DNA from: Pagrus major
Lineage: Eukaryota; Chordata; Actinopteri; Spariformes; Sparidae
Assembly: GCF_040436345.1 (NCBI RefSeq)
Contig: NC_133234.1
Coordinates: 10,416,446-10,480,445, forward strand
Length of the DNA stretch: 64,000 nt
Direction of reading: 5' to 3'
Below, piece after piece: positions 1 to 64,000 of this stretch. The translations under genes were made by a program, and so were the position numbers. Below the pieces are notes generated by a model that saw nothing but the letters and a program-made list of their open reading frames with translations, was not told where the DNA came from and did no database searches. Position 1 is the stretch's first letter. Every line of letters begins with the position of its first letter.

Positions 1-425
1 GTTTGGGATAGCAAGCCCAAGAGTTGAATTTACAAGTTAAAACAAGTGTTTTTTTTTGGGCTACTAGCCCTTAGGGCGCTATGCTAGCATGCTATGTGCT
101 AAAACAGAATTTATAGAAAAAAATGGGCTGTTAGAGGCTCGCGTAAGCATTTCAACGCTTCACAGAGTAAACCAATGTGCCAGAATCCAAACACAAAACA
201 CTGCTAAGCTAACAGAGCAAGCTAGCTTACTGGCTAACTTGCCAAAAAAGTTCATGTTTTTGCGTCATGTGTGAGTCTTCAAAAAAGTCGTCAGTTGAAC
301 CCTAGACAAGATGACAAAGCAAAGAGCGAAAGCGAGCGCCGGAAAGCTAATGTGAAGTAAAGGCAGAGAGTGAACTGTGTCATCTCTTCCTCCATCCCTC
401 GGACGGCCCCCGGGCGCTGGCCTAC
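1..425. other. Left-edge intronic sequence of rhbdf1
   Basis: No exon is visible. This is the 5' part of the intron after the last rhbdf1 exon in the window, whose minus-strand donor (gtaggc) starts at 425. It contains AT-rich sequence and a stretch rich in the gctaac/gctagc words that recur in dispersed repeats of this window. The next expected iRhom coding segment is not found here, so the rest of the gene must lie left of the window. Confidence 0.6.
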
Positions 426-3400
426 CCTCTGCATGCCATAGTGGTGGTGACTGGGGTGGTGGGGTGGGAGGTAGAGGGGAGGGGGGGTCTCAGTGCTGGC
501 CAGGGAGAGGTTGTCCTGGCTGTGTAGCTCCATCTCCCGCATCACCTGCGTCTTTAGACCCCCGTACAGATGGCTGCAGTGCTGCAGGCTCTTCCTCCTC
601 CATCGCTGGGTGCTGTCGCTGTCTTTGCTCACCCCGAACCAGTCAGCCGTACCCCTAAAGAGAGGACTCCGGTTAGTACACGAGCACAGTTTTTGTTTGA
701 TCATGAGAAGAGAGAAGTTCACGGCAGAGAGCAATCAACAGTTCATTGGTGCTTTCAATAAACTCGACTGAAAAGTGTTGGCTGGTATTTTTGGACAGGA
801 TTTTTTTTTCATATTTCGCTGTTTCCATCAAATGTGACCATGCTAACATACTAATGCTGAGCTGCTATAATGTTTACCATGTTCTCCATCCTGGCTTAGC
901 GTATTAGCATGATAGCCGTTGCTAATTAGCACTAAATACAAAGTACAAATGAGGGTGATGCAAATGTCACCAGTTTTCCAGCTACCTTTGACTCTGCCAG
1001 GGGCTCTTTTGTACAATTACAGACTAAAAGTTTAAGTAGTCTTTCGTAGCATTTTATTGCTCCAGGGCAACAACACTGCCTCATCTAAAAAAAAAAAAAA
1101 ATCTACTTTCTACATGACAATGGGCTCAACCACACCTTCATGTCAACTATCAAAGAGAATGAAACAATACAAACGCTGTTGTCTTCATTGTCTTTATTCT
1201 GTTTCTGATTTTTTTCCATAATCTGCTTTAGCCTTTAGAAAATCTGGGCCCCGCTGAGTATTTCTCTGACAGACTGAGTCATACATCCCTCCTGATTAGC
1301 AGAACAATGTGCTGATCAGTTGATTGATTGCAGCTGGTTGTTGGACGTAACGTTTAATTGGTTTCGCTTGTCGATTGCGTTCTCGTTTACCGATGAAAAA
1401 GACACACAGCACCTGGTTTTGCAGTACTTTGATACAGCATGTCGACATATCAGATGAAGAAATCCTCACAGATTCAGCTCCCTTCTAGTACTTTTCTCTT
1501 TCCTCCATCTTTATCTGTATCTGTGCAGCTTAGAGAGGCTGAAGGAAAAAAATACGTCTTGATCCTCGTATGACCCACTGCCCTCTGTCCTTTCAGCAGT
1601 AAAGAAGCAGATGTTGCACGACAGTCCTGCAGCTGATGACCTGACCTGGCTGTGTGTGTTTGTGCGCATCCCTGATTTAAAAAAATAAATGTGCATTCGC
1701 TGTGTGCATCCAGGTCCCTTTTTTTTCCCAGGAAACAGAGCCTGCGTGCCAGGCTGCGTGCTCAAAGGGGGGAGGCCACTTTGGGGAGACTGTTTGGAAA
1801 GCAGAACACTCAGTAATAAACACTCAGGCCTCATCGCCAAGAAAGACGCCAGCTGGGGAAGCCTTTTAAGGCTGCACAGGGGCAGAGCGGGGGTGGCGTA
1901 ACGCTGATTGTTGTCCCTCCAGAGAGGAATGTCTCAGAAAGAAGACAGGTTTGGTTTCAGGCTGGGCCTCTCGCAGCAGGAAGGTGTAAACAGAGTTCGG
2001 AATATGAATATAATTGAATGATAACTCTTCAAAACATCTTGGTTAGATAACAATTGAGATTGAAATAACATCCGCTGACGGTAAAACCGACGCAAACACT
2101 CGCCCACACGGTGATTCAATTCGTCTTTCAAGATAGATGACATTTGTTTGTGTGTGTTTGTTTAGATAAGCGGGTTTTTGTTTGTGTGCACACATGCACC
2201 GCCGGGCAACGCGGGTCAAACCGGCCCACGCAAAAACCATAAATAAAATATTTCATGACCGGTTGACGACAACACAAATCCATCAGCCATGAAAGATTAA
2301 AGCGAGAGTTAAGCCACATTAGCTTTCATATCCTCAAGGTAAGGCTGGTACATACATAGCATTAGTCCACTGTAGCATAATTACAGGCTCAGACAGCGTG
2401 CATTTCATCAGGGAGGAGAGGCCAAAGGGCAGATATACAATCCGAACAAACGCGGCGACTGAACAAACAGAGAATGGTAATAGGTATTAGGTTTCTGATT
2501 GGATACATATGCCAACAAGAGGGTTTTAATGTATGTTTTTAATTTAAAGGTGCGCCAAAGAGTACACTTTATTTTAATTTCTTAACAAATCATGTAAATG
2601 ATTGTAAAGAGGAATAACATGCACATAAATGTTTTTCTGCAATTAAATCACAGCACATGCAACAAGTGAAGACAGTGGTGATCAGCAGCGTACTTTAAGA
2701 CATGTAGATGGAAAAGTCGGGTGATGTTGCGTCGTCCACAAAGCTTTTCTGGAGCGTCACAGCAAACAACAACAACAACAACAACAACAACGACAGCAAA
2801 AAGATTCAGACGGGGTGCATGCTAACGCTTGTAGGTTAGCAGCTAAGCTAAGGGTGGAAACAACTTTTCAAATCAATGTGGGGTTTTCCGGAGACTTGGA
2901 GCTGTATTTTAGGTTTTTCTTTACATTTTAAAACAAGTCCCCATCTACTGCAGTTGTTTAGGAGAATGCTTCAACATTGGTTTCCTGTGAAGCTCCAGAA
3001 CTTCCCCCAACTTTCCCCCGGCACGAGGGTGAGGAGATAATGACTGGATTTTCAATTTTGGGTGAACTTATCCTTTAAGTACATTTTGCTGCTCTGTTAA
3101 TACTACTAATACTATAATATGCCTTTACTTGATCATTTTAAATGCAAGAATGCTGGTTTCTGTACAGATAAAACAAATTAGTCGTCACATGTTTTTCAGG
3201 CAAACTGTTTCGGCTCTTTTTCTGTTTTTATCTTGAAAATAAGCTAAGCTGAGTAACTGCTCGCTCTTGTTGGTGTAATTTTATTGTCCTGAGCAGAGAG
3301 TGGTATCAGTCTTCTCATCAAAGTCTGAAAAAAACTGTTTTCCCAAAATGTTATAAAGCTCCTTAAAGTTTCTTTACTACTTTGCCTACTGTGAAAAGAA

Positions 3401-6400
3401 AGTGCCAGCAGTATTTCATCAGTCTCAGCTACATTTTGTACTTTATTCTAACAAAACTCCACAATAAATGAAAAACAGCAGCTTTATTCAACATTTCCGT
3501 CCTCTGGCCTGACTGCCTGAAGCTGACTCAGACCAGCATACTTGTTCAGTATCTTCCACCGCAGCATACTCACCTGTCTAGAGAGCTCCAGGAGGGGTTC
3601 AGGGTCTGGGTCATACCTGAGGGGGGCAGGGACTGTGGAGCTGTATATCCTCCATCACCAGCATCACTAACACACTGTCCCCGCTTACCCCCTGACCAGA
3701 ACTAAACCCTGATCCGCCGAGCGCAAACTGATCCCCCGCGGCTCACACATACAGTGTTCCATGAGGGGATTTCCTGATATCCAGGGCAGCAGTACCTTGT
3801 AACGCACACTGTTACGCAAAGAGAGGATGATCACCACATGTCCAGACCCTGTGTGGCGTCCTGCACCGGCATAATCAAAGGCTAGAGGAAAAGCCGGCTG
3901 TGATCTCCTCTGTCTGCCAGGAATCCCATCTCTGCAATGAGCTCCCTCGCTGAGGGCTTCCAGTCCTCCACCAGCTGGACCTGGTCAGTCTGGCTCTTAA
4001 ATTTCCTGACCTTGCATCCCCAGCGCACAACAACGAGTTTCCAGATGACTGTGTGAGAGAGTGTGCGAATGCGTCTGGAGCTGGCAGGCCTCCAAGTATC
4101 CCTCCTCTGGAGTTCGCGTAAAAGGATGTGACCTACTGGGCAGAGAGGACAGCAGCTCTGGTCCTTGTCAAACTCAATACTCCCCCCATGAGGAGCCCCG
4201 ACGGTCTCTGTCAATGAGGTCCCCTCCTCGCTCTGTGTGTGTGTTGTGTGTTGAGTGTGTGTAAACACCAGTTCTCCCTCTGACACACCAGTGCTCCACA
4301 GGAAACGGGAGATTAGAAGGAGGGGAGACGGGACATCATACATATTAGGAGGGGAGGAGGAGAGAGGGAGGGAGGGCGCTGAGACATGCCTGGACACGAC
4401 ACACACACTCACACACTTGATGGTTTAGCCTGAACCCCACCTTCATGTCAGCAGTCAAAAGAAGTCTAACTGGGCGTGTGAAGCTCAGTGCAAACAACCT
4501 ATGATCACGAGCCACCGGTGCAGCTGAGGTAACTTATTGTCCAACCTCTCAGAAGTAAAGGGGCACTATGTAGTTTTGGAGAAAGGTGGCGGGGTCTGCC
4601 AAATATAAACAAAGTAAAACAGTATGAAGTTGTGTCGTCCTTTAAGGTCAGTTTGTTTAATGGTTCCTTTTCATGAAAAATGACTCATGACCGGCTTTTT
4701 TTTGTTGTTGTCCCGCAGCTCAACAAACACCAGCGTGCCCTCCCTCCGTTCCCCTCCGAGCCGCGAGTCTGCAGCGAATCACACACTGACACACACACTT
4801 TGTTTGAAGAGCGAAGATTTATCCTGTATTTACGCTCTCGTCTGAGGAGGAGGAGGCACCTCAGCTAACCCCCAACAAGTCATGTGCACACACACACACA
4901 CACACACATAAAACATCTTCTCATAAACATCAAGCGCATTAATTCTCCCTCACACACACACACACACACACACATACGTACGAGGCTAGTAAACCTCTGC
5001 ATGATAAAGTTAAGACGCTCCTTTGAAGGCAGCGTCTCAAGGTTTTAGTTTTGGCTCGGCGTTCAAACGTTTACGTTCAGCTGGGACGGGCCGCTTTGAT
5101 GTGGCTCGCACGCCGTGTGAGGAACACAGATAGCCTCTGTGAGTAATTGTATTATTTCGTCTGCCTCCAACCATGCGGTCCTGCGTGCCACCTGGACTGA
5201 TGCTAATGCAGCGTGTGTGTGTGTGAGAGCTTATGAGCAGCTTTCATGTGTCACACACGTTGTTCACAGCGTCACATCTGTGACACAAAGAGGACGGATA
5301 CAGACATCAAGAGGGGGAAAAGAAGGTTTTGTTAAAGAAACAACAGTACATTTCCAGTCGGGCTGGCCTGAATGCTTTGAACCTTGGATCGTTGCCATGG
5401 TAATCATTGTCCGTATTAGTATTTGAATGCTCTGAGGGTTTTCTGAAAAGGAAGACGCACCGAACACTGTTGTGTTCAATTCGTCTCAAAAGCCGCACAG
5501 ATGAAACCAGGCCTCTGCAGGTGATGCGTAAAACATCGTTGCGTGGGAACATTTCTGCTCCGTGTGGGCAGATGCAGTCTCGGGAACACGGGGCTGCCAC
5601 CTTCCTCCATACACACTCAATAGTTCAAGACTCTTGAAGCGTCCAAGGCCCCAAAATTGTATTTGTGACAGCCCTTATTACCTTTGCCAGGTAGATAATA
5701 TTTTAACCCATGTCCGTTTGTTGGTTTGTCAGCAGGATTACACAAAAACTAAAGAACGGATTTCCACCAAACTTGGATGGAGGATGAGTCTCGGCACAGA
5801 ATAGACCCCATAAACTTTTGGTGCAGATCCGGATAAAGGGACAGTTCCAGGTTTTTTTTTCTATATTCACCAGCTCATGCTAGCTTTGTCTGTTGTTTGG
5901 TGTTGAACAGGTAACTTATAGGTTTGACTGTTGCTGGAAACCTAAAACCACACTATGAGTGAATCAAAACAGTAAAACTGCAGAGCAGTGAAACCAAAAC
6001 AGTGAGCTGAACAACACTAAAACAGCAGAGTGTTGGTTTTAATTTTCTGTGGGTTAGTCACAAGGAGAGACCTGTCCTACCTGTACATTACACTACACAT
6101 TTGATCGTTTGTTTTTATTAGAATTTCGCTAATAACAGGTGTAAGTTGGACCATAATTGCAGTAAAATGACAGGCCCGTCTCTTTTTCTTCACCTCCCTC
6201 CCTCCCTCCTCCACCTCGCCTGTACCTGATGATCTGTTTGGGTATAGATGAGCGCCGTCGGGTCAGTATTTTGGGGATGCAGGACCGCCTCCGGACGGTC
6301 GACACCCTCCTGGGGCCCCTCTGGCCCTTCGGGGGAACCGTGTTGACCCGCTCAAAACGCACCCTTTTCTCACTTAACATACATTGACGCATGCAGAGAA

Positions 6401-6988
6401 GAAGACAGGGAGGCAGAGGGGGGAATCAAAGAAAAGGGAGGAGAAGAGAGAAGAAAAGGGAGGAAGATTAATTAGTGCGAATCAGAAAGGAGGCAGCAGC
6501 TTAAATTAGTTTTGTTAAAGATTTATTAGCGGGGAAAAATTATTAGAATTAGAAAGTAGGTGACATGCTGAGGGAAATTAGCAGCTGGAGAACATCAGCA
6601 GAGAGGAAAGAAGAACCTGTCTCTTACCTCCTGACAGACTGTGTGAAGGAGGGCAGTCTCTCTAGAGGAGGTCTGAGGTAGTTGTTGGAAGTTTCCAAGG
6701 CAGCCATGCAGGTCTGAGGGTTTTCCCCCGGCATGCTGACACTGCGCAGGCGCTTTACCGGCTGTAACACACACGAAAACACACAAACACATGTTGTATT
6801 AGTATGTTAATGTGAAAAACGTCATAGTCTACAGTTATAGTATTCTGACTTGTATTTGACTCTTGTGTTTTTACCTGGGTGTGTGCGGGCGTGTCGTCCG
6901 GCGTCAGCTGGATGGTCGGGATGTCCAGTTTGAGCCATGGCGGCTTTTTCCTCTGCAGGCTGCTGTTCCTGCTGCCCGGCTCATCCAT
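426..6988 (-). CDS. rhbdf1: rhbdf1 (iRhom1, inactive rhomboid 1), 5' coding exons, partial
   Basis: This is the N-terminal cytoplasmic part of an inactive rhomboid. Coding exons on the minus strand are 6875-6988 (starts [10 protein letters not shown], 38 codons, contains [15 protein letters not shown]), 6628-6761 ([13 protein letters not shown] to [10 protein letters not shown]) and 426-654 ([14 protein letters not shown] to STETPPPLY and GMQR). Each has consensus GT/AG borders and the phases agree: 0 between the first two, 2 nt into the third, 0 at the last donor. The blocks match vertebrate RHBDF1 as I remember it. RSVSMP fits a 14-3-3 mode-1 site (RSxSxP). Family knowledge: iRhoms are ER/Golgi polytopic proteins that escort ADAM17 and affect EGF-ligand trafficking. 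Their transmembrane core is encoded left of the window. An extra in-frame exon at 6226-6372 is listed separately. Linkage of rhbdf1 to globins and aqp8 is typical of the teleost LA cluster. Whether this is the rhbdf1a or rhbdf1b paralogue cannot be told. Confidence 0.93.
838..965. repeat. Dispersed fish repeat fragment (gctaac-rich end)
   Basis: ccatgctaacatactaatgc, gtttaccatgttctccatcc and gctaattagcactaaataca resemble the fragment at 45650-45730 and are typical of a widespread teleost repeat. Confidence 0.5.
2675..3079. repeat. Family-C inverted-repeat element
   Basis: Shares aaaacaagtccccatctact and ttttgggtgaacttatccttt with the full copy at 40408. The left terminus is decayed. It holds a CAA repeat (2766-2793). 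Confidence 0.6.
3882..4412 (-). other. Unidentified 176-codon open frame in an rhbdf1 intron
   Basis: A minus-strand open frame of 176 codons, longer than most chance frames here. Its C-terminal half (containing [15 protein letters not shown] and [12 protein letters not shown]) looks protein-like, while the N-terminal third is low-complexity serine/proline and HTQ-rich from CA/GT runs. I recognise no domain. The sequence downstream on the same strand (3550-3880) has other broken frames. It may be a decayed transposon or retrocopy, or chance. I do not claim a gene. Confidence 0.2.
4556..4662 (-). repeat. Family-A MITE, partial
   Basis: Starts TAAAGGGGCACTATGTAGTT and runs into the tctgccaaatataaacaaag body in reverse orientation. 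The far terminus is missing. I define family A by termini of the form TTAAAGGNGCACTATGTAGTTTTGG in inverted repeat and a body containing 'ttgtttatatgtggcggacc'. Confidence 0.75.
4889..4974 (+). repeat. Two short CA microsatellites
   Basis: CA arrays at about 4889-4910 and 4953-4974, separated by 42 bp, within the rhbdf1 intron. Confidence 0.85.
5675..5840 (+). repeat. Common teleost dispersed repeat, class unresolved
   Basis: The phrase tcagcaggattacacaaaaactaaagaacggatttccaccaaact followed by ggtgcagatccggataaagg is one I recognise as recurring in many fish genomes. Only one copy is present in this window, so the family cannot be defined from the sequence. Confidence 0.45.
6226..6372 (-). 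CDS. rhbdf1: rhbdf1 candidate cassette exon (147 nt, 49 codons)
   Basis: This minus-strand open block sits between the RSVSMP exon and the GTADWFG exon. It has a long pyrimidine tract, an AAG acceptor just before 6372 and a CAG|gtacag donor after 6226. Its length is a multiple of three, and it enters and leaves in the phase that joins the flanking exons, so it can be included or skipped without changing frame. It encodes a very basic peptide including [15 protein letters not shown], then [11 protein letters not shown] and [14 protein letters not shown], with repeated RRxS-type sites that basophilic kinases could phosphorylate. I do not recall this block in the main human isoform. It could be a fish or isoform-specific exon. 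The reading rests on splice signals and frame only. Confidence 0.62.
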
Positions 6989-7479
6989 GCTCGCTAGCTC
7001 CCCCTACGCCTGCCAGCTGCACGACACAGATGGAAATGGGTTTGTGGGACAACACTCAGTCAAAATATCATCACAGACACATAACGGCAAAAAATACAAA
7101 ATAAAAGGTCCGTCTGTCTGTTGAGTAATTACGGACAGTGGACAGAATGTGAACAGAATCAACAGTAATCCACGTCTCGGGACCGTCGGGAACAGCTTAA
7201 TCCAAATGTTTAAAACTACCAGTCTGCCAGCCGCCGTCAGCATCTTCTCCAGATAATCTGCCACATAAGGCAGAGTGACACCATCTACACTGGACTTCTC
7301 TAATTAACTCGATGGACCCAGTCCAGTCCTTTCAGTCAGGGCACCATGCACTCGGGGGCGACACTAATTACCTGTTAAAGTCACGTAATCCAAGTATCAA
7401 GTATCAAAGTAATGTAACTTGATTACTTTCCGCTACTTTTGGATCACCTCAATACCAAACATGCAAATAAAGACAAGAG

Positions 7480-7795
7480 AAAAGAAATCATTCAGATGTC
7501 TGGTAGTTGTTTAGTCTAAATCTAGTCAGTCTATATAGATAATATCAGAAAAATGGTAGAAAATGTTGATCAGTGTGCCTGAAGCCCAAGATGACCTCCT
7601 CAAAAGTCTTGTCATGTACAAGTCTTAGATCGAAGATATTCAGTTTAGTCACAGAGGAGAAGAGAAACTAGAAAAAAATGACATTTAAGAAGCTGGAAAC
7701 ACTCAAACTGAAACTGATTCATTGATAGTCAGAATAGTTGGGGATTTATTTAGTAGTTATTTAGTAGTCGGTTAATCGTTGCAGCTCTAATGTCA
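7480..7795. repeat. Family-D dispersed repeat
   Basis: Ends in agtcggttaatcgttgcagctcta, the 'gctgcaacgattaac' terminus common in fish non-autonomous DNA elements. It shares the region 'agaagctggaaacactc' with the copies at 28860 and 53485. Confidence 0.55.
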
Positions 7796-8672
7796 ATGAC
7801 GGTTGATTTTTGAGTCTCATTCCCAACCCTTTCAGATAGCAGCCTACCCGAAAGCGTCAGTATTTTATGAGTTTGTAATGGGACTCAAATCAACCATCTG
7901 ACAAACAGAACCTTTGAGTGTTTCCTCTAAGTTCACTGCATGAGCCGATGGCGAAATGAAACGTGGATGGAGCCAAATGGGCTGTGACTAAACAGAAAGA
8001 ACAACAACTTTTTTTTGGTCAGTAAACAAAGCCAGCTGCTGTGTCCTCAAAAAATGCCTTTATTTTGAAAAAGTAAATAACTTCACACCGTGAACATTTA
8101 GCCAAATATACATTTTTGCCTGTATTTAACCCTCTGGAGGGTTTATTTATATCTCATGCAGTGACAATTGAAATAAATCTTTAAAACTGTGATTCATTTT
8201 ATTTTCAGTGATTTATAGGCATACATAGACTTACAATGAAGGAAGGCCCAAAGATGAGTTGGGATGAAAGCATGAAAGCACTTTACCTTTAAATAGACTG
8301 CATTATAGTTTTATTGCTTGCTTTTTTCTGCTGTATTTGTATATTAATACTGGAACAATATTTTCATAACATCTCGAGCGATTGTCACTAAAGCTTTGCA
8401 CATTTCTGTAGGTACCTGTGTCATTTTGGGTTCCTGCATTGTTAAACTGACAAGAGGGCGGCCTTATACGTAGCCCAATGCGCTGAATAATATCATGTGA
8501 ATTTATCAAAATGGGGTGTAGAGGGTTCACATCAAACCGGATGAATCAATGCAACAAACAACAGAAGTGCACTGCAGTCCTCTCTACTCTGATCCCTGCA
8601 GAATAATCTCATATCCACTTTCTGTAAACACGTCAGAGTTTTGTCCTGTGACGGCCCAGATTAAAACTCCAG

Positions 8673-8766
8673 TGCTCCAGGTGAGGCTCGAACTCACAAC
8701 CTCGGCATCGCTCTGCTGGCTACTGTCTTATAAGTACCGCGCGCTGACCGATTGCGCCACTGGAGC
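8673..8766 (-). tRNA. tRNA-Ile(UAU), intron-containing
   Basis: 94 nt. The 7-bp acceptor stem GCTCCAG/CTGGAGC pairs perfectly, with discriminator A. The D arm is GGCGCAATCGGTCAGCGCGC, the anticodon loop reads CTTATAA after removal of an intron of about 20 nt, and the T arm contains GTTCGAGCC. This is the standard vertebrate tRNA-Ile(UAU) layout, which always has an intron after the anticodon. This copy differs from the others in the intron (tagccagcagagc instead of taacctgcagagt). Lies in the putative first intron of rhbdf1, same strand as that gene. Confidence 0.93.
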
Positions 8767-9945
8767 TCTGTACAATGCAGACAGATCAGCAGTGTTTTGG
8801 AAGGGCAGCAGTGCAGCTGTGCTCCAGCACCACTAGATGGTGCTAGGCTTCTAATAAGAACACACGGCATGGCCTCCAGCATAAAGACAGGCTGAAGGAT
8901 TGGCGGTCAGAGTGTAGGAGGCCACCTACTAACAGACAGCGTGTCAAACAGAGAAAGCCTCGTAGATCGAACAACGGAGCTGCACAAACAGAGGGAGAGC
9001 CGCAGAATAGTGAGCCAAAGCCTCGACTTATCCTGTTGTTAATGGGTTTACGGGTAAAGGAAGACATTTGGAGAGAGAACGGGGTTTTCCTGCTTTAACT
9101 GTTCAGTGGGAGGTTTATGGGAATAATCAAGTTTCAAGCCAGCGAGCCAACGAGGCAGCATTTATAGTGGTACCTTTAAATGTGAAGAGCCAACACAAAC
9201 ATCATTTCTTTCCATGTTGACTTGTGCATTTTTTGAAAGCTGCTGAGCACACACTCAGCACCTTTTCTGCTGCTTACTGTGTCATCGGTACCGCACAGTA
9301 CCTTTATCAAGACTGGATGGCTCCTCGCTTCATTGTATAAAGTGCTGAGGCTCCAATTCACCACCACATATTCAACCCCGTCAGAAAAGAATAGCTACGC
9401 CTATATAAAGCCTTGTGGACGACCAATACACAATCTGACTGTCTGTTCTCATGCAGCACATAATGCAGCTCACAGTGATAATGATACCACATTTACCACT
9501 TTAAATTCATTTTTTAAACAATGCTGTCATTGATTGTAGACAGATTCTTGACGTAGAAGCAGGCACATTTCTAGCCGATGACATGAAAATGTAGCTGTAG
9601 CTGGCAGATTGTATCAGCTGCGGCTAGCTGGCTTATTGAGTTAACGGTAGGTTCGTGATTTGGTTGGAAACGCTGCCTCAAGCTGACTCTTTTAAATAAA
9701 GAAACAGCATTGTTCTTGTATTGCAACCAACGTGTGGTTCGATATCTAATTTTATTGTAAAAGTATGCCCTGAACGTAGGAGCGCTCGATTACCACTGTA
9801 GGAAGTTGGCTAGTTAGCCAGGCATGCTAACATTTGCGGCTTACATCGAGGCAAACACATTTATGGTTGAGTTCTTGTGTTTCACGTCCTTAAAAAGGCT
9901 AAAGGGACACCGCTCTTCAAAGGTCGCACATCGCCCAAGAACGCT

Positions 9946-10033
9946 GCTTAAAGGTGTGATTTGTAGAATGCGACCAGGATTCGGATGTTTTAAACAAAAA
10001 TTCTCGCCATATCTTACAAGTTGCTCCTTTAAC
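9946..10033. repeat. Short inverted-repeat element (about 88 bp)
   Basis: Ends TTAAAGGTGTGATTTGTAGA and tcttacaagttgctccttta, roughly inverted repeats of each other and related to the family-A/B termini. No body similarity, so it is probably a separate or deleted MITE. Confidence 0.5.
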
Positions 10034-11749
10034 AAGTAGAAAAGTCGAAAGCTTAATAGACCTGCAGTGCTTTTTGCTGTGCACTGTATTTACTGTGGTG
10101 CAGAGGCCAACGCAAAGATGTGAATAGCCGAATATTTGTGTCTATTAAATCTATTAAACGACGCGAATAAGAGGAGGGAGTCGGGTTGCAGAGCCAAATC
10201 TTTTGGAGGAATAAACACCCAGAATCACATCGGATTCTGCTCTGATTTGTCGCTGTTTAGCAACAAAACAAGAGCTCAGAGATGACTTTTTAACTCTGTG
10301 GGTGGGATGTATTACTGATACTAATACGCTCACGTCAGTTGATATATTAGCTCGGATGATTTAGGCTACAAGACAAATAATAGAGATTCTGTCTGTTGAA
10401 GGAATCATGAAGGAGGCGAAAGTAATAATGGTCTACCTCTAATAAAAGCCTGTAGTATAGGTGAAAAAAGACCTTTATTGGTAGTTTTATAGCATGTCTG
10501 CTTGTCTGTATCGTCTGTCTGCACACTTGGTCTTTTCCAAATTTATTTCCCCCCGTCCACTTTACTAAAACGACATTTAATGTGAAGTAATGTCTCTCGG
10601 GCCAAGGGGAAGTCGTTGAGCAGAAGTGGAAGGACTATTACCAAATAATGGGACATCTGCGTGGGGGCTCGGGTGAGCTCTAACGAGCGACCACCAATGA
10701 GGAGCTCCTGTGGATCTCAGCTGGGAATCATTCTGTGATTCACCGCCGTGAGTGAAATTATATAGTCTCCCCTCTCTCGCCACGAAGCAATCAGCCGAAC
10801 AATAATCTCCTCCGTCATACGTGGAGCCGATATTAAAACTTCTGGCCAAAGCCGAGTCAAACGAGCCGAAAGACGTCGAACATGGGCAGCTGGACGACTT
10901 CTTGATTTCAAACGCCGGCACGCTCGCGTTACATCAACAAATCAGTTTATGCGCCTGTTTACACTAAATGGTATTAATCTCTTCTCTGGTGTATCAGCTC
11001 TCACGCAGACTGGATTTCTATTAAGATAAGGATCTCCTACATTTCCCAGGAAGCTCTGCAGCAATGCCTGCAGAGCATGTGTGAACCTGTGGCTCCTGGT
11101 AGAAGGTGGGTGTGGGACAAATAAAAAGCGTGATTACTCAGCTATCAGATGGGAGTTACAGTGCAACAAGAGCATGAGCCGAGCACGTGTTCCCACGCAG
11201 TTAAACTACTGTCAAACACATCGCGGCTTGTTCGTCACATACTGATCTACTGAGGTTACTAGAGGTGTGGATGTTTGTATTTCTGTCTTTTGCAGTGGAT
11301 CTGACCCTGTTTCAGTCTTTGATTTAGATTCAGAGTTTCACACTGGATCACTTTATTCTCCAAATCTTTTGAGCTTCGTGCCGTTTATCAGCTTCTATAT
11401 ATAACTTGTGGAATCCCACAATTCAGGGGGAGTTAAAGAATTAGATATACAAGGTGAAATTACAGGTGTTAATTCTTATTTTAACATGAAAGGTTAAAGC
11501 TGCGCAGCATTTGAACATTTTCCATTTCAAGTCAAACCAAAAGCTTAAGTCGATATAGAGATATCTGCAGCGCTTACACCACTTTTACAGCAAAATAAGC
11601 GTGTACACACGGGTTTTTTACACACAGGAGTGAGACGTGTCACTTCTTTCTCATCTCTGTTAAGAATTGCACATGTGCAGCAGGCGAGGATCGGGCACCG
11701 ACAAGAAAGCCACTGACAATGTTACGGTGGCATGAATGACGTCTGAGCG

Positions 11750-12180
11750 TTGTTTGATTATTGATGGATGGAAACTTATTGTCTTTGGTGATCCTGAGAT
11801 TTTACTGTAGCCCCATTCTGTAGGTGACATTTTTTGTCTGGATGGATTTACATGAAATTCGGGACGAATCTTCACGGTGCCTGGAGGATGAATCCTAATG
11901 ACTTTTGTGAACCCCTTTAAAATTCTAGCGCCCACGAGAGGTTTTGATTAAAATGTCTCCACAACTATTGGATGGATCTTCTTTGGGGGATCACTTTTCC
12001 TCTTGTGCCACTTTTAGATTCACACTTATTCTCCTGAAATGTCTCGACAATGATTGTTCTGCTAGGAAATACATTCGTAGTGCCCAGAGGATGAATCCTA
12101 ATGACTCTGGTGAACCTTTAACTTTTCCGCTACTGTCATCATCAGGTCACATTCCCATCAGCCTCAGATTATGTTGTTAG
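11750..12180 (+). repeat. Dispersed fish repeat with internal duplication
   Basis: Two related units (about 11760-11940 and 11945-12150), each with gatggat...ctt, gaggatgaatcctaatgact and a cttttag/aattctagcg segment. Related fragments occur at 45840-45960 (ccatccaatagttgttgaga) and, for the gctaac-rich end, at 840-960. Confidence 0.55.
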
Positions 12181-13086
12181 TGCTAAATATCAAACGTTAG
12201 CCTCAGAGAGCCGCTAACATGCCCTCAGAAGGGTTTGAAGGACGTGATAATGACAGAAAACATACACGCGGTGTCTTTAACTCTGCACCTCGACTAAACA
12301 AATACCTTGTGACAGGACGTAAAGTTGAATTATCCTCCTCATTTCTCATTTTTAGGATATGTTGACACACTGTTTGTCGTTTAAATATACACCCATGTAG
12401 CTCTAAAGCCACGTTACACCAACTTGACTTTAATTCCTTTCTCCTCTCAGCTGCCCGTGTCGGTGTTTTGGTCTCCCTGTGGTCACATGTGGAAGCCAGC
12501 GCGTTCTGTTACGGTCACAGAGGATAAACACAGCCCTGCAAATAGAAACCTCCACCAGAACAATCCATAACCACATCCTTTGCTTATTCTGCGGTGGTGA
12601 TGGTGTTTGTGTGCACGCTGACAGGAGCAAGGAGGCACTCAGATGTAACTTCTGCAGTCGAGCATCCTGCACGGTGCACACAAACGCAAACGGTACATGA
12701 ACACTCACTTGACAGCCTCGGCTTCAGTGGCAGGCATCAGGTTCTCTTGCGGTTCTCCATGCGGCTAAAGAAGAGCAGCTTTGTGCCGCTTTTTCATCTT
12801 GTTTCCAGCGTCCGCCATTTGATACTCCGTGAACCAGGATCTCTATCTTTTTTTTTTCTCTAGTTGGGTTTTCATGACAGGCAGATTAGGGGATGTAATC
12901 CCTGTGCTGCACACCACATGGCAGTACCCTGCTGTCAGCCCACAGACGTCCTGATTGGACGGGGATGTAACTGTGATCATCAGCAACCCAGCAGGAAGTC
13001 TCAGACACCGAGATACTCACTGTCAAAGAGGAAGAAGTGAAAGTTACTGTGATCACCAAAATGTTCTTTCGGGGCCAGCTGCTGGG

Positions 13087-13303
13087 CTTTAAAGGAGCTG
13101 TTTTACTTTGTTTATATGTGGCGGACCCTGCCACCTTCAAACAGTGTTCTGGGACCTTATTTTCCTGTGAGAACAGCTTGTTTATCCAGTTATGGAAAAG
13201 ATAAATATTTCTGAGTTTGTTTGTTTGTTACCTCATTAATGTTGTAAATATTAAAATTATGAGTTTGAATTTCTTCTCCAAAACTACATATCGCCCCTGT
13301 AAG
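13087..13303 (+). repeat. Family-A MITE, 5'-truncated
   Basis: The forward-orientation body (ttgtttatatgtggcggacc, then aaacagtgttctgggacc) ends in ccaaaactacatatcgcccc, the mutated right terminus. The left terminus is reduced to ttaaaggagc. Confidence 0.75.
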
Positions 13304-13773
13304 ATTTCAATGATGTTATTTTGATTCTACTTGGACTGAGATTAGAAAATTGCCGTTTTATCAAATCAAAATCCGAGCTGACAAGAAAGCATTCTGAGAT
13401 AACTGCTGTGGTTCACACCATCAGTAGTGTCAGGTGATAGCTGCTTCCTTCTAAGAAGTATCACAGGAAACTGCAGCGCTGCAGCCTGATGTGCCTATAG
13501 GCCACTGCGACAGCGCAGCGCCGTAATTGGATCCTCTTCACATAGGGTGACAGTTCCTGACATGCCGGGACAGAATCAAACAAAGGCACCCGAGCAAGAC
13601 TTGTCCTGACACTGCTCCCTAATTCTGGTCTGTGAGGCACCGAGTCACTGCGGCTGCATGTCGATAAGCTTTAATATTCACTACATCTTTATGTCTAGCA
13701 GACCTCTCCCCCTCCCCCTCTCTTTCTTTCTGTCTTCTATTCTCTCTCTCTGTTTTTTCATTTACTCTGCTGC

Positions 13774-14070
13774 TTAAAGGTGCAATAAAGAACGAGCCAC
13801 CTCGAATTCATCATCACAACAAGGGGGGGGGGGGGGGCAGCCTATCACCAGCGTAACCGCTAACTGCTGCTAACTGTAGCTTTCGTTAGCTATTGAGCTC
13901 ACTTAGCAGTCCGGACTGTGAGCTCGGAGAACTGCGGGAGTGTTGGTGTTTATGCTGCTAGCAAGGGAGCTTTGGAAAGGGACTAGCTGTGGTTAGCATG
14001 CTAACTTCAGTAGCTATCTCTGCAGCACATGACATCAAAACTGTTACTTCTTCACATTCTGTTGGTAATT
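13774..14070 (+). repeat. Family-B MITE, 3'-decayed
   Basis: Starts ttaaaggtgcaataaagaac and contains the family-B core (gctaactgctgctaactg, later gttagcatgctaacttcag and atcaaaactgttacttcttc). A G-run at about 13822-13838 lies near its start. I define family B by TTAAAGGTGCAATATGTAAG termini and the gttagcatgctaac core. Confidence 0.65.
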
Positions 14071-15694
14071 TTAGCCAAGATTTTAATGTTTTAAACTTAA
14101 ATTCTTCATTAGCCTATTGTTGAATTGAATTAGCCTATGATTGACTGTAGCCAGCTAACTGCTAACACACCTGCTAGCCAGGTTAGTGCCAGTCAGTCAC
14201 AATAGAAATAGCATTTTTGTTCATTCTGCACTATTTCATTCAATAAAGAGTTATTTGAGAGAAAACTAAAACTGAGCGAGCTATCACGCTTGTTCACGGT
14301 CAGTTAGAAAGCTTGTTAGCTTAGCTCGGTCGCTAATCGGATGATAAGTTCACACAGGTTATTCAAAAGATGCATTCGTACCATGCACTCCTGTCTTACA
14401 ACTACATGCAACCCACTGCTCTTTTGTCGGGCTGGGTATACACCATTTATACACGGTGAGGTGAAATACAAGCAACTTGTGCAACACAGATACAAATCTA
14501 CAATAGCTTCCTCCATTTTGAACTCTCAGGTTCTTCACTGGCTCAGACTAAAGCGCTGTCGAGGTGGCTCGCCATCAGGTTCATCACAGTTCAACTTGAC
14601 ACAAATAAGTTGCGTGCATTTACTTGGTCTCCGCGAGCTAATCCACTAATCGCTGCCATTCTATTGGAATTAACTGAATTAACATTGAAATTGCATTTCA
14701 AATGCAGGTGTGACCAGGCTTAAACACTATAATTACACGCTTTGTAGAGCCTGACATTCTGATTAAAAGAATTCTTAGGCTTGGCTGAGTCTGGCTTCCT
14801 TGAATCTTTTACAGATTACTCTGTCCAAAGCCATTTACTCAAATCTGTATGATATTGCGATCGAGCAACAATAGCTGCCAACCAAAATCTGTTCCTTATT
14901 GTAAGACCTATAACTTTGGCTACTTTGGCTGCATTTGTGCAGGCTCTGTGCAAGCCAGATACCTGCTAAATTTCAGGCCCAACCAGATATTTCTTTTTAT
15001 TGGACAGGTAAATGTTACATTGGGAGTCAAGAGTCAACCTCTTTTCCCTTCTCTCCGAGAGGAAGGTGCTGTAAAACTGACAATTACCAGAGCACGTCCA
15101 AGTTAATTGGTCGGGGACTCCACAGCGGATTAATTCTCAGACAGTCCAGGTAGGTTCGAACATCATTACAGACATTGTTCTGCTCTAATAGGCACTACGA
15201 CCTGCTCAACAGCACCCGTGGGTCAATTTTAACTTTCAGGTTAATGCTGTTTCTCCAGGATGGTGCTTGCAACTTGCAGAAGTCGTGGTCATGGGAACTG
15301 ACCGACTGCAGTTTTACAGAAAGTTGCCTGCTTCAGGTGAAGCTGAGGTCTTGAACGTAACATGGGTAAGCACACTGCACTGATTGATTCCTTTAAAGCA
15401 TGTTTCCTCAATGACTCAAGGTGATGCCTTCAAATAGATTTTATCTGACCAACAATCCAATAAACAATTGAAACACGTGTAGATAATACATTCAGGACAG
15501 TATTTCATCTGTTGTTGTGAAGTTGTACAGTAGTTTGAACCAGGCTAGCTGTTTCCCCCTACTTACAGTCTTTATGCTAAGCTATGCTACTTTGCTGCTT
15601 TATATAAGTTGTACAAATGTCAGAGTGGTAATGATCTTGTTATCTAAGTCTCAACAAGCGTGAGTGTATTTTTCCGAATGTCAAATCTGTACTT

Positions 15695-15785
15695 TTAAAG
15701 GTGCCATATGTAAGAATTGGCCACCTGTTGAAATTATACTGCCATCAATTCAAAAGGCCAGCATAGCTACTGTTAGCTTGTTAAA
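15695..15785 (+). repeat. Family-B MITE, terminal fragment
   Basis: tttaaaggtgccatatgtaagaattggccacct matches a family-B terminus. Only about 90 bp can be followed. Confidence 0.55.
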
Positions 15786-16146
15786 TTGCACATAACAGAC
15801 TCACGTTCTCCACTAATATGTCTTTGTTTGTATTTTCCTCTTAAATCAGAATGTGTTACTTCCTGTTTGTGACCGTACCTTACATCAAAACCCGTTTGGA
15901 CATAAAGAAACACATCGGGAGCGTTCATGTGCCCTACAGAACGATCTACAGATCCTTCTTCACGGGCAAATCCATCATCCTGTTTGCTCTGATGTAACAA
16001 AGCATGAGTGGGTCACATAGATTAACTGTGAGTTATGCTGTGTGTGCTTTTACACTCCACCCCCACCGTAGGACCTGGGCCAGATGTTACAGTCATAACA
16101 CAGCAGGTCATTTCCTTTCTGTTTGCATACTCCTGCTGTAGTTATG

Positions 16147-16161
16147 AGTGTGTGTGAGTGC

Positions 16162-16214
<53 letters not shown>

Positions 16215-16217
16215 TGT
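16147..16217 (+). repeat. TG microsatellite
   Basis: About 70 bp of nearly perfect TG dinucleotides in the putative rhbdf1 first intron. Confidence 0.9.
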
Positions 16218-18309
16218 CATCTGCTGCTACCTACTCAAACAAACACAAATAAATGATTAAACATCTGCCACAACTGGAGCAGAACGTTTGTTATTTCAGA
16301 GAGCAATACTGTACATCACAAATGGCATCAAGAGAGAGAACAGAGGAGATCTTTTACGGCCAATATTTCATTTAAATTCTACTTGACTTATTCACTTCCT
16401 GAAACCTTCGTGACTCCACATTATCATCCCTTTTATATTGTCATCAATGGTTTCCTGTAATCATGCCAACATCCTCTACGGAGTAAAGTACAACCTGCTA
16501 ATCGTCTCATATCTGCAGGCATTATGCAGACGAATTCAACGAGACATCTGATATTTACCTGCACCCATCCCGGGAGAAGCGAGGACGGGATTTGGGAAGT
16601 TTAAAGGGTTCGATAATTCTCCGAAATCCGCAGACACCCGGGGTCATAATGAGTTGAAACCTGTCCGTCTGTCTAAACGCGTCTTTGATTGTCTTGCGGC
16701 GTCCGTCTTTCATCTTCTTGCCGCAGATGACGCAAGAGCGAGCGGTTCATTAGTCAATCGGAGGTGCCGACACAAGTTCTGCCAGATTACAGCCACACAA
16801 AACAACACACAGGAAGCTGCTATGTAAATCTACTGTATATGTGGTATTGTATAGTACACTTACAAAACAACACCGTCAAATGTGACACATCAGTATAATA
16901 CATTAAAATTACAGCTGTCACTATCTTTGTCATCGCTTCTCAAAATTAAAACCATATTTTCCGAGACCCCTCTTACCTCCTGTCACACAAAGGCCTTTGA
17001 AAGCCTTGTATCCCTTTACCCGCTCCCTGGTGACGCTCGGTTTTCTCATTCACTTCACTGTAGAGGATGAGCATTTTTTCCATCTGCTTTTCAATCCTTA
17101 CACCATCTGCCTTTGTGAGAAATTCTCAAAGGCTTTGAATCCATTTTACTAGTAAAAACAGTGCCCTGTACCCTCTCCTGTAAAGCATCAGCAACAGTCC
17201 ACACTCAAATACAATCTGGTCTTTCCATCGGTGGTTTCATTTGTTTACAGTCAATATGAATTTATTGTTCTATTAATGTTTGATTGCGAGCTAGCGAGAT
17301 TAAATTGTGGTCTGTTATGAAGTGCTGCTATGTAATATCGGTCAGTGTGTGGAACTTGTTATGCAATGATCAGTAATTGTGCAAGTTGTAGCTGTCATCT
17401 TCTTGGTTTTCCCTCCAAGGCGCTCGCATTAACTGAACAAAGATTAGCTCTGAGGTAGATCACTAATTCTTTGTGTGCCGCAACCTGCAACCTTTTCATC
17501 CCACTCACTCCTGCCTGCTGCAGCACGACAGACACGAGAGCTGCGATCGTGGTTGATCGGGCTGGTTGTAATACAGTATGTCATCATCCACAACCCAGTC
17601 CGTACACCTGTCCCAGTGTCTTTGGATCTTACGTGACCAAAAGTGCGTTGTTGAGGTTGTTTATGAAGTCATACAGCGGTGTAACATATGGGGTTCCCCT
17701 GCGACCGGTGATGTGCCGGTGAATAATGAATGATGAGGCGTATGAAATATTTACACCATAAGGAGCAGATTACATCATAAATGTAAGTAAACTGTGCTGT
17801 GTATGTATAAATATTTGCAAAAGGCTGCCCGAGACAAACTCATGCACAATTCAGTTAGCTCATCTGGTCCCAAACACGGCAGATTAAACACATGAACGCA
17901 GGCAGCGGTGAAATGTTAGCAAGGCAGGCTGAATTTGTATAAATACAAGGATGTTCAGATTCATTTCAGCGCTATCTATGCTGCATGGCAATAGACAACA
18001 TTTTTGCTTGCTTGTCATTCCGAAGTAAATACTGATTGCACAGTGTATTAGCTGTAGAGAAATGACACCGTCCGCAAAATTAAGGTCCTATTCAGGCACA
18101 ACGGAAGTGCGTCTGCCATTACACAGTCAAAACAGGAAGAGGCATTGTTTTCCCCGGTCACTATCCTCAGGTAATAGTGAAACAACTGGAATAACCGTGG
18201 AAACTCAGAGAGTGAATAGAAACAGAGGTAAAACCAACCATTTGAGTGACACTCAAAGCCTCCAGACACATAAAACTAATTTTATGTACATGGCTGCCAG
18301 CATGTGAAG

Positions 18310-18425
18310 CTGCCAGCAAACATTTAATGGTTCCAGCTTCCCAAATGTGAAATTATGCTGCTTCTGCTTGTCTTATGTTATAGTAACTTGAATATCCTTG
18401 GATTGTGGACTTTTGATAGGACAAA
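18310..18425. repeat. Family-D dispersed repeat, internal fragment
   Basis: ggttccagcttcccaaatgtgaaattatgctgcttctgct and ttggattgtggacttttgataggacaaac match the middle of the copy at 28860-29505. No termini. Confidence 0.55.
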
Positions 18426-21319
18426 CCAGGACATCTGATGACATCCCCCTTGCGCTCCCCTTTTACTAACTGCCAGATTAACTGTAAATGAAAATAATCT
18501 GCAGTTGCAGCTGATACGGCTGAACTGAACACGAAGCCTATACGCTTAAGAAACATGTTTTTCTCCTCTGGTTGAATGTCCTTTGGCCTTAATACAAAAG
18601 GGAACAGCACAAAAAAAGCTGCTTAACTACACAGAGATAAACAGCAGCGCAGACAATCAGGACGGATCAGAGGTCAGGCCTACATGCTTTGTCTTCCTCT
18701 GAGGGCGATCATGTCTCTACTCAGCTGTGTAAGCAGGGGAGATTTAATTGGCACCTTGAAACCAAGGCTCACGTTCCTCCACTCCTGGTTTTGCTTAGTC
18801 AAAAAGTCTCCGATCTTTCTAACAGTGACAAATGTCTCCTGGTGAATCAATTAAAAGATGATGAAAGGATTGGCTGAGGCTATCAAGTGTTTCCTACTGT
18901 AGATTGACACGTGGCCTCGGGGAAAAGCAGCTTTTGAAATCACAGAATATTCAAAGCCCCCGACCGACCGACTGCACTTCACTCCACACCCACACCTTTC
19001 TGTGGAAGCAGTCTGCACAGGAAGACGAGTCAAGAAAAAAAAAGTGCTATCAAATTAAACCTCAAGGCAACCGTTGCTGGCACCTGTCACGATCTTAAAA
19101 AAATTATATATGCATTCAAAAGTCCTGTATGCTTTCATTATGGCTGGAAATGTTCCACCACAGTGTTAACATGATAATAATGACAATAAAACTCAGGCCT
19201 CCAGCCTCAAACTGTCTGCACCAAGGCAGAGAGAGGAGAAAAATACAACAACAGATGGAGAGAGATGAAAAAATCAGAGAAAGGACTGAATGTCACGTTG
19301 GTAGGGGATGTAAGGTAGAAAGTGAGCAGCAAAAAAAAAAAAAAAAGCTGCACCGAGTCGAGGAGAGAAGAAACAACAGGAAGTCCACTGCTGCAGAGAA
19401 AATAAACAACACCACACTGTGTGGAGGGAAATGGACGTGGAAGAGACGCGTTTTCTGTCTCGATCAAAAACGGTTTACGGCGCACATGCATGTCTAAACA
19501 ACATGTGACACCCATTTTGCATAGTTTCACTGTGTGGGCTTGCAGGACGATGTGTGCATAAGTGTGTATACGCATGCATGTTTGCGCTTGTTAATTCATA
19601 CCTCTATGCATGGGGTGAGTAGGCAGGTCCGCCTGTCTGCTGTGCCAAACATCTGCATTAGTTTACCTGTATGTCTCCGAGCCATGAGGGTAAGCTGAGC
19701 TCTGGTGAAGCTGTAGAGACAACAGTGATTGTAGCCCTCCACCAGTCTGTGTAACATTACTGTACTGTGAGGTGACAGTGGCCTGAACAGATTTTTAGAT
19801 ACTTCAGACACTTTTCTGCGTCTGTTCTTAACTATGCTGCTGTAAACTTGTTAGAAAAAAGAGTTTCTCCAGCAACTTCTAGCTCTGTTTTGGTCTCCTC
19901 CAGCTTCTGAGTGAAAAGTCTCTTTAGCTGCTAATTGCTCTGCTACGTTCACCAGCTAGTTACTTACGGCTGGGCAGGTAGCACACAGTGGGTTTAATGC
20001 TTCATTTACACATAGATTTCTGTATGAATGAGTCAGCTGGAAGTCCACTGCTTCCTGTGGGAACCTCCCTGATCTCATTCATTTTTTTCGTTTGTTTTTT
20101 TGTTCGGTCTGGAATATACGTTGGACACGGGAAGTTAGCATAAACAAATTAGCCAACTGATTAATGAATGTCATACAGCTCTATTTATGCTATTGTTCTA
20201 GGTGGAAAGTTTCAGAGCGTATTTAGCTAACGTTTGTAGCATGCAAGCTGTTTAGCCTATAGAGTGGATAACGTTAGTGGGTCATACGGCATTTAACAAA
20301 ATATTTCACAGAGCTGGCCCAACGCCTGGTAGGCCAACGTCCTCACTATTGGTCCTGATTTTGTTTTGATAGTGCTTCAGAAAGTGAGCTTCCCTCCCAT
20401 GCTAGCGGTGGTGTTTCTTAAGAAATGCATTTCCTTTTGTTGAACACAGGAAAGTAATGAGCCATACAACCAAAACAATGAGCTGAAAGACGCTATAATG
20501 GCCCGTAGAACTGAAGAGAATCGTAGAGTTGGGTAATAATTACCTGCAGGTTTGTCACTACAGACGACCACTTTCACATTACACTGAGTCATTTGATCCA
20601 TTGTTAATATGATAATCGCGAGTATTGATTATAGCGGCTTTAGGTTTTCTGGTCCGCCTCAGAAAACATCCGTATTCTACAGTATTTTTCAATAGCTGGA
20701 TCAAATTGTCAAAGCAAGAAAAACATGTCTGTGGGTGAAATCGTTTCACGTTCTGATTAATTCACTGTCAGGTTAAACAGTAAGAAATAACTGGCAGCTG
20801 CACAGCAGTGCAGCAGAAATGATTTAATAGGAAAAAAATATTCCCGAACAGAAAAGCAAGCAACTGCCATTCATCACTCCGAATGCTCCAACACCTCATG
20901 GCTCATTCAGCTGCCAACAATGCCACTGGAGAGAGTATAATGGTTTCTCAGCTCCTCCGCTAGTATAAGACTTAAGAGGATAGAGCTGAGTTTTCTCAGC
21001 AGAGAGGACGTCTGGCTGCTGCCTGACAGTCTAGTCTTTTATAAAGCAGAAGCTGGTGACAGGAGAGACGGCAGGATGATGTGAGGGAAGACGAGCAGAT
21101 GAAAGAGGGAGGGGAAGAGTAACAGGGATTAAAACGTAAGAGGCACGGAGAGTGAAAGATGAGAAATATATCTGACGTTAATGCTGCACGATTTGTATGC
21201 TAATTATTTTTTCTAAATGATGATGAAATGCTAATGAGGTACGTCAAAATAAAACATTTGTGTGATGGTGGTTAAGGCACTGAAAGATTTGTTTTATTGC
21301 AGCTACACAGTTAACAGTC

Positions 21320-21910
21320 GTCCCACAATCCCTTCCATCTTTTAGCATTTGTAGTCCAAAAGAAGTGTAAGAACAGTTAGCTTAGCCTAAAAAAAGCTTT
21401 CTTAGCTTCCTAATTAGCCAAGAGGCTGCTAGCAAACACACTCACAAAGTCTTTTCAGCCAAAAAATAGCCAAAACTCTCGGACCAACCATGGTCACTCA
21501 ACGTTGCTAACATTTAGCATCTCCAACATGGCTGCCTGAGGGTGTGCTAGTTCCAATTTCTCACCAGAAGTTAACAGAAATGTGAACTTTGCTGTTGATT
21601 TTTTTGTTTCTTTTAGTCCCACAATTCCTTCTGTATTTCAACAGTTGTAGTCCAAAAAGAGCTTCAGTGTGAGAACAGTTAGCTTAGCCTAAAAAAAGCT
21701 TTCATAGCTCGCTAATTAGCCAAGAGGCTGCTAGGAAACACACTCTAAATTAGCGCAAAATGATTGTAAGCAGCAAATTTATTCTTTTCTGACAAAACTC
21801 TCGGAGCAACCATGGTCATTCAACGTTGCTAACATTTAGCATCTCCAACATGGCTGCCTGAAGGTGTGCTAGTTCCATTTTCTCACCACAAGTTAACAGA
21901 AATGTGAACT
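21320..21910 (+). repeat. Tandem duplication, two units of about 300 bp
   Basis: The units begin at about 21320 and 21617. Both contain agaacagttagcttagccta, ctaattagccaagaggctgc, ctctcggaccaaccatggtc (second copy ctctcggagcaaccatggtc) and atctccaacatggctgcctg. They are near identical over most of their length. The second unit has a small insertion (gtaagcagcaaatttattct). No coding potential seen. Confidence 0.75.
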
Positions 21911-24900
21911 TTCTTTCTGTCTTTTCTGGTGCTCTTTTATATGCTTCATAATCTTTGTCGCTCTCACTCTTTTTTTGTTTCTGCGTACTGTTTGCATTTT
22001 TGTTTTCTATTTTCCTACCCTTCCTTCCTATGACAGCTACACCTGTGCTGACACAGCGTTCGTGCAAATCAGTGACAGTGACATAAAAGAGTAAAAGCAG
22101 GTTCACACATGCTATTTTTACTTCGCAGCTGAGTCTTTTGTATTAAACTCGCTCCTTTTCCCTGTTCCTTTTTTAAAACTGGGTGTTGCCCTGCATATAA
22201 ATGAATGCACTGTAACTGGGATGACAGTCTTTTAAAACATTTCCTTTCTGATGCCACAATTTTACTTGGCGATTCGTTCTTTTCCTCTCAGCATTAACTA
22301 CCCTCCTGTGCTGAAGAGCAGTTGAGGCCAGAGTGCCCTCAAGTTCCCAATGTCCTGAGGAGATTTACCAGGGATTACAGATTATATTAGAGGTGCAAAC
22401 AGAACGACACCAGAGTTACGTCTGTACAATACGGCATGTTTAACGGACCTCACAGAGAATGTGTGAGGTAAACTTCTACACCACTGCTCTGCAAGAGAGA
22501 GTGCATCCTTGTCAGAGTCCATGTACGACCTTCGGGCTGCTGGCCGCTCTGCCAAGAACTACAAGAGCTTCAATGAAGAACACAGAAAAGGCAGAACTCC
22601 AACACTTTTGTTACACAACAGGGCAAACTAAACTTATAATTATGAGGTTTTCATAATAGAGGTCAAGTCTTTTTAAAGTCTATATAAGCACTACCATGTT
22701 TTTAAGTCTAGCATGACCATCGGATCAAAAGTGATCAGTATAGCCACAGTGTCCTGTTTACGGACTTACAGGCATTATCACCCTCGTGCTTATGCCCGTA
22801 AAATCAATTATCAGCCAAAAGGATAACAGTGGAGGACTCCATCGACCTGCATCTGTAGAATAAGGAACGCTGTAGCCCTGTGAGTCACTGGGAAACAATT
22901 TTCTGAACACCCTTCTTTCAGAAACCACTCAGAATTACGCAATCCTCATTAATACATCTATCCAAGGAAAGATGCCAAAGCAAAATCTCCCTCGTCAGCC
23001 CTGTCTTCTGGAAATCACACGAGAAATGTTGTGCCACCCACGTTACATTTTTTTATCCACATAATGCCAAATGTTCTAATTCCCCTTCGATATCTGTTAC
23101 TGTGATGGAAAGTCTGCTGGAGGCAACAAGAGCATGGTTATGGTTTCTGTGGTTTTGGTTAAAAAAAAGAAAAAGTCTTATTATTTGAAGCCCAAGACAG
23201 CATGTGTTTATTTTACTGACACTCCAAACCACAATCTTTATCTAATGATAAAACAGCAATAACCCATATTTTCATGTTAACAATGGATTACACAGCGTCA
23301 GCTTCACTGCTCTGGTTCACTGCTCTCATAGGCGTTCCTTTCCTGTAACTACAGCTAAGCTACGTGATCAACACCAAGCAGCTGACAAACAAAAAGAAGT
23401 TAGCAGCTGGTGAACAAAGTGGAGCATTTAGCAGCTAAAGAGCAAGATATTTTATTGTATTAGGAGTTGGTGGAGACCAAAAAAGAGCTAAAAGAAGAGT
23501 GAACAGATTTATATTGATCAGGTGGAACGAAACCAGCCGATATCAGAATTTTAAACATTGATACAATACTAGTATAAAAGAAAAATGTAAAAAGTCAGAG
23601 GCGCAGTGCCCTACAAAGGCATAAACCAGTAGTTTAGTTCATTCTTGTTCTTCCTCAGAGAAAAAGTGATGAAAAAATTGCTGTAGCTTTAAAATCCCGC
23701 CAAAAACCAACAAATTATGTATGTTTTTCAGGAACAGGAAGCCAGAAAATCTGCATTTTTAGGGTCACAGGTCAAATTATTGGTCATGATTTTTAAGACA
23801 TAAAAATGACTTGAACAGTACGTATTGTTCTACCTTTAACGCATTTGGCTGGACAGTCAAAAAACTGACCACCCATCAACACCTTTGTGAATCTGATTGT
23901 AGATCAGTTTTTTATTGCTTTGGTACGTCTGATGCTGTGGAATGAAGATATTGTGTCATTTTACATGTGTGGTATCGAAATAAGTAGGAAGGAAGGTTTT
24001 TGCTTGTGTTACCTCGTGCAGTAGCTCAAAAAAATTCATTTCTATGAGACAGGTTTGCCCTCAAATTCACACAGTCTTACACTGATTTCTGAACAGATCC
24101 ACTGGAAGTTTCTCAAGGGCACAGTATTGATGAAAGAGTGGAAAACACCGTTTACTGACTTTCCCACTATAGTCATCTCTAGCCACGGATTTAAACCGGC
24201 ATTGTCCTGCTCTCACGGGCTCCCACAGCTGTGAACGAATCCAGTGTTTTCTCTAAATGTGCCTTTGATGGCGAATCTGAGCCTCGTCGATCAGACTGCA
24301 ACAGACCTGCCGACGCATGGAGACATTTCTTTTGCTCCTGTGATGACACTTTTCCAAAATTCAGTACATCCACTCTGGGGGAGAAAGGTATAAGATGAGC
24401 CATGCCTACAAACAATTTTCCACAAGTGAGCTGCCAAATCTGTGATAGAAAGCACAAGGGAACGTCAAGTAAAGAGTCATTTCCAGGCCAACTTCAAATT
24501 GCTTCTTTTGTTCATCCAACAAAAACCAGAAGACTCTTTATTTACTATCATAAACGACAGGGAACAGCAGCAGATCCTACATTTGACAAGTTGGAACCAG
24601 CAAACGTTGCTGAACGTTGCTTATTAATTAATTATTATTATTATTAATTGACAGATCGTTGCAGCTCTGCCCTCTTGTTAAACTGCTTAAATCTGTCGCT
24701 CTAGAATGGATGGCTGGTGTGTGATATACAGAAAATTCAAGTATACATTAAATCCCGTAGTAAAACAGAAACAGACGTGGAAAGAGAGACTGAGTGAGGA
24801 GTTGACAGGCAGGACGAGAGACAAAGGGAGCCGCTCAGCTGACCCTCGTACGAAGCCGCTTTGTGTCGGCTGCATGGTGACAGGAAGGTCATCGTCACAA

Positions 24901-27339
24901 TAAGTGTCTACTCAAGTATGGCCTCGCCTGGAGACATGAATAGACCTCCTCAGCAGCCATCCATCCCTCCCGCCATCCCTCCTTCCTGCCGCCCGTCTAC
25001 GCAGCCAGCAGACTCGTGCTGCGCGCTCCAATACAACAGCTTCCTCTGTTGGCTGGCCTTGTATGAAAAACTTAATGGTAATTGCCCACAGATGCCACAT
25101 AGGGGACGATAGTGGGGAGAGAGAGGATTGGCTTTGAAAAGAATATTTTGAGGGAAAATGGAGGTCATAATTGTGGTTTGAAAGAAACAGAGAGGATCTT
25201 CATGGAGAAGTCTGGAGTCTCTCAGGAGAACACTGGCCCGGGGACAGGATTGTCATCAGATGGACATTGAAGGAGAGTTCGGAGAGTATAATATATGCCA
25301 CATAATGGGCAGATTAAAATTCCTTTTTGGCAGGCAGTTTGCTATTCATCCAGGCTTTTTGTTACAAGTTCACCAAAAAGACGACGGGTTCCTCGGAAAA
25401 GCTTAACGGACAAAATCTCAGCGATGGATAAGACGGGCATTATTCCATATTTTCCCGTAATGAATAATGAAAACAACAAACAGTTTGTTAATTTATCAAC
25501 TCAAAACTTTTGAGCTGAAACGGTTAGATAAAAGTAGGCTAACAGAAAAGGGTTGATATGATTGAATGAAATGTAAGTATTTAGCTAAAAGCGATGCATA
25601 AATGGCTAATGAAGATAGCTAGATCAGAGGTTATGGTTCACACTGACTCATCAGTCGCACGAAAAGAATTATCTTTACAATCAATCAAATCAAAAGTGTT
25701 AGACAACATCCAGGTTCACTTTGCAGTAATTTATCAGAGCAGCGTGTGGCCATTTCAGGAGAAAATAAAACTTAATGAGTTTTTTCAAGCAGCTAAAAGG
25801 TAGACACAAACATGAGCCCACAGTGTGCAGACCAACTCTGCTCACCGATTTCCTCAGGAAACCCTGAAGTGGTTCAATATTATTGTACAGGCGCATCTAT
25901 CGACCGTGACCGGAATAAATGACCCATAAATATATATATATATATATAAATGTATAAATAAGTGGTCCATGGTGGTTATACTGTACAACCATTAGTGGTT
26001 ACAAATACATATTAAATAGTTTTCTTAAATGCCACCAGTTTCAGTTGACACATTCAGAAGCTTCTTTCCCACCGAGGTCAAGTCAGGTCTTCATCTATTC
26101 TCACGTGTTCCTCAGTGAACCTGTTTATGCAGCTTCAACCAAGCATATGGAAAAGATTGAAAAGATGGACATTTAAAAGTAAGTGCACGACGGTACATCT
26201 GGACATTTTTCATCAGCCTTATCCCATCAACCCTTAATTCGGTGATCCACCCCTGACCTCTCAGTGACCCATCTGTCCAAACACTGATCCTTCACTTTAA
26301 CTTTCCACAATCTATTTGATGTACAGTGCTGTTTTCACTCATCGACTCTATAGCCTTTCTATTTCTGTCTCCATCTCTAGGATGGAGGAGGAAAATTAAA
26401 CCAGCCGCGACACAGTGGGGAGCAGACGTCAGATTAAAATAATACTGCGGGATGCAAAGATTAGTATCTGCAAATGTATGTTTCTATCTCAGATAGTACT
26501 GAGTACAGATTACTAAAAATATCCCTTAACTATCATGATCTGATGTTTGGTTTTTCATTTATTGTGATCTGTATAGTAAGAATAGCATGAGTGTATGTCC
26601 TCACTACAGATGTACTGTATCTGCCATGCTGATAGGGCCACTCTGGCTTTGATACAGTGTGATGATGATATGTGGGGAAAAGGAAGAAAGAGAGAGAAGA
26701 GAGAATTAAAGAAACTCTGTCCAGACTGTTAGGGATCAGCTCATATCTTGATCATTTGGTCTTTCAGGGGACGCAAAGACATTGGACTCCGGTGGACACA
26801 GCAGTCCTGACACACACTGCACTGCGAAAATAGATTGAACCTTTCCTAGGGTGCACTGAGGAGACTTCCTCACCTGCAACGGTTTGATATCTCTGTCAAT
26901 AGACACCATCTGAAGGTAGCGCCTATGTTCTTCAACTGCAGTGATGACGTCACTATCAAACCACAATTACGCACAACAGATAGTCGCAGAACAACCACAG
27001 ACACCTCTGCAAACTTTCAGTTCTGATGAATTACTCTGATCAGTTTCTGCTGAACATGTGTCAACCAATGTGTGAGACTTTGGAAAAGGTCACAGTCAAA
27101 TAAATATCATCACAACACTTCTCTCTCTGCCTAATAATGCCCTCAGGACCGTCCATCCTCTCCTGGTATCTTCATCCAAAGATCATCAGGCAACCAGGTG
27201 AAATGTCTGGGGCGCCATCTTCTTTTTAACAAGCCTAGTCAGAGAGTGTTCCTCGAGCTCTGCACGGCTGCAACCTGCGTTGCACTGCTAGATTCACAGA
27301 AATAGAGCCTTCAGCCATGCTAGCCACTGTGTGGGGCTA

Positions 27340-27647
27340 TACTTAGGCAGAGCGGTGCTTTGAGCTAATGTCGGCATGCTAACACACTTTCAGCGACGAT
27401 GCCAATGTGCTGAAGTTCAGCAGGAACAATGGTTACTGTTGCCAAGCTTAGGTTAGCACATTAGCATGCTAGCATTGTTGCACGCTAACCAGCTAGCCCA
27501 TGAGTCCGGACTGCTCACTGCATGGCTAACTGAGCTAACTAGCTAATGGCAGCCACAGGGAGCAGCAGTTAGCACTTCTCGTGATATGCTCCGCTTTTTT
27601 TCTTTGGAGTTCGAGAGGTGGCCAGTTCTTACATATTGCACCTTTAG
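27340..27647 (-). repeat. Family-B MITE
   Basis: Ends ttcttacatattgcaccttta and carries the gctaactgagctaactagct and agcacattagcatgctagca core. The left boundary is unclear because gctaac-type words extend further left. Confidence 0.6.
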
Positions 27648-28859
27648 TCTGCTGATTGTTTTCACAATGAATCGATTAATTGTTTAATCTATAAAATATC
27701 AACAAAACTGTGAAAAACACTAGTCATAGTGTTTTATTTATAATTTATAACATGTTTTATTTATAACATGAACGCAACACGACCAAAATGGTACCACTGC
27801 TTTGGATACGGACTATGTTCCGAAGGAGTTAAAAAAAAATCTGAATACGGCAGCTATTTAAAAGTCGAGTAAGATATCGAGAACGTCTCCTTTAGCTCTA
27901 CATGCTGCTGTTTCCTGCTTTTGTTAAAGTAACTTAGGCAAAAATTCTATTTAAATATCTTGACAGGCGTGTTTTAGATGAAAGAGCTTCTTGTGCAGTG
28001 ACAAGCAGCAGCAGAAAACACAAGAAAGATAAACAGTGCAGCTTGTGGGTACTGGAGAAGAACCACTCATGGGCAAACTGCCATGAAATATGCATTGTGA
28101 GAATGCTGGAGGGCTCCTGTAAAAAACCAAACCAGTTTTTTTACCCTGATCCACCCGTACAAACAGGAAGATGCATTTCACTTCACAGAGAATTAAAGCT
28201 GCTGTTGTCGCTGCCGCTTCTTTTCTATCAAACCTGTTCAAACACGCTGAACACAGAAGACACAAATAGATAAAAACACACCTGCAAAAAGCCACCGTGC
28301 ACACACACACCTACCGTATTTACACTTACTCACAGACAGAGTGACAGTTCACACCAGATGAAACATCTACCAAGGCTGCTGACAGCTTCCTGCTTAGAGC
28401 TGTGTGTGTGTGTGTGTTCTACTTTTGTCTTCAGACTGTGTGAGGCTGTGAATGTGTCAGTTGTGATTTCAATTCCGTCACAGTCAGGACATGTTTTAAT
28501 ATTGTAAAGCAGAGCTAATTTTCACATGTGACGATGCTTGTAAGTTCACAGATAACACTGAAAATCATTAAGACCTAATTTGGGCTCAGCTTAAAGGATA
28601 ATTTGGACTTTAAGTGTGATTTCTCGTGCCAGAAATACCAAATAAGACCTTTTCCAACTCACAGGAAGTGTGATTGAAACAATTGTGGATTTTTTCCCCT
28701 ATCCCAGAAAGATATGGGGTTCAGCCAGCCCTTTCTCAAGCACACAGACAAAGTGTGGCTATGCAAGACTAAATATGACCTAGTGGCAGTTCTCAAATAA
28801 GAGGATTTTCTCATGTAATGTTTGTAGTGAACTGGATATCTTTGGGTTTTAGACCTGAA

Positions 28860-29505
28860 AATAGCTGCAACGATTAGTTGATCAATTGATTAGTTGATAG
28901 AAAGACAATTATTTTCCAACTATGTTGATTAGATTGAGTTTTAGGGCCGATAGTAGGAAGTAAAAGATTCTGATATTGGTCAGTGAACATTTTTTGCAAT
29001 GGTACCTCAAATTTAGTTATCAAACACAAAGATACGTAACAGAGGCAGGATGTTACACCAGTGCACTGAAACAGTAAACTTACTGGGAATTAAAAAATTA
29101 TGCTAAGAACTTTTTTCTGCATCATCGATACTGATACAGTATATCTGTGATAGGCCAATATCATCATGCATCAATCTGGCTCTAATTTTCACAATCAATT
29201 GATCTTTCAGTCATTTTTCAGGCAACAATGTCAAACATTTCCTGGTTCCAGCTTCTTAAATGTGATGATTTGCTCCTTTTACTTTGTCATTTATGACAGT
29301 AAATGAAGAGTCTTTAGGTTTTGGACTCTTGATTGGACAAAAGAAGCATGTGAAGACGTCGCTTTGGGCTCTGGGGAATCGTGATGAGCATTTTCCCCAA
29401 TTTTTTGACATTTTACAGACTAAATAAAGAATTGATTGATCGTGAAAATAATGAACCGATGATGAAAATATATAACATAATAGAACATAACTAGTTGCAG
29501 GCCTA
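28860..29505. repeat. Family-D dispersed repeat, long copy
   Basis: Begins atagctgcaacgattagttg and ends aactagttgcaggccta, near-inverted ends. Inside are cctggttccagcttcttaaa and ggttttggactcttgattgg, shared with the other copies. It is about 640 bp, longer than usual, and probably contains a secondary insertion (about 28950-29170). Confidence 0.55.
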
Positions 29506-30131
29506 GACCCAAAGATCTTCTGTTCGTAGGTCAGACAAAAAAAGATGTAACTGTCGTCTTCTGCTTCACAACACATTAACCGAGAAAAACAGTAGCAGAT
29601 GAATCGGTAATGAAAATCATCAGTTGCAGCTAAAATTGTTGCCAAAATGAGATGTTTTAACATTTTGCTAACTCATTTACCTCCATTTGGTTCCTAACAG
29701 AAAACAACTGGAGATTTAGTTAGTGAAAAACAATTCATCACTGTGAATATACAGCAAGAAGTGCAGCCTGTATCATTCAGAATGCTACAGAAAAGTCTGT
29801 TTTGCAGACGATATTTCAGTTTTCAACGTTCAACATACTTTCCCACAATGCAAATTCACGGTTACTGAAAGACTTTTCCTTTCAAAGTAAAACACCAAAT
29901 CAACAGCTGCCATTCTCTGTGGCTACATCGTCCTTTACATTTCTTGATGTCAGCAACAAGGCGCTCCGACACAGGACAGTGTTTAATGAAACAAAAACGG
30001 ATTATAAAATGATCGCTGCTTCGCCGGAAGTAACTTTTATTCATTTTGGTGGAACAAATGTCTCATAATGACATAAAAGAGTGAGACATGGGTAGAAGAT
30101 TAGAGTCTGAGAGGTCCTTACAGAGAAAAAA

Positions 30132-30135
<4 letters not shown>

Positions 30136-30175
<40 letters not shown>

Positions 30176-30297
30176 CAATTAACTCCTCATTAACTCAACA
30201 CTGAGCCTCCATGTACAGCTGAGCACTGCAGGTCAAACACTGGCCACTAATCCGGTCTCCCTCAGTAACTCTACAGTTCCAGGTGTGTGTGCTGCAT

Positions 30298-30356
<59 letters not shown>

Positions 30357-30372
30357 CGTGCGTGTGTGTGTG
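30136..30372 (+). repeat. Two TG microsatellites
   Basis: TG arrays at 30136-30174 and 30301-30372 (the latter with TGCG variants near its end), separated by 125 bp of unique sequence. They are part of a cluster of dinucleotide arrays leading up to the CpG-rich block at 31.07 kb. Confidence 0.9.
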
Positions 30373-30709
30373 CTCCTGCCATCTGGCCCAAAAGTCTGCT
30401 TCCTACCATCTTTCCTAACAGGAAGCCAAAGCAAATCCTTGATGACACGGGTCACTGCTTTAATTGTCTCTGTGGGATTTCTGCCCAGCCAGCAACCCGA
30501 AGCGCCCTCGTCCATCTAAGCAGCACCGGAGCCTGGAGCATCCAGAACCCATTCATCTCTCTTAGAACCTGGACGAGTGTGTGTGGGAGTGTGTGCATCA
30601 TGTAACGTATGTGCATGCACTTTTGACTTGATTTACTACAGCATTGTAGAGCGTAGAGTATAGAGGGGATTCAAGGTACTGAATGTTCTCCCTCCTTTTC
30701 TCTCAGTCT

Positions 30710-30713
<4 letters not shown>

Positions 30714-30746
<33 letters not shown>

Positions 30747-30842
30747 CACTGGATCTATACTGATAAAGCCCTGGTGACTTCCATAGAAGAGGTAAGCATC
30801 AATGAAACAGGATGAACCATGAGAGGGAGAAAATCCGTTGGT

Positions 30843-30875
<33 letters not shown>

Positions 30876-30894
30876 ACAGACAGACAGACAGACA

Positions 30895-30927
<33 letters not shown>
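30714..30927. repeat. CA and TG/GACA/CA arrays forming an inverted repeat
   Basis: CA array 30714-30744, TG array 30841-30876, GACA tetranucleotides 30876-30896 and CA array 30896-30927. The TG and CA arrays flanking the GACA run are complementary, so this segment can fold on itself. Confidence 0.85.
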
Positions 30928-30929
<2 letters not shown>

Positions 30930-31069
30930 GTTCCTCTCACTTTCAGCCTGACATGAACCTGACCAGAAGCTTCACAAGATTATGACATTTTAATTTGAAA
31001 GGCTTGAAGCCAGTCCACATGTGCAAAAGTCTCATCATGCATAACCTGTCACCCATGGGTCCCCCCCTC

Positions 31070-31640
31070 TCCCCCTGTGAGACCCCACCCAGAGACCCCC
31101 GTGTGCTGCAGCGCCGGTGAAACCCTGCAAACCTGCACTGAGAGCGCCGTGCAGGCAGCGAGGCGCTCCAGCGAGGTGCGCACACGCTGACGGCCGGTGT
31201 GTGAGGCACCGGGCTCGGTCTCACTCGCACCGTTCCCCCCGCTCACCTTCAAACTGAGTCCGGCTCCCGCAGCCCGGCACGGCACGGCACGGCACGGCCC
31301 CGAAGGCTCCCCCCCGGTGAGATGCTCACACGCCGGTCACTTCATAAGTTATCCCTGCCACACATCACGAGGAAGAGTAGTGTCACTATCAGGCTCGAGC
31401 TCCAGATGTTGGCGAGGGCGGTGTTCCCATACAGATGTCAGAAAGCAGCCGAGTGAAGCCTCCGAAGAACACCGGCTCGTCTGCGGCTGTCCGCCCGCCG
31501 CACCGGCTCAGAGTTTCGGTGTGACTGCGGAGCGTCTCCCGGTCTGTCCCCGCTGCTGCTGCTGCTGCTGCTGCTGCCGCCGCTGGGTGACAGGACACAG
31601 ACCGAGGAGGACCGACTGACTGGGCCTCACAGCCCCGCCT
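31070..31640 (-). promoter_or_regulatory. rhbdf1: CpG-rich segment, candidate rhbdf1 promoter and non-coding first exon
   Basis: A GC- and CpG-rich block in otherwise AT-rich DNA, containing a GCACG run (about 31277-31297) and a CTG/CAG trinucleotide run (about 31552-31577). On the minus strand a strong donor, TTTGAAG|gtgagc, ends at 31247, which suits a 5'UTR exon spliced to an acceptor just upstream of the rhbdf1 ATG. A plus-strand CAG|gtaaca at about 31665 is an alternative, so the direction of transcription is inferred. Its position upstream of rhbdf1, facing away from the globins, matches the orientation of RHBDF1 next to the alpha-globin locus in mammals. Confidence 0.42.
31552..31577. 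repeat. CTG/CAG trinucleotide run in the CpG-rich block
   Basis: About eight CTG units followed by GCCGCCGCTG. On the minus strand, the presumed direction of rhbdf1, it reads as CAG repeats within the putative 5'UTR exon. Confidence 0.85.
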
Positions 31641-31919
31641 AGCGGTGACACCGAGCACCTGCAGGTAACAGAGAGCATCCTGTTAAAATCTGAGGGCTCG
31701 TTGTAATTATGAGCTTTTACATAATTGAGTAGTGACAAAGACTAGACGTCCCATCTGGTCTGAATGTTGTGTCATCTGTTCACTGTGTTTTCGTTATTAA
31801 ATACACAAACAGCTGCTGAAGAAAATGAATACAAGCTAATGTCACAGGGGTGTAAATCCCCCCCCCCCCCCCAAAAAAAAAACTTTTTTTTTTAAATATA
31901 AAAAATATTATTTGTCCCC

Positions 31920-31955
31920 TAATATAGTTATATTACATGTAATATAACTATATTA
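31920..31955. repeat. Perfect 36-bp AT-rich palindrome
   Basis: The arms aatatagttatattaca and its exact complement meet with no spacer, extended by one T/A pair on each side. It follows a C-run (about 31858-31872) and an A/T-rich stretch. Confidence 0.9.
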
Positions 31956-32024
31956 ATAACACACAAAAAAAGCACTTGTGCCCCTTTAGCCCTCGGCAGT
32001 GGCAGATGATGCAGGTAGCCTACA

Positions 32025-32320
32025 CTGACATTGGCGCCCAATAGGGGGCAGCGTATCGCCAAAGTAATCTAACTGCTGCTAGCTCAGTTAGCCGTGCAGC
32101 TAGCGGACAGGACCGGGACTCTGGAGCAGTGGAGGAGTGTTGGTGTTTACGCTGCCGGCACAAGAGCTTTGGACCGTAACACCCCGGGGCTAGCTTGTTA
32201 GCATGCTAACTTCAGTATATCTAATAGACGTCATAACATCAAAGCTGTTATTTACATTATATTGATTTAAGTAATTTTTGAATGTTGTCGACTAAAATTC
32301 TTACATATTGCACCTTTAAA
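32025..32320 (-). repeat. Family-B MITE
   Basis: Right end attcttacatattgcacctt, core gttagcatgctaacttcag and acatcaaagctgttatttac. The left end is mutated (ggcgcccaatagggggcagc). Confidence 0.65.
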
Positions 32321-33335
32321 TATGCCAATACATATTCACACGGCAGCCATTTTCCCCTGACATGACACGCAGGTGTCTGAAAGTGAAATGTACTGAATGT
32401 CATCAAACGGTGATATTAACTCGGAAGTAGGTGAATGCTAATGTTAGCTAATGGGTTGTCAAATATGTTTTATTATGACATTTTCTCCAGATTTCTGTCA
32501 TTTTTTTTCTGTTGCTAATCAATTAAGAAGTGTTGAAATAATGACGAGTTGTCATATTCCCCATGTTTATATGTACAACTCGCAACCTGGAACACAGCAG
32601 CGTAACATTATCTGAGGATTCGAGCTTCCCACCCACGCTGTGACGTCTGAGGAAAATGGCCGGCGTGCAAATATGGCCTATTATCCAGATTATGCTGTAA
32701 AATGTTGTTTTTATCTATTTGTTGTCTTTTTGTTTTCTTTACTTTGTCATTCACTTATTAATGTTTAAGTATTTTAGAATACCAGCTCAAGTAACTGAAA
32801 CATAAAAATATGAATATTATGTGTATTTTTTCTTTAACCACTGGTTTTGCCAGCCTTCTCCTGTCGCTGTGTCTGGGTGAGTTTTAATTTAAACTGTTAA
32901 ACATTAATCACTTTTTACTCTTGACAGCAAATTGAAGAACTGCCTTCATCGCTGCAAGTTAAATCTGAATCCTCTGCTCAACATGCTTTATACATTACAC
33001 ATCTTGAAAGATGTCAAAAAAATCAAGAATGATAATTTAATCTTAAACTGGCCCAACTTTGTGCTCAGGAGGGGCCAGACAGACACAGATGTCTGAGTCC
33101 TCGCTGGTCACCTGGTGTTCATTTAGTCCCCACGTCCCATTGTTCCCACGCAGACAGCCATGTTTACTTTAACAAGTTAAATTGGATTAGAAATATGCAC
33201 ATGTTTTGCTCAATGTTTGCTCTGAATTACTTGGTCTAAGTGCCATTGTTTGTCAGATGACAATGAGCATGGGCAGGTGAAAGTTAGGTACTTTCCAGTC
33301 AGATGCCTGAGGAACTGCACTGCTGAACACACTCA

Positions 33336-33663
33336 TTAAAGGTGCAGTATGTAGTTTTGGGGAAGTCATTTTAATCAGAAGAGAAAAATCTTCATTCACT
33401 GATTTTTTTTTTATCTTTAAATTTGCTTAATAATGCTAAAATGTTTATGCTTATGCTTACTTTGTTTATATGTGGCAGACCCTGCCACCTTTCTAGCTTC
33501 AAACAGTGTTCTGGGACCTTATTTACCTCTGAAGACAGCTTGTTTATTCAGTCATGGAAAAGATAAATATTTACTGAGTTTGTATTATTACCTCATCTAT
33601 ATTGTAAATATTAAAATTCTGAGTTTGAATTTATTCTCCAAAACTACGTAGTACCCCTTTAAA
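33336..33663 (+). repeat. Family-A MITE, full length
   Basis: Both inverted termini are present (ttaaaggtgcagtatgtagt and ctacgtagtacccctttaaa), 328 bp, forward body. The element is bracketed by two related copies of host sequence (about 33179-33335 and 33664-33772, sharing tactttccagtcagatgcct), so it lies between flanking direct repeats longer than a normal target-site duplication. Confidence 0.8.
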
Positions 33664-35004
33664 TTAAATTAGAAGTATGCATTTGTTTTGCTCAGTGAGT
33701 AACACAGGTAAAAGTCTGGTACTTTCCAGTCAGATGCCTAAGGAACTAAAATGCTGCACACACACATTAACTGTAATTTCTGTCTTCCTCAAGAGCACCC
33801 ACCCTTCTTCTTCTCTGTATCTCAGTGTTTTGGTCTGATTGACGAATAGCTCTTCATAAAACCTGCAGCCCGGGGCCCCAAATATACGCTTCAAATGTCT
33901 GATGTGCTCGCTATGTAGAAAACATTGTGCATTGATACTTTAGAAATACAGACACATGCCCCTCTGTTTCCCCTGCGGGGTCGGTGTCCTGTTCCTTCAG
34001 CGCCTCACAGCCAATAGCAACCTCTGATGGGTTCATCTGACCACCATCTCTTATCACCACCGTTCACCACAACGTTCAGTCACTGCCACAGTGCGGTCGT
34101 CACATTTGAAAAGAAACAGCACACGGGGTACAGCTCAGTACGGAGGATCATTTCTGTGGTTCTCTGTACAAGCCTGGCCAGGTGTGTCTGGGTGTGGTAG
34201 AGATGGATTCTCACTTTTGGTGTGGTGATTAATAGCTGAAAAAATAAATTATGTAATTTATGCCTTATGGCAATAGAGAAAATAAAGAAACACAGGTTAG
34301 TGGCTGCACTGTCCTGAACCTCAATAACAAGTCCAACCATTTTAAGCAGCAGCGTGTTGTTTCTGGTTGTGCCAAAAAGCCTGCACATGATTTCACTTGA
34401 GGAAATCATAAAAACACTCTCAGTGCATGTATTTGTTTACAAGGATCTTCATGTTAAGTGTGCACATCTTCTGTTCGCCTCTCGCAACACACATTTTGCT
34501 CTTTAAGGAGTTCACGTTCATCCCCCCTATGGTTTTACAGCAGAATATGTCGTGGCAGTTGCTTTATCTCACAATAGCTCTGAGTGCTGAACACAGATAT
34601 GCTGCGGACAGTAAGAATGTTGAGTGTGTCGTCACGTACTTGACTTCCACTCCAAGGCAACAAAGGAAGACGCCGAGGTTCGGTCACGTGACGTCTTCTG
34701 TTTATCTGTTAAAGAAATGTCTTAAAGAAACTCTTGTTTGGAAAAAAGCATCTGGTTTTGTGCACAAGCTTTACCACCAACAGTCAAACAGATGTGTGTG
34801 TGCACATATGCAAAAGAGATACAGTAAACGTCTTCGCTGCTTTGATTCTGCCTCTGTTCTCTGCAGGCACTGAGGAGCTTTGACCCCATAATGTCTGACT
34901 GAAGTACACAAGGAGCGGGGTAGCTGGATGGAGCGGTAGCATTAGCGTGGTATCAAACTTTCATTTAATCTCCTGGTTTTAATTTGTGTTTGGTGCTCAG
35001 AATC

Positions 35005-35240
35005 TTAAAGGTGCAATATGTAAGATTGTTGTTGAAACACAATGTGAAGAAATAACAGTTTTGACATTATGACCTACTGAAGTTAGCATGCTAACCAGCC
35101 AACCTGGCCCAAAGCTCCCATGCTAGCAGTATAAACACCTTCCCCAGTGCTACAAGCTCCCAGTCTGGACCGCTAGATGCACGGCTAACTATGCTAACTA
35201 GCCAACGGCAGCCTCAGTTAGCAGCAGTTGGCGGTTACTC
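35005..35240 (+). repeat. Family-B MITE, 3'-truncated
   Basis: Starts ttaaaggtgcaatatgtaag followed by gaagaaataacagttttgac and gttagcatgctaaccagcc. It loses similarity after gcagcagttggcggttac. Confidence 0.7.
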
Positions 35241-37315
35241 TTCTGATAAGAAGAAGTAAAGGAATTATTAGGGACTGTATGAACATTATGGGGGAGGTTG
35301 TGGGGATTTTTGTGCGTTTGTTTGTTTGTTTGTTTTCTGCTCACTGACGGTTGGTCTAAATTTTTTGAGGGAGCGGCTTCTAACAAGGTTTTTCAGCCCA
35401 AAGTATAACACCGTTGGTATCACGTGGCATCTGCGATCAACAGTTTCTACAGTTTGCACATTTTTTTTGGTGTTTTGACGTGAATCCAGTGAAGGTGCGA
35501 GACGGGGCACCTCATTTAGAGGCTGAATATTATCAATAACACCTTTTAATTATTGCTTCATTTAAAAATGACATTTTCCATGTGGAATGTTTCAAAGGGC
35601 GGGTGTGTTTTGAAAGTCTTCCTGCCAAAAAGCAATGTTTGAGTGTGTACGCTGTGTGCGTGTGCTGGTGTGTAGAAGAGTTGAGTGCATGGGTGTGTGT
35701 TGTGTTTCCTGAGCTGAGCAGAGCGACCGCGTTTCCTCCCGCTGCCTGTTCGGTTGCAAGTTGCTCGGTTACATGCAGCACCGCCGTGCCGCTTTAAAAT
35801 CTCTTGCTGGAGGCCAGGACAGGATGCTGTACTGGCAAAAGAAATGGGCCCATACATGGGAGGGACTGGGCCTCGGCTTCTATACTGGTGAGTCACCAGT
35901 AAAGACAGGAGGAAACCGCCTGTGCTCAGGTCGAGTTTCTCTGGTGGTTTGGTGCATTTTTGTTCCAGTTTTAGATTATTCTGCTGCAGTCGTACTTCAT
36001 GTCTGGCAGGAGTTTAAGCTGATTCCCTCATGCTTACACATGCACACCAGCGTCTGCCCACATGCAGTTTCTAAACACTATTTGCTTTGCTCTTTGTTGT
36101 GTTGCACGCTGAGTGGGAGTGACATTACGTGCAGGACATACAGAGAACTGCTTCCCTTTTGTAAAAACTGATTACAATGCGTAGCTGCAGGAAACGAGCT
36201 TTAAGGATAATCAGCCAGGGCAGGAAACAGGCGAGAGTTGCAAAAGGTGGGTTTCATGCCTTAGGATGCTTTTATACACCTAATTAAGGATATGATTATC
36301 CGTTTCAAACTGCCGTCTCTGATCCTCACTGTTATCGTATGGAAACAGTTTTTTAAAAAGTGCAGAGGGTTTAGCACAATAAAACTCAGGAACTAATTAA
36401 AATAACTAACCACTCTGGTTGGTTACATTAAAAAGGCCCATGAGGACCGCATGGACCTTTGTATCTAAAGCTTCTTCAGGTGATATAACACACAAACATA
36501 TAACTGACTTTATCCTAAAGTCTGTATCCCTGTGTGTCAGTGTAAAAGAGTTGGAGGGCTGCAGTTTCAGTTGAGCTTTGCTTTTAGCAATGAAAAAATA
36601 TATACAATATCTATTCCAGCATCAGAATATCATGACAAAAGTCCTGTGGTGTTAAAATGAACAGTGTTTAACCATCATCCTTTACCTTATAGCTCCATCT
36701 TGTGGAGTAATAAAGGAACTATGTTTGTGATGTGAGGTTTCTTTAGGTGTGATCTGATAACCAGACCGCTTTTTCAGTTTGTTGTTTTCCTGCTGATTGT
36801 CTTTCTCACTTCTGTGTTTCTTTAATTCTTAATTGAAAACAGTAAATTATTTCAAACAGCTAGAGACTCTTCTTCTTAATTCTTCTTTTTCTTGTGATTA
36901 AGAGAATAAATATTCATGGTCTCTTGATGAAACATATCCTCAACAGCAGAATAATGCACTGTGCTGGATGGTTATCAAGGACTGTGATGTATTATACTGT
37001 ATGACGATCCTGCATTTCATTAATACACACAGGGGTCACAGAGGCTGGTTAGCTTTCAGGTCTAAATGTGTTTTTCAATTAAAACATATTCCGTATTTTT
37101 CATTTTGGCTCAGTGTAAATCGCTAAAGTCGGTTAATCCGGCCCTGGTTGGAGCAGATAAATGATGTGGAGCTGTTTGTAATAAATAAAATGAAGTACAC
37201 ACAACGACATCTGGTGTGTGGATTTATGAGATTTACGTACGACTACACCACCTGCTGCACATCAGGATATATATGTACAGTATGTACAGCAAAGAAATGG
37301 GTAATACCAATAACC

Positions 37316-37943
37316 TTAAAGGAGCACTATGTAGTTTTTTAATGATATTTTTTATTATTAGGACAGCAGTTAATATAAGAAGACAAATATGCATACAAAG
37401 TCAGTTTAAACTCTTCTGCAGTCGTCACTTTGTAGTTATGAGGAAGAAGTTAAAGATCTCTGCTCCAGGTGAGGCTTGAACTCACAACCTCGGCATCACT
37501 CTGCAGGTTACTGTCTTATAAGTACCGCGCGCTGACCGATTGCGCCACTGGAGCTTCTTTCACTCAGTTGTCACTTATCACACAATCACAAAAAAATGAA
37601 CTTCAGATTTACTCTTCCACAGTTATATGAATGAATATATAATATGCATTTTAATATTTACAATATTAATGAGGTAATAATACAGACTCAGAGATATTTA
37701 TTTTCTCCATAACTGAATAAACAAGCTGTTCTCAGAAGAATATAAGGTCCCCAGAACACTGTTTGAAGCTAGAAAGGTGGCAGGGTCCGCCACATATAAA
37801 CAAAGTAAAACAGTATGAAATTGTGTTGTCCTTTAAGGTCAATTTGTTTATTCAGTTTGTTGAGGCATTTAAAAAATCAGTCAATGAAGATCTTTCTCTT
37901 CTGATTAAAATGTCTTTCCCTAAAACTACATAGCGCACCTTTA
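37316..37943 (-). repeat. Family-A MITE interrupted by tRNA-bearing DNA
   Basis: Left terminus ttaaaggagcactatgtagt at 37316, right terminus actacatagcgcacctttaa ending at 37943, body in reverse orientation from about 37640. The first ~20 bp and the body are separated by about 300 bp that does not belong to the family and contains the tRNA-Ile gene 37461-37554. Confidence 0.7.
37461..37554 (-). tRNA. tRNA-Ile(UAU), intron-containing, inside a family-A MITE
   Basis: 94 nt with an intact acceptor stem, D arm, TAT anticodon, 20-nt intron and T arm (GTTCAAGCC, a variant also seen in functional vertebrate copies). The gene lies inside an interrupted inverted-repeat element (37316-37943), between the left terminus and the body. 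It forms an inverted pair with the plus-strand copy at 38147, about 590 bp away. Confidence 0.92.
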
Positions 37944-38146
37944 ATATGCCAATGATACTATCACCCACCAACCACAGTACAAGAATTCAAGTCATTAAAA
38001 CCCAGCTCTACTTTAAAACATAACTAATATACCCTAAAACACACTGTAACTGTAGACTACACTACAGTTAAACAGTTATACTTAACTCGTTTAATTAAAT
38101 GTCAAATCTCACAGCCAGTTTAAATGAGGAACTTCACAAACAACAG

Positions 38147-38240
38147 GCTCCAGTGGCGCAATCGGTCAGCGCGCGGTACTTATAAGACAGTAACCTGCAG
38201 AGTGATGCCGAGGTTGTGAGTTCGAGCCTCACCTGGAGCA
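38147..38240 (+). tRNA. tRNA-Ile(UAU), intron-containing
   Basis: 94 nt. The acceptor stem pairs perfectly, the A-box region (TGGCGCAATCGG) and B-box (GTTCGAGCC) are intact, and there is a TAT anticodon followed by a 20-nt intron. The 3' flank (gttttaccatg) is shared with the copy at 39078, suggesting that the two arose by local duplication. Confidence 0.94.
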
Positions 38241-38398
38241 CAGGAGTTTTACCATGGTGGGTAAAAACAATTCTGTAACTGGCAGCTCTGAATGATCCCA
38301 AGAGTCCGATATGTTGAGATAAACCCAATAATCACACCACTCACTAACTAGAGTGACTAAATTACTCAAACAAAGACAATAGGCAAAAACTCCTCTGA

Positions 38399-38695
38399 TT
38401 AAAGGTGCATTATGTAGTATTGGGGAAGAAATTTTAATGTCTAAACAATCTAAATAAACAAACTTTCTTTGTTTTCATAACTGAATAAACTGAATAAACA
38501 AACTGATCTTAAAGGACAACACAGTTTAATACTGCTTTACTTTGTTTATATGTGGCGGACACTGCCACCTTTCTAACTTTAAACAGTCATCTGGGGACCT
38601 TATTTTCCTCTGAGAACAGCTTGTTTATACAGTTATGGAAAAAATTAATATTTTTGAGTTTGTATTATTACCTTGTGTGTGTGAGATTGAAAAAA
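38399..38695 (+). repeat. Family-A MITE, 3'-truncated
   Basis: Left terminus ttaaaggtgcattatgtagt followed by the forward body (tttatatgtggcggacactg). The right terminus is missing after about 38675. Confidence 0.75.
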
Positions 38696-39077
38696 ATCTG
38701 TAAATAATGGATCCCATGACTCAACCAACAGTCAATCAAATCCCCAGTGGTCAAGAAATAAAATGGTAAATCTTGATCATCACACAGTTTGATGATTGTA
38801 CTACTTTGACCACTAAAAAGGCATTATGTACCACCTACCTGTATGTTTAGATTGTCACTTGGAAGTCTCAAAAGTAAATCTCTGCAACTGCTGAACTAAC
38901 AAGTTTTAAGTTTTGAGTGCAAACCTGCTCAACACATTACAGCAGCTCTAATGCGTACTGCTCTTGTCATGTTAATCAATGGTGAGAGTCACTGAGACCG
39001 ACTGACTGAAGCATTGTTTCCTTTCAACAGACTGTCAACAGTGTGAGGTTATCAAGGTAGTGAACTGGTCTTACAGA

Positions 39078-39171
39078 GCTCCAGTGGCGCAATCGGTCAG
39101 CGCGCGGTACTTATAAGACAGTAACCTGCAGAGTGATGCCGAGGTTGTGAGTTCGAGCCTCACCTGGAGCA
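39078..39171 (+). tRNA. tRNA-Ile(UAU), intron-containing
   Basis: 94 nt, identical by eye to the copy at 38147 and in the same orientation, 931 bp downstream of it. All stems, the TAT anticodon and the 20-nt intron are intact. It is followed by the same gttttaccatg flank and then by a truncated third copy at 39354. Confidence 0.94.
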
Positions 39172-39353
39172 GGCAAGTTTTACCATGTTGAAGTCCAGCA
39201 TCATAATTTACTTCAGTAGTAGTAGAGAGTAGCATAAAACAGGAACAGTCAAGTAAAGCGCAAGAAGAAAAGAGAAACTGCTATCAAAACCCATATGAAT
39301 TTACCCTGAAATAGAAACTGTGGGATTAGAGATGGTGAGTCTGTGCCGCTGCG

Positions 39354-39404
39354 CTAACCTGCGGGGTGATGCTGAGGTTGTGAGTTGGAGCCTCACCTGG
39401 AGCA
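39354..39404 (+). pseudogene. tRNA-Ile(UAU) 3'-half fragment
   Basis: Matches the intron and 3' half of the neighbouring tRNA-Ile genes (intron end, anticodon 3' strand, T arm, CTGGAGCA end) with several substitutions, including the T loop (GTTGGAGCC). The 5' half with the D arm and anticodon is missing, so it cannot make a tRNA. It looks like a decayed third member of the local tRNA duplication. Confidence 0.75.
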
Positions 39405-39789
39405 GCAGACTTTTACATCCAGCAGGTGAGATCATTTACCAACATGTTAAAAAACTGAGTTAGGCCGGTGAGCATCTTCAGTGTGAACGTGAAGGTGTCA
39501 TTTTTAGCAAATATTCAACATTAAAAGTCCATTTCAGTCAAATAAATTGTAATTTGTTTTTCTTTTGTGAAAATGACAACTGTGAAAATGTGTTTCATAT
39601 GTACATTACCTTCAAAATACTATAATTAGTTAAACAGTTTGATTACTGTAGATACAATAACAGAGTAAAAATAGAACAGAAAACTGATTCTAGCTTTTTT
39701 GGGGGGGGGGGGGTCTACTTAAAAAACTTCATTTCAGCTGTGAAACCAGGCGACCACATGGGACAAAAGGCATGACTGCATTTTTTGAG

Positions 39790-40300
39790 GACATGATATA
39801 GCCTCTTTATGCTGAGTCAACCTTCATCTCCACTGGGTATCAGCTGAAAGCTCTGGTGATGCGTTCAAGAGATCAACCTGTGTATCCCTGTGACGGATGT
39901 AAACATTATGGCATATAAGGGTGGAGGGAGGTTGTGCAAGGTCACTCTAATGACTGTAAAGCCTTCTGGAGGAGATGTGATAACCTAAACTGGCACAGAC
40001 TTCCAACTCTCTGCCACCTGGAGCTTTGACTCTCTCTTACTGCAGAGACAACCTACTCATGAAATTCTTCTATTTAATCTGACATAATCTAATTTATAGT
40101 CATCTACTCTACTATAGTCTCAACTGAGTGGTGTCACAGGAGCTCCTCTGCATAATGCTGTCAGTACAAGTGCATGAAGAAATGACCCACGCTGTGTAAA
40201 GTCCTCTGTGTCGCAGCTCGACGGCCCTAGCAGTAGTCTATCTGATGCAGGCTGGCTTCACGCCCGCTGTCCCCTGACCAACAGCTTATGGAGCTGCAGA
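39790..40300. promoter_or_regulatory. Candidate erythroid enhancer (NF-E2/MARE plus GATA motifs)
   Basis: A perfect NF-E2 consensus TGCTGAGTCA lies at 39810-39819, the only one found by eye in the window. TGATAT at about 39794, a reverse TGATAC at about 39838, TGATAA at 39978-39983, an AGATAG near 40295, a CCACCTGGAG E-box at about 40013 and CACCC-type GGAGGG runs are nearby. It sits 1.3-1.8 kb upstream of the first globin gene, in sequence without a recognised repeat. Known biology: NF-E2, GATA1 and E-box/TAL1 sites together mark globin locus control elements. Enhancer activity here is inferred from motifs only. Confidence 0.4.
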
Positions 40301-40407
40301 TAGAGTTTATCTGAAGAAGGCCTCAAACACACATATAGTGTAGTCATGAAGCCTCTGACTCATATTTAATCATTTTTCCTCCTTGTCATGGTGGAGAAAA
40401 AGACATT

Positions 40408-41043
40408 TTTAAAGGAACATTTCACTTAAAAGTGAAAATTCAGTCATTATTGACTGACCCCCGTGCCGACTGGAAAGTCGTGGAAAGTTTCAAAGTCCTC
40501 AAAACATTTCTGGAGCTTCGCTGCAAAACAGCATTGCAGCATGTTCCTGAACAACTCAAGTAGATGGGGACTTGTTTTAAGACATAAAAAAACAACCAAA
40601 ACAAAACATAAAATGGATCCATACAGCTCGTCTGGGTAATTCAAATCTCTGGAAGCCCTGAGATCCCAAATTAATTTCAAAAGAGCATGGTCTTGCACCC
40701 ACTTCAGACTGGGTGTGTGCTAATGCTATTAGCTAAGCAGCTACAGTGAAGAAAAAAGGGTGTAAATAGCATCTTTTCAAATCAGTTTGGTATCTCAGGG
40801 CTTCCCAAGACTTGGATTACACGAGACAAGCTGTAAAGAGTCATTTTATGGTTTTGTTTCACTTGTTTTTTTACGTTTTAAAACAAGTCCCCATCTACTT
40901 CAGTTGTTTAGGAAAATGCTGCAACACTGTTTTGCTGTGAAGCTTCAGAAATGCTTGGTGGACTCGAGACTTCATCCAGGTTTCCATCAGCATGAAGGTG
41001 GATAATGACTGAATTTTCACTTTTGGGTGAAGTGTTCCTTTAA
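40408..41043. repeat. Family-C inverted-repeat element, full length
   Basis: About 636 bp with long inverted ends: ttaaaggaacatttcacttaaaagtgaaaattcag at the left pairs with ctgaattttcacttttgggt...gttcctttaa at the right. The two arms repeat further inward (tgttttaagacataaaaaa against ttacgttttaaaacaagtc), so it is a fold-back element. It lies about 500 bp upstream of the first globin gene. Confidence 0.7.
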
Positions 41044-41559
41044 AAAAAAAAATGCAAAGACAGTTTTAAGGGCTGCAGCTGTAGGCAATCATAGCTCAAG
41101 GAAATAATGAATTGTCCTTATTTAAACATGAATATTTGTATGTCATTTTAGCAATCATCCAGCAGATATAGCACTTCAACCTGCTGAAGAAAAATCCACA
41201 TAAACAACAAGAAGTGGCACCTAAAGGTCCAGCAGCACTTTGAGGTCAGCAGCCTCATGAATGATGTAGAAATACCAGCGTGACGCACGTTCAGCAGCAG
41301 ATAGCGCAGTGGAGTGGAGCCCCCACCCTGTCCTGGCTGTAGACCGATAACAGAGGAGGGAAACAACACCACCATTTCACCACGTTTTCTCCAGACAGGG
41401 ACAGAATTATTACTTCATCTCATTCACTCTCCATCCGTCTCTGCGTTAATGTGTTCATTCAAAATGGTTGATTGACACCTCTTACGCACATATTGACGGC
41501 GCCTGCTGTGAATCTGACTTAGACCTCGGCTGTGAAGTCGTTTCACATCTCCGGCTGCA

Positions 41560-44500
41560 ATGCTCTCAAAGAGGGAGAAAGATCTTATTAGAGAAATATG
41601 GACGAAACTGATTCCTGTGGCAGAAGATATCGGGTCTGATGCGCTTACTAGGTAGGTCCACAAGATGTTTCCAAAATAAAAACTTTACAGACTGTTCAGC
41701 AGCAAGTCTGGTGTGTGTTTATACATGTTCAAGGGGCACTGTGTAGTTTTGTAGAAGAAATTCAAACTCAGAATTTTAATATTTACAATATTAATGAGAC
41801 AATAATACAAACTCATACATATTTATTTTTTCCATAACTGAATAAACAAGCTGTTCTCAGAGGAAAATAAGGTCCACAGAACACTGTTTGAAGCTAGAAA
41901 GGTGGCAGGGTCTGCCACATATAAACAAAGTAAAACAGTATGAAACTGTGTTGTCCTTTAAGGTCAGTTTGTTTATTCAGTTTACTCAGTCATGAAAACA
42001 AAGAGAGTTTGTTTATTTAGTTTGTTTAGGCATAAAAAAAAATCAGTCAATGAAGATCTTAAAATGTCTTCCCCAAAACTACGTAGTGCACCTTTAGGGC
42101 CTCCAACGAGATCTTAATCTCAGCTCTCCAGTTACAAAACCCAAGCAAATAAACGTGCCTATGAAGATAGGCCCCAGTGACCCTTTATTAATGACTTAAT
42201 CAAAATGTGTGACTAAAAGACTGATGCTTTTTTACCTTTATCAATATGTTATTGGCACTTATAACCTGAGACTTGATGTCCACACTGCAACAAATTACAA
42301 CTAAAACACAAGAAATAAACACTTTATTAAAGGATGAGTTCACCCAAAAATGAAAAAAATCAGTCATTATCAACTCCACTCATGCCAATGGAAAGTCAGG
42401 TGAAGTTTCGTAGTCCACAAATCATTTCTGGAGCTTCACAGCAAAACAGCTTTGCAGCGTGCTCCTAAACAACTGAGGTAGATGGGGACTTGAATTAAAA
42501 AGTAAACAAACTACCGATGTTTAAATGAGTGTAATGCTGGTGCGTGACTCTGAACTTGAGATAGTGTTTTAGATGCTGGCAGCGATCCAAGATCAGTGAC
42601 ATGTTCAAATGAGTTCACACTGATGATGACGATGATGATGATGGCAGCAGAAGGAGTGGTCAAAATCAATCTCCATGTCTCACCTTCTCTGATCATTAAT
42701 AAAGTTTTTGTATTTCAAACAGAAAAGTGCCTTAATGTCAGTGATGGAAGAAGTATTTAGATCCTTAACTTAAAGGTGCACTACGTAGCTTTAGGGAAGT
42801 CATTTTAATCAGAAGAGAAAGATCTTCATTGACTGATTGTTTATGTCTAAACAAACTAAATAAACAAACTCTCTTTGTTTTCATGTCTGAATAAACAAAC
42901 TGACCTTAAAGGACAACACAGTTTATACTGTTTTACTTTGTTTATATGTGGCGGACCCTGCCACCTTTGGTTCAGTTATGGAAAAAATAAATATTTCTTA
43001 GTTTGTATTATTACCTCATTAATATTGTATAATTGAAATTCTGAGTTTGAATTTCTTCTCCAAAACGTCATAATGCCCCTTTAAGTAAAAGTACCACACT
43101 ATGAAGTATTATCAGCAAAATTTGAAGTATCCAACGTAAAAGTAGTCATTGTGCAGTAAAATATTCCCTGTCAGTGTTTTACTGTTATATCTGATATTTT
43201 TGGATTAATATAACTGTGTATTTTTCATTTTACCTTTGTTGATGTTCAAGGTTGAGCATATTTTAAAGGAGCTTTATGTATAAATTTGTAGTGATTTAGC
43301 AGTATTAATCACTTTTTTTAATTTCCATATATGAGCAGATCGTAGCGTGATGTCTCTCTCAGTTGCCTATACAAGCCTGTAGATGCTAACAGAGAGCGGC
43401 AGTAGCTGAAGTAGCTTAGAGGTAGAAACAGCAACTAACAACAAGCTTCCAGTACAAACAAAGAAGTTTCCCAGAGCCCCTTTAATTACTTTATATACTT
43501 ATATTTATACTTAGTTAAATCTACAGCAATACATCTATAATAATCTATCAGATCATCATGTGTTTGTTGTGTTGTTGTCCAATGAGAACCACATATCTCT
43601 TAACAAGTGAACTATTCATGAGCTCAGAAAAACTGTGTTTATCCAGGAACACTTAACTCTTCAGTTTATCACAAACAATCAAATGTTTGGGGAGACATGG
43701 TTTCCACTGGACAGGAAGGTTATGAATAAATGTAATCTGAAACTTGAACTCAAAAGCTGTCGGACCAATGTTTTGGAGTACAAAGCACAATATCTAAAAG
43801 TACAAGTACCTCAAATTTGTACTTAAGTACTTTAGTAAATGTATTTAGTTACATTCCACCAGTGTTAATTGCAGTTGAAATCCTGATTCATTCATCTCAA
43901 TGTCACTTTTCCCGTCATCTCTTCCACAGGATGTTTGCCACCTTCCCAGGCACCAAGACGTACTTCTCCCACCTGGACATCAGCCCTCGCTCCGCTCACC
44001 TGCTCTTTCACGGGAAGAAGATCGTTCTGGCCATAGCAGAGGGAGCCCAGGACATCGACCAGCTGGCCGTCAGCCTGGCTCCCCTGCAGACCTTGCACGC
44101 CTACCAGCTCCGGATAGACCCCACCAACTTCAAGGTGCCTTTAACTCCATCCAGCATTGACCCTGCTGATTATCCACACTCATAATGAGGCTCAATTAAT
44201 CACTGCCAGAATGTCCTGGAGGTTTTGTCAATACTTAGAGGAGGTATAGAGTAACAGAAAGTGGAAATACTCAAGTACAAATACCTTAAGTACAATGTTT
44301 GAGCAAATATACCGTTACATTCTATCACCGTCCATTGGAAACACAACGCAAACACTTAGCAGATAAATACTGGCACTCATTTGTCATCTCTACAAGTGTT
44401 TTCATACCTTGATCCTACCATCCTGACATTAATGGTGACCAAGAGCAGCCTGAGACATATCAATGTATTTAAGGCATCATATACAAAAAGCCTACTGGAT

Positions 44501-45123
44501 GGCAGACTGACTTTGTTATAAATACTGCAATAGCACCACCATCTGGTGAGATTATGCACAAGACGCACAGTTCTAAAGAGTGCAAACAATCCTAAATGAC
44601 AGACTTCATCAGCAAAATGAGTGATAAAATGAAAAATCCAGAAAAGTGACGGGGTCACTGTTGAAGCATGGACATGCCACTTGAAGGTACCAGGGTGTGT
44701 TCAGTGTTCCTGTAAACAGAGGACCTGCTCATCAATTGAAAATAAGTCAGTGGTGCTGTTTTGATAGTAGGCCAGTCTCTGATATCTAAAGGTGTAAATA
44801 CAGCACTGACAGAGCGTCTCCCAGGGGTGCAGATCCCAACACAGTGAGGCTCGTATCAGTCACAAGAACAGTATGTGCACATAAAAAACTTTTTAAAACT
44901 TTTTACTGACATCTGAATATGCTTGTTAACCCTTGAACTGTGTACTTGATGAGAATAGTCCTTCATGAGTAACCACCCTGCTCCCTCTCCGCAGCTTTTC
45001 TCCCACTGTATGCTCGTCGCTCTGGCCGCTCACATGGGCGACGACTTCACGCCGGTTGCTCACGCAGCGATCGACAAGTACCTGTCAGCCTTCGCAGCCG
45101 TGCTCGCCGAGAAATACAGATGA
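41560..45123 (+). CDS. hbae5: Embryonic/alpha-D-like haemoglobin alpha subunit
   Basis: Complete three-exon globin of 141 aa: exons 41560-41651, 43930-44134 and 44995-45123 (stop TGA). Splice phases are the globin standard (AG|G in the codon for Arg31, then phase 0 after TNFK). The start [10 protein letters not shown] and the block [17 protein letters not shown] resemble teleost hbae5/alpha-D-like proteins. Distal His58 (FHGKK) and proximal His87 ([10 protein letters not shown]) are present and the protein ends AEKYR. It should bind haem and pair with a beta chain, probably in embryonic or larval red cells (inferred from family). Introns of 2.28 and 0.86 kb are long for a globin: intron 1 carries two family-A MITEs and a partial family-C element. 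The upstream region has CCACCC at 41323-41328 and AGATAG at 41299-41304, but no clear TATA box. The symbol is assigned by similarity from memory. Confidence 0.9.
41731..42096 (-). repeat. Family-A MITE in intron 1 of the first alpha-like globin
   Basis: Both termini present (aaggggcactgtgtagtttt and actacgtagtgcaccttta), body reversed, 366 bp. A stretch of about 40 bp (aaacaaagagagtttgttta) is present that shorter copies lack. Confidence 0.8.
42326..42512. repeat. Family-C element, partial, in globin intron 1
   Basis: ttaaaggatgagttcacccaaaaatgaaaa and aactgaggtagatggggact match the left arm of the element at 40408. The right arm is missing. Confidence 0.65.
42770..43084 (+). repeat. Family-A MITE in intron 1 of the first alpha-like globin, second copy
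   Basis: Termini ttaaaggtgcactacgtagc and cgtcataatgcccctttaa, body forward. It is oriented opposite to the copy at 41731, so the two can pair within the same intron. Confidence 0.8.
43262..43487. repeat. Inverted-repeat element in globin intron 1 (possible)
   Basis: Starts ttttaaaggagctttatgta and ends cccagagcccctttaatt, matching the general TTAAAGG-type termini of the MITEs here. The body is not shared with families A-D. Confidence 0.45.
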
Positions 45124-45229
45124 GACCCAGCCACGTCGTTTTTTTTAGGGAGTATATGAACTATTTATAATGCAGTATGATATTAAGTATTTATATATGT
45201 GTGAATGTTACAATGCAATGTTTTGTAAT

Positions 45230-45248
45230 AATAAAAATGTGCAATAAA
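45230..45248 (+). terminator. Poly(A) signals of the first alpha-like globin
   Basis: Two AATAAA hexamers at 45230-45235 and 45243-45248, 107-125 nt after the stop codon. They are followed by a T/GT-rich stretch (tgttgttgtgtttt), as expected for cleavage and polyadenylation. Confidence 0.75.
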
Positions 45249-45649
45249 CACCTCTCCTGTTGTTGTGTTTTATGTGTCTTACATATGTTTTTATTGCATT
45301 AATTGACAAAATGACGTCCTGCTGACCATTCTGACATCACACCATGAGTCATCAGGTTGATTGTAGTCAACATTTCTGAGATATATGTTGTAATTTTTTT
45401 TTTTTTTTTGCTCCAATATAATCAGCTTACAGCTTTAGTTTCCACTTTAAAAATTACAATTGTTACACAGACATATGAAGGGCTTGTTCTTTCATTATGT
45501 TCCCCTACTAAATGTTAGATAGCACTACTGACATGTACTACATCACCCTGTGTCTCTAAAAGGCCTGATCAGCCGCTGTATATGTCCCCCCTAAACGTTT
45601 GTTAGGTTCAGGGTTAGTTTATTTAGAGACGCCCGCAAAGCTCAGATTA

Positions 45650-45965
45650 TACCTTGAACCCTGGATGTAATGTTGACCATGTTTACCATCTCAGTTTAGC
45701 CTGTTAGCATGTTAAATTTACGCTAGTACGCATAAACCAGAAGCTCAGATCATTGTGATTGTCCTTAGTTAAGCAGGTATTTAGTCATAAAACTAATACT
45801 AGTTGACATTTTGGGCGTCACCAAATATAACACATATAATCCTCAGAGGAATATGAGTGTCTGCACCAAATTCCTTTCCATCCAATAGTTGTTGAGATAT
45901 TTCAGAAAATTGTTGGACCGACTGACGGACCAGCATTACCATGTTTAGAGCCAGGCTGTCACCAC
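45650..45965. repeat. Dispersed fish repeat fragment
   Basis: Carries accatgtttaccatctcagt, agcctgttagcatgtt and ccatccaatagttgttgaga. The first part resembles 838-960 and the last part resembles 11.94-12.05 kb, so these fragments probably belong to one longer element in opposite orientations. Confidence 0.5.
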
Positions 45966-47637
45966 GGGCTGATGTCCAAAGTTAATGCTGTTAATCTTCA
46001 GTTATTGCTGGAGTTCTCCATTTTACCATACCATATACTTCATGAACATCCATTAGATGGGATGGGATTGGATAAGATGGGTGGGGGATGGAGGGTTTGT
46101 ATTAAGGGGTGGGTAAGAATTCACTTTGCTGATGAAAGATTGTATTATTTAATGTTACAACATTTTACCAAGCGGTGGCGCTGTTGCAGCATTTATAAAC
46201 ACAATCAAACAAATACAGTCGAAGTGTTTCTCTGGTGCTGAAATAAAATTGTGACAAAAAGTGATCCAGCTCTGGTGCTGAAAGACGCCGGCGTGAGTGA
46301 GATCAGAGCTGTTCCTGATGCCTAAATACGTGCACCTGCATGGATGCACCCATATCAACACCAATACCTGACTCACTTTGAGTAGTGTAACTAACAGAGC
46401 TTTCTGTGACGCTGAACTCAAGCGACATCAAATGTGGAGCTGTCTGTGGTGCTAAAATAAAATGGAAATTTAATGTGGAGCTGTCTGTGGTTCTGAAATG
46501 AGATAAAATGAAATACAGAGCTGTTACAGGTGCTGAAAGAGGTCAAATTTAATGTGGAGCTGTGTGTGGTGATGAAATGCAACAGACAGCTGATGTTTCT
46601 CAAGGTACTATAGGAATGAATCCATAGACAGAGGTAATAGTCACACACTGTTTGCTGATGCCTCTTCCTCTGTCATATGACTCCCCCTGCTGGTTTCAAT
46701 AAGCAGCTGCACAGTGTTTCTGGAGCACTGCCTCACAGCCTGCTTGCTGGAAAAAAGACCTCAGGCCAGTCTGAGTGGGCGGGGCCAAGAGGTCACATCT
46801 GAGATCGTTCATCCAATCAGCTGTAGATACTAAGCCTGCCAGTATTTCTGTCTTTGAGCTCTTTTTTTTAATTCCTGTTTCTATTATTATTTTTACTATT
46901 TCTGACAGTTTCAGAGACAAATTGTTACAATAAAATGATTAGAAATGTACTTGGCTTGTGTTGAAGTTGTTTTATCTTCTATATTTGATATCATACGTGG
47001 ACACCAGTAACAACTGTGACGGTCAATCTATGTTTTTCAAATAAGTCATTTATATAAAATCATAACTACAAACACGTGACATGGCAAACAATACTCTCAT
47101 ACGTCCTGGTTTCTGCGTCTGTTTGGAGCTTATCACACTCGTTTGGGTGTAAATTAGGTCATGTCATCCTGTCAGGTGTCCTCATGTCACTCTGACCGTC
47201 ACTCTTCAAACTGAGGCATGGTTGGGTGTCTGAGCTCTTATCTGGTTTGAGCTGCAGCCTGAGATAATACAAGTGCATGATGAGTTCAAGCGTCACATGG
47301 AAAAAGAAGACCTCAGGACTCAGTCAACTCAGCTCGAGATAGCAAAGTCTGAATTTATTATGTCCACTGATGGACTCGGGGGAGATAAAACACGATAGGT
47401 GCCCCTCGTGTAGGCTAAATGCTCGAAACTACATGCTAGCTCATTGTGTAGTTTTATTACAGGGGTGTAGAAGTTATAATTGAATTCTGGTCACATAATG
47501 AAACAATTTTAATATTAACCAGGGTTTGGAGCTGTTTGACCATAAATGCATCACCACTGTCTGCATGCTGCTGCCTTTTTATTTGTTTTTACAGTAATAC
47601 TTTATTGTCAGTAAATATGAGTGTACAAATCATATAA

Positions 47638-47949
47638 TTAAAGGAGCACTATGTAGTTTGGGGAAGACATTTTATCAGAAGAGAAAGATCTTTATTGACT
47701 GATTTTAAACAAACTTAATAAACAAACTCTCTATAAAGGACAACACAATTTCGTACTGTTTCACTTTGTTTATATGTGGCAGACCCTGCCACCTTTCTAG
47801 CTTCAGTGTTCTGGGGACCTTATTTTCCTCTGAGAACAGCTTGTTTGCTCAGTTATGGAAAAAAGTTTGTATTATTACCTCATTAATATTGTAAATATTA
47901 CAATACTGAGTTTGAATTTCTTCTCCAAAACTACATAGTGCCCCTTTAA
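47638..47949 (+). repeat. Family-A MITE, full length
   Basis: Both termini present (ttaaaggagcactatgtagt and actacatagtgcccctttaa), body forward, 312 bp. Confidence 0.8.
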
Positions 47950-48092
47950 GTAGTGCTTGATTAAAACAGGGGTCTTAGTGATTCAATGCGTATATTAATG
48001 TCATTAATTCTTGTTGAAAATGATACTTCACATATTAAATGGTACACGACCAAATTAATTGGATTCTACTTAGATGGAACTTTATTTCAGAC

Positions 48093-48094
<2 letters not shown>

Positions 48095-48188
<94 letters not shown>
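48095..48188. repeat. AT dinucleotide array, 94 bp
   Basis: Uninterrupted AT repeats. Long AT arrays are prone to cruciform extrusion, slippage and assembly error, so the true length may differ. Confidence 0.95.
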
Positions 48189-48191
<3 letters not shown>

Positions 48192-48357
48192 CTCAGCCTC
48201 TCTGAAAGTAGAACCATTCTCAAAGAAATTACCAGCTTTTCATTTTTTTAAATCAAACTAGTCGTCAGGTGCAAACATTTACATACAACATTTAAATACA
48301 GTTAAGTATAATAAAAATAGACTTTAACTAAAATCCAGCTATTTTAGTTTGCATATC

Positions 48358-48387
48358 GATAGATAGATAGATAGATAGATAGATAGG

Positions 48388-48459
<72 letters not shown>

Positions 48460-48468
48460 TAGATAGAT
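48358..48468 (+). repeat. GATA/GACA tetranucleotide array
   Basis: About 110 bp of GATA repeats with one GATAGGTA interruption and an internal GACA block (about 48438-48458). It directly abuts a LINE-type 3' tail. Confidence 0.9.
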
Positions 48469-48500
48469 ACTTTATTGATCCCGAGGGAAATTCAAGAAAA
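48465..48500 (-). mobile_element. LINE-type 3' tail adjoining the GATA array
   Basis: atactttattgatcccgaggg then aaattc is, on the minus strand, the ending ...gaatttccctcgggatcaat followed by aaagtatctatc. I recognise this as a common teleost non-LTR retrotransposon 3' end whose tail is the tetranucleotide repeat. The 5' part of the element is not identifiable, so it is a severely truncated insertion. Confidence 0.6.
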
Positions 48501-49517
48501 GACTAAAACAGACACGTAACAGACGAGCTACCGAAAAGGCAGCTACTTGCGTTGGCGCCTGCGCAGATAGATAAGTGTGAACTGATCACATAAAGTCATA
48601 GTAACTTCAAGAGAAGGAATTCATGATAACACCCTGCACGAAGTCATCCCCAGTCATGTATTAATGAATCCAGGTGTCTTTTACATTTTGGGGACGCTGC
48701 GTTCCCACCACTTTTTGAAATGGCCAATTTTGCCCCCATAACTTTTTCTTTTCTTTTTAAGCATACATTGTTAAAAAATATTCTGAAAAATGACTTGCAC
48801 CAAGAAATGTTGATAAAATGAGAACAGCTGACTCTGAACTGAACCGGGGATGTATAGTAATATTGGCATTGTTTGATTAACATGCTGTTGTAGATGTAAA
48901 GGATGACTGTTACTTGGTCGGTCAACATTATTGTTATATTTTTGTACTGCCGACTCTGTGGTGCAATTCTTCTCCCGCCTTATTATCTACCCTGACCATA
49001 CTGATCTCCACATTTCATTGCGCAAATCATATTAAAGACACTGGTGCCCCCATGTTCAAAAACATTACCACTGCGCAAGTGCCCTCTTGGATGTGAGAAT
49101 GGTAGATAAACACATAATAAAGTGCCCTCTAGGGCGCCCCACCCCAAAGCCACAGCTGGTGCCCAAATAATGTTTTGCCCCTACCCCACAAACATCCTGA
49201 ATCCGCCACTGGTTAAATATCATTTAAAAAATGTCTCTTCATCTGAACTCTTATGTCAGCCCTGATGATCTAACACCACCCTAACACCGAGAGTAACTCA
49301 GGAAATCAAAAGCGCTACAGACTCATGTTAGTTGTAGGTCACCATCACTTCATCATTCACTCAATTCATGTCATCATTTGAATAACGTCGAATATCTATA
49401 ATGGCAATTTCTTATACGGGTCTGTCATTTTCAATCAGTACCAGATGGCTGTGCGTAATTACGCACGCGTAAAAGAAAGAAAACGTGGACGACAAATGAG
49501 CTTTACTTCAGTGGGCC

Positions 49518-49527
49518 TTTATTTATT
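49518..49527 (-). terminator. Poly(A) signal of beta globin
   Basis: Overlapping AATAAA hexamers on the minus strand (49518-49523 and 49522-49527), about 80-90 nt after the beta stop codon at 49608. Confidence 0.75.
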
Positions 49528-49607
49528 TTTTTATGGAGGAGACACATAACACATGGAAAACAGAGGTGAGAGCTCCTCCATGTGTCCAGGTGAGGAGGCT
49601 GCTGGCT

Positions 49608-50269
49608 TTAGTGGTACTGCCTTCCCAGAGCAGACACCACCACGGCCAGGAACTTCTGGAAGGTGGCCTGGGTGTCGGCGGTGAAGTCCTTGCCCATCTT
49701 GGCGGCGATGACGATGGTCAGGCAGTCAGATAGCAGCTAAGGGAAAAAAACAAACATTAGATGTCTTGCATATATGTATTCTGTGTCATATTTACATGGA
49801 TATGGAACAACTGCAGTATGAAATCTGGCGGGTTTATTTTACTTTGAAGTTGTCGGGGTCGACGTGCAGCTTCTCGGAGTGCAGCACGCTCAGCTCGGCG
49901 TAGGTGGCCTTGATCTTGTCCATGTTCTTCACAGCCCGGTCCAGGCCGTGCAGCACCGTGATGCCGTGGGCTGCGATGTTCGGGTTGCTCTTGATGGCCT
50001 CGGCGTTGTAGAGGTTACCGAAGGCGCCGAAATACCTCAGGGTCCAGGGGTAGACGATCAGACACCTGGAAGAGGAGAGGAGACGGGGGATGGATTCTGA
50101 TGGATTCTGATGGATGCTGCAGAAGCTGAATCTCAACTTCTGCAACTCATATCTGCTGTATGTCAGGAGGTGTGTACCTGCACAGAGCCTTGGGACCGAT
50201 GTCCTCATAGTCCAGGTTGGAGAAGATGCTGTTGATGGTGCTGAGCTCCTGCTCGGACCACACGACCAT
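49608..50269 (-). CDS. hbb: Haemoglobin beta subunit
   Basis: Complete three-exon beta globin of 147 aa: exons 50178-50269, 49843-50065 and 49608-49736 (minus strand). The 92, 223 and 129 nt exons and their phases are typical of beta globins. It starts [11 protein letters not shown] and ends ALGRQYH. Distal His64 (AAHGITVL) and proximal His93 ([13 protein letters not shown]) are present. Ser94 (F9), Glu95 and the C-terminal His are the residues linked in the literature to the Bohr/Root pH response of fish haemoglobins. The usual Gln of PWTQRYF is Leu here (PWTLRYF), an unusual change near the subunit interface. Introns are short (112 and 106 bp). A TATA-like TTAAATAG and three GATA motifs lie upstream. 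It is head to head with the alpha gene at 52829, the classic teleost pair. The paralogue name is not resolvable. Confidence 0.96.
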
Positions 50270-50352
50270 GGTGGATGTTGTTTGATTTGTTTTTCGCTTA
50301 GAGGAAAAAAAGAAAATAAGCTGAATAGTGAGTCAACTCGAACCCCAGGGGT

Positions 50353-50432
50353 CTATTTAACCGCGCCACAGCTGCTCCCGCCCTGAAGGAGAGGTCAGCT
50401 GTGATAGGCTGGAGATAAAGGGTGTGAGATAA
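50353..50432 (-). promoter_or_regulatory. Beta-globin promoter: TATA-like box, GC/CACCC box, three GATA motifs
   Basis: On the minus strand, TTAAATAG at 50353-50360 lies about 85 nt upstream of the ATG, fitting a 5'UTR of about 55 nt. Further upstream are a GGGCGGGAG box (about 50378-50386) and three WGATAR sites on the plus strand at 50402-50407 (TGATAG), 50413-50418 (AGATAA) and 50427-50432 (AGATAA). GATA1 clusters are typical of erythroid promoters. The element faces the alpha gene, so it could also serve the divergent pair. Confidence 0.7.
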
Positions 50433-50886
50433 CGTCACACCTCCGTCAGAAGTATCTGGAATATTTTTGATATTGTTTCAGTAATATTTCAGATTTAACT
50501 TGAACAGAAAGCAGTTAATTAGGCGATCTGCACGTTAATTGGGATACATTTAATTTACTGTCACAGGTTCTTGTGCAGCTGCAAGTTTGAACTCTTTCTT
50601 TAAGTCATTTTCTTTGTATTATTAAATCAAATGAATCATCTACATAGGTACAACTTCACACGAGGACTCTTTTCTAAATTGTAGTTTTCCAGTTTTTAAG
50701 ACGTTATCCTTGTGAAAATCTCTCCAGAGTTCGTCCGGCTCCTGTTAAGCTGCAGGATTGGGCTTGATTTCAGCAATCAGGACAGTAACTGTGCCCTGAA
50801 CTCTCTCCCTACTGTAACTGAGGGTCTTTTGGCTCTCTTATTTTATTTAATCAGTTATTGCATTTAAAGCAGCAGCTTTTCAGTCA

Positions 50887-51185
50887 TTAAAGGGGCACTA
50901 TGTAGTTTTTGGACAAGAAATTCAAACTCAGAATTTCAGTGTTTTGAGGTTTTATATTAATGAGGCCATAATACAGACGCAGAAATATTTATTGTTTCCG
51001 GAACTGAGTGAACAAGCTGTTCTCAGAGGAAAATAAGGTCCCCAGAAGCGAAGAGTGGCGGGGTCCGCCAAATTTCTTTTTTAAAGTATGAATTTGTGCT
51101 GTCCTTTAAGGTCAGTTTATTTATTCAGTCATGAAAATGAATAAAAATTATTTATTTAGTTTGTTTAGACATTAATTAACTGTTG
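50887..51185 (-). repeat. Family-A MITE, partial, in the beta-alpha spacer
   Basis: Left terminus ttaaaggggcactatgtagt and a reversed body. The right terminus is missing after tttgtttagacattaa. Confidence 0.75.
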
Positions 51186-51312
51186 ATTGAGTGTGTCTGA
51201 GTGTGAACTATGCACGACCATTTTGTTTATGGTGAGCAAAAGGAATTCATGATATATTCTGCATTATTACATGTATTTAATCAGCATGAGCCATGTTTAG
51301 CTCAAGCACTAC

Positions 51313-51659
51313 TTAAAGGGGCACTATGTAGTTTTAGAGAAGAAATTCAAACTCATTTTAATATTTACAATATTAATGAGGTAATAATACAAACTCAGAA
51401 ATATTTATTTTTTCTGTAACTGAGTAAACAAACTGTTCTCAGAGGAAAATAAGGTCCCCAGAACACTATTTGAAGCTAGAAAGGTGGCAGGGTCCGCCAC
51501 ATATAAACAAAGCAAAACAGTATTGTGTTGTCCTTTAAGGTCAGTTTGTTTATTCAGTTCATTCAGTCATGAAAACAAAGAGGGGTTGTTTATTTAGTAT
51601 GTTTAGGCATACAATAAGATATTTTTCTTCTTCCCCAAAACTACATAGCGCACCTTTAA
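51313..51659 (-). repeat. Family-A MITE, full length, in the beta-alpha spacer
   Basis: Termini ttaaaggggcactatgtagt and actacatagcgcacctttaa, reversed body, 347 bp, in the same orientation as the copy 130 bp before it. Confidence 0.8.
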
Positions 51660-52670
51660 GGGACCGTATTGATATCCATCAGTCATTATTGGTTAAATTA
51701 GCACATGTGTTATTTTATTGAAAGCAACAGAAAACCTGTCATTGGACAATATGCAAACATATTTTAATAAACACCCACCACCACCCTAAATAAATAAATA
51801 AACAGCTTTTATCAGCACTATGCTTGAGTAACAACAGTTACAACAATCCTAGTTTCCAATAAATTATAATAAGTGTGTGTGCTATGAGACCAGATGTCAG
51901 ATGTCACTGCCAGGCGCTGTGACAGTGTTTGGTGCCAGTGTGTGCGTTATCTGTGGAACCACACCGGTGTTATCTGCAGCAGCGCCCCCTCCCCGCCCAG
52001 ACACCCACTGCCAAAACTCACATATGTTTTGATTAAGAAAATACTTGAGGCTGGTGATAAAGCTGCTGACCGCTATTTCGCCCCCTTGATAGGAAAAAAA
52101 AAATTAATGGCCGGAGCCAAGAAATGCCGAATTAAAAAATAAATCACTGATAAATCCTGGAGGGCTTTCACAGCTGCAGATTTATAGACTTAATTAGGCT
52201 TTTATTTTGTAGGACATTTTCATCGAGCGAAGGCCGTTTGTTTGTGGAACAAAAATGTCGAAATAAATAAATGTTTTCGTCTGTTTGATGATGAAGCAGA
52301 ATGTGCTTTCGACTGATTTGTTGTATCCTTAGATGACCCCTCGTTTTTTTCCGACTTATTGCTTTAAACGTTTTGCGAAAATTGTGTAAATCAAATAAAA
52401 AAAACTAAACTAAAATATTAGAAGTAAGTTCATGAAAGTGACTGCTCCGAGCCAAGATCGTCATTTCTTGAAATAAAGTCTTGCATATGTCTTTGTCGAC
52501 AATTATTACGATCTGTTTCTCAGGTCAGGTTTGGTGATATTAACCCTCCAGCCTGTGACCTGAGATGCCCTCCGTCACCTCCCCAAACTTCTACTAACAG
52601 ACCAGGGGTGAGGACTCTTACACATTACTCGAGCTGATTCATGCCAACTAAAGCCCCCGATGGGAGCAGC

Positions 52671-52774
52671 TGATAGCGCCCCCCAGGCTGGCATCAGGCC
52701 ACCTGACCTGCGTCAGCCGAGTTGGCTTGGCCTCCCTGGCCGTGGGTGTGACTCTCCAGCCAACTGAATTTAAG
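52671..52774 (+). promoter_or_regulatory. Alpha-globin promoter region
   Basis: Upstream of the alpha ATG at 52829 are TGATAG (52671-52676), an inverted CACCC box (GGGTG at about 52743-52747), a CCAACT at about 52759-52764 and a weak TATA-like AATTTAAG at about 52767-52774, 55-60 nt before the ATG. The order is typical for globins, but the TATA match is poor, so the start site is uncertain. Confidence 0.45.
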
Positions 52775-52828
52775 CAGAGGCCCGACCCTGAGATGACCAT
52801 CCGATCCAGGTGCAAAGAAAGAACCAAG

Positions 52829-54736
52829 ATGAGTTTGACTGAGAAAGACAAGGCTACCGTCAAGGCCCTGTGGGCCAAAATCTCCAAGTCGGCTGATGCT
52901 ATTGGGGCTGACGCTCTTAGCAGGTGAGTAGTTTATGGCGCGCTTTTACTTAATGTAGCTATTCACTTATTTTACAGCCGTTTAGCTGTTTGTTTAATTG
53001 AGGAAATATAACGCCTATCACTGATATTAACGTGATATTCTTGCATCAATTTTATTTAAATGTTTAGTTTCTGGTGCAACAAATTGAATGCAACCAATCT
53101 AAAGGAGCACTATGTAGTTTTGGGGACGAAATTCGTTTTGATGACTGAATAAACTGAATAAACAAACTGACCTTAAAGGACAACTCAATTTCATACTGTT
53201 TTACTTTGTTTATATGTGGCGGACCCTGCCACCTTTCTAGCCTCAAACAGTGTTCTGGGGACCTAATTTTCCTTTTGAGAACAGCTTGTTTACTCACTTA
53301 TGGAAAAAATAGATATTTCTGAGTTTGTATTATTACCTCATTAATATTGTAAAACTCTGAGTTTGAATTTCTTCCCTAAACCTACGTAGTGCCCCTTAAA
53401 TAAAAAACAAACAAACACGAGAGATAAACCTGTCTAAAAGTTCAAGATTGAAAACTAATCTGCTCTTAATCTACATTAAAAATTATGTTTAATTATCACT
53501 TAATCTGTTGATTACTTTCTCGATTAATCGATTTGTTTTTTGTCTATAAAATGGTGGAAAATCTCGATCACTGTTTCCCAAAGTCCAAGATGACGTCTTC
53601 AAGAAACCAGAAAAGATTCACATTTAACAAGCTGGAATCAGAGAATTTTGAATATTGTTTTTCCTTTAAAAAATTACTCAAAACGATTAATTGATTATGA
53701 AAATAGCTGTGGATTAATTTAATAGGTGACAAATAAACAGTTAGTCGTTGCATCTACTCATTTTAATGCAAAGTAGCTCATGTGAATCTTTAATGAAAGC
53801 ACAAATGTATACAATTGATTTTTTAATGGAGCGTCGTCATTCATTCACGTCAACGACCAAAGAACAGCTCGTGCTCCAGGTGAGGCTCGAACTCACAACC
53901 TCGGCATCACTCTGCAGGTTACTGTCTTATAAGTACCGCGCGCTGACCGATTGCGCCACTGGAGCGCCGTCTGTGTCAATATCAATGCAGATCAACCATT
54001 AAACGTCGTAACATTAGCGAGACAGCAGTAAACCATGTGTCATTGGTCTCCTCCTCCACAGGATGCTCAGCGTCTATCCGCAAACCAAGACTTACTTCTC
54101 CCACTGGCCGGACCTGAATCCCGGCTCTGCCAGCGTCAAGGCGCACGGAAAGAGGGTGATGGGTGGAGTCGCCCTGGCTGTGTCCAAGATCGACAACCTG
54201 ACCCAAGGCCTGCTGGATCTCAGCGAGCAGCACGCCTTCCAGCTGAGGGTGGACCCCGCCAACTTCAAGGTGAGACGGGGGTCGTCTGACATCACGTAGA
54301 CCTACATTATGATATGGTCGTACAGTGTAGGATATGTGCCGTGGATCTGGATCTCACCGATATGACTGGTTTACGCACAAATGACGCACTCACGCCGCAG
54401 AAATTGCAGCTTTAAGATCTTAATTTCTTTGTTTTCCAAAACTGATTAACCAGTTTTGTGATGCTGGCCTTGGAGCATGTTCTGCACTACATTTGCATTT
54501 TAGATTTTAATGGGAGGACAGCGGAAATAACCGAACTTTTTCCAATTCAAGTTATATAAACTAAACCATATATATTTTTTGATCCAATTATTTCCCGTCA
54601 TCCGCAGCTCCTGTCCCACTGCATCCTCGTGGTCATCTCCGTCAAGTTCCCCCAAGACTTCACCCCAGAGGCCCACGTCGCCTTGGATAAATTCCTGGTC
54701 GCCTTGGCCCTGGCTCTCTCTGAGAAATACCGCTAG
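52829..54736 (+). CDS. hba: Haemoglobin alpha subunit
   Basis: Complete three-exon alpha globin of 143 aa, the usual teleost length: exons 52829-52923, 54062-54269 and 54608-54736 (stop TAG). It starts [15 protein letters not shown], and exon 2 contains [14 protein letters not shown]. Distal His60 (KAHGKR) and proximal His89 ([10 protein letters not shown]) are intact, and the C-terminus is LSEKYR. It forms the alpha half of the haemoglobin tetramer and shares a divergent intergenic region with the beta gene at 50269. Splice sites are AG|gtgagt...cacag|G and AAG|gtgag...cgcag|C. Intron 1 (1138 bp) is far longer than is usual for a fish alpha globin because it holds a family-A MITE (53100-53400), a family-D repeat (53485-53757) and an antisense tRNA-Ile gene (53872-53965). 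Adult-type expression is inferred from sequence type only. Confidence 0.97.
53100..53400 (+). repeat. Family-A MITE in alpha-globin intron 1
   Basis: Termini taaaggagcactatgtagtt and cctacgtagtgccccttaaa, forward body (ttgtttatatgtggcggacc), 301 bp. Confidence 0.8.
53485..53757. repeat. Family-D dispersed repeat in alpha-globin intron 1
   Basis: ttaatctgttgattactttctcgattaatcgatttg at the left and acagttagtcgttgcatcta at the right are inverted ends. The interior aagtccaagatgacgtcttc and acatttaacaagctggaatc match the family. Confidence 0.6.
53872..53965 (-). tRNA. tRNA-Ile(UAU), intron-containing, antisense in alpha-globin intron 1
   Basis: 94 nt with an intact acceptor stem, D arm, TAT anticodon, 20-nt intron and T arm (GTTCGAGCC). 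It lies on the opposite strand inside intron 1 of the alpha-globin gene (intron 52924-54061), only about 100 bp before exon 2. A Pol III gene in this place would be transcribed against the Pol II globin gene. Confidence 0.94.
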
Positions 54737-54797
54737 GCTGCCCGCAGTGTGGCATGAGGTCTGTCACCACGGTGTAACCCATGGTGACAAATGAAAG

Positions 54798-54803
54798 AAT
54801 AAA
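54798..54803 (+). terminator. Poly(A) signal of alpha globin
   Basis: AATAAA 62 nt after the alpha stop codon. The minus-strand poly(A) signal of the convergent aquaporin gene is only about 160 bp further on. Confidence 0.8.
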
Positions 54804-54959
54804 CTGCATGCAGTCCAAAGCCTGACTCAGTTGTGTCTTTTACTTCTCCTGACATCACTTCACACATGCGCAAGTAACAGTATCATGTCTACATGCTTTT
54901 ATTTTGTACTGCTTTATGGGCAGAGGAATAAATGAAGAGAGTATTAAAGTGTTTTCGTC

Positions 54960-54965
54960 TTTATT
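54960..54965 (-). terminator. Poly(A) signal of the first aquaporin-8 gene
   Basis: Minus-strand AATAAA 135 nt after the aquaporin stop codon (55100-55102). It is the nearest consensus hexamer downstream of that gene and lies tail to tail with the alpha-globin 3' end. Confidence 0.65.
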
Positions 54966-55099
54966 TCATATGAAAAATTCACATAATTGTCACAGTTTGA
55001 CATGGAAGAAAAGAAAAGTGCAGTACATCATCAAAGACAAATAGTGTTCACAGGTTTAGTGTCGTCTGCAGGACAATAAACACGCAACGGGGGCTGTTA

Positions 55100-57059
55100 T
55101 TATTTCATAATGACTCGTAACTTATCATCGCCGAGAATGAGCCTGCAATAAAAGAGAGACATTATGACCGTTATCGCTCATTTTATTTATTTATTAATTC
55201 AGTTGCGACATCCCAACATCCTGTCGAGGCTTACCTGAGCAGAGCGGCGGCCACCAGACCTCCTCCTATGGGTCCCACCCAGTAGACCCAGTGGTAGGTC
55301 CAGTAGTTGGTCATCAAAGCCGGACCGAAAGCCCTGGCAGGGTTCAGACACGTTCCTGATATATCACCCCTGCAAGAAAAAATAGAAATAAAATTATTAT
55401 TATTATTTTATTTTTATTTTTATTTTTATTTTTTAATCTATGTCTCAGGTGATATTCAATTCAGTTCTAACTTTATCACAAACTCAGGGTCGAGATGAAA
55501 CACAGGGCATTTGGTAGAATAAATGACACAGTAAAGCGCAATAAAACTTAAAAAAAACTTGTCAAAAAAATAATAATGTAGTGATTTTAAAAAAATATAT
55601 CTTTTCATAGCAGTAAGTCCAGTCAAAGTGTTTTTTTTTACCATTTGAACGAAACCGTGGTGGAGCAGAATCAAAATAAGTTTTGGAAATAATTAAATCA
55701 AGAAATATTAAATATCAAGTAATTTGGAAATAATTATATTCTGAAATAAATGAAAAGTGCACTAAATTTGCGAAAAACTACATTAAATTAATACAATTAT
55801 CAAATAGCAAATATATTCCTGATAAAAATAAAACAAGGAAAGGTAACTTCCTGGAGAAAGATCAGTTTGATCAGGTCAAATTCAGGTCAGTATTTTACGA
55901 TCTTTGGATGAGACTCAACAATGAACTATTTTTTTTAGGAAGTTACAACATCAATACAACCGCAATAAAAATATAGATAAAAAGTAAACATGCGTCACTT
56001 CACGTTTAATGTCTTTCATGTTTTGGCGTTAAAGAAACTTCAAAAGCTCGCCGTGATAAACAACTTTTTCATGTTGAGAAACTTTATTTTGAAACGTTCT
56101 TTTACTTTGAAAGGAGCGTTATGCTGGATCAGAGAATCCATGTGCACATGGCAGTGAATGTGTCAGCTGGCTGCTTTGAAATCCAGTTCTGTGTAAATGT
56201 TTAACACGGTGTAAGCACAATAATCAGCCTTTCAGCTCACCCTGCCAGGATGTTAATGATGACGGTGCAGCCCACGAGGAAAGGGGCCAGCGGAGTCTTC
56301 GTCTTGCCGTTGACCGCCACCAGCAGCACCACCATGGTGACCAAGCAAGTCATTGCAACCTCCCCAAAGATGGCTCCGTACAGCTGGCTGTCCGACTTGA
56401 GGATGTCGAACGCTGCTCCTGTGGCGTTCAGGTAACGATCTGCAGGGGTCATCATCTATGGAAACGTATCAATAAGGACTTTCTTTCAGGTTTTATTTGT
56501 TGTTTGTGTGTTGTGTTGTACGTGTGTAATAGAGTCAAAAACACTTTCAGAATATTGTGCAGTTAATGTTCACCCGACCTTGGCCATCCCGGCTCCCAGC
56601 ACTCCTCCAATCAGCTGGCTGATCAGGTAGAGTGCCATCGTCGTCAGCTTGATGCCTCCACACAGGTAGATGGCAATGGTGAAGGGAGGGTTAAAATGGG
56701 AGCCGCTAGAGGAAGGGGGAAAGTTGAGATTTCGAATCGTACTCAAACGATATGATTCAGATTATTATACAGCAAATACGTGATACACAAACTGGTTACC
56801 TGATGTTATCCATGACCGCCACCATCACTGCCACAGCCAGTCCGTGCACCAGGGCTGGCTGCAGCCGTCCAGCCGCCGGCACATTCTCGATCACGGACAC
56901 ACAGCCGATGAAAACGAAGAACATGGTCCCCACTATCTCGGCCATGCAGGGCTGGATCAGCATCTCGTACTTGTTGGGAGGTTTGGACACAGGGGGCTTC
57001 TTGCCCTTCTCCAACAGAGCACAGTCTGTGTCTTCCATTTCCATTTTCTCGACTCCCAT
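55100..57059 (-). CDS. aqp8: Aquaporin-8 (complete, first tandem copy)
   Basis: Five exons on the minus strand: 56800-57059, 56579-56705, 56241-56455, 55235-55369 and 55100-55142, all with GT/AG borders and matching phases, giving 259 aa (usual AQP8 length about 260). It starts [13 protein letters not shown]. The second-half pore motif is NPA ([13 protein letters not shown], Asn210) with the conserved Arg213 and a Cys208 that corresponds to the mercury-sensitive cysteine of AQP8. The first-half motif is NPP ([10 protein letters not shown], Asn92), not NPA. His72 in PALVHGLAV fits the AQP8 selectivity-filter His. LNATG in loop C is a glycosylation sequon, also present in mammalian AQP8. Family role: water, ammonia and H2O2 channel of plasma membrane or mitochondria. 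It is the downstream flank of the LA globin cluster. It could be aqp8a.1, aqp8a.2 or aqp8b: I cannot decide. Confidence 0.95.
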
Positions 57060-57174
57060 TGATGCTCCTTTGATTTCTGCCTGGATGAGACTTCTGTTGG
57101 CTCTGCAGCTCCACCTGCACCTGCACTGGACTCAGTGTGTGGACAAAGTCAAGTGTGCTGCGAGGTGTTGCGGT

Positions 57175-57182
57175 TATTTATA
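57175..57182 (-). promoter_or_regulatory. TATA box of the first aquaporin-8 gene
   Basis: Minus-strand TATAAATA about 116 nt upstream of the ATG at 57059, consistent with a 5'UTR of about 85-90 nt. It is the clearest TATA box in the window. Confidence 0.65.
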
Positions 57183-57189
57183 ATCATCA

Positions 57190-59970
57190 CCAGCAGCTGG
57201 GGCACTGAACCTGAATTGCTCCACAGGTTATAAAACATCAAAGGTGAAGCATATATCAATACAGTCCTTGCCCTAAACAGGTCCTTTGACACCTTCCCAG
57301 CATCGTCCTCAGATGGAGGCAGGCCAGGTCAATCCAAGCCTCAAAGGAGTCCTCAAAGGGACCTTTTGTAAAAGGTTAATCAAGTTCAAAACAAAACACG
57401 AGCTGATCACGGTAGACCTCAGTCATGAGGGTTGGAAGGATCAAGAAGTGCACTTTAACATCATTGTTTCGTTGCTTGGATGCACAGTAGCCTATGTAGA
57501 TAAGACAGACCTGGACCTACTACTACTACTACTACTACTCAATATGTGCTATTGTCTTTGCGCACTCTACATTCAAGGCACCTAAGTGTGTTTCAATCAA
57601 GTTATACAAATTATTATGAGATTATCTTTACATTGAGTACTTTTACATTTTATATGTACGTACATATAAGTATATTTATCAAGTACATTTTGCCGTACTG
57701 TACTTTAATGTAATGATGTTTTAATTTGATAAAAAAAACACTCTCAATTTAATACTGACACCTCTATTTGACCCACACAAGCAAACAAGACCATCAGCAA
57801 GAATATTGGCTATTATTATAGTTTACTATAGTTATTCTTTATAAAATTATTTAAAAAATTGTATGCTGAAGATAAATCAAGGGGTGCCACAGCCTAAGGG
57901 AAAGAAGTTACTCTGTAGTCTGGGGGTACAGCACTAAAACAAAGTTTACTTTGTTTCACCGTCGTCATATTACAGTTCAATCTTTCAATTGAAAGCAATG
58001 CACCCAACAAACAGTTGTGTTTGAAAAAGAAAAATAGTTTTAAAAAGACGCTGCGTCTTGCTTTCACTTGCTTATGAAACAAATGTATGTGCTGCTCAGA
58101 TTAAGACATTTACCAAGGCGGTAGTTCTCATACCACTTTTGTCCACAGGGGGCGCCAGAATCAACAAATAATAAAAGTTCTTTGTAGCTGCTTTAAGTAT
58201 GATTTTAACTGCATGTTTACATTTTCACGCTTCTTCATCCTTCTATTGTACTACTATATGTGGGACATGTACTTTTTACTCCATTACATTTATGTAATTG
58301 ACAGCTGTGGTTAAATTTTACTTAGCTGATAAATACTTTATAATAAAAACCTTGTGAATCCAAGTTGAACCTTGGTACCTTTACCATTAATCATCTCATG
58401 ACCCCACAGGTTTATCTCTTCACCTTTTGGACAGGCTGACCCATAGTTATCACTGCATTACACAACATAAGGGCGCACTAAGTTGTTAGGTGTGGCTCAA
58501 CCACTGACCACATTACAATGCTACTCTTACATTGCTGCATCAGTGTTATCTACAATCTGATGATGTCATATGTTCCACAGAATGAGTATTTTTTACTTTT
58601 GATAATCTAAGTACATTTTAATGATGATAATACTTGAGTACTTTTACTTAAGTGCAGGACTTTATCTTGTAACGTCGTATTTTACATTGTTGATTTTCAC
58701 TTTACAGGCAAAGAAAAGGTATAGTTTTGAGGTACTTGTACTATACTTTTTGTTAGAACAACTATTTGTTGTTCATGCAACTTTATTCATTCTTATCAAG
58801 CTATTTTAGGCTATAATTGAGTCTATGGCCTCAAGTTAAATATTATTTGTAACAGTTTAAAATGAAGTTTCCGTTTTCATAATTGTAGTGCAGCAACATG
58901 GCTCATTCACTCCTCTTCCAAGCTGAAAAAAAAAATGAATGAACAATGAAACAATGAAAAACAAACTTTCAATTATTTTATTGCACTTATTTTTTCATTT
59001 GTTTAAATGAAAAACTTTTCATTGTAGACAGTTGGGTTCAATAATTGGTGAGTTTTGCAGATGACATACTGCCCAAACTAGCTCCACCTCAACCAACTCT
59101 GACAGTAAAAGGCCAGTCACACATTATTGAATCATTGATACGGTAATGACCCAATAATAAAATACACGTGTCATAAAACACGATTTAATTTGATAAAAGT
59201 ATTTATTACTTTTACTTTTGATAATTTTTTTCTGATAATACCTTTGTGCTTTGACTTAACTAAGCCTTTGAAAGCACATCTTTTACTTACAACGGAATAT
59301 TTTTATATTGTGGTATGATGTTCTGAATATTTCATCCAACAGGCACCAAATAAAGGAGTATCTTTTGTAGGAACTGTCCTCGTCCCTCTGGAGGCTTCTA
59401 GTGGCCTCACACTTGGTGTTTCGTCCCCTCTTTATTAAAATGTGTACCTTTTATTTATATTCAAACATGTTCAAATAGTACGTTATGCATTTTATCATAC
59501 ACCTATAACGAAACAAATACTGTTATATTCACTTTCTGCATGATTGCACCTGTCTTTTACCAGCCCAGAGTGGGTGGATAGGTTGGCGTGGGTGCACAGT
59601 GCTGATGATCCACATTCATCATTATCACAACCATCATCGTCCATCTGTTAGGATGCATTTGTGCACTTTTGAGACCTCGAAGGCCACCAGTTTATGATTC
59701 AAATCTAGATTTATGGTATAGTGTGCTGCCGTATCCTTGCACCATCTTTTAAGTAATAAAGCTATAAAAGCGTAGTTTTCCATTTGGGACTTTGACCACA
59801 ACAAGGTGTTCTAGCTGACAGTTGAATAGATAACGGAAAGTGTGATCGTTCGTATGAAATGGTATGTATGGAATTTATTATCAAATGTCTCTGGACCACT
59901 TTCAGCATCATCATCCAACAAGTAAAGTCTGAGTAAGGCGTAGCAATCAAATCCGTATCATATCATCACA
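57190..59970. other. Intergenic DNA between the tandem aquaporin-8 genes
   Basis: About 2.8 kb of AT-rich sequence with a short CTA/TAC trinucleotide run at about 57516-57538. The phrase 'agtacttttact' and its relatives recur here and at 43.8 and 44.3 kb, as in common fish intergenic repeats. No gene is seen. Confidence 0.6.
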
Positions 59971-59973
59971 CAC

Positions 59974-59979
59974 TTTATT
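59974..59979 (-). terminator. Probable poly(A) signal of the second aquaporin-8 gene
   Basis: Minus-strand AATAAA 195 nt after the stop codon of the second aquaporin gene. No stronger candidate is closer. Confidence 0.5.
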
Positions 59980-60173
59980 GAATCTTAAAATACAAACATG
60001 TCATTTAACCAGTGATTACAGCTGGTTCAAGGACAGATATATTTGCACACATTTTTCCGACAAATTTAAATTTTACATGTTTAATTGTACTGTATGAACA
60101 TTTAAATACAAAAGCCGTTGTCAAGTCAGTCGGGATGTCTTCTCTCTTTCTTCCTCTTTAATAAATTAGATGT

Positions 60174-63008
60174 TCACTTAAACACGACCCGGGTTTTATG
60201 GTCACCAAACACAAGCCTGCAAAAGAGTGATGCTGAATTAGTCAAGTGTTCAACATGACATGAAAGACATGAAACAAACACAAAGATGTGTAAATTGGGT
60301 ACAAAGAGATGCAAAACAAATATTTTTTTAAAAAACACAGAAGAGAAACAAAACAACTACTATGAGACAAACAGTGACCACAACCGGATACAAAGCAGTC
60401 AAACAAGGATGCAAAACAACGAAAAAGAGACAAAAAAATCCATCAAAGGGACATAAAACAACTACAAAGAAACTCAAAATGACTACAAAGAGACTTAAAA
60501 TGGCTACAAAGAGAAACAGAACAATCATAATAGACTCAAAAAAAAAAACACAAAGACACAAGAAATGAAATCAAAGGGACATAAAACAACTACAAAGAAA
60601 CTCAAAATGACTATAAAGAGACTCAAAACAACTACAATTACCAGAAAAGTTGCAAAACAACCACCAAGAGACAAATAAATACCACAGGGAGTTGTTAAAC
60701 AACTACAAAGAAACCTTAAAATCACTTATAATGACTGCAATTGTTAGTGTCTCTGACAAGTCAGGTTGTTTTGATGCCACATAGGAGGCGTTGGGGGCTT
60801 TTGTGGCCATGGCCCCATTGTCTTAACTCAAAGAGGTCATGCAGAGGTCAGATTGTAGTAACGCTAAAGCTCATTGGGTGGAGCCACAGGATCACAGCTA
60901 TTTGGCTACGTGTAAGGTTAGACTGAAGTCCAGTGAAAAGGGAGGAGGGAGGTTGCTGCTGTTACTACTGAATAACTTTCGAGGAATAATCTATTTGGCA
61001 ATGCACCTTTCGGCTTTAAACCAGCCCCTTATCTTTACACCTGTATATCTACAGCAGATAGCTGACCTTTCAGTGAACTGAGAAGTTCATTCTCTCTAAT
61101 CTTAACACTTAACACTGTAAACGTTTGCTCATCCCAAACCAACCTGATTCGCATTATGAATTATTTACATTATGACCACTGTTCTGCTAAAGAGAAAAAA
61201 AGAAAAGCTGCTTGTCTTGCTCCACCCATTTTTATTTAACTCAACCAGTCAGGTTACTTCTGCTTCCACAGCAATCCTGCCCCTGCAGAATATATTATAA
61301 CCTAAACAGCAATTTACTTAAATTATTCATTCTCATAAACAAACAAAAGCCACATTTAACATTTACACATTGGGTGTTACATAACTAGCCAACTCAAGAA
61401 TTTATCATACAAAAAAATGTTAAAAAGTCTGTAAAAAGTTATGGAAGAAAATGCCGAATCGCCACTTTGTTCTTAACTATACATACCTGATGAGGGAGAC
61501 GGTGCACAGTGCACCGCAAATAGGTCCAACCCAGTATATCCAGTGATGGTCCCAGTGGTTGTTGACCACTGCAGGACCAAAGGCTCGGGCAGGGTTCATG
61601 CAGGCTCCAGACACCGGGCCTCTGAAACAACAGCCGGTACAAACAAAACTGTAACACAGCGGTTGACCAGAGTGACACAGCTCGACAGCCTGCTTCTCAT
61701 TTTCAAAGTAGCAGCAACCTTTTTAACAACAAACACACCCAAAATAGAAAAGTAAGAGATGTGATAGTGGGCCGCAGGCCTTAGCATTAAATGGGTGTAA
61801 CATGGATGAAATTAAAGGGGCACTATGTAGGTTTGGAGGAGAAATTCAAACTCAGAATTTTAATATTTATAATATTAATGAGTTAATAATACAAACTGAG
61901 AAACATTTCTCAGAGGAAAATAAGGTCCCCAGAACACTGTTTGAAGCTACAAACAGTTTGTTTAGGCATTAAAAAAATAAAATAAAATCAGTCAGTGAAG
62001 AGCTTCCTCTTCTGATTCAAATTTCTTCCCCAAATTACGTAGTGCACCTTTAAGTGAAACAAGAAGATTAAAATGCTACTTTGACATAGCAAGGTCATAT
62101 AAAAAATCTTCCAAGATAGCTATTAAACATTAAACTGACCTTTAAGGTAATAATACTGTACTAATACTGAACTATGTTATCTATTTCATGACTGATAATA
62201 AATGTATGGAGGATGGTTGTTGTCAGGGCTGTGGTTGACAACGTGGTCTGGGGGGAAGTTCTACAGAATTTCTTAATGTTGATTCCAGTAATTTGGGCTT
62301 ATCATATTTAAAGGTGCAAAATGTAAGATTCTTGTTGAAAACATTCGAAAATTAACACAAATTAGCAACACAGTGTGAAGAAATAACAGTTTTGACATTA
62401 TGACATCAATGTGTTGTGTTGCTGAGAGTTAGCATGCTAACCAGCTAGCCTGGCCCAAAGCTCCTGTGCTAGTGGTATAAACACCTTCCCGGTGCTCCAA
62501 GCTCACAGTCTGGACCACTAGCTGTGCAGCTAACTGAGCTAACTAGCTAACGACAGCTACAGTTAGCAGCAGTTAGCGGTTACTCTACTGATATGCTGAT
62601 CCCTATTTGTTTTGAGTATGAATTCAACATGTGGCCAATTCTTACATATTTCACCTTTAATTTGACAACTTTTTTAGGCCGAGAAGTAAAGGAATTAGTA
62701 TTTCAACGCTGCTCTACTGTTGCTTTACACATTCATGTTGGAAAATAAAACACCATCGCTCTTATGGGTCCATAATCTTCTTCCTTACTGAGGTCTTACC
62801 CAGCAAATATGTTGGCTGTCACAGTGAGGCCGATGCAGAGAGGAGCCAATGGAGAGCGAGTCTGGCCGTTGATGGCCCCCATGCACACCACCATGGTGAG
62901 GAAGGCGGTCATTATCACCTCTGCCAGGGTGGTCGCTGCCAGGTCTTTGTTGGTTACGTCAAAGGCGCCTCCAAGGGCAGCATTGGACGCGTTAAGGGGG
63001 AACACTCC
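60174..63008 (-). CDS. aqp8: Aquaporin-8 (second tandem copy, exons 3-5, partial)
   Basis: Three minus-strand exons are seen: 62800-63008 ([16 protein letters not shown] to TVTANIFAG), 61487-61621 ([18 protein letters not shown] to CTVSLI) and 60174-60216 ([13 protein letters not shown], stop TGA). Their borders and phases match exons 3, 4 and 5 of the neighbouring aquaporin, and the last two have identical lengths (135 and 43 nt). The second NPA motif, the following Arg, the preceding Cys and a loop-C NAS sequon are all present. Exons 1-2, with the first NPA motif and the start codon, are not found between 63009 and 64000, so they should lie right of the window. Introns are much longer than in the first copy and hold MITEs and a minisatellite. 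The peptide differs clearly from the first copy, so the duplication is old. Confidence 0.93.
60310..60725 (+). repeat. Degenerate minisatellite in an aquaporin-8 intron
   Basis: Repeated phrases such as acaaagagac, aaaacaactacaaagaaact and caaaatgactacaaagagac with a loose period of about 20-30 bp over 400 bp. A longer block (about 60440-60500 and 60568-60625) is repeated nearly exactly. Resulting open frames are compositional artefacts. Confidence 0.75.
61812..62053 (-). repeat. Family-A MITE in aquaporin-8 intron, internally deleted
   Basis: Both termini present (ttaaaggggcactatgtagg and ttacgtagtgcacctttaa). The body is reversed but lacks the tgtggcggaccc segment, 242 bp. Confidence 0.75.
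62308..62660 (+). repeat. Family-B MITE, full length, in aquaporin-8 intron
   Basis: Left terminus tttaaaggtgcaaaatgtaa, core gttagcatgctaaccagcta, right terminus ttcttacatatttcacctttaa, 353 bp. It is the best complete copy of this family in the window. Confidence 0.75.
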
Positions 63009-63218
63009 CTGAATTCACAGCAAATTGAACATATATCATCCAGCGCATGATGAACCTGACTGGAGTGAAAAGTTATCATTTATTTTCAGTCTTCACTGTT
63101 TTTCTACTCAACAAAGCAAGTTTTTATCAGGATTAAAGGCCACTAAAGATACTAGTTGTTTATTGTTTTGTTGGGTCAAAACTTTCAGGATAATGAGAAA
63201 ATGAGTCCAAATTTGAAT

Positions 63219-63442
63219 TTACTGTGTCAAAGTTATGAGATAAGGAACATTTTTAGTCAGTATTACTGGATAATACATCAACATTTTGAATTCCCAAGTC
63301 AAGATTTTGAAATATTAAGCCAAAGTCTGTTGACCCTGCTAACACCTGGCAAGCGATACAGAAGTATCAACTGCCGTGCCAACAGATTACAGAGCAGCTT
63401 CTTTCCTGAGACTCCTCAATATGTCCTCCACACTCCACCATA
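63219..63442 (+). mobile_element. Duplicated module with LINE ORF2 C-terminal remnant, copy 1
   Basis: tgtcaaagttatgagat, atacatcaacattttgaa, then a segment that reads GKRYRSINCRANRLQSSFFP in frame +1. This resembles the GRRYRSI...RxxRLxxSFFP tail at the C-terminus of CR1/L2-like LINE reverse transcriptases in fish. The module occurs again at 63728-63952. It lies in the intron upstream of aquaporin exon 3. Confidence 0.55.
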
Positions 63443-63727
63443 AAAATCATTTTTCTTAGACTTATTTATTTATTTATTCATTTCTATGGTTTTTCTTTTG
63501 TGAGTATCATAAAGGGAATACAACTTACATGTCCTAGTCCAGTCCTGTGATGTAGAATGATGAATAAAAGAACGTTGTACCACAACTTTTACTTACTAAG
63601 TCAAAATGAGATAAGTCAACATTTGGATTGAGGCATAATTAAGAGATACATCAAAATTTTAAGTCACTAAGTCAACATTATGAGACAGTATGTGAAAATA
63701 TTGATTTATCATCCAATATTTGACCTT

Positions 63728-63952
63728 ACTGTGTCAAAGTTATGAGATATGTTAAACATTTTGAGTCAGAATTACAGGACAATACGTCAACATTTTCAAT
63801 TGCTAAATTAAGATTTTGAGATACTAAGCCAAGGTCTGTTCGCTCAGCTGCCGTCTGGCAAACGATACAGAAGTATCCGCTTCCACCAGACAACAGAGTA
63901 GCGTCTTTTGTCAGGCTGTGAGACTCCTGAACTGATCCTCCACACTCCAACA
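63728..63952 (+). mobile_element. Duplicated module with LINE ORF2 C-terminal remnant, copy 2
   Basis: Same order of segments as the copy at 63219-63442: tgtcaaagttatgagat, atacgtcaacattttcaa, gctgccgtctggcaaacgat, ctccacactcca. The two differ by scattered substitutions and small gaps, so the duplication is not recent. The sequence between the copies (63450-63720) also carries weaker 'agtcaacat...gagat' repeats. Confidence 0.55.
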
Positions 63953-64000
63953 TAATAATAATTTATCTATTTAATAAGTTTGTATAGTTTTCATGTATAA

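Follow-up and report, generated by a model that had tools for sequence, protein, structure and literature searches.

In teleosts, the LA globin cluster consists of alpha- and beta-globin genes flanked by aqp8 at one end and rhbdf1 at the opposite end (PMC7307600, PMC2975663). The tRNA-Ile(UAU) isoacceptor has been described in mouse, where four tRNA-Ile(TAT) genes all carry an intron, unique to each gene; the mature sequences of three of the four are identical and the fourth is one nucleotide off (PMC11065635). Clustered genes make up 65% of the tRNA genes in zebrafish and 87% in stickleback, while tRNA genes of pufferfishes and medaka are mostly isolated; thus, tRNA clustering is not universal among teleosts (PMC2888827). 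In C. elegans, tRNA genes such as sup-7 are situated in introns of protein-coding genes, and opposite-strand cases occur (PMC4999229).

Here we describe tRNA-Ile(UAU) genes in a globin locus of Pagrus major. The window, i.e. the whole stretch of DNA analysed, is 64,000 nt long (GCF_040436345.1, NC_133234.1, positions 10,416,446-10,480,445 of the forward strand). The sequences of the copies, their positions, identity, terminators and the nesting of one copy are established in this window, as described below.

The globin locus

Three globin genes are present, in the order alpha, beta, alpha:

41560..45123, plus strand: first alpha-globin gene, exons 41560-41651, 43930-44134 and 44995-45123; 141 aa, open
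49608..50269, minus strand: beta-globin gene, exons 50269-50178, 50065-49843 and 49736-49608; 147 aa, open
52829..54736, plus strand: second alpha-globin gene, exons 52829-52923, 54062-54269 and 54608-54736; 143 aa, open

An iRhom (rhbdf1-type) sequence lies on one side of these genes and aquaporin-type exons lie on the other; Pfam Globin, MIP and iRhom1-2_N all had matches within the window. This arrangement, with alpha and beta globins between aqp8- and rhbdf1-type sequence, is like that of the teleost LA cluster, and by its globins and flanking gene types the locus looks like that cluster. The original prediction had likewise named an LA globin locus with rhbdf1-type sequence on one side, and the Globin and iRhom1-2_N matches agree with it. 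Assignment of the MIP genes to aqp8 and of the iRhom sequence to rhbdf1b rests on synteny. A CpG-rich stretch at 30.9-31.8 kb is a possible rhbdf1 start. A PDB search with positions 6132-6425 (minus strand) returned chiefly TAL-repeat proteins, none of the stretches passing on its own, and was set aside as a composition artefact.

The published accounts of the LA cluster (PMC7307600, PMC2975663) mention no tRNA genes in it. In PMC2975663 and PMC7379720 the main text never uses the word 'tRNA'; in PMC7307600 and PMC13011446 it appears solely in the methods or the reference list. A literature search, with most subscription journals outside its range, found no report of tRNA genes within a teleost globin cluster.

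Five tRNA-Ile(UAU) genes and one pseudogene

ARAGORN detected exactly five tRNA genes in the 64-kb window, all of them tRNA-Ile with anticodon TAT, and delimited them as 8672-8766 (minus), 37461-37554 (minus), 38147-38241 (plus), 39078-39171 (plus) and 53871-53965 (minus). Together with one fragment, they are located as follows:

8673..8766, minus strand: tRNA-Ile(UAU), intact; 3 of the 21 intron positions are unlike those of the other copies
37461..37554, minus strand: tRNA-Ile(UAU), full length; inside an interrupted element with terminal inverted repeats (TIR)
38147..38240, plus strand: tRNA-Ile(UAU), intact
39078..39171, plus strand: tRNA-Ile(UAU), intact; identical to the 38147 copy (94/94 nt)
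53872..53965, minus strand: tRNA-Ile(UAU); identical to the 38147 copy (94/94 nt)
39355..39404, plus strand: 3' fragment of tRNA-Ile(UAU) (pseudogene), 92% over 50 nt

All five full copies reach 55.2 bits with the Rfam tRNA model (cut-off 29 bits), covering the full model (1-71), and have intact A and B boxes. The mature tRNA sequence is identical in four of the five, as is the 21-nt intron. The 37461 copy has a single substitution, G to A, in the B box/T loop, where the B-box pattern used still fits. About 29 kb separate the 8673 copy from the other four; it has the iRhom-type coding sequence downstream of it, on the same strand. The fragment lacks the 5' half and its B box is broken. Both the five intact intron-containing genes and the single 3' fragment had been anticipated from the letters alone; the ARAGORN and Rfam results bear out the former, and the 50-nt match with its lost B box the latter.

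BLAST of the 38147 copy against the window found the six known places with E-values of 4e-16 or better; the remaining matches listed, none with an E-value better than 0.051, were attributed to chance. The initial 38 nt of the tRNA had no exact match among viral contigs. Single-strand folding was done for three of the five pre-tRNAs, the two others being equal to 38147, and a covariance model is the better test: the cloverleaf was not the lowest-energy structure for the 38147, 8673 and 37461 pre-tRNAs (z of -1.58, -1.99 and -2.43, respectively); for the fragment z was 0.36.

The isoacceptor, the intron in every gene and the near-identity of mature sequences are all as in the mouse family. The difference is that the mouse introns are unique (PMC11065635), whereas four of the five Pagrus major copies share one intron and four of the five lie within 17 kb. 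Sharing of the intron here, as opposed to mouse, suggests recent common origin or gene conversion.

Four of the five copies fall within 16.5 kb (37461-53965). The original prediction of several copies close together in and beside the globin cluster holds, with ARAGORN positions in agreement; its 17-kb interval including all three globin genes needs correction, since the 16.5 kb contain the first alpha and the beta gene whole but stop inside the second alpha gene. Its remark that vertebrates usually have few genes for this isoacceptor fits mouse (n = 4; PMC11065635). For 100 to 5000 such genes scattered at random in a 700-Mb genome, both figures being assumed, at least five would fall in a 64-kb stretch with a Poisson probability between 5e-13 and 1e-4; under these assumptions the grouping exceeds chance, though real tRNA genes are not randomly placed. 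The Pagrus major set resembles the multi-copy tRNA clusters of zebrafish and stickleback in being clustered. It consists of a single isoacceptor in both orientations, with irregular spacing, between and within protein genes, unlike the zebrafish tRNA pairs, which are mostly heterogeneous and parallel (PMC2888827).

Flanking sequences and mode of copying

The similarity between copies ends close to the tRNA genes. Among 400-bp flanks compared by BLAST (E-value 0.05), we found no match between copies except for overlapping neighbourhoods and a dispersed TIR element. In 30-nt 5' flanks, 6 to 11 positions match in all ten pairs. In 30-nt 3' flanks, the three terminator-bearing copies (see below) match pairwise at 18, 17 and 13 of 30 positions, and the remaining seven pairs at 3 to 10 of 30. 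Except for a short 3' trailer common to three copies, the flanks are unrelated, so these are dispersed near-identical copies rather than a recent block duplication. In a search for target-site duplications or flank repeats, the longest shared words measured 4 to 7 nt (P 0.07 to 0.98 by chance), and no flank repeat that would point to a copying mechanism exceeded chance.

A dispersed unit barely exceeding the length of a tRNA gene, with one copy (37461) inside another mobile element, could suggest a tRNA-derived SINE or some other genome-wide retroelement. A retroposed mature tRNA would have no intron and would carry CCA. The copies described here retain cloverleaf, A and B boxes and intron, encode no CCA, share neither body nor tail outside the tRNA and its short trailer, lack an A-rich tail, and have flank repeats (4-7 nt) within chance. 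On the evidence of the window the copies are not a SINE, and we regard such an origin as very improbable.

The element that holds the 37461 copy is the following:

37315..37945, no strand assigned: TIR (MITE-like) element, split by an insert of about 310 bp in which the 37461 tRNA lies

At the interruption point the element is continuous in nine of ten other aligned copies, and the tenth (38397) does not reach this point; the 37461 copy thus probably arrived after the TIR element. Inside the 310-bp insert, a 35-nt word taken from the end of the element finds a match at 25 of 35 positions (the largest value in 300 shuffles was 21), so the insert may consist of two pieces, in which case the one with the tRNA would be closer to 190 bp long. 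Although one tRNA gene resides in a TIR element, a general association was dropped: with the 12 listed TIR copies, the mean distance from a tRNA to the nearest element is 1044 bp, whereas randomly chosen positions average 2521 bp across the whole window (P 0.07) and 688 bp within 32-55 kb (P 0.90).

Terminators and the intronic copy

A T4 terminator is present at +7 in three of the five copies (8673, 38147 and 39078). The first downstream TTTT is at +271 in the 37461 copy and at +169 in the 53872 copy, which has TTCTT at +8; within 50 nt downstream both carry only TTCTT- or TCTTT-type words. Judged by their intact bodies, both may perhaps be used despite having no nearby TTTT.

The 53872 copy is antisense in intron 1 of the 143-aa alpha-globin gene (52829-54736), 96 bp before exon 2. 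This nesting, the one unusual feature of an otherwise probably ordinary family, had not been pointed out in the original prediction; neither had the TIR setting of the 37461 copy nor the restriction of T4 at +7 to three of five copies. Placement in a protein-gene intron, on the opposite strand, has its likeness in C. elegans (PMC4999229); the host here is a vertebrate globin gene.

Such a position raises the question of whether the copies in the globin locus serve red cells specifically as a source of tRNA-Ile(UAU), by way of open chromatin in erythroid cells or of the promoter of the globin host gene. One C. elegans intronic tRNA gene does track its host gene's promoter, and Pol III is more abundant on opposite-strand than on same-strand intronic tRNA genes (PMC4999229); expression of the mouse tRNA-Ile-TAT genes varies by tissue (PMC11065635). 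Yet C. elegans intronic tRNA genes carry less Pol III than other tRNA genes (PMC4999229), the copy in the hosting gene has no TTTT before +169, and the globin genes hardly use AUA (no codons in the hosting alpha gene, none in beta and three in the other alpha gene). We consider a red-cell supply quite unlikely. It is more doubtful still that the nested antisense Pol III gene would tie production of tRNA-Ile(UAU) to the transcription of globin, or interfere with that transcription, making the local family a lineage-specific, erythroid-linked tRNA supply or brake.

The original prediction had also proposed that TFIIIC-bound tRNA genes might act as chromatin boundaries parting the erythroid globin domain from rhbdf1. 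Insulator or enhancer-blocking activity of tRNA genes and TFIIIC is described from yeast to mammals (review PMC4584330), the A and B boxes are intact in all five copies, and the three copies at 37.5-39.2 kb sit between the CpG-rich 30.9-31.8 kb and the first alpha gene. The copies, however, mark no single edge: 53872 is inside a globin gene, 8673 is near the iRhom-type coding sequence and about 29 kb away from the other copies, and two of the five have no nearby TTTT. The globin enhancer motif YGCTGASTCAY is found 0 times (0.21 expected) in a window that covers only part of the rhbdf1-type gene and outside which such an enhancer may sit, so there is no mapped enhancer to block. The boundary role is thus unsupported in this window, and we hold it to be very improbable.

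Origin and significance of the family

We favour, with good though not full confidence, the reading that ordinary nuclear tRNA-Ile(UAU) genes form a small family here, local in extent, which arose by copying of short segments in a repeat-rich globin locus and was kept uniform. Short DNA segments would have been copied within the locus, and uniformity, as far as one genome can indicate, may reflect recent copying or gene conversion. With its own A and B boxes, each full copy would give a Pol III transcript that is spliced and reads AUA. The copies with T4 terminators (8673, 38147 and 39078) are likely working genes, transcription of 37461 and 53872 would probably be weak or imperfect, and the 39355 fragment appears dead. 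The 53872 copy would simply be carried in the globin intron, presumably with little effect on splicing and none on globin.

The tRNA family is thus real but probably ordinary. What the locus mainly shows is that tRNA genes were dispersed into a globin cluster and are near-identical while their surroundings differ. If the placement proves to be conserved, or the nested copy to be transcribed, the locus would offer a natural test of the behaviour of Pol III genes inside a Pol II locus whose transcription is among the strongest and most specific.

tRNA-Ile(UAU) genes and their copies

By both ARAGORN and the Rfam tRNA model, the window contains exactly five tRNA genes. Each is a tRNA-Ile(UAU) gene with a 21-nt intron, named here by start coordinate; together with sequence comparison, the two methods confirm the original prediction of five intact, intron-containing genes and one 3′ fragment.

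tRNA features
8673, minus strand: tRNA-Ile(UAU) gene
37461, minus strand: tRNA-Ile(UAU) gene
38147, plus strand: tRNA-Ile(UAU) gene
39078, plus strand: tRNA-Ile(UAU) gene
39355-39404: tRNA-Ile(UAU) 3′ fragment, 50 nt, B box broken
53872, minus strand: tRNA-Ile(UAU) gene

The 73-nt mature sequence is identical in four of the five copies, the exception being 37461 with one substitution and a B-box pattern still matched. The intron is likewise common to four copies, three positions differing in 8673; in mouse, by contrast, this family comprises four genes, each with a unique intron (PMC11065635).

When 400-bp flanks of the copies were compared, no match was found at E 0.05, except for overlapping neighbourhoods and a dispersed, MITE-like element with terminal inverted repeats (TIR element). 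The 5′ flanks of all ten copy pairs match at 6 to 11 of 30 positions. A T4 terminator is present at +7 in three of the five copies (8673, 38147 and 39078), which partly have a 3′ trailer in common (18, 17 and 13 of 30 positions); the 3′ flanks of the other seven pairs match at 3 to 10 of 30. Identical introns with unrelated flanks point either to recent copying of a unit scarcely longer than the gene or to gene conversion between older copies, which a comparison within one genome cannot separate.

The first downstream TTTT lies at +271 for 37461 and at +169 for 53872; in both, the first 50 nt downstream contain only TTCTT- or TCTTT-type words. Pol III genes without a nearby TTTT may terminate poorly, and the terminators rank the copies by likely output.

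Globin locus

Globin locus and neighbours
294-734, minus strand: iRhom N-terminal domain (9.6e-29)
41560-45123, plus strand: first alpha-globin gene, 141 aa, three exons, GT-AG introns, open frame
50269-49608, minus strand: beta-globin gene, 147 aa, three exons, GT-AG introns, open frame
52829-54736, plus strand: second alpha-globin gene, 143 aa, three exons, GT-AG introns, open frame
56799-57131 and 61480-61722, minus strand: MIP (aquaporin-type) sequence (Pfam)

Pfam Globin matches exon 2 of all three genes and exon 3 of the first alpha gene; exon 1 of the second alpha gene, searched by itself against Pfam, gave no Globin match. A candidate MIP stretch (62799-63014) scores below the family cut-off, and 56240-56455 gave no match. 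The Globin, MIP and iRhom matches bear out the predicted globin cluster with a rhbdf1-type neighbour, and the layout agrees with that of the teleost LA cluster (PMC7307600, PMC2975663).

The beta gene has introns of 112 and 106 bp. The introns of the first alpha gene, which is much diverged from the second, are long at 2278 and 860 bp. A degenerate A-rich repeat array with steps of about 21 bp lies between the aquaporin-type exons (60350-60750). The stretch 30901-31800 is CpG-rich, with GC reaching 0.66 and a CpG observed/expected ratio as high as 0.91. It may mark where the rhbdf1-type gene starts, in which case 8673 would lie within a 5′ intron of that gene.

An interrupted TIR element

The TIR element, about 300-370 bp long with inverted ends (TTAAAGG.GCACTATGTAG), occurs at 12 places among the matches listed, nine of them at 33-54 kb (33335-53403). 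Both alpha-globin genes carry it in their first intron, the first gene twice. The copy at 37315-37945 retains the core and both ends, the left one (22 bp) assigned to it by inference, with about 310 bp carrying 37461 separating this left end from the core. Among ten other copies aligned, nine span the interruption point, all of them continuous (38397 stops short of it), so 37461 most likely arrived after the element.

Rarity, proposed roles and the nested gene

Five such genes would fall in 64 kb by chance with a probability of 5e-13 to 1e-4, assuming 100 to 5000 genes in 700 Mb and a random placement that tRNA genes do not follow. According to PMC2888827, 65% of tRNA genes in zebrafish and 87% in stickleback are clustered, and those of pufferfishes and medaka are mostly isolated. 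The cluster is therefore real and its kind ordinary: locally dispersed, near-identical tRNA genes, a known kind.

The suggested TFIIIC chromatin boundary towards rhbdf1 is possible in principle (reviewed in PMC4584330) but finds no support here, the copies not bracketing the globin domain. The MRE motif, reported for cod's other globin cluster (PMC2975663), was not found in the window (0.21 expected), which says little since only part of the rhbdf1-type gene lies within it; the motif's core, TGASTCA, has 17 matches in the window, where 13.8 are expected. Globin codon use does not favour tRNA supply for globin synthesis, AUA codons numbering none in the second alpha gene, none in the beta gene and three in the first alpha gene.

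The most unusual feature of the family, absent from the original prediction, is the antisense nesting of 53872 within the second alpha-globin gene. It lies in intron 1 (1138 bp, 52924-54061), 948 bp past exon 1 and 96 bp ahead of exon 2, and shares this intron with a TIR element about 300 bp long. In C. elegans an intronic tRNA gene is under host-promoter control (PMC4999229), and 53872 may conceivably be so too.
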